NCBI RefSeq assembly: GCF_003818135.1
Contig: NZ_RPOH01000011.1
Span: forward strand, 1 to 34,464
Reading direction: 5' to 3'
Length of the DNA: 34,464 nt
Source: Buttiauxella warmboldiae
GTDB lineage: Bacteria > Pseudomonadota > Gammaproteobacteria > Enterobacterales > Enterobacteriaceae
A model generated the notes under the pieces. That model ran no database searches, was not told the origin of the DNA, and worked only from the letters and a program-made list of their open reading frames with translations. This document shows positions 1 to 34,464 of the stretch, in pieces. The number at the start of each line of letters is the position of its first letter. Position 1 is the first letter of the stretch. The translations under genes and the position numbers were made by a program.

Positions 1-21
1 CGCCATGCTCGGCGCACTAAG

Positions 22-52
22 AAAAATGGATGGGTACTTCCGTACCCATCCA
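22..52 (-). terminator. Rho-independent terminator after trhO
   Basis: An 11-bp perfect stem (27-37 paired with 42-52, loop of 4) is followed on the minus strand by a run of five T (22-26). It lies just past the trhO stop codon and fits an intrinsic terminator for that gene. Confidence 0.85.
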
Positions 53-58
53 GCAAAA

Positions 59-1108
59 TTATTCGGGATCGGGAATAGCTAATGTGGCGTTCAAAACCCC
101 ACGGGATTTATTGAAGATCTTATTCCCGTTTTCACGGCCTGCGCGGCGGCGACGCTGCTCTTCTGGTGACAGCGCCAGCTCTTCACGGCAAATGTCGCTA
201 CAGCATCCGGCATATTTCTCCGCGCAGCTCGGGCACTGAATAAACAGCAGATGGCAGCCGTCATTTTTGCAGTTGGTGTGGCTATCGCAGGAAGCGCCGC
301 ACTGATGGCAGTGCGCAATCACCTCATCAGAGATGCGCTCGCCCATGCGCTCGTCAAACACAAAGTTTTTACCGACAAACCGCACCGGAATACCTTGCTC
401 CCGCGCGCGGCGCGCGTATTCGATAATCCCGCCTTCGATATGATAGACATTATTAAAACCGTTATGCAGCATCCAGGCGCTGGCTTTCTCACAGCGGATC
501 CCCCCGGTGCAGTACATGACGATTTTTTTGTCTTTGTCGTCCTGCAGCATCTCTACCGCTTTCGGCAGCTGCTCGCGAAATGTGTCGGCGGGGATTTCCA
601 TCGCGTCCTGGAAATGGCCCACTTCGTATTCGTAATGGTTACGCATATCGATAAACACGGCATCCGGGTCGTCAAGCATCGCGTTGACTTCCGCCGCTTT
701 CAGGTAAGCCCCGACGTTGCTGGCATCGAACGACGGGTCATCAATTCCATCGGCCACGATACGGTCACGCACTTTCATGCGCAGCACCCAGAATGACTTA
801 CCGTCATCTTCAAGGGCGATATTCAGACGCACGCCGTCAAGTGCCGGATGGAAAGCGTAAAGCGTTGCGCGGAACGCCTCGACGCGGCTTTGCGGAACGC
901 TGATTTGCGCGTTAATCCCTTCGTGGGCGAGATAGACGCGGCCAAAGACATTCAGCGCGGTAAAAGCCTGATACAGCGCATCACGGGTGGTTTTTGGCTC
1001 TTCAATGGTGAAATATTTATAGAATGAGAGGGTGGTGCGTGGCTCGGTTTCAGCCAGCATACGCACGCGCAGCTCCTCATTCGATATGCGGTTGTGTAAC
1101 ACTGGCAT
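59..1108 (-). CDS. trhO: tRNA uridine(34) hydroxylase TrhO (YceA), rhodanese family
   Basis: The 349-residue protein is closely similar throughout to E. coli YceA/TrhO, which hydroxylates the wobble uridine (34) of certain tRNAs to 5-hydroxyuridine in an oxygen-dependent reaction in the cytoplasm. An N-terminal domain (about 1-120) is followed by a rhodanese domain (about 130-240) with the active-site loop CTGGIRC and catalytic Cys200. A Cys-rich C-terminal segment (about 262-303, pairs such as CHQC and CPSC) looks metal-binding. An in-frame start 45 bases upstream exists, but MPVLHNR at 1108 matches the family N-terminus. The gene is divergent from lpxL and is followed by a strong terminator. 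Identity is secure. Confidence 0.95.
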
Positions 1109-1263
1109 GGTGTTCGCTCGGCAATCGTTGACGGGAAAAGTGGGCTGCATCATAAAGCAATTATCGTTAATTTACATCCCTGCATTTTGCGCTACATTTT
1201 TCTCATACATTTGCGACGCCAATAACAAACGATTAATTATCAACCACTCCGCTGCCGCTAATT

Positions 1264-1291
1264 TTGGCTAACTAATAAAAAGTGCCACAAT
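1264..1291 (+). promoter_or_regulatory. Candidate lpxL promoter
   Basis: TTGGCT (1264-1269) and CACAAT (1286-1291) are separated by 16 bases, about 48 bases upstream of the lpxL ATG, in the 230-base divergent gap between trhO and lpxL. Both hexamers are imperfect, so this is only a candidate. The rest of the gap is AT-rich with nothing else I recognise. Confidence 0.3.
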
Positions 1292-1338
1292 AGTGTTACT
1301 CAAGAAGATCCGGCATTTGCCGTCACTATAGGTTTTAC

Positions 1339-2259
1339 ATGACGAACTTACCGCAATTCTCGCGCGCTTTGCTTCACCCCCGCCATTGGGGAACCTGGTT
1401 TGGTATTGGCCTGCTGTACCTGATTACCCTGCTCCCCTATCCTGTTATTTATCGCCTCGGGTGCGGGCTTGGCCAGCTGGCTATGCGATTTATGAAACGG
1501 CGCGTCAGCATTACACGTCGCAATCTGGAACTCGCCTTCCCGCAGAAAACCGCACAGGAGCGTGAGTCTTATCTGGTGAAAAATTTTGAGTCCGTGGGCA
1601 TGGGGTTGATGGAGACCGGTATCGCCTGGTTCTGGCCAGACTGGCGGATTCAGCGCTGGTGCGATGTCAGCGGCGTCGATCACATCCACGCCGTGCAGGC
1701 CGCCAAACGCGGCGTTTTACTTATTGGCATTCACTTCCTGACGCTCGAACTTGGCGCGCGAATGTTCGGTATCAACACCCCAGGTATTGGCGTCTACCGC
1801 CCGAATGACAACCCTCTTCTCGACTGGCTGCAAACCAGGGGCCGCATGCGCTCCAACAAGAGCATGATCGATCGTAAAGATCTCAAAGGCATGATCCGTG
1901 CGCTCAAGCAGGGCGAAATTATCTGGTATGCCCCTGACCACGACTACGGCCCGCGCGGCAGCGTCTTTGTGCCCTTTTTTGGCGTTGATGAAGCGGCAAC
2001 AACTTCGGGAACCTACACGCTTGCACGAATGTCAGGCGCAGCAATAGTACCGATGGTGCCGCGCCGCAAGCCTGACGGCAAAGGCTACCAGCTGATTATT
2101 CTGCCCGCTGAGTTGTCACCCCCGCTGAAAACCCCGGAAAGCACGGCAATCTGGATGAATAAAATCATCGAGCAGTGCATCATGATGGCCCCTGAGCAGT
2201 ACATGTGGCTGCATCGTCGCTTTAAAACTCGCCCTGAGGGTGTGCCTTCGCGCTACTAA
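1339..2259 (+). CDS. lpxL: Lipid A biosynthesis lauroyltransferase LpxL (HtrB)
   Basis: The protein has 306 residues, the same length as E. coli LpxL. The family transfers laurate from acyl-ACP to the Kdo2-lipid IVA intermediate at the inner-membrane inner face. One N-terminal membrane segment (about 20-38) precedes the LpxL/HtrB acyltransferase domain. The HX4E catalytic motif is HFLTLE with His132 and Glu137. The conserved stretch [11 protein letters not shown] and the C-terminus [15 protein letters not shown] are E. coli-like. It is divergent from trhO, as in E. coli. A G/A-rich Shine-Dalgarno (AGG) lies about 6 bases before the ATG. The N-terminal and C-terminal matches to LpxL make the paralogs LpxP and LpxM unlikely. 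Confidence 0.95.
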
Positions 2260-2282
2260 CTTCCGCTATTCGATTAAGTCAT

Positions 2283-2303
2283 AGGGCGGCGCCAGACCGC
2301 CCT
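2283..2303 (+). terminator. Possible terminator after lpxL
   Basis: AGGGCGG (2283-2289) pairs perfectly with CCGCCCT (2297-2303) across a 7-base loop, 24 bases past the lpxL stop. The following bases are only mildly T-rich, so termination may be weak. Confidence 0.5.
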
Positions 2304-2415
2304 AATTCGTTCTAAACCAGGGTTTCACAAACGTTGCCTCCCTCCCGCTTACAGGCGCATAATTAGCAAGATAATAATTCCTCTGTACATCTTCTTTGCC
2401 CCGAACTGGAGTTTT

Positions 2416-3642
2416 ATGACTCTCCCCGAGAGCACTATTAACTGGAAAAGAAATCTCGCTGTCGCATGGATTGGCTGCTTTCTGACCGGTATTGCCTTTA
2501 GCCTGGTGATGCCTTTCCTCCCCCTGTATGTCGAACATCTTGGCGTCACGGGCCATAGCGCGCTGAACATGTGGTCCGGGATTGTTTTCAGTATTACCTT
2601 TCTGTTTTCCGCAATAGCCTCACCGTTCTGGGGCGGGCTTGCTGACCGTAAAGGGCGCAAAATTATGCTGCTGCGTTCCGCGCTTGGCATGTCGGTGGTA
2701 ATGGTGTTGATGGGTTTTGCCAGCAATATCTGGCAGTTCCTGGCGCTGCGCGCGCTGCTCGGCTTGCTCGGTGGATTTGTCCCGAATGCCAATGCGCTGA
2801 TTGCAACGCAGGTGCCACGCCATAAAAGCGGCTGGGCGCTCGGTACGCTCTCCACCGGAGCCGTAAGTGGCGCGCTGCTCGGCCCGATGGTGGGTGGTTT
2901 TCTGGCGGATACTTACGGCCTGCGCCCGGTATTTTTTATCACCGCAGGCGTGCTGTTTACCTGCTTCGTGTTTACCCTGTGGTGCATTCGCGAGCAGTTC
3001 ACGCCGGTGAACAAGAAAGACATGCTGCACCTGCGCCAGGTTTTCACCTCGCTGAAAAACCCAAAGCTGGTGTTAAGCCTGTTTGTTACCACCATGATTA
3101 TTCAGGTGGCAACCGGCTCAATTGCACCGATTCTGACGCTCTACGTGCGGGAGCTGGCAGGGAATGTCAGTAACCTTGCGTTTATCAGCGGGATGATTGC
3201 TTCTGTTCCGGGGGTGGCGGCGCTGATTAGCGCCCCGCGCCTGGGCAAACTAGGGGACAGAATCGGGCCGGAGCGTATTTTAATCTGCGCGCTGGTGGTC
3301 TCCGTACTGCTGCTGATCCCGATGTCGATGGTGCAAGATCCTGTACAGCTTGGCGTATTACGTTTCCTGTTAGGTGCCGCCGATGGAGCACTGCTACCCG
3401 CCGTGCAAACTCTGCTGGTCTATAACTCCAGCAATCAAATTGCCGGACGTATCTTTAGCTATAACCAGTCGTTTCGCGATATTGGCAACGTTTCCGGCCC
3501 GTTAATCGGGGCGGCCGTTTCAGCCAGCTATGGCTTCCGCACGGTATTTTTAGTCACCGCAGGCGTGGTGCTGTTCAACGCGCTTTACTCATGGATTAGC
3601 CTGCGTCGCCCGTCCCGTCGCGTGACGCTTTCGGAAGAGTGA
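2416..3642 (+). CDS. mdtG: Multidrug efflux MFS transporter MdtG
   Basis: This 408-residue inner-membrane protein, the same length as E. coli MdtG (YceE), is a drug/proton antiporter of the major facilitator superfamily. It has 12 hydrophobic segments. The MFS motif A is [10 protein letters not shown] at residues 73-82, in the loop between membrane segments 2 and 3. In E. coli it confers resistance to fosfomycin and deoxycholate when overproduced. GGAG lies about 5 bases before the ATG. It stands between lpxL and mysB as in E. coli. A partial marbox-like sequence at 2321-2340 on the minus strand could reflect the known MarA/SoxS/Rob control of mdtG, but this is weak. Confidence 0.93.
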
Positions 3643-3747
3643 ACCACGGATAAATCTCATACTTGCAACTTTGCACACAGCGTCAACAATTAACTTTAAA
3701 TTGCACCGGAGCCCGTGCTCCCTGACCTGTAACTAAAGGAGATGAGT

Positions 3748-4122
3748 ATGAGTCTGTACGCGACGCTGGAAGAGGCCATTGATGCCGCACGCGAGCTTTT
3801 CCTTGTAGACAACCCTGAACTTGATGAAGAGAGTGCCAGCGTTTCGCAGCTGAACATTCAAAAATACATTCTTCAGGACGGCGATATTATGTGGCAGGCC
3901 GAGTTCTTCGCTGATGACAGCGAGGATGGGGAATGTTTGCCGATGGTCAGCGGTGAGGCTGCGCAGAGTGTCTTCGATGGTGACTACGATGAAATCGAGT
4001 TACGCCAGGAGTGGATTGAAGAAAATACGCTCCATGAATGGGACGAAGGTGAATTTCAACTTGAGCCGCCTCTGGATACCGAGGAAGGGCAGACTGCGGC
4101 TGATGAATGGGATGAAAGATAA
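3748..4122 (+). CDS. mysB: Acidic protein MysB
   Basis: The product has 124 residues and is strongly acidic, ending in a run of Glu/Asp-rich sequence (EWDEGEFQLEPPLDTEEG). It matches E. coli MysB, first found as a multicopy suppressor of secY/secA export defects; its biochemical role is not established. An in-frame ATG lies at 3742, but the Shine-Dalgarno AGGAG (3737-3741) abuts it directly, while the ATG at 3748 has a proper 6-base spacing and gives the E. coli length. A small hairpin, GGAGC (3708-3712) with GCTCC (3717-3721), sits in the leader. The gene is separate from mdtG and convergent with yceK, leaving only 3 bases between stops. Confidence 0.9.
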   Translation: MSLYATLEEAIDAARELFLVDNPELDEESASVSQLNIQKYILQDGDIMWQAEFFADDSEDGECLPMVSGEAAQSVFDGDYDEIELRQEWIEENTLHEWDEGEFQLEPPLDTEEGQTAADEWDER

Positions 4123-4125
4123 CAC

Positions 4126-4356
4126 CTATTCGTAAGGCCCGTGGCTGGCGTCGATAGGTAATAGTAAGGTGTCGAATACCAGCGAAAAGGGTAAATCGAG
4201 CACGGTGATATAGCGCCATGCGCTGTCACGCACGTCCCACTGCACGCCGGGGTAATACTGATTATCATGTCCCTGCCCCGGTACTGCCCGGCTGATAATA
4301 CTGCCGCAGCCGCTGAGCAAGCACGCAACCATTATCACAGCCATCATTCTTAACAT
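4126..4356 (-). CDS. yceK: YceK/YidQ family lipoprotein
   Basis: A 76-residue lipoprotein precursor. The N-terminal hydrophobic segment ends in the lipobox LLSGC, so the mature protein begins at the lipidated Cys. The remaining sequence (GQGHDNQYYPGVQWDVRDS, then LDLPFSLVFDTLLLPID) is characteristic of E. coli YceK, whose function is unknown. The start at 4356 is preceded by GGAG at 7 bases; an ATG at 4347 lacks this. It lies directly downstream of opgH on the same strand, only 59 bases from the opgH stop, with a terminator between them. Expression may therefore come from opgGH read-through. Confidence 0.85.
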   Translation of the reverse strand: MLRMMAVIMVACLLSGCGSIISRAVPGQGHDNQYYPGVQWDVRDSAWRYITVLDLPFSLVFDTLLLPIDASHGPYE

Positions 4357-4367
4357 TCTTTGACTCC

Positions 4368-4393
4368 AAAAAAAATACCGGCCCGAAGGCCGG
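4368..4393 (-). terminator. Rho-independent terminator after opgGH
   Basis: CCGGCC (4378-4383) pairs with GGCCGG (4388-4393) across a 4-base loop. On the minus strand it is followed by a TA and then eight T (4368-4375). It ends the opgGH transcript and its T tract directly abuts the yceK Shine-Dalgarno. Confidence 0.88.
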
Positions 4394-4415
4394 CATCGTG
4401 AGCACATTTGCCGGA

Positions 4416-6947
4416 TTACTTAATCGGCAACGCCTCAGGGTTCAACTCAACCGTTTTGTAGCTATCAACCCACGAAGAGTAACGCTCCGGGTTGGACCAC
4501 ACACGGTAATGCAGACGAGACATTGTTACCGGGTCGCTTAACAGTACCAGACGACGGTCGCGGTTAAGTTTGTCAGGCGTTTCGTTCAGCGCCTGCTCCA
4601 CGTGACGGTCGCGGGCAATTTCCAGCACCTGGCTTGCACGGTGACGCGCCGTTGCCATGGCCGTTGCCAGCGCATTAAACGACGGGTTAAACACCGCGTG
4701 CATAAAGCCATCTTCCAGCGTACGGCTGCGGTTGAGCTGCAGGTAGTTGTCGGTATCCACCAGCACCTGCGGCGGGGAATACTCTTCCGGGATCAGGAAC
4801 AGCTTCCAGCGTTTGGTGCGCAAACCGATGGTCGCACGGCTCGAAATCACCGACACGAACGGCGACAGAATCAGTGAGAACACGATTGGCGCAAGCCAGA
4901 ACAGGAAGCGTAAATCCAGCCACGCCATACCTACCGCCCACACCAGACCCAGCAGCAGCTGAGAACCGTGGCGCATAAATGCCTCGCCCCAGGGGGTGGA
5001 GTCATCATCACGCTGCGGTGAATTCCACACCACTTCCCAACCCAGGAATGCGCTGACCACAAACACGGTGTGGAACAGCATACGCACCGGCGCCAGCAGC
5101 ACGGAGAACAGCACTTCCAGCAGCAGGGAGAGCGTGACGCGCAGGAAACCGCCATACTCTTTCGAGCCTTTGCACCAAATCAGAATAATACTCAGCAGCT
5201 TAGGCAGGAACAGCAGCACCATGGTGGAGGCGAACAGCGCAATCGCCAGTTCCGGACGCCACTGCGGCCACACCGGGAACAGCTGGCGCGGCTGCAGGAA
5301 GTATTGCGGTTCCGTCAGCGCGTGCACCACCTGCAAGGCCGTAGACAACGCAAGGAACATAAACCACAGCGGCGCGGACAGGTAAGACATGACGCCCGTC
5401 AGGAATACCGCACGGTGCACCGGGTGCATGCCTTTCACCAGGAACAGGCGGAAGTTCATCAGGTTACCGTGACACCAGCGGCGGTCACGCTTGAGCTCAT
5501 CAAGCAGATTCGGCGGCAGCTCCTCATATGAACCCGGCAGGTCATAAGCAATCCATACCCCCCAACCTGCGCGGCGCATTAAAGCGGCTTCCACGAAGTC
5601 GTGCGAGAGGATGGAACCGGCAAACGAGCCTTCGCCAGGCAATGGCGCTAACGCGCAGTGCTCAATGAATGGCTTAACGCGAATAATCGCATTGTGGCCC
5701 CAGTAGTGAGACTCACCCAACTGCCAGAAGTGCAGACCCGCGGTAAACAGCGGCCCATAAACACGTGTCGCAAACTGCTGGCAGCGTGCATACAGAGTGT
5801 CCATGCCGGACGCTTTTGGCGAAGACTGAATGATGCCCGCATTCGGGTTAGCATTCATCAGGCGCACCAGGTTGGTCAGGCAATCACCGCTCATCACGGA
5901 GTCAGCATCTAACACCACCATGTAGCTGTACTGGTTGCCCCAGCGACGGCAGAAGTCATCGATGTTGCCACTTTTACGCTTCACGCGGCGGCGGCGGCGG
6001 CGGTAGAAAATCTGCCCTTCGCCCTGCACTTCGTTAATCAACTCCATCCACGCTTTTTGCTCGGCAACGCAGATATCCGGGTTGTAGCTGTCGCTGAGGA
6101 TGTAGACGTCGAAGTGCTGCTGTTGGCCGGTGGCCTTAACCGACTCCCAGGTGGCACGCAAGCCCGCAAATACGCGGTCTACGTCTTCATTACAGATGGG
6201 CATAATCAACGCGGTGCGATGCGCTGGGTCGATGGGCTCATCCCCGACCGTTGAGGCAGAGATACTGTATTTATCTTTGCCCATCAGCAGCTGCAGGAAG
6301 CCCATCAGCGCGGTCCAGAAACCGGCTGACACCCAGCAGAAGAGGATCGCAAACAGAATCAGGATGCCGGTTTGCAGCACATACGGCAGCAGCTGCATGA
6401 AGGAGACCCACAAATCCTGGTCAAGCATATCCCCAGGGCTGATCAGCGCCCAGCCCTGGTAAGGCAGAATGCTCTTCATATACCAGGTCGCCACCACGGT
6501 CTGAGAAATCGTCAGCAGCAGCAGGATGTAACGACGGATAGTGCCGACGGTACGCCATTTCTGCTCGGCTTCCGCCTCCTCTTTCGACAGGTAGCGAGGA
6601 TTCACTTCGCGCCCGCGTAACCGATCCCAGAAACGGCCAATCGGGTTAGTGCGCCACGGATCGGGGAACATAGAAGCGCGCGTGGCTTTAGGCATGGCCT
6701 GCAGCTGAGTGCGCCCTTCTTCATCCTTAATCAGCTGTTCACCGCCAAGCGATCCAGGCCAGCTCGCTTCGAGCCGGGCCTTTACCGAGGCTAACGGGGA
6801 GTCATCAGCTCTGTCATAGTGCTGCCCTTGCGCGTCAAGCGCCTCATGCACCGCTTGCAGGTCCGATGCGGGAAGTGCCGCTTTCTGCGAAGCAGAAAGC
6901 GCAAGTGCATCAAGATAATCAGACGCAGTTTCAGTAGTCTTATTCAT
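4416..6947 (-). CDS. opgH: Glucans biosynthesis glucosyltransferase OpgH (MdoH)
   Basis: This 843-residue inner-membrane glycosyltransferase polymerises beta-1,2-glucan from UDP-glucose for osmoregulated periplasmic glucans and requires acyl carrier protein. E. coli OpgH has 847 residues. A cytoplasmic N-terminal region and two membrane segments precede a GT2 domain with the acidic motif LDADS, a second DFVEA motif and RDRRW, the (Q/R)XXRW element. A group of C-terminal membrane segments follows. In E. coli the N-terminus also links nutrient state to FtsZ; that is not checked here. The start overlaps the opgG stop by 8 bases, so the two are translationally coupled. The operon ends at a strong terminator. 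Confidence 0.96.
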
Positions 6948-8493
6948 TGGCAGGTAGCTGGTAGCTCCAGGTTTCGCTCAACGTCTGGTCACCATTGACC
7001 AACGCTGCACGCATTTCAGTCGGTTTCTTCTCGTCTTTGACTTTTACACGCACCGTTAAACGCCAGCCTTTTGTGACCGGGTTGTAACGTAGCTGGCTGT
7101 CAACGATTTCGCCGTTGCCGCCAATGCTGGTTTGGGCAGTAACTGGGGTATCCTGCGGCAGTTTTTTCATCTCCGCGCCGATGTAATCCACCACAAATGC
7201 AATAGTGCCATCCGGCTGACGAATCAGGTTTGACTGTTTCACATCACCGATTGAACGGCGAGTCTGTGCCACATACGCGTTGTCTGGCGCATGCATTTTG
7301 TCTTCATCGCGGCTGAAGGTAATGCTGTACCTGAAGTTCATCTCTTTGCCGGGTTCCGGCAGCTGATCCGGCGTCCAGTAAGCAACGATGTTGTCGTTAG
7401 TTTCGTCGTTGGTTGGAATTTCAACCAGTTCGACGCGACCTTTACCCCAGTCACCCTGCGGTGCAACCCAGGCGCTTGGGCGCTGATCGTAACGATCGTC
7501 TAAATCTTCAAAACGAGAGAACTGACGGCCACGCTGCAGCAAACCGAATCCAACTGGGTTTTCTGTCGCAAACGAGCTGACAGCCAGGTGTTTCGGGTTG
7601 TTCAGCGGACGCCAGATCCACTCGCCGTTGCCGGCATGAATAGAAAGACCGTTGGAGTCATGCAGTTCAGGACGGAAATTGGTGGCAGAAGACGGCTGGT
7701 TTGGCCCAAACAGGAACATGCTGGTCAGCGGCGCCACGCCCAGCTTGCCGACTTTATCGCGCAGATACACTTTCGACTGCACGTTAACCACGGTGTCACG
7801 CCCTGGGATAATCACAAAGCGATACGCACCCGTTGCACGTGGGGAGTCGAGCAACGCGTAGAGGGTTAGCGTTTTCTCGCCAGCTTTCGGGCGTTCAATC
7901 CAGTATTCACGGAAACGCGGGAACTCTTCGCCAGAGGGCAAAGCGGTGTCGATGGCCAAACCACGAGCAGACAGACCGTACACCTGGCCTGAGCCAATCA
8001 CACGGAAGTAACTCGCCCCGAGCATGCTGACAATTTCGTCGTTCTTATCTTTGCTGTTGATCGGATAGAGCACTTTGAACCCGGCAAAGCCGAGATCTTT
8101 CACGGTCTCTTTATCGTGTTTTACCTTACCGAAATTAAAGTAATCCGGGTTGTACTTGATCTTATGAACCGCAGTGGCTGTCACTTCGTTGATAGCAACC
8201 GGGGTGTCGAAGTACATACCCTGATGATAAAATTCAAGCTTAAATGGGGTCTTTAACTTGCTCCAGTAGGCCTTATCGTGATTGAACTGGATCTGCTGAT
8301 AGTCCGCATATTTCATGTCGCGGAACAGCGATGGCAGATTGCTTTTCGGTGCTTCGTAGCTTTTGCCCGCTAATGTTTTCGCCTGTTTTGCGACATCATC
8401 GATAGTGAAGGCCCAAACCGAGGTGGTATAAAGTGACAGCATAACTGCGGCACCAAGCCCACACATTTTCATCATTTCTAGTTTATGTTTCAT
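6940..8493 (-). CDS. opgG: Glucans biosynthesis protein G, OpgG (MdoG)
   Basis: A periplasmic protein needed for osmoregulated periplasmic glucan synthesis, probably acting on branching or release. The precursor of 517 residues has a signal peptide ending in TSVWA before FTIDD. The body ([11 protein letters not shown] to the C-terminal [10 protein letters not shown]) is nearly colinear with E. coli OpgG. Three starts are possible: GTG at 8505, ATG at 8493 and ATG at 8475. I chose 8493 because GGGGGA lies upstream at 13 bases and the GTG is too close to it; the 8475 start would give the 511-residue form. It is first gene of opgGH and divergent from opgC. Confidence 0.93.
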
Positions 8494-8643
8494 ATTAACC
8501 AGCACATCCCCCTTTGTGTGCTTAAATCAATCCAGTCCATTTTAATGGAAACTTCTGCTTTCCGACAACCAAATACCCGCATTGTTCAGCGCGCCGGCTC
8601 AGCCTTTAAGCAAAAAAAGACAACTGCTTACGCTTTAAGATGC

Positions 8644-8661
8644 CATCCTGGAGACAGGATG
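8644..8661. repeat. Inverted repeat in the opgG-opgC divergent promoter region
   Basis: CATCCTG (8644-8650) and CAGGATG (8655-8661) form a perfect 7-bp dyad with a 4-base GAGA spacer. It lies 150 bases upstream of opgG and 108 upstream of opgC. It could be an operator or a leader hairpin. I recognise no regulator for it. Confidence 0.5.
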
Positions 8662-8769
8662 TCATGGTTAGTGTAGGGTTGCCACGAAATTGATACCGTT
8701 CGGGACTTCAAGCCTATTGAGATAAGTTCTTAAGGATAAGGCGATTCGTCCGATAATGTCTGGAGTATT

Positions 8770-9921
8770 ATGAGTAAAGCACCACAGCAACGCGAGTTTT
8801 TCCTGGATTCTATTCGGGCCTGGTTAATGCTTTTAGGCATCCCGTTCCATATCTCGCTTATCTATTCAAGCCACCACTGGCATGTTAACAGCAGCGAAGC
8901 CTCATGGGGCTTAACGCTTTTTAATGATTTTATCCACGCCTTCCGTATGCAGGTGTTTTTTGTCATTTCAGGATATTTCTCCTACATGCTTTTTTTGCGC
9001 TACCCGCTTAAACGCTGGTGGAAAGTGCGCGTCGAGCGCGTTGGCATCCCGATGCTCACCGCCATACCTTTGCTGACGCTGCCGCAGTTTTTAATGCTGC
9101 AACATGTCAATGACAAAGCCAAAAATTGGCCGGGCCTGACGGCCTATGAGAAATACAACACCCTGATGTGGGAGCTGGTTTCACATTTATGGTTCCTGCT
9201 GGTGATGGTGGTGCTGACCAGCATCGGTTTATTTTTGTTTCAACAAATGAAAACGCGCCTTGCCGGGCAGCCAGAAAGTCATCAATCCGGCCTGACTTTA
9301 GGAAAGCTCTCAATCGCATTCCTCGGATTCGGTATTTTATACGGCGCGATTCGCCGCACGATTTTTATTATTTATGCGCCAGTGTTAAGCGATGGCTTAT
9401 TTAATTTCGTGGTGATGCAAACGCTGTTTTACCTGCCGTTCTTTATGCTGGGCGCTTTAGTGTTTGTGCGTCCGCAGTTAAAAAGCCTGTTCACCACCCC
9501 ATCGCCAGGGTGCGCGGTGGGTGCCGCTCTCGCCTTTGCCGCCTATTTGCTCAACCAGCGCTATGGCAGCGGCGATGCGTGGATGTATGAAACGGAAAGC
9601 GTGATCACCATGGTGATGGGCCTGTGGATGGTGAATGTAGTGTTCTCTCTGGGCCACAAATTGCTCAACGTCGAGTCGCAACGCGTCACCTATTTCGTCA
9701 ATGCTTCGCTGTTTATTTATCTGGTGCACCATCCGTTGACGCTGTTCTTCGGCGCCTATATCACGCCGCATATTGCTTCGAATGCGCTGGGCTTTGGCTG
9801 CGGGCTGGTGTTTGTGGTGGGAATTGCGCTGATACTGTATGAAATTCACCTGCGGATCCCGCTGCTGCGCTTCCTGTTCTCTGGAAAACCGCAGAATGTC
9901 GCGGTGAAGGTGGCCTTATAA
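8770..9921 (+). CDS. opgC: Glucans biosynthesis protein C, OpgC (MdoC)
   Basis: A 383-residue polytopic inner-membrane protein of the acyltransferase 3 family with about ten hydrophobic segments. E. coli OpgC (385 residues) transfers succinyl groups onto osmoregulated periplasmic glucans. The N-terminal motif [20 protein letters not shown] carries the family's conserved Arg and His. TGGAG precedes the ATG by 4 bases. It is divergent from opgGH across 276 bases, the usual arrangement. Its TAA overlaps the clsC stop codon from the opposite strand by 6 bases (TTATAA), so there is no terminator between these convergent genes. Confidence 0.94.
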
Positions 9922-11355
9922 AAGCCATTCAATAGGCAGTCGATACACTAACCGCACCAGCACCCGTTGCCAGAAACGGGTGTGCGGTTCTTTTTTCCAG
10001 ACAATCTCTTTGCCGTTGCTGCTTTCCACCCAATTCACGCGCCCCCAACGGTCCAGGCGCAGCGCCCAGGCGGCCTCTTTCTGGCTGCGGGTGAAGCGTT
10101 GGTGAATACTCTGCGCCAGCGCCTCGCTTTCAATGACAAAGCCCATTTCGGTATTGAGCATCGCCGAGCGCGGATCAAAATTGAAGGAGCCGATAAATAC
10201 CTTTTGTTTATCCACGCTAAAAGTTTTGGCGTGCAGACTGGACCCGGAGTTACCGGTCAGACCACGATCGTGCGGCCTGCGGGGGCTATCGTTTTCAGGT
10301 TTTAATTCATAAAGCTCGACCCCGTGGCGCAGTAACTTTTTGCGCCAGCGCGCATAACCCGCGTGCACAGCCGCAACGTCATTAGCCGCCAGTGAGTTCG
10401 TCAGGATCGCAATTTTCACCCCTTTACGCACCAGCCCTAAAATTTGCGCGATACCGGCGCGTGTCGGCACAAAATAGGCAGAAATAATATCTATCTCACG
10501 CTCGGGCATTCCGATCACATTCATCAGGCGCTGCGGTAAAAGCGTGTGGCTACGCGCCCTTCCCTGCCCCTTGCGTGGATCATCGCTCAGCAGGCGCGTC
10601 TTTGCCCAGTACAGTTCAAGGGTCCGGGATACCAGGCGAGTGGCAAACTGGCTGGTCGTGAGGCGGTCAAGGTAGCGGCGAGCCATCGGATCGTCGCGCC
10701 AGTCGTCAGGAAGCTGTACGCGGTGATGCAAAACATCCGGGTCAACAGCCAACACTTTTGCCAGCGTCGAGACGCACTGGCTGCTCCAGTAGCGCTCAAA
10801 ATCCTGACTCACATCATTAACCACCGGGCCGATAGCCAGCACGTCTAAATCGGAAAACAGCGGTTGTTTGCCCACGCCAAAATAGGCGTCGCCAACGTTG
10901 CGCCCACCGATGATCGTCGTCTCGCCATCGACGGTAAATGTTTTGTTATGCATACGGCGATTAAGCCGGGCAAAATCGGTGAGGTAACCGATGGTGCGAA
11001 ACAGGCGAAATGAGAAGGGGTTAAACAGGCGCACTTCAATCTGTGGATGGCTATTGAGCAGTTCTAAAATATCATCCAGCTCGTTGGTGGTATTGTTATC
11101 GTCAAGCAGCAGGCGCACTTTCACCCCGCGATCGGCCGCCGCCAGCAGCGCGCTAAATAGCAGCCGCCCGGACATATCGTCCTGCCAGATGTAATACTGC
11201 ACATCGAGCGTTTTTTCCGCCATGCCGCACAGCAGATAGCGCGCAGCAAAAGCATCAAGGCTATCCGCAAGAGGATGAATTCCGCTAAGCCCGGGATGTT
11301 CCGCCGTCGACGGGGTAATCGCTCTCCCAAGGCGGGTGGCGTGAGGGGTCAGCAC
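9916..11355 (-). CDS. clsC: Cardiolipin synthase ClsC
   Basis: A phospholipase D superfamily protein of about 479 residues. E. coli ClsC (473 residues) makes cardiolipin from phosphatidylglycerol and phosphatidylethanolamine, working with YmdB. Both HKD motifs are present: HNKTFTVD near residue 136 and HAKTFSVD near residue 375, each followed by the Gly-rich pair GGRN or GSFN. The start is uncertain. The GTG at 11355 sits one base past the ymdB TGA, fits reinitiation and gives the family length. An ATG at 11406 would overlap ymdB by 50 bases and add 17 residues. It is the second gene of ymdB-clsC and its end overlaps opgC. Confidence 0.93.
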
Positions 11356-11356
11356 T

Positions 11357-11881
11357 TCAGAGTTGGGCAAGGAGCTGCTGGTAGATTTGGGTATTTTCGT
11401 CGTCATAGCAGACAAAAACCACCTGTTCAGGTAACGGACGCAGGCCGATATAGCGGTAAACAGTATCCACGGCGATTTTTGCGGCCTCCTGTTTCGGATA
11501 ACCGTAAACCCCGGTGCTGATTGCCGGGAACGCAATCGTTTGATAACCATTCGCAGCGGCTAAATCCAGGCAGTTACGATAAGTTTGTTCGAGCAGCTCA
11601 GCCTCATGCTTTTCGCCGCCGTGCCACACCGGGCCAACCGCATGAATCACCGCTTTAACAGCAATATTCCCCGCTTCAGTAATCACCGCATGCCCGGGCG
11701 CGCATTCGCCCTGCTGGCGCACTATCACTTTACACGCATCCAGCAACGCAGGCCCTGCGGCCTGATGAATAGCACCATCAACACCACCGCCCCCCAGCAG
11801 GGAAGGATTAGCCGCATTCACTATCACATCCGCCTTAACGCGGGTGATATCACCTTGTATCACCGACATTCTTTCACTCAT
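11357..11881 (-). CDS. ymdB: O-acetyl-ADP-ribose deacetylase YmdB, macrodomain protein
   Basis: A single macrodomain of 174 residues. E. coli YmdB (177 residues) hydrolyses O-acetyl-ADP-ribose, also modulates RNase III, and stimulates ClsC. The ADP-ribose-binding motifs are visible: GDIT near residue 10, [18 protein letters not shown] at 21-38 and the loop STGVYGYP. Upstream in-frame ATGs exist, but the ATG at 11881 has GGAG at 8 bases and matches the family N-terminus. It lies immediately upstream of clsC. The 152 bases between it and the aryl polyene cluster (11882-12033) hold no gene and no clear terminator or promoter. Confidence 0.92.
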
Positions 11882-12033
11882 GGGCAAATCTCCAGTTAGT
11901 CTTTGATCGTAGTCTAAACTTGCCGAACCGCCGACGTATATCACTTCCTGAGGCTCCCGCTCCATCACCCGGATTCTGATTTATCCTCGCTGACGGCAAA
12001 AAGAGCCCTGGCAGCCCGGTATCAGGAAAGGTT

Positions 12034-12672
12034 TTATCGCTGGTGTGGGCCAGAAACCGCGGCAACGGAAGGCACCGGCGTGAAGCCTGGAGCAAACGGC
12101 TGTTCGCCGCAGCAGGCGATCAGCCAGTCTCCCACGGTGACGTGTTGCAGATAGCGATCTGGCGGGCAAAGCGTATGCAGCGGCAGGTCCAGCTGACTCA
12201 TCTGCCAGACCGTCCCCCCTCGCTGTTTCAGCACCGCTTCATGGGCAGTCCAGAGCCGCCAGAATTGCGGGATTTGTTCGCACTGCGGCAGCGCTGCCAG
12301 CCACTCACATAAATGGGCAGCAAAGCTATGCCGGGCAATGGCCATAAAACGCGCTCGCGGACGGATTTGTTCGAGATCGCATCCGACATTCCCGTCGCCC
12401 ACCAGCACCGCCACCCCACTCCCGCTGTTGCTGATATTGAAAGCGGGTAACGCAGGATGCCAGGGTTTGCCCTGCGCAGTCTTCTCCAGGCAGGGCAAGG
12501 GGCCGTTATCGAGCAATTGCGCCAGCAAAACTCTGGCGGCTATCCAGTCATTACGCCGCCGCCCGGCGGGAGCCTGTTGCAATAATTCAGGCGTAAGCCA
12601 GCGTGTGGCGAGCTCCTCACTCGCTAAACACGCCGCTTCGGCGAACGCCAGGCGATAGCCGTTCGCTACCAA
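12034..12672 (-). CDS. 4'-phosphopantetheinyl transferase of the aryl polyene cluster
   Basis: A 212-residue protein of the Sfp/EntD superfamily, which transfers phosphopantetheine from coenzyme A to a Ser of carrier proteins. Supporting motifs are GCDLE (Asp99, Glu101, magnesium ligands), NISNSG near 79-84 and FWRLWTAHEAVLK at 137-149 with Glu145. The usual Lys of the WxxKE motif is His here. The expected targets are the two carrier proteins encoded at 24051-24591. The start appears to be TTG at 12672, overlapping the stop of the preceding ketosynthase by 7 bases, with no good Shine-Dalgarno, so the exact start is uncertain. It is the last gene of the operon. I am unsure which ape letter it carries elsewhere. 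Confidence 0.85.
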   Translation of the reverse strand: MVANGYRLAFAEAACLASEELATRWLTPELLQQAPAGRRRNDWIAARVLLAQLLDNGPLPCLEKTAQGKPWHPALPAFNISNSGSGVAVLVGDGNVGCDLEQIRPRARFMAIARHSFAAHLCEWLAALPQCEQIPQFWRLWTAHEAVLKQRGGTVWQMSQLDLPLHTLCPPDRYLQHVTVGDWLIACCGEQPFAPGFTPVPSVAAVSGPHQR

Positions 12673-13892
12673 CGGCGCAGCACCAGTGAAGTATTAATGC
12701 CCCCGAAGGCGAAGTTATTGCTCTGCACAAATTCAGTGTCGATTTTGCGCGCTTCACCGATGATGTAATCCAGCTCGCCGCAGGCGGCGTCCGGCTGCGT
12801 CAAATTCAGCGTTTCGGCAAACCAGCCTTCACGCATCATTTCGATACTCATCCAGGCTTCCAGCGCCCCACAGGCGCCTAAAGTATGGCCAAAATAGCTT
12901 TTCAACGAAGAGATCGGCGTGGCGGCGCCAAAAATCGCCGCCGTAGCGTGAGTTTCAGCAATATCGCCGCGGTCGGTTGCGGTGCCGTGGGCGTTAATAT
13001 AGCCGATATCGCCTGCCGCCAGCCCTGCCGAACGCAGGCCGCGCTCGATACAGATTTGCATGGTTTCCTGCTGCGGCTGGGTAATATGCGCCGCATCGCA
13101 ATTGGTATGGAACCCCACGATCTCGGCATAGATCGTAGCCCCACGCGCCAGCGCATGGTCAAGATCTTCAAGGATCAGGCTCCCCGCCCCTTCGCCAATC
13201 ACCAGGCCATCACGCTGCTGATCAAACGGCGACGGCGTGCTTTTCGGCCGATCGTTGCGCTGGCTGGTAGCAAACAGGGTGTCAAACACCGCGGCTTCAG
13301 ACGGGCATAGCTCTTCCGCGCCGCCTGCCACCATTACCGTCTGGTAACCATGGCGAATCGCTTCCCAGGCATAGCCGATAGCCTGGCTGCCGGAGGTGCA
13401 GGCGCTTGAGGTTGGGATGACGCGCCCACGCAGGCCAAAGAACAATCCGGTATTCACCGCCGCGGTATGGGGCATCATCTGCACGTAGGTAGTGCCGGTA
13501 ATATTACGGGTGTGTTTTTCGGTGAGCATGGTGGCAAATTCGCTTACCGGCCCGGTGCTGCCGGTAGAAGAGCCGTAGGCAATGCCCGTTTCGCCGCTGG
13601 TTAAAATCGGGTCATCGATAAGGCCCGCCTGAAGCAGCGCCAGCTCGGTCGCCCTGGTGGCGAGCAGTGAAACTCGCCCCATCGCCCGAATACGCTTACG
13701 GGTGTAATGATCCGGTAAGGTAAAACGATCAACCGGCGCACCGAGCATGGTGTTTAGCCCGTCATAGATTTGCCACTCGGGCATGTGTCGAACGGCGTTT
13801 TGCCCTGATTTTAGCCCCGCGGCGACCTGCTGCCAGCTCTCGCCAAACGCGGTCACGCCGCCCATTCCGGTCACGACGACGCGCTTAATCAC
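12666..13892 (-). CDS. apeR: Aryl polyene beta-ketoacyl-ACP synthase ApeR
   Basis: A 408-residue FabF/FabB-like ketosynthase. The catalytic triad is complete: Cys165 in SSACTSGS, His302 in NAHGTAT and His336 in FGHTLGACGA. In aryl polyene synthesis such an enzyme condenses malonyl-ACP with the growing chain. In studied clusters ApeO does most elongation and ApeR has a distinct, less defined role. The start overlaps the apeQ stop as ATGA, and the end overlaps the phosphopantetheinyl transferase start. The C-terminus FAFGGINTSLVL is a standard ketosynthase ending. The letter follows gene order in described ape clusters. Confidence 0.88.
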   Translation of the reverse strand: MIKRVVVTGMGGVTAFGESWQQVAAGLKSGQNAVRHMPEWQIYDGLNTMLGAPVDRFTLPDHYTRKRIRAMGRVSLLATRATELALLQAGLIDDPILTSGETGIAYGSSTGSTGPVSEFATMLTEKHTRNITGTTYVQMMPHTAAVNTGLFFGLRGRVIPTSSACTSGSQAIGYAWEAIRHGYQTVMVAGGAEELCPSEAAVFDTLFATSQRNDRPKSTPSPFDQQRDGLVIGEGAGSLILEDLDHALARGATIYAEIVGFHTNCDAAHITQPQQETMQICIERGLRSAGLAAGDIGYINAHGTATDRGDIAETHATAAIFGAATPISSLKSYFGHTLGACGALEAWMSIEMMREGWFAETLNLTQPDAACGELDYIIGEARKIDTEFVQSNNFAFGGINTSLVLRRW

Positions 13893-14620
13893 AGCATACC
13901 TCCATTGATGGAGATAACCTGGCGGGTAAGATAACCTGCCACCGGCGACATCAGGTAACGCGCAAGCCCGGCCACCTCTTCCGGTTGCCCCATGCGCTGC
14001 ATCGGAATGATGCGCATCGCCTCGCTCAGCGCTGCGTCTTCCATTTCAATCATGCCGGTATCAATCAGGCCGGGGGCAATACAGTTAACGGTAATTTTGC
14101 GTTTCGCCAGTTCGATTGCCAGCGCTTTGGTGGCGCCGATAATACCCGCTTTTGCCGCGCTGTAATTCACCTGGCCGCGGTTACCCATCAGGCCTGAAAC
14201 GGATGATAGCGTAATAATGCGCCCGCCGTTGCGCAGGCCAATCATCGGCATCACGCACGGCTGAATGACGTTGTAGAAGCTGTCGAGGTTGGTGCGAATT
14301 ACGCCATCCCAATCGTCATCGCTGAGCGCGGGAAATGCGCCATCGCGGGTGATACCGGCGTTATTCACCACGCCCCAGTAGGCACCGTACTTTTCAATGT
14401 CGGCTTCGATAACGCTGCGGCATTGTTCACGCCCGGAGCTGTCAAATTGCATGACGCGACCTGTTCCGCCCTGAGCTTTAATTTCTTCAAGCGTTTGTTG
14501 TGCCCCCGCTTCATCACGATGGTAGTGCACCACCAGCGCAAATCCGTCTGCGGCCAGCCCCAGGGCAATTGCCTTGCCAATTCCTTTACTGGCGCCGGTT
14601 ACTAATACCGTCTGTGTCAT
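13889..14620 (-). CDS. apeQ: Aryl polyene 3-ketoacyl-ACP reductase ApeQ
   Basis: A 243-residue short-chain dehydrogenase of the FabG type. The NADPH-binding motif TGASKGIG is at residues 8-15, VNNAG at 85-89, Ser140 in TLSSVSG, and YxxxK as Tyr153 and Lys157. It reduces the beta-keto group after each condensation in polyene assembly, in the cytoplasm on ACP-bound substrate. It begins 15 bases after the apeP stop and overlaps apeR by 4 bases. A housekeeping fabG is normally in the fab cluster, so this copy belongs to the polyene pathway by context. Confidence 0.9.
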   Translation of the reverse strand: MTQTVLVTGASKGIGKAIALGLAADGFALVVHYHRDEAGAQQTLEEIKAQGGTGRVMQFDSSGREQCRSVIEADIEKYGAYWGVVNNAGITRDGAFPALSDDDWDGVIRTNLDSFYNVIQPCVMPMIGLRNGGRIITLSSVSGLMGNRGQVNYSAAKAGIIGATKALAIELAKRKITVNCIAPGLIDTGMIEMEDAALSEAMRIIPMQRMGQPEEVAGLARYLMSPVAGYLTRQVISINGGML

Positions 14621-14635
14621 CTTGCTGCTATCCCA

Positions 14636-15094
14636 TTAAAATAATTGTTTTAATTCTTTATTATCAGGCTGATAGGTATTTACCCGCCCGCTCGCCAGCA
14701 GGTTGCCCCGGGCAAGAATTTGTCCTTCAAAACTGCCAATTTTTTCATCACGCATCAGCAGCGTGACGTGACAATCCAGCACCGCGCCCTGAGCAAACAC
14801 ACCTGCCGCGCAGCGTATGCCACGGCCGCCCAGCAACATCCCCACGCGGCTGGCCTCTTCACCGTTATTCAGCGCATGCCAGCCCGACCACACGCCCACC
14901 GTCTGGGCTATCAGCTCAATGGCAAACCAGCCCGGTAAGTGACCTTCGGCATCAAGAAACGGCGCCAGCACGCCCTGGTGACTCACCGTTACCCGACAAT
15001 GCGCGCTTTCTTGTTCCACCGCCACCACCGACTCGAGCAGGCACATGGGTGCTTCATGGGGCAAATAGTGGCGTGGGGCAAGAAAATCAGTCAT
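14636..15094 (-). CDS. apeP: Aryl polyene 3-hydroxyacyl-ACP dehydratase ApeP
   Basis: A 152-residue hotdog-fold protein resembling FabA/FabZ-type dehydratases, with YLPHEAPM near residue 10 and LPGWFAIELIAQTVGVWSG in the central helix, where Glu and Gln are family-typical. In the described aryl polyene system ApeP acts with ApeI as a dehydratase heterodimer that forms the conjugated double bonds. I chose the ATG at 15094, which has GGAG at 6 bases, over the ATG at 15106 inside apeO. It overlaps the apeO stop by 8 bases. Confidence 0.85.
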   Translation of the reverse strand: MTDFLAPRHYLPHEAPMCLLESVVAVEQESAHCRVTVSHQGVLAPFLDAEGHLPGWFAIELIAQTVGVWSGWHALNNGEEASRVGMLLGGRGIRCAAGVFAQGAVLDCHVTLLMRDEKIGSFEGQILARGNLLASGRVNTYQPDNKELKQLF

Positions 15095-16259
15095 GGGACA
15101 CTCCAAAAATCAGGCAGGCATTGTTGCCGCCAAAAGCAAATGAGTTCGACAGCATTGTTGGCGTGCTAAAGGGCTGCGCAGCGCTGAGTAGACCACAAGG
15201 GGCCAGCTCCGGGTCTTGATGCGCATCAGTGAAATCTTGTGCAGGCAGCGGCAGATTACGCGATAACAGCAAATAACAGATCGCCGCTTCGCAGGCCCCG
15301 GCGGCGCCCAAAGTGTGGCCGGTCAGATGCTTCGTGGAGCTGGAAGGCACACTGGTGCCAAAAAGCTGATTCACCACTTTCGCTTCGATCTCATCATTCA
15401 GACGCGTGGCGGTGCCGTGCATGTTGATATAGCCAATCTGCCGGGCATCGAGCCGCGCCTCGCGCAGCGCCATTTCTATAGCGCGCATGGCGCCCACCCC
15501 TTCCGGATGCGGGGCCGACATATGCCAGGCGTCAGACGATTCGCCAACGCCCAACAAACAGACTTTACCCGGCTCTCTGGTCAGCAAAATCAACGCCCCG
15601 GCTTCACCAATAGTGATCCCGTTGCGCCGTGCGCTAAACGGCGCGCAGCGCACGTTGCTCAATGATTCGAGGCTGTTGAAACCGTTGATCGGCATCCGGC
15701 TCAGAGTATCGGCCCCCCCGACAATCGCCGCGTCTACCATGCCGGATTCAATCAGCCGTTTGCCGGTCATTATCGCCCGCGCGCTGGAGGAGCAGGCGGT
15801 GGAAATGGTCAGCGCCGGGCCAAACAGCTGCAAGTATTCGCTGAGAAAACGAGAGGGGTCGCCAAGCTCCTGCTGCCCGTAGCGGTAAGAGGCCGGCGGC
15901 GTGCCTGCGAGGCTGCCGCTGACCATCCGGTCGCCTTCATCCAGCCCCGAGGTGCTGGTTCCCAGCACCACCGCCACGCGCGAATGGCCATATTGAGCAA
16001 TGGCTTCATCCACCTGCGGGCGAATTTGCCCCAGCGCGGCCAGCAGCAAACGGTTGTTGCGGCTGTTGTAGCGCACCATTTCGGGCGCAATTTCAGGAAG
16101 CTCACCGGTAACACGCCCTACCCAACACGTCCCCTGCTGCAACCAGCCATCACGGTCTGGCCCCATGCCGGGTGCGGTACCGGCCTGCAAATTTGCCGCA
16201 ATTTCATCAAGGTTATTCCCCAGCGCGTTGACCATTCCGACGGCGGTTAAAGTAATCAT
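15087..16259 (-). CDS. apeO: Aryl polyene beta-ketoacyl-ACP synthase ApeO
   Basis: A 390-residue ketosynthase with Cys156 in STACSSSA, His281 in NMHGTAT and His315 in LTGHTLGAAGA. This is the main elongating ketosynthase in described aryl polyene clusters, where it pairs with the chain-length-factor-like ApeC encoded at 25377-26111. The start MITLTAVGMVNALG is typical for the family. The gap to apeN is 2 bases and the end overlaps apeP. Residue order and the complete triad support an active enzyme. Confidence 0.88.
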   Translation of the reverse strand: MITLTAVGMVNALGNNLDEIAANLQAGTAPGMGPDRDGWLQQGTCWVGRVTGELPEIAPEMVRYNSRNNRLLLAALGQIRPQVDEAIAQYGHSRVAVVLGTSTSGLDEGDRMVSGSLAGTPPASYRYGQQELGDPSRFLSEYLQLFGPALTISTACSSSARAIMTGKRLIESGMVDAAIVGGADTLSRMPINGFNSLESLSNVRCAPFSARRNGITIGEAGALILLTREPGKVCLLGVGESSDAWHMSAPHPEGVGAMRAIEMALREARLDARQIGYINMHGTATRLNDEIEAKVVNQLFGTSVPSSSTKHLTGHTLGAAGACEAAICYLLLSRNLPLPAQDFTDAHQDPELAPCGLLSAAQPFSTPTMLSNSFAFGGNNACLIFGVSHD

Positions 16260-16261
16260 GC

Positions 16262-16837
16262 TTAGCGGTCCAGATGCTGAATACTGATGAGATAGCCAAA
16301 ACGATGGTGCTGCACGCTCACCGGCTGGCGGCTGGCGTCACGCATCAGATAATGAATGGTCTCGATCAATTCGCCCTGCTCGTCGCGCAGTTCGCGCCGG
16401 GAAGCGATATCTTTCAACGTCCACCCCGGTGGCAGCTGAGGCTGCCAGGCCTTGAGCGGCCAGTAGCTCAACATAATATCGGCGAGCACCTGGCTGGCCG
16501 GAGGCAATTCAGGCAGCGTGATGGATTGTTCGGTTTTAATCCCCGCAGCATCGTAGGTCAAACGAAATAAACGAATCCCCAGCGGGGATAAGCCCGCCAG
16601 CATGATTTTCTGCTGGTCGGCATGGAGTAATACCATCAATGACTGGGTTTTGCCTTTTACCTGCGCGCTTAACAGCTGCTGCTGAGTGATGGCGGGTGAA
16701 ATTCCGGGAGCGGGCAGCGTCACCAGCGTGCCGGGTTTTAGCCACGCCTGCGGTCTTGACGTCTCTGGTTTTGTGGTGCTACAGGCAACCAGTAGTAAGG
16801 AGCCAAGCAGCAGTGCCAGCGTCGGTAATTTTTTCAT
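16262..16837 (-). CDS. apeN: DUF3261 lipoprotein of the aryl polyene cluster (ApeN)
   Basis: A 191-residue predicted lipoprotein with a hydrophobic signal and the lipobox LVAC, lipidated at Cys19. The mature part matches the DUF3261 family seen in aryl polyene clusters (WLKPGTLVTLPAPG near residue 32, and a C-terminal QPVSVQHHRFGYLI). It probably sits in the outer membrane or periplasm and takes part in receiving or placing the polyene lipid, by analogy with LolB-like partners; that is inference. The start overlaps the exporter stop as ATGA. Confidence 0.82.
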   Translation of the reverse strand: MKKLPTLALLLGSLLLVACSTTKPETSRPQAWLKPGTLVTLPAPGISPAITQQQLLSAQVKGKTQSLMVLLHADQQKIMLAGLSPLGIRLFRLTYDAAGIKTEQSITLPELPPASQVLADIMLSYWPLKAWQPQLPPGWTLKDIASRRELRDEQGELIETIHYLMRDASRQPVSVQHHRFGYLISIQHLDR

Positions 16838-19155
16838 ATTTCTCTCTTTCCCTGAGGAGGTAAAGCTAAAGGAGCGGTCAGGAATGCGCAGAAGATCCCG
16901 CAGCTGAGCACAATGCCAAAGCTGGCAATAGCCTGCGTCTGGCTAAAGACCAGCATGCCTAACGTCAATAGCGTGGTCAGCAGCGCCACGCTGATAGCCA
17001 GCAGCGAGGTCAGCGGCGTGCCGCGCGGGTTGCTAAAGAACAGGGTGTAGTTGATGCCAATCCCGAGAACCAGCACCAGCGCCAGTAATGAGAAAAGGTT
17101 TAGCGTATGGCCGCTAAAGGCGAGCGCGGCAAGCCCCCCACCGAGCGAAAGCAGCGAAGGCACCACATTCAATAAACCGCGCTTCAGACCAAGCCGCAGC
17201 ACATAGCTGATAGCAATCGCTACTACCGCCACGGCCAGTAAACCAGCCAGCAAGCTGCGGAAGTGGCTGAATAGCTCGTTGAACTGCGCTTTGCGATCGA
17301 CCCAGCTGACCCCCGGTATTTTTGCTGCAATCGCGGCGAGTGCTTCGCTGTTATGAACGCCGCTTACCGGCACCAGCGCGCCACTTTTGCCATCCGGCAG
17401 AGACAGCCACAGCAGGCGCCAGCCGCTGCTGATCGCGCTCTCTTGCCAGAGTTCCGGCGTTACCGGCATCGGCTGAAGATTAGGCGTAGCCACGCTAATC
17501 CCGCTTTCGGCAAGGCGCTTTTGCAGCACGGGGGCGGCTGCACGCAGCAGCTGTAGATCCGCCTGTTGCTGCCTGAGTGAGGCAAGAGGGATCAGGCGAT
17601 AACTGTCGATAGCCTGCTGTTTTTTAGCCGCGGCCAGCTCTGGCGCCAGCGTCTCCAGCCGTTGCAGCGTTTGCTCGGCGCTGTCGCCGTAAACCACAAA
17701 CCATTTTTGATCCATGCCCTGCCCGGTTAACGCGGTAATGGCCTGTTCTGCGCGCACCAGATCTTGCGGCAGCGCCTGAAAACTGGCGATATCGTCATTA
17801 ATCTTTAACGAGGCTACCCCGGCGATACTTGCCAGCAGCAAGGCGACTGGCACACCCAGCCGCACCGCTTGCTTGTGCTGCCACGCGTTAAGCCAGCCGT
17901 TAAGCCAGCGGCTACAGGGCACCGCTCTGACCGGCAAACCGCGTACCAAAAAGGGATACCAGCACACTACCGTCAGGCAGGAGGCGATTAAGCCACTGGC
18001 GGCAAATACCGCAAGCTGGCGAATGCCGGGGAACGGCGCAAGGATCATAATCAGATAGGCAATCGTCGTGGTCGCCAGCGCCAGCAACAGGGCGGGCAGC
18101 ACTTTACGCAGGCTGGCACCCGGCGAGTTTTGCGCACCATGCACCATGCGTTCGGTCAGATAATAGAGCGTGTAGTCCGCCGACACGCCGACGATGCTCA
18201 TGCTCATCACCAGCGTCATCAGGTGCAGTTCACCGAAGCACAGCAGCGTAATAACCGTACCCGCCAGCGCCCCGATAGCCACTGAGAGCGCGCATAGCAG
18301 CAGAGGCCGCACCGAACGAAATACCACCAGTACCAGCAGCAGCACGCCAATGACCGTAGCCAGCCCCAGCGTCGAAACATCATGCTTTGCCTGCTGGCTG
18401 GCATAATCGCTGTACAACAGCGTGCCGCGCGACATCACCTCAGCCTGTGGGAAATGCTGTTGCAGCTTTTGCTGTAAGGCTTGCAGTTGCGCAACCGCCG
18501 CGCGCCCCTGCTGCATATCGAAGGAGGAGCCTTTTAGCTCACCATGTAGCAAATACCAGTAACGCCCCTGCTTATCACGCGCAACCAGCCAGCCGTTCAT
18601 CAGGCGCATCTGGCTGGCCGTTTGCTGCAGCGCCAGCTGCGAGCCGCGCACCAGCATCAGCGGATCGTTGGTTAGCTCTTTACCGCTGACTCCAGAAAAC
18701 GCCGAATAGAGCTGTGCTAACACCCATTGCGCCTGCGCTTCCCCACCGTTTTGCAAGCGGCTACGGGTTTGGTTATCGACCAGCCCGTTGCGGTGTTCAA
18801 AGTAAAACTTCCCCCACGCCTGCTGGCCCTTAGCATCCATCGGCCCCTGTACATCTTGCAGAAAGGGCTGCTGTTGCAGCTGCGCCAGCCACCACCGAGC
18901 GGCGGCGGGGTCTGGCGTGCTGCCGGGGCTAACCATCCACATCATTTGCCGATCAAGACGCTGCAGAAAACCCTTCTCAATGGACGGCGGAATATTCCCG
19001 AGGCTGCTGGCAGGTAGCAGCGACAGCACGCTGCTGTCGATGCGCGCCTTCGGTAATAAGGTTGCGAGCAACACCGCCAGCAGGATGACTAGCGCAAGCC
19101 AGCCTGCAGCCTGCCGGCGATGCGCGTCAGAAAGCGAAGCGCTGCTGCTCTTCAT
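16834..19155 (-). CDS. apeM: MMPL-family exporter of the aryl polyene cluster (ApeM)
   Basis: A 773-residue inner-membrane transporter of the MMPL/RND superfamily. The layout is duplicated: one N-terminal membrane segment (about 16-35), a large periplasmic domain, a group of membrane segments (about 255-400), a second periplasmic domain and a final membrane group (about 625-770). The family moves lipids and lipid-linked products across the inner membrane; here it is expected to export the aryl polyene lipid or an intermediate. The start overlaps apeL by 29 bases with no clear Shine-Dalgarno, which suggests translational coupling. The C-terminus overlaps apeN. Confidence 0.86.
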   Translation of the reverse strand: MKSSSASLSDAHRRQAAGWLALVILLAVLLATLLPKARIDSSVLSLLPASSLGNIPPSIEKGFLQRLDRQMMWMVSPGSTPDPAAARWWLAQLQQQPFLQDVQGPMDAKGQQAWGKFYFEHRNGLVDNQTRSRLQNGGEAQAQWVLAQLYSAFSGVSGKELTNDPLMLVRGSQLALQQTASQMRLMNGWLVARDKQGRYWYLLHGELKGSSFDMQQGRAAVAQLQALQQKLQQHFPQAEVMSRGTLLYSDYASQQAKHDVSTLGLATVIGVLLLVLVVFRSVRPLLLCALSVAIGALAGTVITLLCFGELHLMTLVMSMSIVGVSADYTLYYLTERMVHGAQNSPGASLRKVLPALLLALATTTIAYLIMILAPFPGIRQLAVFAASGLIASCLTVVCWYPFLVRGLPVRAVPCSRWLNGWLNAWQHKQAVRLGVPVALLLASIAGVASLKINDDIASFQALPQDLVRAEQAITALTGQGMDQKWFVVYGDSAEQTLQRLETLAPELAAAKKQQAIDSYRLIPLASLRQQQADLQLLRAAAPVLQKRLAESGISVATPNLQPMPVTPELWQESAISSGWRLLWLSLPDGKSGALVPVSGVHNSEALAAIAAKIPGVSWVDRKAQFNELFSHFRSLLAGLLAVAVVAIAISYVLRLGLKRGLLNVVPSLLSLGGGLAALAFSGHTLNLFSLLALVLVLGIGINYTLFFSNPRGTPLTSLLAISVALLTTLLTLGMLVFSQTQAIASFGIVLSCGIFCAFLTAPLALPPQGKREI

Positions 19156-19732
19156 GGGTCAGTTTTCGTGGGTTCGGTCGGTGATCGCTGAAGGAGATCT
19201 CGGTGAAATCTCCCTGTAAATCATTGAGCGCAATCCGGTTAAGGTACTTATCGCCCTGCAATGTGATGGTGCTAAACAGCTTGTCGAGCGGCGTGGTGGT
19301 TGGCGTTAATACCAGCTGCCATTTGCCATCGCCTTCATCGGTGAAGGCACTGGTAAAGTTCTCATCCAGCACCTGACGGTCGGCCTGGAACAGGGCGCGC
19401 AGCAGGTGGTTGAACTGGAACATTTGCGGATTGCTGTCAGCGGTGATGATTTGTGGTGCCTGACGGCCCATGACCTGCACCATATGGCTGTCGTCGAGCA
19501 CCAGCGTCATCGGAAACGGGTGCTGTTGCTGCCACCATAACCCTTTGCTTTTGGCGATCAACACTTCGCCGCTGGAGTGCAGCGGCTGCGCCATACCGCT
19601 GATTTGGCGGTCCTGCTGGAATTTTGCGCGCACCACCGGCTGCGAGGCAAAGCTGCGTTGCACCTCATCAAGCGTAATGGCGCGCGCCGTAAAGCTGAGA
19701 CACAGCAAGGCCATTAAAATAATCTTATTCAT
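19127..19732 (-). CDS. apeL: LolA-like outer-membrane lipoprotein carrier (ApeL)
   Basis: A 201-residue periplasmic protein with a signal peptide (MNKIILMALLCLSFTARA, cleaved before ITLDEV) and a LolA-type fold region beginning ITLDEVQRSF. The segment KSKGLWWQQQHPFPMTL resembles the LolA lipid-binding sheet. In this cluster it should carry a hydrophobic lipid moiety between the exporter and the outer membrane; that is inference from family and neighbours. The start overlaps apeK by 8 bases and the end overlaps apeM. Confidence 0.85.
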   Translation of the reverse strand: MNKIILMALLCLSFTARAITLDEVQRSFASQPVVRAKFQQDRQISGMAQPLHSSGEVLIAKSKGLWWQQQHPFPMTLVLDDSHMVQVMGRQAPQIITADSNPQMFQFNHLLRALFQADRQVLDENFTSAFTDEGDGKWQLVLTPTTTPLDKLFSTITLQGDKYLNRIALNDLQGDFTEISFSDHRPNPRKLTHEEQQRFAF

Positions 19733-20150
19733 GACTCAAGCCCATGCGTTGAAAAAGGATTGGCGGGGAGACAAAACAGAGCTCTCCGCTTGTGGCCTCA
19801 ACGGCAACCTGAATGGTGTAGCCCGTTGTGGTACGTTTACCGCTGGCGGCATCAAAAACTTCATAGCCGATTTTCAGGCGGTTTTCATACTCCAGCACCG
19901 TCGCCCGCACCAGGATCTGCTGTTCAAACTTCACCACATCACGGTATTTGATGCGGGTGTCGACCACCGGCCAGGCAAAACCGGACTCGCCCATCGCGCG
20001 GTAGCCATAATCAAACTGGTTAAGCAGCGCTTCGCGCGCCACCTCAAAGTAGCGGAAATAGTTACCGTGCCACACAACTCCCATTGCATCGACATCATGA
20101 AAGGGGACTTTGATGCTGACCTCCACGGTAAAGCGCGGGTCATTTAACAT
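19725..20150 (-). CDS. apeK: Acyl thioesterase of the aryl polyene cluster, 4HBT family (ApeK)
   Basis: A 141-residue hotdog thioesterase of the 4-hydroxybenzoyl-CoA type. The motif FHDVDAMGVVWHGNYFRYFE at residues 18-37 carries the Asp and the His-x-Asn-Tyr expected of the active site. It is expected to release or edit ACP-bound acyl chains. AGGAG lies 5 bases before the ATG at 20150. The gene overlaps apeJ by 7 bases and apeL by 8. Confidence 0.85.
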   Translation of the reverse strand: MLNDPRFTVEVSIKVPFHDVDAMGVVWHGNYFRYFEVAREALLNQFDYGYRAMGESGFAWPVVDTRIKYRDVVKFEQQILVRATVLEYENRLKIGYEVFDAASGKRTTTGYTIQVAVEATSGELCFVSPPILFQRMGLSHE

Positions 20151-21838
20151 CCGGACTCCTTTTCTGGCGGCAGTTGCCAGAAATCATAAAAATTAAACCA
20201 GTCGAGCGGTGAACGGAGCGCGTAAAACTCCAGACGACGCGCGTAACGATCGATGCAGTCTTGCAACGCCTGCTGGCGTGCGGCACGCGGCAGCAGCAGA
20301 GGATCGGCAAAATGTTCAGCGTGAATGCGTAGTTTGCCCTCCTCACGCAGCACCATCATCAGAATAACCGGGCATCGCAATGCGGCGGCAAGAATAAACG
20401 GCCCCTGCGGGAACGGCGCAGGGCTGCCCATAAACCGGCTCCAGCACACGCGCCTTTCCCCTCCGCGTTGGGTATTCACCGCGATTCTGTCGCCGACGAT
20501 CGCCACCCACTCCCCGGCATCGAGTTTTTCCTGCAATAGCATGGCCGTTTCCGGGCCGATGTGGCTAACCGGCAATAAATTTACGCCAGCCTGCGGGGCG
20601 ATCTCTTCAAGGATCTGGCGAAAACGCTGGGCGTGGTCGGTAAAGACCAGCGCATTAATCACCAGGCCCGCTTCAACCTGCGCCAGCGCACGGCTGGCTT
20701 CAATATCGCCGAGGTGCGCGGCAAGAATTAATTTCCCCTGCCCCGCCTGCGGCTGCAAAACTTCGCGGCTGCCGGGGGCAAATTCGATATCGCGCCCCCA
20801 GAGAAGATCCCCGCGCCAGGCGGCGATTTTATTCAGCATCGCATCGCCAAAGCGTAAGAAATGGCGGTAGCTGTTGAGCCCTTGCGGCAGGGGAAGCTGC
20901 TGGCAGCGCGCCTGTTGGCGTACGCGCTCCAGCCACTGCTGCGAGGCCTTACGTTGCTGGCGCCCCGTTAACCACATCCACCCCACCACCGGGTAGAGCA
21001 ACGCATTAAACGCACGCCGCCCCAGACGCTGGTAGGTTGTCAGCATCAGGCGCATTCCCGCCAGACCTTTACGCTCCGGGACTTGCGCCCAGTGCGCGCT
21101 CTTGCGCCGACGGGCCAGCAGCGATGGAATGCGCGGCAACATGCCGAAAAATAAACGCGTGTGCATCCACGAGATGCGCAGATTATCGCGCAGGGCATCA
21201 AAATGCGACAGGCCATCCGGCGGGTAAATGACCCTTGTTTTCAGAAACCGGCTGTCGGTGCCCGCCCAGTACAAGCGCACCATAATTTCCGTGTCGAAAT
21301 CCATTCGTTTGCCGGGGCGATGTTTCGCAACCACCGCGAGCGTTGCCGCCAGCGGATAAACCCGGAAGCCGCACATGCTGTCTTTTAACGATAACGAAAG
21401 CGTTTCAATCCATACCCAGAAATGGGTGACGTAACGCCCGTAGAGGCGTGATTTTGGTACCGATTCATCATAATCCGGAGCGCCAGAAATCAGACTTTCA
21501 GGATACAGCCGCGCTTGTTGTAAAAAGCGCGGCACATCTTCAATGGCGTGCTGCCCGTCGGCATCAAGCTGAATGGCATGGGTAAATCCCGCCTGCCATG
21601 CTGCTTTAAGGCCGGTAATCACCGCCGCCCCTTTTCCCTGGTTAGTCGCCAGCGAAATAAGAGTGACGCCGCTTAATTGCGCCAGCTGCTGTTTGGTTGC
21701 AGGCTCGCTGCCATCATCGACAATAATGCAGGGCAGCCCGGAAGGCTGCAGACGTGCCAGCACGGAGGCCATCGTCGCGCCGTGGTTGTAACAGGGGATC
21801 ACCACGCATGGGCGAAAAGCCGCAGCCGTTACGCGCAT
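20144..21838 (-). CDS. apeJ: Glycosyltransferase family 2 and LpxL-like acyltransferase fusion (ApeJ)
   Basis: A 564-residue two-domain protein. The N-terminal GT2 domain (about 10-240) shows VVIPCYNHG, IVDDGS at 39-44 and LDADGQH at 91-97. The C-terminal domain (about 290-560) is an LPLAT of the LpxL/HtrB type with HX4E as His375 and Glu380 in AAHLGDIE. The likely roles are transfer of a sugar and an acyl chain onto a lipid-linked aryl polyene precursor at the cytoplasmic face; the sugar and acceptor are unknown. The fusion is regular in aryl polyene clusters. It overlaps apeI by 10 bases and apeK by 7. Confidence 0.87.
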   Translation of the reverse strand: MRVTAAAFRPCVVIPCYNHGATMASVLARLQPSGLPCIIVDDGSEPATKQQLAQLSGVTLISLATNQGKGAAVITGLKAAWQAGFTHAIQLDADGQHAIEDVPRFLQQARLYPESLISGAPDYDESVPKSRLYGRYVTHFWVWIETLSLSLKDSMCGFRVYPLAATLAVVAKHRPGKRMDFDTEIMVRLYWAGTDSRFLKTRVIYPPDGLSHFDALRDNLRISWMHTRLFFGMLPRIPSLLARRRKSAHWAQVPERKGLAGMRLMLTTYQRLGRRAFNALLYPVVGWMWLTGRQQRKASQQWLERVRQQARCQQLPLPQGLNSYRHFLRFGDAMLNKIAAWRGDLLWGRDIEFAPGSREVLQPQAGQGKLILAAHLGDIEASRALAQVEAGLVINALVFTDHAQRFRQILEEIAPQAGVNLLPVSHIGPETAMLLQEKLDAGEWVAIVGDRIAVNTQRGGERRVCWSRFMGSPAPFPQGPFILAAALRCPVILMMVLREEGKLRIHAEHFADPLLLPRAARQQALQDCIDRYARRLEFYALRSPLDWFNFYDFWQLPPEKESGC

Positions 21839-22179
21839 AATTTAATTTTCCCGCTGCTGGCGGGCCACCAGTGCTCATCTTTTAACACGGTGTAGGCAAA
21901 ACTCAGCACCCTGCGCGCCGCATCCCACTGCAGATTCAGCTCCAGCTGATTTTCCGGCACTATCGGGCGCTGAAATTTAGCGCTATCAATTGAGCTAAAA
22001 TGCATCCCCGGCGCAAGCTCAGCCCCGTATGCCATCACCCAGTCAAGCTGTGCCACACCCGGTAATAACGGTTGTTCCGGAAAATGACCGGCAAACCAGC
22101 TTAATGTGGCCGGAACGGCCAGCCGCACCGTCAGTTTGCCCGCCTCAGGTTGCGAACGCTGTAGCTCAACGGGTTTCAT
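21829..22179 (-). CDS. apeI: Aryl polyene 3-hydroxyacyl-ACP dehydratase ApeI
   Basis: A 116-residue FabZ-like hotdog protein with GHFPEQPLLPGVAQ near residues 31-44 (His32), the dehydratase signature. ApeI is described as the partner of ApeP in the aryl polyene dehydratase. I chose the ATG at 22179, with AGGAG at 7 bases, over the ATG at 22209, which lies deeper inside apeH. The coding region overlaps the apeH end by 14 bases and apeJ by 10. Confidence 0.84.
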   Translation of the reverse strand: MKPVELQRSQPEAGKLTVRLAVPATLSWFAGHFPEQPLLPGVAQLDWVMAYGAELAPGMHFSSIDSAKFQRPIVPENQLELNLQWDAARRVLSFAYTVLKDEHWWPASSGKIKLCA

Positions 22180-23485
22180 CAAATAACTCCTGTAATTGCG
22201 CCCATGCACGCTTGCTTTGGCTATTCAGCGGAATGTGCTCAACAATGCGCCAGTAGCGCGGAATAGCTATGGGCTCCAGCCACGCGCGCAGTGCTTCGCG
22301 CCAGCGTCGCTTATCACTATGTTGCCCAGTGGTGACCACTACCGCTCCCAGCGCAACCCGGTTACCGCGCGTAACGGGCACCACCGCGGCATCTTCAATA
22401 CCGGGCAAGGCCAACAAACGGCGTTCAATCTCACTGAGCGAAATCCGTTTTTCTTCAATTTTTACGATACGATCGCGGCGGCCGGATAAACGAAAACGCC
22501 CCTGCGGGGTAAATTCCAGAATATCATCCAGCGGCAGCCGCCCCTGATAAATCAAGGGTGACTCCACCTGCCAGCCCTCTTCATTCGGGGTAAAATGCAC
22601 CGCCGGGAAGGGCTGCCACTCCGGGGAGGCTTCATTATGCTGCCGCCACGCCAGCACCCCGGTTTCAGTGGTACCGTAAATTTCTGACACCGGCGTCCGC
22701 AGCCAGGCCTGCGCATTTTGCGCGCTATCGTCATCGAGTTTTCCGGCGGCAGAGAGAACCATTTTAAAGTTCGGCGCCGTAAGGCTGGCATCAAGGCGTT
22801 TTAAAAACGCCGGGCTGCTGATAAATAATAACGGGGATGCGCAATGCGCAACCAGCTGTTCCGGAAAATGAATCATCCGGGCATCATTTGCTAACCCAAG
22901 CGCCATTGGCAGCATCACGCGGAAGGTGAAACCATAGAGATGCTGGTGCGACACCGATCCCACTACGCGGCAACCGGCTACGCTCTTCCCCCATAATGCC
23001 GCAATCCAGACAATTTCTTCATCCAGCGCTCGCACCGTTTTAAAAATTTGCGCGGGTTCACCCGTGGAGCCCGAGGTAAACAACACGACCCCTGCATCGC
23101 CAGGGATCGCGGCGAACGGCGCAACTTCCGCATACTCCAGATTTTGCGGATTGATTACCGGACAGGTGAGTTCAAGCGGCGTATCGCTGAGCACCCCATA
23201 AAAGTGCGTTTGCTGCTCGCGCAGCTGGGCTTCACGACTGTGTCCGGGGATCACTGGCGTTTTACCGGCGTGCAGCGTAGCCAGCAGCGCGGTGATAAAA
23301 AGGTAGCCGTTATCAAAACAGAGCGCCCAGCGCTCACCCGGCTGTGATTTTAGCCAGCCATAAATACGCTGCACATCGTTAATTAACTCGGCCTGCGTCC
23401 AGAGCGCGGCGCCATCAAAAGCCACAATGTGTTGCGCAGGGCGGCTGCACCCAAGCCACTGCGCCAGCGGTAACGGCTTATTCAT
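22166..23485 (-). CDS. apeH: AMP-forming starter-unit ligase of the aryl polyene cluster (ApeH)
   Basis: A 439-residue ANL-superfamily adenylating enzyme. The phosphate-binding motif is TSGSTGEPAQ at 137-146 (the usual Lys is replaced), followed by YGTTETG at 270-276 and GRRDRIVKIEEKRIS at 335-349. A C-terminal SKRAW segment supplies a candidate catalytic Lys. In aryl polyene synthesis it activates 4-hydroxybenzoate and loads an ACP. At 439 residues it is shorter than many family members but includes the hinge and C-terminal subdomain. It overlaps apeG by 8 bases. Confidence 0.88.
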   Translation of the reverse strand: MNKPLPLAQWLGCSRPAQHIVAFDGAALWTQAELINDVQRIYGWLKSQPGERWALCFDNGYLFITALLATLHAGKTPVIPGHSREAQLREQQTHFYGVLSDTPLELTCPVINPQNLEYAEVAPFAAIPGDAGVVLFTSGSTGEPAQIFKTVRALDEEIVWIAALWGKSVAGCRVVGSVSHQHLYGFTFRVMLPMALGLANDARMIHFPEQLVAHCASPLLFISSPAFLKRLDASLTAPNFKMVLSAAGKLDDDSAQNAQAWLRTPVSEIYGTTETGVLAWRQHNEASPEWQPFPAVHFTPNEEGWQVESPLIYQGRLPLDDILEFTPQGRFRLSGRRDRIVKIEEKRISLSEIERRLLALPGIEDAAVVPVTRGNRVALGAVVVTTGQHSDKRRWREALRAWLEPIAIPRYWRIVEHIPLNSQSKRAWAQLQELFDETR

Positions 23486-24047
23486 CGCGGCGCTTCACCC
23501 GTTGCCTGATAAGCCATTCGCCCGTAAACAGCGCGCCCATTAGCAGATAGCCGATCATTCCGTTCCACAACGTCCACCAGTGAATATTTCCCGCAAGGCA
23601 GGTAAACAGCGCAACGCCGCCATTAAAGAGAAAGAACAGGCACCATACCTGAGTCACCCGGCGGGTATAACGCACGCCAGCAGGAGAGAGGTCACCTTCG
23701 CGCCAGCGCGCCAGGCGCTCAATGACTGACTGGCGACTCCACAGCGAGCCGCCAAAGAGCGCCAGCATCACCATATTGACCACCACCGGATACCACAGCA
23801 GCAGCTGCAGTTCGCGTAGCCAGAGACTGGCAACGGTGAGCAGCGCTCCCGCAACGGCCAGTCCTTTAAACGCATGGCTTAAAGCTCCGGTTTTGCCACG
23901 CAGCGCACACAGCCGCAGTACAAAGCACAGCGCCAGGGCAGGTAATAACATGTGTAATTCTGGATATGAGAGGGCTAACCAGACGGCAAAGGGCCAGCCG
24001 ATGATGGCCAGCCCTCCGGCAACGCTTAGCGCGCGTTTTGCCAGCAC
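23478..24047 (-). CDS. apeG: COG4648-type membrane protein of the aryl polyene cluster (ApeG)
   Basis: A 189-residue hydrophobic protein with about five or six membrane segments, typical of the COG4648 protein found in aryl polyene loci; its function is unknown. It begins with GTG at 24047, three bases after the apeF stop, with GGATCTTAAAGC upstream as a weak ribosome-binding site. Its place between the second carrier protein and the ligase is the standard order. No catalytic motif was recognised. Confidence 0.75.
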   Translation of the reverse strand: MLAKRALSVAGGLAIIGWPFAVWLALSYPELHMLLPALALCFVLRLCALRGKTGALSHAFKGLAVAGALLTVASLWLRELQLLLWYPVVVNMVMLALFGGSLWSRQSVIERLARWREGDLSPAGVRYTRRVTQVWCLFFLFNGGVALFTCLAGNIHWWTLWNGMIGYLLMGALFTGEWLIRQRVKRRDE

Positions 24048-24050
24048 GCT

Positions 24051-24299
24051 TTAAGATCCGTTTTGTAAACGCTCAACCGCGTCCACCACATCCTGAACGG
24101 TGCGAACCGCTTTAAAATCTTCCGGTTTAATTTTTTTACCGGTGCGTTTTTGCAGATGGACCACCATATCGACCGCATCGATGCTGTCGAGATCCAAATC
24201 TTCATAGAGACGGGATTGTGGCGTAATTTGTTCCGCTGAGAGTTCAAATAACTTAACCAGTAACCCGGTGACTTCCTGATAAATATCTTGTTTATTCAT
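24051..24299 (-). CDS. apeF: Acyl carrier protein of the aryl polyene cluster (ApeF)
   Basis: An 82-residue acyl carrier protein. The phosphopantetheine attachment Ser39 lies in DLDLDSIDAVDM, the standard DSxD site. It carries the polyene intermediate on a thiol arm. The starting ATG is 19 bases past the apeE stop. Its attachment motif differs from the neighbouring ApeE, which suggests the two carriers have different partners. Confidence 0.88.
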   Translation of the reverse strand: MNKQDIYQEVTGLLVKLFELSAEQITPQSRLYEDLDLDSIDAVDMVVHLQKRTGKKIKPEDFKAVRTVQDVVDAVERLQNGS

Positions 24300-24318
24300 A
24301 GCGTGCTCGTGGTTGCAA

Positions 24319-24591
24319 TCAGGCGCGGTGCGCAGGGGTTTGGGTGTCTATAAAAGCGGCAAGCCTGGCGACAGAGTAAAAATGTTCGCGCATCGCTTCG
24401 TTTTCGGCGGATAACACCACACCATAACGTTTTTTAACTGCCAGTCCCAATTCCAGTGCATCAATGGAATCAAGGCCAAGACCGTCGTGACCAAATAACG
24501 CAGCCTCGCTTTCAATCTCATCAACACCGATCTCCTCGAGATTCAGGGTGTCGATAATGAGTTGTTTAATATCGCTCTCTAAGGATTCCAT
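24319..24591 (-). CDS. apeE: Acyl carrier protein of the aryl polyene cluster (ApeE)
   Basis: A 90-residue acyl carrier protein with Ser42 in GLGLDSIDALEL, the expected phosphopantetheine site. It is acidic, as carriers are. In studied clusters one carrier receives the aromatic starter and the other serves extension. It lies 15 bases after apeD and 19 before apeF, in the usual tandem arrangement. Confidence 0.88.
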   Translation of the reverse strand: MESLESDIKQLIIDTLNLEEIGVDEIESEAALFGHDGLGLDSIDALELGLAVKKRYGVVLSAENEAMREHFYSVARLAAFIDTQTPAHRA

Positions 24592-24606
24592 ATAACCATC
24601 CGAGTC

Positions 24607-25377
24607 TTAACGAGAATCAGGAACCAGTTCCTGACATAAATAGTGGCTAAGACGACGCGCCGCCAGTGCGGGCGCATCATCCTGACTTGCCATAAAACGC
24701 TTGCTATCAATCCGCTGCTTTACACTGACGGTAATCATCGGTTTGTGTTTGGGTATCTGATACCAGCGGCTGTGTTTATCCAGATAACGCCGATCGCTAT
24801 GAATATGCACCAGCCGCAATTCGCAGCCGCTACGTACGGCGATATTAGCCGCCCCGCGCTGGATAGTTAACGGCTCTCCCGGACGCGTGCGCGTGCCCTC
24901 CGGAAAAATCAGTATCGCCTCCCCTGCCGCCATACGTTTCTGGCTTTCAGGCAGTAATGTTTCGCCCTGGCTGTTGACCAGATAATCTGCCGCTTTTATC
25001 ACGCCGCGAAAGCAGGGATTGTTCACCAGGCTCGCTTTCACCAGGCAGCCGATGTGCGGAGCCTGGGAAGCAATAAACACGTAATCCAGCAACGTCGGGT
25101 GGTTAGCCACAATCAAACAACCGCGATCGTTCGCTAATTGTTCGCAGCCCTCAAAGCGGTAATCGAATACCCCCAGAGCGCGCCCGAGGCGTAAAAACAG
25201 CCGGAAGCTGGCGGCGATGCTGCGCCGCGCAAGATCGCGGCGCTTGCCGCTGTCGCGCACAAACAGCAACAGCAAGTTAAACCATACCAGCGACAGCGCA
25301 AGGCCACCGCTACCAAATAAAATGAACAGCCAGCCGGTCATCAGCACGCGCCAGCACCATTTAATGCGCGCCGACAT
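24607..25377 (-). CDS. apeD: PlsC-like lysophospholipid acyltransferase (ApeD)
   Basis: A 256-residue 1-acyl-glycerol-phosphate acyltransferase-like protein with one or two N-terminal membrane segments (about 12-42). The HX4D motif is NHPTLLD (His93, Asp98) and the substrate motif FPEGTRTR is at 158-165. It probably acylates a lipid acceptor for the polyene. The ATG at 25377 overlaps the apeC stop as TAATG, with GGAG 10 bases before. A GTG at 25395 would extend it by 6 residues inside apeC. Confidence 0.86.
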   Translation of the reverse strand: MSARIKWCWRVLMTGWLFILFGSGGLALSLVWFNLLLLFVRDSGKRRDLARRSIAASFRLFLRLGRALGVFDYRFEGCEQLANDRGCLIVANHPTLLDYVFIASQAPHIGCLVKASLVNNPCFRGVIKAADYLVNSQGETLLPESQKRMAAGEAILIFPEGTRTRPGEPLTIQRGAANIAVRSGCELRLVHIHSDRRYLDKHSRWYQIPKHKPMITVSVKQRIDSKRFMASQDDAPALAARRLSHYLCQELVPDSR

Positions 25378-26111
25378 TAATGACGACTCCAGCACCAGCG
25401 CAGACGTTCGCCCGGCAGCGTGAAGCTTTGCTTATCGCTAAGCCAGGCGTGTAAAAATGCCAGTCCCTGCGGCAAAGCCTGCGCGCCAGGCTTCTGGCCC
25501 GGTGTGGTTTCACACTGCATTTGCGAGCCCGCCTGCAGCAATAATCCCACGGCAAACGGAATATCGACCACTTCTTCAGGAAGGTGCGGATGATAAAACT
25601 CAGGCAGCAGGCCATCGAAGTCCACCAGCATGACGCGCTGATAACCGGCATGATGCAGCGCGGCCACTTCAATCAGCGCCTGCGAAAAGCTATCAAAACC
25701 TGCCGCAACGGAAGAACAAACCAGCGCTTGCTGCGCCGCAATCGTGGTGTTGCCCACCGCAGAGTTATGAACCGACATCGCAAAATCCGTTGGCGAAAGG
25801 GCTTCCTGCTGCGCCAGAGCGCTCAAAATGCGGAAATTTCGCTCCAGTTCACCGTGACGGCTGGCGAAAACCAACGCATCGACCGGCTGTCTGGAGAGTA
25901 GCGCCAGCGCGCAGTCAACCGCCAGGCGGCTGCCAGAGGCCAGACGGCGGGCTGTCATCATCGGTAAATGCCGGCTTTTAGCCAGCGGGGCGGCAATATC
26001 AATCGAGGCTGCGTCTTTCCCCCACGCCAGCCAGTCATCGTGTTCAGATAAACCCGGAGCGCTGGCCTGCCAGTCGATAATGTTAAACGCTAACTTCATG
26101 CTCGGTACCAT
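25377..26111 (-). CDS. apeC: Ketosynthase-like chain-length-factor protein of the aryl polyene cluster (ApeC)
   Basis: A 244-residue protein corresponding to the N-terminal half of a beta-ketoacyl synthase (Ketoacyl-synt_2 type). The stretches HNSAVGNTTIAAQQ and VCSSVAAGFDSF match the ketosynthase nucleophile region, and a Cys (132) is at the position of the usual nucleophile. The second half of a ketosynthase with the two His is absent. In the described system ApeC is the non-catalytic chain length factor that pairs with ApeO. It is first in the operon. The ATG at 26111 has AGGAG only 2 bases away; MKLAF at 26099 has it at 14, so the start is uncertain. Confidence 0.82.
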   Translation of the reverse strand: MVPSMKLAFNIIDWQASAPGLSEHDDWLAWGKDAASIDIAAPLAKSRHLPMMTARRLASGSRLAVDCALALLSRQPVDALVFASRHGELERNFRILSALAQQEALSPTDFAMSVHNSAVGNTTIAAQQALVCSSVAAGFDSFSQALIEVAALHHAGYQRVMLVDFDGLLPEFYHPHLPEEVVDIPFAVGLLLQAGSQMQCETTPGQKPGAQALPQGLAFLHAWLSDKQSFTLPGERLRWCWSRH

Positions 26112-26402
26112 TACTCCTGTAACATCCCGCCAGATATTACGCTGCGAATTTATAGCGACTATAAAATAAGTCTTAATTTAACGAGGTCTTTCTTAAAGCG
26201 CTGCTATTTTGCGCAGCATGCTGGCACCACGGCGGGGAATAGTAACAAAAAAGAGTGTTAAATAAATACATGGGATAGCACAAAAGTCTTACGGTTAGCA
26301 GGCCTTTGATTCTGGCGGGATGCCACTTCAGGCATAGCAGGCTGATGCTTGTCGTCTAGCCGGGTGTGAGGGTTATCGGTAAAAAATGGGCAGCAACACA
26401 GG
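26112..26402. other. Intergenic region between csgC and the aryl polyene operon
   Basis: These 291 bases hold no plausible gene. They contain the csgC terminator candidate at the right end and a candidate operon promoter near 26149-26176. A short inverted repeat ATGCC...GGCAT lies around 26329-26344. E. coli K-12 has ymdA in this interval; I find no remnant of it. Confidence 0.6.
26149..26176 (-). promoter_or_regulatory. Candidate promoter of the aryl polyene operon
   Basis: On the minus strand, TTAAGA (26176-26171) and TATAAA (26154-26149) are separated by 16 bases, placing transcription start near 26142, about 30 bases before apeC. The hexamers are fair matches to the consensus, but the region is generally AT-rich, so this is a candidate only. 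Confidence 0.35.
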
Positions 26403-26428
26403 CTAAATCTGACCCGGTGATGCCCACT
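26381..26428 (-). terminator. Candidate terminator at the end of csgC
   Basis: On the minus strand TGGGCA (26426-26421, inside the last csgC codons) can pair with TGCCCA (26392-26387), followed at once by six T (26386-26381). A G-T and an A-T pair extend the stem. The loop is 28 bases, longer than usual, so termination may be partial. Confidence 0.5.
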
Positions 26429-26732
26429 GTTTTTCCAGATGAATCTCTTTACCATCCGTCACGCTGACCATAATCGTGATGCTGTCGCCTGCAGAAAGCG
26501 TCAGCTGCATCTGTGATAAAGGGGTTGGCTGGTTGGCCTTAATCAGAACAGTGCTGCTCTGGCTGCTATTGCTTTGCCCGGAAGCGCCAGAACTCATGGC
26601 TGTGAGCTTAACCCGGCATTCACACTCCTGCGCTAAGGTTGCCACAGGCACGATGGTATACGTATTTCCCTGCTGGCGGGTATCGAAGGTAAGCTGATTA
26701 CCGAGAGCCGCAAGTAAGAATAAGATAGGCAT
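26403..26732 (-). CDS. csgC: Curli assembly protein CsgC
   Basis: A 109-residue periplasmic protein with a short N-terminal hydrophobic signal-like segment (MPILFLLAALGNQ). E. coli CsgC is 110 residues and inhibits premature CsgA amyloid formation. The family CxC motif is present as ECECRV. The sequence is more divergent from E. coli than csgD or csgG, typical for csgC. GGGAG lies before the ATG. It is the third gene of csgBAC, separated from csgA by a strong hairpin terminator, which should keep its level below csgA. Confidence 0.88.
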   Translation of the reverse strand: MPILFLLAALGNQLTFDTRQQGNTYTIVPVATLAQECECRVKLTAMSSGASGQSNSSQSSTVLIKANQPTPLSQMQLTLSAGDSITIMVSVTDGKEIHLEKQWASPGQI

Positions 26733-26747
26733 ATTTTTCTCCCGATG

Positions 26748-26781
26748 AAAAAAGAAAAACAGGACCGCTGGCCCTGTTTTT
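26748..26781 (-). terminator. Terminator between csgA and csgC
   Basis: AAAAACAGG (26755-26763) pairs with CCTGTTTTT (26773-26781), with an inner CC/GG pair after one mismatch. On the minus strand the stem ends in a T5 run and a further T6 (26748-26753). It should reduce transcription from csgBA into csgC. Confidence 0.75.
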
Positions 26782-26799
26782 AATCGTGCAGCATCTCAA

Positions 26800-27270
26800 T
26801 TAATGCTGTTGTAGATTCGCGCGGTTATTATGACCAATTTGCGTCAGCTCAACGGAAGAGGAGGCGGCAGTCTGGTTAACAACCGCACCGTTGCGAGCTC
26901 CATACTGGCTCACGTCAATCGTCGAGCCTTTGGCTTCCCACTGGTCAATGGTGGCATTATTACCCCTACCTTTTTGCAGCAGGTCGATAGATGCGTTATC
27001 CGCGCCCTGCCCAACATCTGCACCATTCGAAGAGCCATATTGTTTAATATCAAGGGATGATTTACGGGCATCAGCCTGCAGGGCAGTAACGCTGTTATTT
27101 GCCCCATGCTGATAGACCTTCATGCTGGATTCCGGGCCATTATTATTACCGTTACCGTTGCCGTTGTTGCCGTTATTACCATGGCCTGGGTATGAAAATT
27201 GCAAATCTGAAGCCATTGCACTACTTGAAACCACCACTGCTGCTATTGCTGCGATTTTGATAAAGTTCAT
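26800..27270 (-). CDS. csgA: Major curlin subunit CsgA
   Basis: A 156-residue precursor with a 20-residue signal peptide ending in SSSAMA. The mature N-terminal segment is Gly/Asn-rich (residues 31-45) and the core has five imperfect curlin repeats of about 22 residues with the Q-x-G-x2-N-x5-Q pattern, starting near residues 48, 71, 93, 116 and 138. CsgA is secreted through CsgG and polymerises on the surface as amyloid, nucleated by CsgB. The precursor is 5 residues longer than E. coli CsgA. GGGGG lies 7 bases before the ATG. Confidence 0.95.
   Translation of the reverse strand: MNFIKIAAIAAVVVSSSAMASDLQFSYPGHGNNGNNGNGNGNNNGPESSMKVYQHGANNSVTALQADARKSSLDIKQYGSSNGADVGQGADNASIDLLQKGRGNNATIDQWEAKGSTIDVSQYGARNGAVVNQTAASSSVELTQIGHNNRANLQQH
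27136..27180 (-). repeat. Gly/Asn codon repeat in csgA
   Basis: A run of GGT/GGC and AAC/AAT codons, 15 in a row, encodes residues 31-45. The sequence is a degenerate tandem repeat and could change length by replication slippage. It lies in the mature N-terminal region used for secretion targeting in E. coli. Confidence 0.75.
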
Positions 27271-27317
27271 GGTGAAACCCCCATTGTATTGAGAATGTTA
27301 GTCCAAACGATCGGCGG

Positions 27318-27773
27318 CTAACGTTGGATAACGCGGACTGCCATTTGGGACTGTTTCTGTACAACAATTGCTGATTTTTGCGTGCCTTGTTGAATAATAC
27401 TTGCCCGATTAGCAGAACCTTTCTGAATAATAAGTGCAGTATTACCCGCAGACTGCTGCTGAATATCCGCATCATTGCCGTAGCCTGATTGCGAAATATA
27501 AGCAACATTGTAACTCCCTGATTGTTCGACGTTCGTACGGTTACCAGAACCACTCTGATTAATAACCGCCAGCTGCCGGGTTCCATTTTGGCCAACACGG
27601 GCACTGTTGTTAGTGCCATATTGACCGACTATTGCTGCCTGATTGAATGAAGCTTTGCTTAATTCATTGGTAACAAAGCTATATTCCGATTTTGCGAGGT
27701 CAGAAGTATTCGCAAATACATAACCAGGCGTCCCCAGCAATGCTAACATCACAAATAACGAGCCGTTTTTCAT
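27318..27773 (-). CDS. csgB: Curlin nucleator CsgB
   Basis: A 151-residue precursor, the same length as E. coli CsgB, with a signal peptide ending near GYVFA. Five curlin-type repeats follow, and the C-terminus VVQKQSQMAVRVIQR is the surface-anchoring, nucleating end. An upstream ATG at 27836 is rejected; MKNGSLF at 27773 matches the family, with GGGTGA upstream. The gene is first in csgBAC, 47 bases before csgA, and is divergent from csgD. Confidence 0.94.
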   Translation of the reverse strand: MKNGSLFVMLALLGTPGYVFANTSDLAKSEYSFVTNELSKASFNQAAIVGQYGTNNSARVGQNGTRQLAVINQSGSGNRTNVEQSGSYNVAYISQSGYGNDADIQQQSAGNTALIIQKGSANRASIIQQGTQKSAIVVQKQSQMAVRVIQR

Positions 27774-27881
27774 GTTGTCACCCTGGACCTGGATATCGTT
27801 ATTAAAATAGCAATTACAATTTATAAAGCTGACCATCTGTTAACGCTAACAATGAATGCTCATCGCTGCATCACGGAATTG

Positions 27882-27887
27882 AGTATG
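27882..27887 (-). promoter_or_regulatory. csgBAC -10 element
   Basis: CATACT on the minus strand within CAGACATACT, a block shared with the E. coli csgBA promoter. It lies 109 bases upstream of the csgB ATG. The identity of the -10 rests on that similarity. Confidence 0.6.
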
Positions 27888-27906
27888 TCTGGTGAAAGAT
27901 TAAAAA

Positions 27907-27917
27907 CATCTCACCCG
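27907..27917 (-). promoter_or_regulatory. CsgD-binding site upstream of csgBAC
   Basis: CGGGTGAGATG on the minus strand matches the CsgD consensus CGGGKGAGNKA except for the final positions. It lies 22 bases from the CGGGTGAG core to the -10 CATACT, the same distance as in E. coli as I recall it. This makes CsgD activation of csgBAC likely. Confidence 0.75.
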
Positions 27918-28328
27918 CAGGTTGTATTTTTATATTTCCACTGATAACAAAGTATGAGATCAATACAAAATAGAATATATCAGAGAGTTACCTTTCAATT
28001 AACACCAAAGCTTCTTGAAAGCATCATATTAAGTAAATCCAACTTACTTCCCCTGGGCTGTAGCGGCATGCAACAGTAATTTTTACCACTCTCATTGTCA
28101 CGGAGGTGATTTTTCTTAAGCTGAACACCTTCAGACAGCGAAAGGCTGAAATTTTACATTTACCACAGCTAATTAAATGATGACGAAAAACAAACAAATC
28201 ATTAAATATCAATACGATAATTTTATTTGTATGATTTTTAAAACTATGCAAATACTAATTTATGTACAACTTTATCATTAAACACAAATAATAAAAAAAC
28301 CACCATGAAACATTTAAATATCTATAGT

Positions 28329-28342
28329 TACATTACGTAACA
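28329..28342 (+). promoter_or_regulatory. RstA-box-like site upstream of csgD
   Basis: TACATTACGTAACA agrees with the RstA consensus TACATNTNGTTACA at 10 of 12 defined positions and overlaps the dyad GTTAC-N5-GTAAC (28327-28341). It occupies the same place as the E. coli RstA site in the csgD promoter, about 35 bases before the -10. Confidence 0.5.
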
Positions 28343-28373
28343 GCTTTAACACTTGCTTTAAGATTAGTAACCG

Positions 28374-28380
28374 CTAGATT
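28374..28380 (+). promoter_or_regulatory. csgD -10 element
   Basis: CTAGATT lies in a block shared with the E. coli csgD promoter, where it is followed by GAAATCAG. It implies a transcription start near 28386 and a leader of about 165 bases. No strong -35 is visible, which is usual for this RpoS-type promoter. Confidence 0.6.
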
Positions 28381-28494
28381 GAAATCAGCAGTAACATTTT
28401 GTTTAACACATTAAGTCAGAGCGCAATTTAGCGTTATTTGACGGTGTTATATTTTCTTTACTCACAGCAATGCAGCATCTATCAGTACTTCTGG

Positions 28495-28548
28495 TGAATT
28501 AACTTTCTGTTAATTCAGCTGATTGATGCGCAAACTCGGACGGAGTTT
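28495..28548 (+). promoter_or_regulatory. csgD leader hairpins, second one covering the ribosome-binding site
   Basis: Two hairpins stand in the leader. The first is a 9-bp perfect stem (28495-28503 with 28509-28517, 5-base loop). The second pairs AAACTC (28532-28537) with GAGTTT (28543-28548) and places GGAG (28542-28545) in stem and loop. In E. coli the csgD leader is controlled by several sRNAs. The upstream block CACAGCAATGCAGCATC (28463-28479) is E. coli-like. Confidence 0.6.
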
Positions 28549-28552
28549 CATC

Positions 28553-29218
28553 ATGTTTAATGAAGTCCATGCAATGAATAGCCAGACGTTAAGCGGTCAG
28601 TCATTGTTGTTGATCACCAAACCATCGCTACAAGCCACCGCGTTATTACAGCACCTGAAGTCTTCACTTGCTATAAATGGTAAACTTCACAATATTCAAC
28701 GTTCTCTTCAGGATGTAGTGGGTAACGTGGTGGTGCTTTTCGATATGGTTGAAGCCGATAAAAAGCTGATTAACTACTGGCAGGACAATTTAAGTCGTAA
28801 ACATAACAGCATTAAGCTGTTGCTGTTAAATACCCCTGAAGAGTATCAGTTTCGTGACATAGAAAGCTGGCCACATATTAATGGGGTGTTTTATATGTCA
28901 GAAGAAGGGCCAAGAGTGGTGGAAGGGATTCGTGGGGTCATGGATGGAGAGTGCTACTTTTCACAAAAATTAGCCAGCTACCTGATTAACCACTCGGGTA
29001 ACTATCGTTTCAATAACGTCGAGTCCTCTCTTTTAACGCACCGTGAAAAGGAAATACTTAATAAATTACGTATTGGCGCATCAAATATCGAAATCGCTCA
29101 GTCGTTATTTATAAGTGAAAACACGGTAAAAACCCATCTCTATAATCTTTTCAAGAAAATATCCGTCAAGAACCGCACTCAGGCGGTTTTCTGGGCAAAC
29201 GATAACCTCAGGCGATAG
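28553..29218 (+). CDS. csgD: Curli and biofilm transcriptional regulator CsgD
   Basis: A 221-residue LuxR-family regulator, 5 residues longer than E. coli CsgD owing to an insertion near residues 7-15. An N-terminal receiver-like domain (about 10-140) is followed by a LuxR helix-turn-helix (about 155-215) with [12 protein letters not shown] and [16 protein letters not shown]. It activates csgBAC and, in relatives, cellulose and other matrix genes. The ATG at 28553 has GGAG at 7 bases; an upstream ATG at 28523 is rejected because it lies before the Shine-Dalgarno. It leads the csgDEFG operon and is divergent from csgBAC. Confidence 0.95.
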
Positions 29219-29222
29219 AACA

Positions 29223-29612
29223 ATGAAAAAACATGCGGCTTTACTGCTGGCATCCGTTTTACTTTGCGCCAGCAGGGGCGCTCACGCCGTAGAAGTGGAG
29301 GTTCCCGGATTACTAACGGACCATACTGTTTCTTCTGTGGGACACGATTTTTATCGTGCCTTTAGCGACAGGTGGGAAAGTAGTTTTACCGGAAATTTAA
29401 CGATAAATGAGCGACCCAGTGCCCGTTGGGGAAGCTGGATCACCATTACTGTCGATCAGGATGTCATATTTCAGTCTTTTTTATTCCCCTCTAAACGCGA
29501 CTTTGACCGCAACGTCAATCTCGCACTGGTTCAAACCGAAGAAGCAATTAACCGCCGGCAAATTGACAAAGCATTGTTGAGCACCGGCGATTTAACCAGC
29601 GACGAATTTTAG
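29223..29612 (+). CDS. csgE: Curli assembly and secretion specificity protein CsgE
   Basis: The 129-residue precursor has a signal peptide ending SRGAHA. The family is periplasmic and caps the CsgG pore to direct CsgA to it. The motif [17 protein letters not shown] is conserved. It is 4 bases after csgD and has E. coli length. Confidence 0.93.
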
Positions 29613-29621
29613 GAGGCAGTC

Positions 29622-30038
29622 ATGCGTATCACTGATGCAGTTTTGTCTTTGCTGCTCCTCTCCCCCCTTGCATGGGGCGGAAATATGCAATTCCAGTTCA
29701 CTAATCCGAATTTTGGTGGCAACCCGAATAACGGCTCTTTTTTACTTAACTCCGCGCAAGCGCAGAACTCCTATAAAGATCCCAGCTTTGATGATGATTT
29801 TGGGATTGAAACCCCATCGGCGCTGGATAACTTTACCCAGGCCATTCAGTCGCAGTTATTGGGTGGCTTGCTAAGCAACATTAATACCGGCAAGCCCGGG
29901 CGTATGGTAACCAATGATTTTATCGTTGATATCGCTAACGCTGACGGCCAGCTGCAATTAAATGTGACGGACCGTAAAACAGGGAAAACATCCACTATTC
30001 AGGTTGCTGGCTTACAGAATTCATCTGCTGACTTCTAG
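29622..30038 (+). CDS. csgF: Curli assembly protein CsgF
   Basis: The 138-residue precursor begins with a signal peptide (to SPLAWG). The mature N-terminus carries the [15 protein letters not shown] motif that binds the CsgG pore. CsgF is exposed at the surface and links the pore to the nucleator CsgB. AGGAGG precedes the ATG. It starts 9 bases after csgE. Confidence 0.94.
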
Positions 30039-30078
30039 TGAGTCTTAAATAATCAAAAAGTATTTAAGGATAAACATC

Positions 30079-30912
30079 ATGCAGCGTTTATTGCTTATCG
30101 TAGCGGTGTGTTTATTAAGTGGCTGTTTAACCGCACCACCTAAAGAAGCGGCAAAACCTACCCTTATGCCGCGGGCGCAAAGCTATCGTGATTTAACCCA
30201 TTTACCGGAATCAAAAGGTAAGCTGTTTGTCTCGGTTTATAATATTCAGGATGAAACCGGGCAATTTAAACCCTATCCCGCAAGTAACTTCTCAACGGCG
30301 GTACCACAGAGTGCGACCTCTATGCTGGTCACGGCATTAAAAGATTCACGCTGGTTTATTCCTCTGGAGCGTCAGGGCCTGCAAAATCTGTTAAACGAAC
30401 GCAAGATTATTCGTGCAGCCCAGGAAAACGGGACCGTAGCAGAGAATAACCGTCGACCGCTTGAATCTTTAATGGCGGCAAACGTGATGGTTGAAGGCTC
30501 GATTATCGGCTACGAAAGTAACGTGAAATCCGGTGGCGTGGGCGCCAGATATTTTGGTATCGGCGGCGAAACGCAATACCAGCTGGACCAAATTGCAGTG
30601 AACTTACGCGTGGTCAACGTCAGCACCGGCGAGGTGTTGTCGTCGGTGAATACCAGCAAAACAATTTTGTCTTATGAAGTGCAGGCCGGGGTATTCCGTT
30701 TCGTCGATTATCAGCGGCTGCTGGAAGGTGAAATCGGCTATACCACTAATGAACCGGTGATGATGTGCCTGATGTCAGCAATTGAAACCGGGGTGATTTA
30801 TCTGGTTAATGATGGTATTAACCGCGGCCTGTGGGATCTGCAAAACCCGCAGGATATTAACCACCCGGTACTCGCGAAATACCGAGAGATGTCGGTCCCT
30901 CCGGAGTCCTGA
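30079..30912 (+). CDS. csgG: Curli secretion channel CsgG
   Basis: A 277-residue outer-membrane lipoprotein, identical in length to E. coli CsgG. The lipobox LSGC puts lipidated Cys at residue 16. CsgG forms a nonameric pore for export of CsgA and CsgB. Conserved blocks include SKGKLFVSVYNIQDETGQFK-type sequence near 49-68, the pore-constriction stretch with YPASNFSTAVPQSAT, and membrane strands in the centre. A 40-base gap separates it from csgF. It is the last gene of csgDEFG. Confidence 0.96.
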   Translation: MQRLLLIVAVCLLSGCLTAPPKEAAKPTLMPRAQSYRDLTHLPESKGKLFVSVYNIQDETGQFKPYPASNFSTAVPQSATSMLVTALKDSRWFIPLERQGLQNLLNERKIIRAAQENGTVAENNRRPLESLMAANVMVEGSIIGYESNVKSGGVGARYFGIGGETQYQLDQIAVNLRVVNVSTGEVLSSVNTSKTILSYEVQAGVFRFVDYQRLLEGEIGYTTNEPVMMCLMSAIETGVIYLVNDGINRGLWDLQNPQDINHPVLAKYREMSVPPES

Positions 30913-30972
30913 TAGGCAGGCGCGAAGAAAAAGCGAGATAGCTGGCAAAGAGAGAAAAGCAGTTTTTCCTTC

Positions 30973-30996
30973 TTTGCGGCTATTTTTGCGGCTATT
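30973..30996 (+). repeat. Tandem 12-base repeat downstream of csgG
   Basis: Two exact adjacent copies of TTTGCGGCTATT. No function is evident. It lies between csgG and its terminator. Confidence 0.9.
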
Positions 30997-31001
30997 GCTC
31001 T

Positions 31002-31024
31002 AAAACCAGCCACGGCTGGTTTTT
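31002..31024. terminator. Bidirectional terminator between csgG and ycdZ
   Basis: AAAACCAGC (31002-31010) pairs with GCTGGTTTT (31015-31023) across a CACG loop. The plus strand continues with T to end csgDEFG. On the minus strand the A side supplies T for the convergent ycdZ, which stops just 4 bases away. Confidence 0.85.
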
Positions 31025-31027
31025 GTA

Positions 31028-31522
31028 TTATTCGGCTAGCTTTTTAGCTGACAGCACCTGAGTTTCCGCTTTCGCTTGACGCGCCGCAAGCCACAGCCCG
31101 CTATTTTTCATCGCAAAACCAAAAACCAGCCCCAGCAATAAAGAAGGGATAACCATTCGCCACTCCCCCTGGCCTGCAAAGGTCGCGCAAGCCCCGATAA
31201 AGGTCCCTGGTACAAACGACAACAGCGTATGTTTCGCCTGAATGCACATCAGAAATGCCACAACGCCTGTCACCATATAGCCCACAATCTCCAGCTGCGG
31301 CGCCAGCGCGCTGCTGTGAACGATCACCTGCGCCCAAAGCACGCCGCTGCATAGGGTACAGGCAGAAATGAAGAGCCCTTTGATCCCGCCCTGCGGACAG
31401 GCAAAGTATGCGGTACAGCCAAGGAAACCCGCCCAGCTAAGAAGGCCGAGGCTTACCGCCACCCAACCCCACAGGCCGGAAAGAATACCGGTGGTCAATG
31501 CCAGAGAAATAAGTATGTTCAT
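31028..31522 (-). CDS. ycdZ: DUF1097 family inner-membrane protein YcdZ
   Basis: A 164-residue protein with about five membrane segments, closely similar to E. coli YcdZ (163 residues). Its function is unknown. The N-terminus MNILISLALTTGILSGLWGW and the motif FVPGTFIGACATFAGQG are conserved. It is a stand-alone gene, convergent with csgG. A CRP-like site lies about 90 bases upstream. Confidence 0.88.
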   Translation of the reverse strand: MNILISLALTTGILSGLWGWVAVSLGLLSWAGFLGCTAYFACPQGGIKGLFISACTLCSGVLWAQVIVHSSALAPQLEIVGYMVTGVVAFLMCIQAKHTLLSFVPGTFIGACATFAGQGEWRMVIPSLLLGLVFGFAMKNSGLWLAARQAKAETQVLSAKKLAE

Positions 31523-31608
31523 AGCGCCGTATCATAGCAGAGCCTTTTCACCCAGCTACGATCTGACGCACACTTTTTGTAAACCATAAATCAAGGTTGC
31601 ATTTTTAA

Positions 31609-31624
31609 TGTGAAGCAAATCACG
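31609..31624 (-). promoter_or_regulatory. CRP-like site upstream of ycdZ
   Basis: TGTGA (31609-31613), six bases, TCACG (31620-31624): nine of ten core positions fit the CRP consensus TGTGA-N6-TCACA. It is between the ycdY stop and the ycdZ start and about 87-102 bases from the ycdZ ATG. A possible -35 TTTACA and -10 TCGTAG lie downstream of it (31583-31556). Confidence 0.55.
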
Positions 31625-31629
31625 TCAAG

Positions 31630-32184
31630 CTACTCTTCATGCTCTTCTTCCAGCTCGTCACGCATCGCCTGAATAGCTTCGCGGCTGATCGCGGCCAGCG
31701 TACGGTAGAATGGCGTTGTGGCATGCGCTTCAACTTTACCAAGGAACGTCCCCGCCCACGGCAGCAGATAGTCGTCAAACAGACGGATCTGCGCTTCAAA
31801 CTCGTCTTCCTGCGACTGATCTTCCAGCCAGGAGGCCGCCAGCAGCAGGGTGCCAAAATGATCGGCTGGCGTGTCGCTGAGCGGCATACCGCGAAGTTTC
31901 AGAAACTCTCGCACCTCTCCTTCCGCACTATCGGCAATCCACGCGCTACGATATGGCGGCACGCTGCACTCTTCGCCGATAAATAACGCATTGTAGTCGG
32001 CGGCTAGCCGTTGCGGATCGCAGCTTTGCTGCAGACGAGCCAGCAGCTCATCTTGCTCCAGCGGCCAGTGTTCTGCCAGTTTACCTTCGCGGATCAGGGT
32101 CAACAGCGGCACTAACAGCGGGTCCTGAGGTTGACGGTAGTAGAGCGATCCTAAAATACGGCAGATAATTGAAAACTCATTCAT
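31630..32184 (-). CDS. ycdY: Molecular chaperone YcdY, TorD/DmsD family
   Basis: A 184-residue protein of the TorD/DmsD/NarJ redox-enzyme chaperone family. E. coli YcdY activates the zinc phosphatase YcdX. The family motif YNALFIG with CSVPPYRSAW and the acidic C-terminus ELEEEHEE match. The long open frame begins at 32298, but the ATG at 32184 gives the E. coli length. It is 37 bases after ycdX on the same strand, consistent with a ycdX-ycdY operon. Confidence 0.92.
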   Translation of the reverse strand: MNEFSIICRILGSLYYRQPQDPLLVPLLTLIREGKLAEHWPLEQDELLARLQQSCDPQRLAADYNALFIGEECSVPPYRSAWIADSAEGEVREFLKLRGMPLSDTPADHFGTLLLAASWLEDQSQEDEFEAQIRLFDDYLLPWAGTFLGKVEAHATTPFYRTLAAISREAIQAMRDELEEEHEE

Positions 32185-32221
32185 GCTAACGATCCATTTA
32201 GTCGAAATTTCATAGGGAATA

Positions 32222-32959
32222 TTAAAGTGTGGCGAATTCTTCGATCGGCTCCATGCCGCGTGATTCAAGGAAGCCGAGCAGGCGACGCACTGAAACATTC
32301 AGAATACGCTCTTGCGGGAACTCAACTTCTGCCAGAATCTTGCGGCATTCATCAAAATCCCCAAGGGTAAAGGCCGTGTGGGAGTCAGATCCCAACGATA
32401 GCCAGCCTCCGGCATCGCGCACCGCTGCGGCAATGGCGCGGCAATTCGGGCCGCTGCCCCTGCGCGAATGGTTAAACGAGGAGTTATTCAGCTCCAGCGC
32501 AACATGATACTTCGCCGCCGCCTGAGCGATAGCCGTAATATCGACCGGGAATTTAGGGTTGCCGGGATGGCTGATAATATGGACATTGCCGCTCGCCATC
32601 GCGGCAATCATCGCCTCGGTATGAGTGGCGCTATCCTGAGGCGGAAACACAGGCTCATGGAAACCTGCAATAATCAGATCCAGAGATTCCAGCATCGGGC
32701 CGGTACAGTCGATCTCCCCGGCGATATTTTTAATATTGGCTTCAATGCCACGCAAAATACCGACGCCATCGACCACTCGCGGCCAGATACGCATATTCAC
32801 AAAATGCCAGTAATGCGGCGCGTCGGCCATATCCGGGCCGTGATCGGTAATAGCAAACAGCTTGATACCTTTGCTTTTGGCAATCGCTATATAGTCATGA
32901 AGGGTGCTGTAAGCGTGGGTGCTGGCGACGGTGTGCATATGCAGGTCAACGGGATACAT
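32222..32959 (-). CDS. ycdX: Zinc-binding phosphatase YcdX, PHP family
   Basis: A 245-residue PHP-domain phosphatase with a trinuclear zinc site in E. coli. The metal motif DLHMHT (His7 and His9) is followed by ITDHGPDM and a later SLGSDSH. The upstream extension to 33004 is rejected because AGGAGAG precedes the ATG at 32959. It works with the chaperone YcdY; the pair influences swarming in E. coli. It is 82 bases after ghrA. Confidence 0.93.
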
Positions 32960-33015
32960 TATTCTCTCCTTTTTTCTCTTTCCCGCAAGGATAGCAGCTA
33001 TCACCGTTGTTTTTT

Positions 33016-33035
33016 AGCCCGACTCAGGCCGGGCT
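33016..33035 (-). other. Stem-loop between ghrA and ycdX
   Basis: AGCCCG (33016-33021) pairs with CGGGCT (33030-33035). On the minus strand it is followed by A, not T, so it is not a classical terminator. It may help end or process the ghrA transcript. Confidence 0.5.
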
Positions 33036-33041
33036 GAACAT

Positions 33042-33983
33042 TTAATAACCGTGATGCAAAGAAACCTGGCCGCCCGGCGACTCACCGTTTTCAATCTGGC
33101 GAATGGTTTTAGCAATATATTCCATGGCTTCCACAGGACGAGTCACCGCCGCCAGATGAGGGGTGATGGCAATACGAGGATGCTTCCACAGCGGGTTTTC
33201 AGCAGGCAAAGGCTCCTGGGCAAACACATCAAGCATCGCCCCTTTTACCTTCCCGCTCTCAAGGGCCGCCAGTAAATCATTTTCGACCAGGTGCACGCCA
33301 CGCGCCAGGTTCATAACAAAAGCTTCATCCGCCAGCTTATTAAGCAGTTGACGATTAATAATACCGACGGTTTGCGGGGTATTCGGCAGCAGGTTAATCA
33401 ACACGCGCGTGCCGTTCAGGAACTCATCGAGTTGTTCGGCACCGGCAAAACTGCTGACGCCCGGATACTCTTTTTTGCTGCGGCTCCAGCAACGCACCGG
33501 GAACCCCCACGCGGCCAGGCTTTCGGCCACTTTTCCTCCCAATACGCCGGCACCGAGCAGACCGATGGTAAAGTCTTCGCGGCGATAATCCTCCAGCGGC
33601 AGCCATTTTGCCTGCAGCTTTAGCGCCTGATAATCATCGAAGCGGCGGAACCAGTGCAGAACCTGACTGACCGCATACTCCTGCATTTGTAGCGCCATGC
33701 CGGTGTCTTCAAGACGAAATAACGGAACCCCCTGCGCCAGCATATCCGGATAGGCCTGAAGTTTGCTCAGAATAGAGTCCACCCCCGCCCCCAGGGCAAA
33801 TACCCCTTTTAACGTCTCGCGCCCGCTGAGCATTTCTACCGGCGGATGCCAGACCAGCGCATAATCAGCAGGCTGGCTGTCACCAGGGTACCACTGGCGG
33901 ACCCTGGCACCGGGAAGCTGCTGCTGCATGCCGTCGATCCAAAACTGCGGATTAAAGGTCGGGTGGTGAAAAATGATATCCAT
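33042..33983 (-). CDS. ghrA: Glyoxylate/hydroxypyruvate reductase A, GhrA
   Basis: A 313-residue NADPH-dependent D-2-hydroxyacid dehydrogenase that reduces glyoxylate to glycolate and hydroxypyruvate to glycerate in the cytoplasm. The nucleotide-binding motif [16 protein letters not shown] lies near 140-155, the catalytic Arg is in LARGVHLVE and the His in [11 protein letters not shown]. The ATG at 33983 has GGAGA at a proper distance; an upstream start at 34016 is rejected. E. coli GhrA has 312 residues. It is divergent from serX. Confidence 0.94.
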
Positions 33984-34125
33984 GCTTTCTCCATTTTTTC
34001 TTAGAGTTACGCGCAATGCTTAACAATACATGAGATGAAAGTAATAAAAAATCCGCGCTGCTGCTGTATTAAGCAGCAAATTGCCTGAAGTTTGGCTAAA
34101 CGCACCGCGTTCTTTAAAAAGGGAA

Positions 34126-34154
34126 TTGACGCCGCGCGCGCTTTTCCTTACATT
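34126..34154 (+). promoter_or_regulatory. serX promoter
   Basis: TTGACG (34126-34131) and TACATT (34149-34154) are 17 bases apart. A GC-rich discriminator (GCGCCCG) follows, as in stable-RNA promoters under stringent control. Transcription would start near 34161, about 28 bases before the tRNA. Confidence 0.75.
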
Positions 34155-34188
34155 AGCGCCCGTTCCGGTGGTCCAGGAACAACAAAAC

Positions 34189-34276
34189 GGTGAGGTGTCC
34201 GAGTGGCTGAAGGAGCACGCCTGGAAAGTGTGTATACGGCAACGTATCGAGGGTTCGAACCCCTCTCTCACCGCCA
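34189..34276 (+). tRNA. serX: tRNA-Ser (anticodon GGA)
   Basis: An 88-base serine tRNA with the long variable arm of class II. The acceptor stem begins GGTGAGG and ends CTCACC-G-CCA. The anticodon loop CTGGAAA puts GGA at 34223-34225, reading UCC and UCU. The T loop is TTCGAAC. The genome encodes the CCA end. The location next to ghrA and the identity match E. coli serX. Confidence 0.96.
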
Positions 34277-34283
34277 TATTTCA
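34264..34283 (+). repeat. Direct repeat at the tRNA-Ser 3' end, copy 1
   Basis: These 20 bases comprise the last 13 bases of the tRNA and 7 following. An exact copy lies 181 bases downstream at 34445-34464, where the window ends. Confidence 0.85.
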
Positions 34284-34290
34284 AAAGAAA

Positions 34291-34318
34291 GTCTGAATTC
34301 ACGTTCAGACTTTTTTTT
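34291..34318 (+). terminator. serX terminator
   Basis: GTCTGAA (34291-34297) pairs with TTCAGAC (34304-34310), followed by eight T. This is a textbook intrinsic terminator. Confidence 0.92.
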
Positions 34319-34444
34319 CGCCCGTAACCCGTGGAGAGACGGGTGAGAACCCTCGACCCGAGGTTCGACAAATGCTTCAGCATTTGGACGTCAGGGGCGC
34401 TTGCGACCATGACGCCCGCAGGGTGAGCGCAGCGAATCAGCCCT
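34319..34444. other. Sequence between tRNA-Ser repeats
   Basis: No gene. It contains a hairpin AAATGC-TTCA-GCATTT (34370-34385) and, near 34347-34356, GAACCCTCGA, which is the reverse complement of part of the tRNA T arm. It appears to be a tRNA-derived spacer element. Confidence 0.5.
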
Positions 34445-34464
34445 TCTCTCACCGCCATATTTCA
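34445..34464 (+). repeat. Direct repeat at the tRNA-Ser 3' end, copy 2
   Basis: Exact copy of 34264-34283; the match may continue past the window end. A repeat of a tRNA 3' end is what an integrase attachment site, or a tandem tRNA-derived element, would show. No integrase gene is visible because the window stops here. Confidence 0.8.

Follow-up and report, generated by a model that had tools for sequence, protein, structure and literature searches.

An aryl polyene operon beside the curli genes of Buttiauxella warmboldiae is probably a long-held resident of the ymdA–ymdB interval

Buttiauxella warmboldiae carries a complete operon for aryl polyene (APE) biosynthesis and export directly beside its curli genes, and we consider it probable that this operon came to Buttiauxella and its nearest kin by inheritance in the interval between ymdA and ymdB, with the working proposed below, and that no recent insertion took place. 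Positions refer to the window, i.e., the whole 34,464-nucleotide stretch that was analyzed. Between 12034 and 26111, 17 consecutive ORFs on the minus strand encode APE genes; none contains an internal stop, and 16 of the 17 matched Pfam families that an APE cluster should contain. A first-pass annotation had described a full APE operon between ymdB and csgC, on the strand of csgBAC and directly beside curli, with flanks in Escherichia coli order, and all of this was borne out. Gene names and order were assigned after Table 1 in the excerpted text of PMC8253772.

11357..11968, minus strand, ymdB, macro-domain protein downstream of the cluster (PF01661, 1.3e-46)
12034..12672, minus strand, AcpT-type 4'-phosphopantetheinyl transferase (PPTase), last gene of the cluster (PF01648, 3e-09)
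12666..13892, minus strand, ApeR, ketosynthase (ketoacyl-synt, PF00109)
13889..14620, minus strand, ApeQ, ketoreductase (PF13561, 5.2e-54)
14636..15106, minus strand, ApeP, dehydratase (ApeP-like, PF22817, 7.4e-44)
15087..16259, minus strand, ApeO, ketosynthase (PF00109/PF02801)
16262..16837, minus strand, ApeN, DUF3261 LolB-like protein (PF11659, 1e-37)
16834..19155, minus strand, ApeM, MMPL/RND-type exporter (PF03176, 7.5e-10)
19127..19732, minus strand, ApeL, LolA-like chaperone (PF03548, 1.6e-09)
19725..20150, minus strand, ApeK, thioesterase (4HBT, PF13279, 2.1e-14)
20144..21838, minus strand, ApeJ, glycosyltransferase with N-terminal GT2 (PF00535, 8.3e-16)
21829..22209, minus strand, ApeI, dehydratase (ApeI-like, PF22818, 2.1e-28)
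22166..23485, minus strand, ApeH, acyl-ACP synthetase, predicted to load the aryl group (AMP-binding, PF00501, 1.7e-15)
23478..24047, minus strand, ApeG, COG4648-type protein (named by position; no Pfam match)
24051..24299, minus strand, ApeF, acyl carrier protein (PF00550, 5.7e-13)
24319..24591, minus strand, ApeE, acyl carrier protein (PF00550, 1.6e-05)
24607..25395, minus strand, ApeD, lysophospholipid-type acyltransferase (PF01553, 1.4e-16)
25377..26111, minus strand, ApeC, chain-length-factor ketosynthase, first gene of the operon (Ketoacyl-synt_2, PF13723, 1.2e-65)
26403..26732, minus strand, csgC, curli gene adjoining the cluster (Tafi-CsgC, PF10610, 2.6e-32)

The Pfam matches cover the three ketosynthases (ApeC, ApeO and ApeR), the reductase ApeQ, the dehydratases ApeI and ApeP, an acyl-ACP synthetase (PF00501) with two PP-binding acyl carrier proteins and, for lipid attachment and Lol/MMPL export, an acyltransferase, a GT2 enzyme, LolA, DUF3261 and MMPL proteins. 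ApeG was present in all 71 APE loci compared (42–85% identity), and APE loci that do not belong to the csg-linked group have ApeR at 75–86% identity. The cluster PPTase shares 39–41% identity with E. coli AcpT and was the only strong AcpT-type match per genome in 12/12 Buttiauxella, the second match being weak (30–35 bits). Neither the ApeA lipoprotein nor the ApeB methyltransferase had a match in the window, and ApeB was found in 0/12 Buttiauxella genomes with a query that recovers it in many other loci. The biochemistry is ordinary, that of a known APE cluster type without ApeA and ApeB and with an AcpT-type PPTase. Past csgC, the genes csgA, csgB (both named by position), csgD, csgG, ycdZ, ycdY, ycdX and ghrA follow in E. 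coli order, and the ymdB side also carries the PLD-family gene clsC.

If the cluster works like its studied homologs in E. coli and Xenorhabdus, the PPTase would arm the carriers ApeE and ApeF, ApeH would load 4-hydroxybenzoate, and ApeO/ApeC together with ApeQ and ApeI/ApeP would extend and dehydrate the chain until a conjugated polyene is formed. Its release and attachment to lipid would then fall to ApeK, ApeD and ApeJ, and its transport to the outer membrane to ApeM, ApeL and ApeN; there, the yellow pigment may act as an antioxidant and biofilm factor. Since the cluster lacks the head-group methyltransferase ApeB, its product is predicted to carry an unmethylated head group. E. coli strains deleted for apeA or apeB were pigmented almost like the wild type, but their APE acids stayed immature and the primary APE lipid was not made (PMC8253772, excerpted text); by analogy, ApeA and ApeB would be dispensable for a pigmented polyene, and lipid attachment would have to work differently in Buttiauxella. 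This natural cluster without the head-group methyltransferase and ApeA should be useful for testing what both proteins add.

The curli-adjacent placement was found in all 12 Buttiauxella genomes examined, where csgC and ApeP lie 11.8–12.2 kb apart, and in 6/6 genomes of a nearby group (Dryocola boscaweniae, Cedecea colo and kin). The order csgC-ymdA-apeC...PPTase was the same in 17/17 fetched relatives. Mean protein identity was 85–87% within Buttiauxella and 75–78% in the nearby group, a drop of the kind expected of long residence. Across the wider family, the placement occurred in 5/59 genomes with csgC and in 5/37 genomes with both csgC and ApeP. Thus it is rare in the family at large, and stable and inherited in Buttiauxella and its nearest kin. 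Being universal in the genus, it has lost most of its surprise there, and the suggestion that the cluster was gained at this site holds only if the gain was ancient. Joint inheritance with curli, if taken to mean stable linkage, has the support of 18/18 genomes of the two groups. We found no published description of the history of a curli-adjacent APE locus in the literature consulted.

An apparent lack of ymdB in 11/17 relatives proved wrong: in four checked genomes ymdB lies ∼4 kb further on, with a decarboxylase and a permease in between in two Buttiauxella, and an MscS-type channel and a TonB receptor in between in two nearby-group genomes. The other seven were assessed via named copies, which place ymdB ∼4 kb behind apeR in four; in two more a TonB receptor is seen while ymdB lies beyond reach, and for the last there is no named copy. 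In all, four nearby-group genomes retain a TonB receptor behind the PPTase.

The first-pass annotation had offered loss of ymdA in exchange for the cluster as one origin. This exchange is ruled out: ymdA sits between csgC and apeC in 17/17 relatives that have the same cluster, and the window's 291-bp gap aligns with both ends of the gene. What remains is a scar.

26307..26401, minus strand, scar of the deleted ymdA, comprising its upstream leader and degenerate 3' end with the middle missing (alignment with 17 relatives)

Local alignment scores for the scar exceeded the largest of 100 shuffles in 13/17 cases. The window species lost ymdA through a small deletion of its own, and the cluster did not replace it.

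That a foreign APE cluster was recently inserted by horizontal transfer in place of ymdA is accordingly a reading to which we give almost no credence, even though the cluster has a G+C content of 57.5% compared with 53.5% in 15 flanking genes, and APE clusters of other enterics are reported from pathogenicity islands (PMC8253772, excerpted text). Against it stand the 18/18 linkage, the identity gradient from Buttiauxella to the nearby group and the coexistence of ymdA with the cluster. The junctions, where mobile-element remnants had been proposed as a check, were clean: ORFs and Pfam gave no remnants at either one, with no integrase, transposase, flanking repeats or tRNA boundary. Direct repeats shared by the two junctions reached at most 8 nt (mean 7.4, maximum 10 in 30 shuffles), and the sole tRNA of the window, which was also the only Rfam match, is 8 kb away. 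Plasmid records held no close relative of the cluster (best 25% coverage at 72%). We therefore rejected mobile insertion. A more serious alternative, which we regard as possible although we lean against it, is that APE reached the clsC/ymdB site separately in the ancestor of Buttiauxella (with genome G027) and in Erwinia/Pantoea and kin. G027, whose APE cluster is nearest to the csg-linked ones, occupies the same ycdY–ymdB slot without csgC (ghrA-ycdX-ycdY-APE-TonB receptor-ymdB-clsC). The concatenated tree joined it to the csg-linked clusters at 100/100, with the G027 row flagged for odd composition, and another tree did so at 1.00. APE also lies beside ymdB/clsC in other genera without csgC, adjoining clsC in Erwinia and Pantoea. 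These clsC-linked clusters fall into two lineages; the node joining the two is weakly supported, as is that relating the three main APE lineages (52/14 in the concatenated tree). In keeping with separate arrivals, most other Enterobacteriaceae among 80 named loci have APE beside acpT and yhhT, the cluster ends differ (ApeA in clsC-linked Erwinia/Pantoea, a PPTase in Buttiauxella), and OpgG relatedness disagrees with the APE tree for G027. Its OpgG is 82% identical to that of the window, versus 85–88% for many curli-bearing genera, some of which carry APE at the acpT site, which calls for either a transfer of the locus or its differential loss. What speaks for a single origin is that both clsC-linked lineages have a related TonB receptor between APE and ymdB/clsC, with receptor sequences following the same grouping as the APE clusters, that a FhuD/FhuB-like pair accompanies the receptor in G119, Winslowiella and a curli-bearing genus (g71), and that none of the 12 clsC-linked clusters examined outside the csg-linked group yielded an ApeB match.

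That g71 genus also points to an old slot. Both of its genomes (2/2) have the order ymdA-LolA-binding protein-FecCD permease-TonB receptor-ymdB, and ApeP was not found in either of the two. The LolA groups with the csg-linked/G027 clade (0.97, inner node 0.81), and from its sequence this lone ApeL-like gene appears to be a relic of APE at the same site. The APE slot is probably old, and its history has visible stages: full cluster, relic and alternative cargo. Under inheritance in place, an ancestor would have had APE and a TonB-dependent receptor next to ymdB-clsC-opgCGH; the receptor would later have been replaced or lost in Buttiauxella, with an additional deletion of ymdA in the window species.

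The locus separates two readings of why two biofilm systems adjoin, chromosomal history and shared control. Joint control with curli, also suggested in the first pass, was not supported by the sequence: a promoter-like box conserved in this lineage precedes apeC, and most relatives have a hairpin after ymdA.

26237..26250, minus strand, TTTTGTTACTATTC box preceding apeC, interpreted from its conservation as an extended -10 promoter (TGNTACTAT)
26755..26781, minus strand, terminator-like hairpin between csgA and csgC (12 pairs, 3-nt loop)

The box, picked as the most conserved stretch with 15 of 18 rows kept, had 99% mean column conservation versus 70% across the remainder of the 200-nt upstream stretch, and it holds a fixed position with at most one mismatch in 17/17 csg-linked relatives. 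A sigma-70 scan found no promoter near apeC, and consensus promoter scans of both junctions gave little. Most likely, ape transcription starts at this conserved predicted extended -10 of the operon's own, separately from csgBAC. The hairpin after ymdA separates the csg and ape units in 14/17 relatives (one search pattern) and is degraded in the window. The scan that gave the terminator-like csgA–csgC hairpin found two such sites versus a shuffle mean of 1.1.

We think it unlikely that the two systems form a joint curli-pigment matrix module, in which read-through from csgBAC or the same regulator (CsgD, RpoS) acts on both and has kept them linked. Such a module would fit the contiguous, same-strand linkage in 18/18 genomes, the ties of both products to biofilm (PMC8253772, excerpted text), the loss of ymdA and decay of its hairpin in the window, and a weak A+T-rich match to the box (3 mismatches) in the csgB–csgD interval at 28286–28299. 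It has to contend with apeC's own near-invariant box, with the hairpin between the units in most relatives and another already between csgA and csgC, and with related APE clusters that share the neighborhood in genomes without csgC. Moreover, in E. coli CFT073, where the two are non-adjacent, ape is up at 37 °C, whereas curli is low with no thermal response (PMC12890032, excerpted text). The window has five matches to the box, the exact apeC copy and four with 3 mismatches, versus 2.2 expected; genome-wide there were 10 at ≤2 mismatches versus 14 for the reversed control, and only the apeC copy was exact. The box was thus rejected as a clear operator shared with csg, the further window matches all having 3 mismatches. 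Similarly doubtful, and offered as speculation, is a broader scheme that would make the ymdA/ymdB-clsC-opg neighborhood the ancestral Enterobacterales home of APE and an iron-chelate receptor, joined with curli in Buttiauxella and nearest kin as a single envelope-and-matrix region, both parts of which would respond to the same stationary-phase signals from separate promoters.

Set against known systems, the Buttiauxella cluster shares 16 of the 18 genes of the E. coli CFT073 cluster (apeA-R, c1186-c1204), apeC to apeR in the same order, on one strand and with overlapping frames; it differs in lacking apeA and apeB, in the PPTase that closes the operon and in its locus between ymdA and ymdB beside curli (PMC8253772, excerpted text). 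APE at the yhhT-acpT-nik locus (E. coli 382634_2f, Citrobacter, Enterobacter) has the same core, with the PPTase acpT directly after apeR, but has apeA and in many cases apeB, another chromosomal site and a separate tree branch. The clsC-side clusters of Erwinia rhapontici, E. piriflorinigrans and Pantoea species (6/80 named loci) resemble that of Buttiauxella in neighborhood and in having no apeB found, some with a TonB receptor between; unlike it, they keep apeA, with no PPTase found in the cluster and no csgC in the stretch compared.

The first-pass annotation had placed seventeen minus-strand aryl polyene (APE) genes between ymdB and csgC, and this reading was borne out, with 16 genes assigned by Pfam and the 17th, at the position of ApeG, by its location:

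12034-26111, minus strand: 17 adjoining genes, each free of internal stops in the ORF reading of the window

Pfam assigned an APE core (three ketosynthases, a ketoreductase, the ApeP and ApeI dehydratases, two carriers, an acyl-ACP synthetase, and a thioesterase), an acyltransferase and a glycosyltransferase for attachment, LolA, DUF3261, and MMPL genes for export, and an ACPS-type PPTase within the cluster. Genes are named after Table 1 of PMC8253772; compared with the E. coli ape set listed there, the window cluster lacks apeA and apeB and has the PPTase in addition. This PPTase is of the AcpT type (39-41% identity), and in 12/12 Buttiauxella genomes the cluster copy is the one strong AcpT match, accompanied by one weak match elsewhere. 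A protein search for apeB, without a positive control of its own, gave no match in any of the 12 Buttiauxella genomes; the same query does detect kin in many other APE loci. According to PMC8253772, E. coli apeA and apeB deletions keep near wild-type pigmentation and form immature APE acids, not the primary APE lipid, and because of this APE attachment in the window cluster may differ from that in E. coli.

The cluster belongs to a known APE kind; its position is clade-specific. We compared 12 Buttiauxella genomes (including B. agrestis, B. izardii, B. noackiae, B. massiliensis, B. gaviniae, and B. brennerae), six genomes of a nearby group, g65 (including Dryocola boscaweniae, Cedecea colo, Cedecea sulfonylureivorans, Enterobacter sp. 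R1(2018), and one metagenome-derived genome), and an even sample of 246 genomes from the family as drawn by GTDB. The ymdB-csgC interval, which the first-pass annotation had singled out for comparison, held the arrangement in every Buttiauxella (12/12) and g65 (6/6) genome checked but rarely across the family: APE lies between csgC and ymdB in 5/59 csgC genomes by hand count. The csgC-ApeP spacing is 11.8-12.2 kb in all 12 Buttiauxella, and all 17 genes stand behind csgC in all six g65 genomes. In the survey, csgC was present in 59/246 genomes and ApeP in 84/246; the 37 genomes with both include five with the two ∼12 kb apart, all Buttiauxella or g65. Two further csgC genomes hold an ApeL-like relic, the csgC-ymdB distance is 105 to 2904 bp in 33, and in the remaining 19 the interval went without measurement, ymdB or csgC being missed by BLAST in the available stretch; no APE match lay near csgC in these 52 genomes, for some of which the stretch was <20 kb. 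Among 80 named loci listed, csgC and ymdA precede the cluster in at least 14, all Buttiauxella or g65 and all duplicating genomes already counted. Among the papers listed in literature searches, with most subscription journals outside their scope, none described this placement of APE beside curli in the passages covered.

That ymdA was lost in exchange for the cluster, one of two alternatives first proposed, did not hold up: ymdA sits between csgC and apeC, together with the cluster, in all 17 relatives with the same placement. The csgC-apeC gap is 291 bp in the window versus 627-685 bp in the relatives, and it aligns with the leader before ymdA and with the ymdA end, the middle missing. Local alignment scores were 24-44 (largest of 100 shuffles, 26-34) and exceeded their own shuffle maximum in 13/17 relatives, with L046, L053, L055, and L056 falling short. 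The window therefore lost ymdA through a small deletion, at a time when the cluster already lay there.

Mobile-element remnants, looked for at both junctions, did not appear: ORF, Pfam, and tRNA searches of the window found no transposase, integrase, or tRNA at either, and the longest words common to both (8 nt direct, 7 nt inverted) fall within the shuffle range (mean 7.4, maximum 10). In E. coli CFT073, islands are known to insert at the serX tRNA; the sole window tRNA lies close to the window end:

34189-34276: tRNA-Ser (GGA)

Contents 3' of the PPTase vary among the genomes checked:

ymdB directly: window, four other Buttiauxella, two g65 genomes
decarboxylase and amino-acid permease: two Buttiauxella
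MscS-type channel and TonB receptor: two g65 genomes

In a concatenated tree (39 loci, 12 proteins), the csg-linked clusters group together (100/100), with the cluster of genome G027 as sister (100/100), the G027 row and three others being flagged by the tree program for odd letter make-up; FastTree on 73 loci gave the same grouping (1.00). G027, in which csgC was not found, reads ghrA-ycdX-ycdY-APE-TonB receptor-ymdB-clsC. ApeP lies ≤25 kb from opgG in 11/84 ApeP genomes of eight genera (G240 counted by distance alone; contig ends may conceal more), and csgC occurs in only five of these, Buttiauxella and g65. At least six of the 80 named loci listed have clsC after APE but lack csgC within the stretch (Erwinia rhapontici, E. 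piriflorinigrans, Pantoea agglomerans, P. varia, P. endophytica, and Pantoea sp. RIT-PI-b). Both clsC-linked lineages have a related TonB receptor positioned between APE and clsC or ymdB, and the receptor tree repeats the APE grouping. In a third curli-bearing genus, g71, the interval (2/2 genomes) holds ymdA, a LolA-like gene, a periplasmic binding protein, a FecCD permease, and a TonB receptor. The LolA-like protein, with no Pfam match at 1e-5, is 57-58% identical to window ApeL and falls inside the csg-linked/G027 clade (0.97, inner node 0.81); ApeP had no match in either whole g71 genome.

The simplest history would be one old APE-receptor-ymdB-clsC locus. Possibly APE came to lie beside clsC/ymdB through two arrivals or a transfer instead: support for the deepest splits among the three APE lineages is weak (52/14, 39-locus tree), and in OpgG many curli-bearing genera (85-88%), some of them with APE at the acpT site, are closer to the window than G027 is (82%). 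Because of that possibility, and of the apeA/apeB deletion result in E. coli, we regard an inherited complete APE operon in the ymdA-ymdB interval, not a recent insertion, as probable rather than assured as the overall explanation. The interval looks like a tolerant slot, whose cargo varies by genus (L092:1634-7553, L094; L104 reverse 1684-3882):

one genus: LolA-like relic and iron-chelate-type uptake genes
another genus: lone TonB receptor
Buttiauxella and kin: APE

E. coli 382634_2f carries a full APE cluster between acpT and yhhT (L167:7390-22995), and 805/5426 E. coli genomes match ≥80% of this acpT-locus query in one place. In a spread sample, the genomes ranked lower match only the 598 bp that contain acpT, suggesting that AcpT, an orphan PPTase, is what remains of a lost APE cluster. 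In E. coli M-17 (L272), APE is located elsewhere, with a cdiA system on one side and, on the other, a sugar PTS region that includes a gene annotated as a transposase.

A G+C-rich hairpin recurs 3' of ymdA in 14/17 relatives by one pattern, which fixes the core and leaves the evidence to the outer pairs (9.0 of 10 pairs versus 7.6 with arms swapped between genomes); it is degraded in the window, where the csgA-csgC gap holds a second terminator-like hairpin. This anatomy, together with the conserved box upstream of apeC described below, speaks for ape probably being transcribed separately from csgBAC. Regulators common to both would be compatible with separate transcription. In E. coli CFT073, PMC12890032 describes ape as raised at 37 °C and curli as lowly expressed, without thermal response.

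Two conserved stretches lie upstream of apeC:

26237-26250: 14-nt box, TTTTGTTACTATTC
26150-26190, minus strand: second stretch, AAATTAAGANTTATT type, between box and apeC

Box columns average 99% conservation versus 70% over the rest of 200 nt (15/18 rows), a contrast that is descriptive because the box was chosen as the best-conserved stretch. In 17/17 csg-linked relatives the box precedes the apeC match by 137-145 nt (≤1 mismatch); outside that group it matches 1/121 APE loci (L121, at a far-off position), a set with many duplicate copies of the same genomes. The search gave 32 matches in total, 14 of them named second copies of the same genomes; with shuffled upstream regions the match rate is 1%. 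The variants TGTTACTAT and TGATACTAT are compatible with an extended -10 of a putative promoter; a plain sigma-70 scan found no promoter near the box. After the apeC copy, the closest matches in the window differ at 3 positions, and the csgB-csgD interval holds one of these; the window total is five matches versus 2.2 expected. The second stretch is kept in Buttiauxella and has an altered form in g65.
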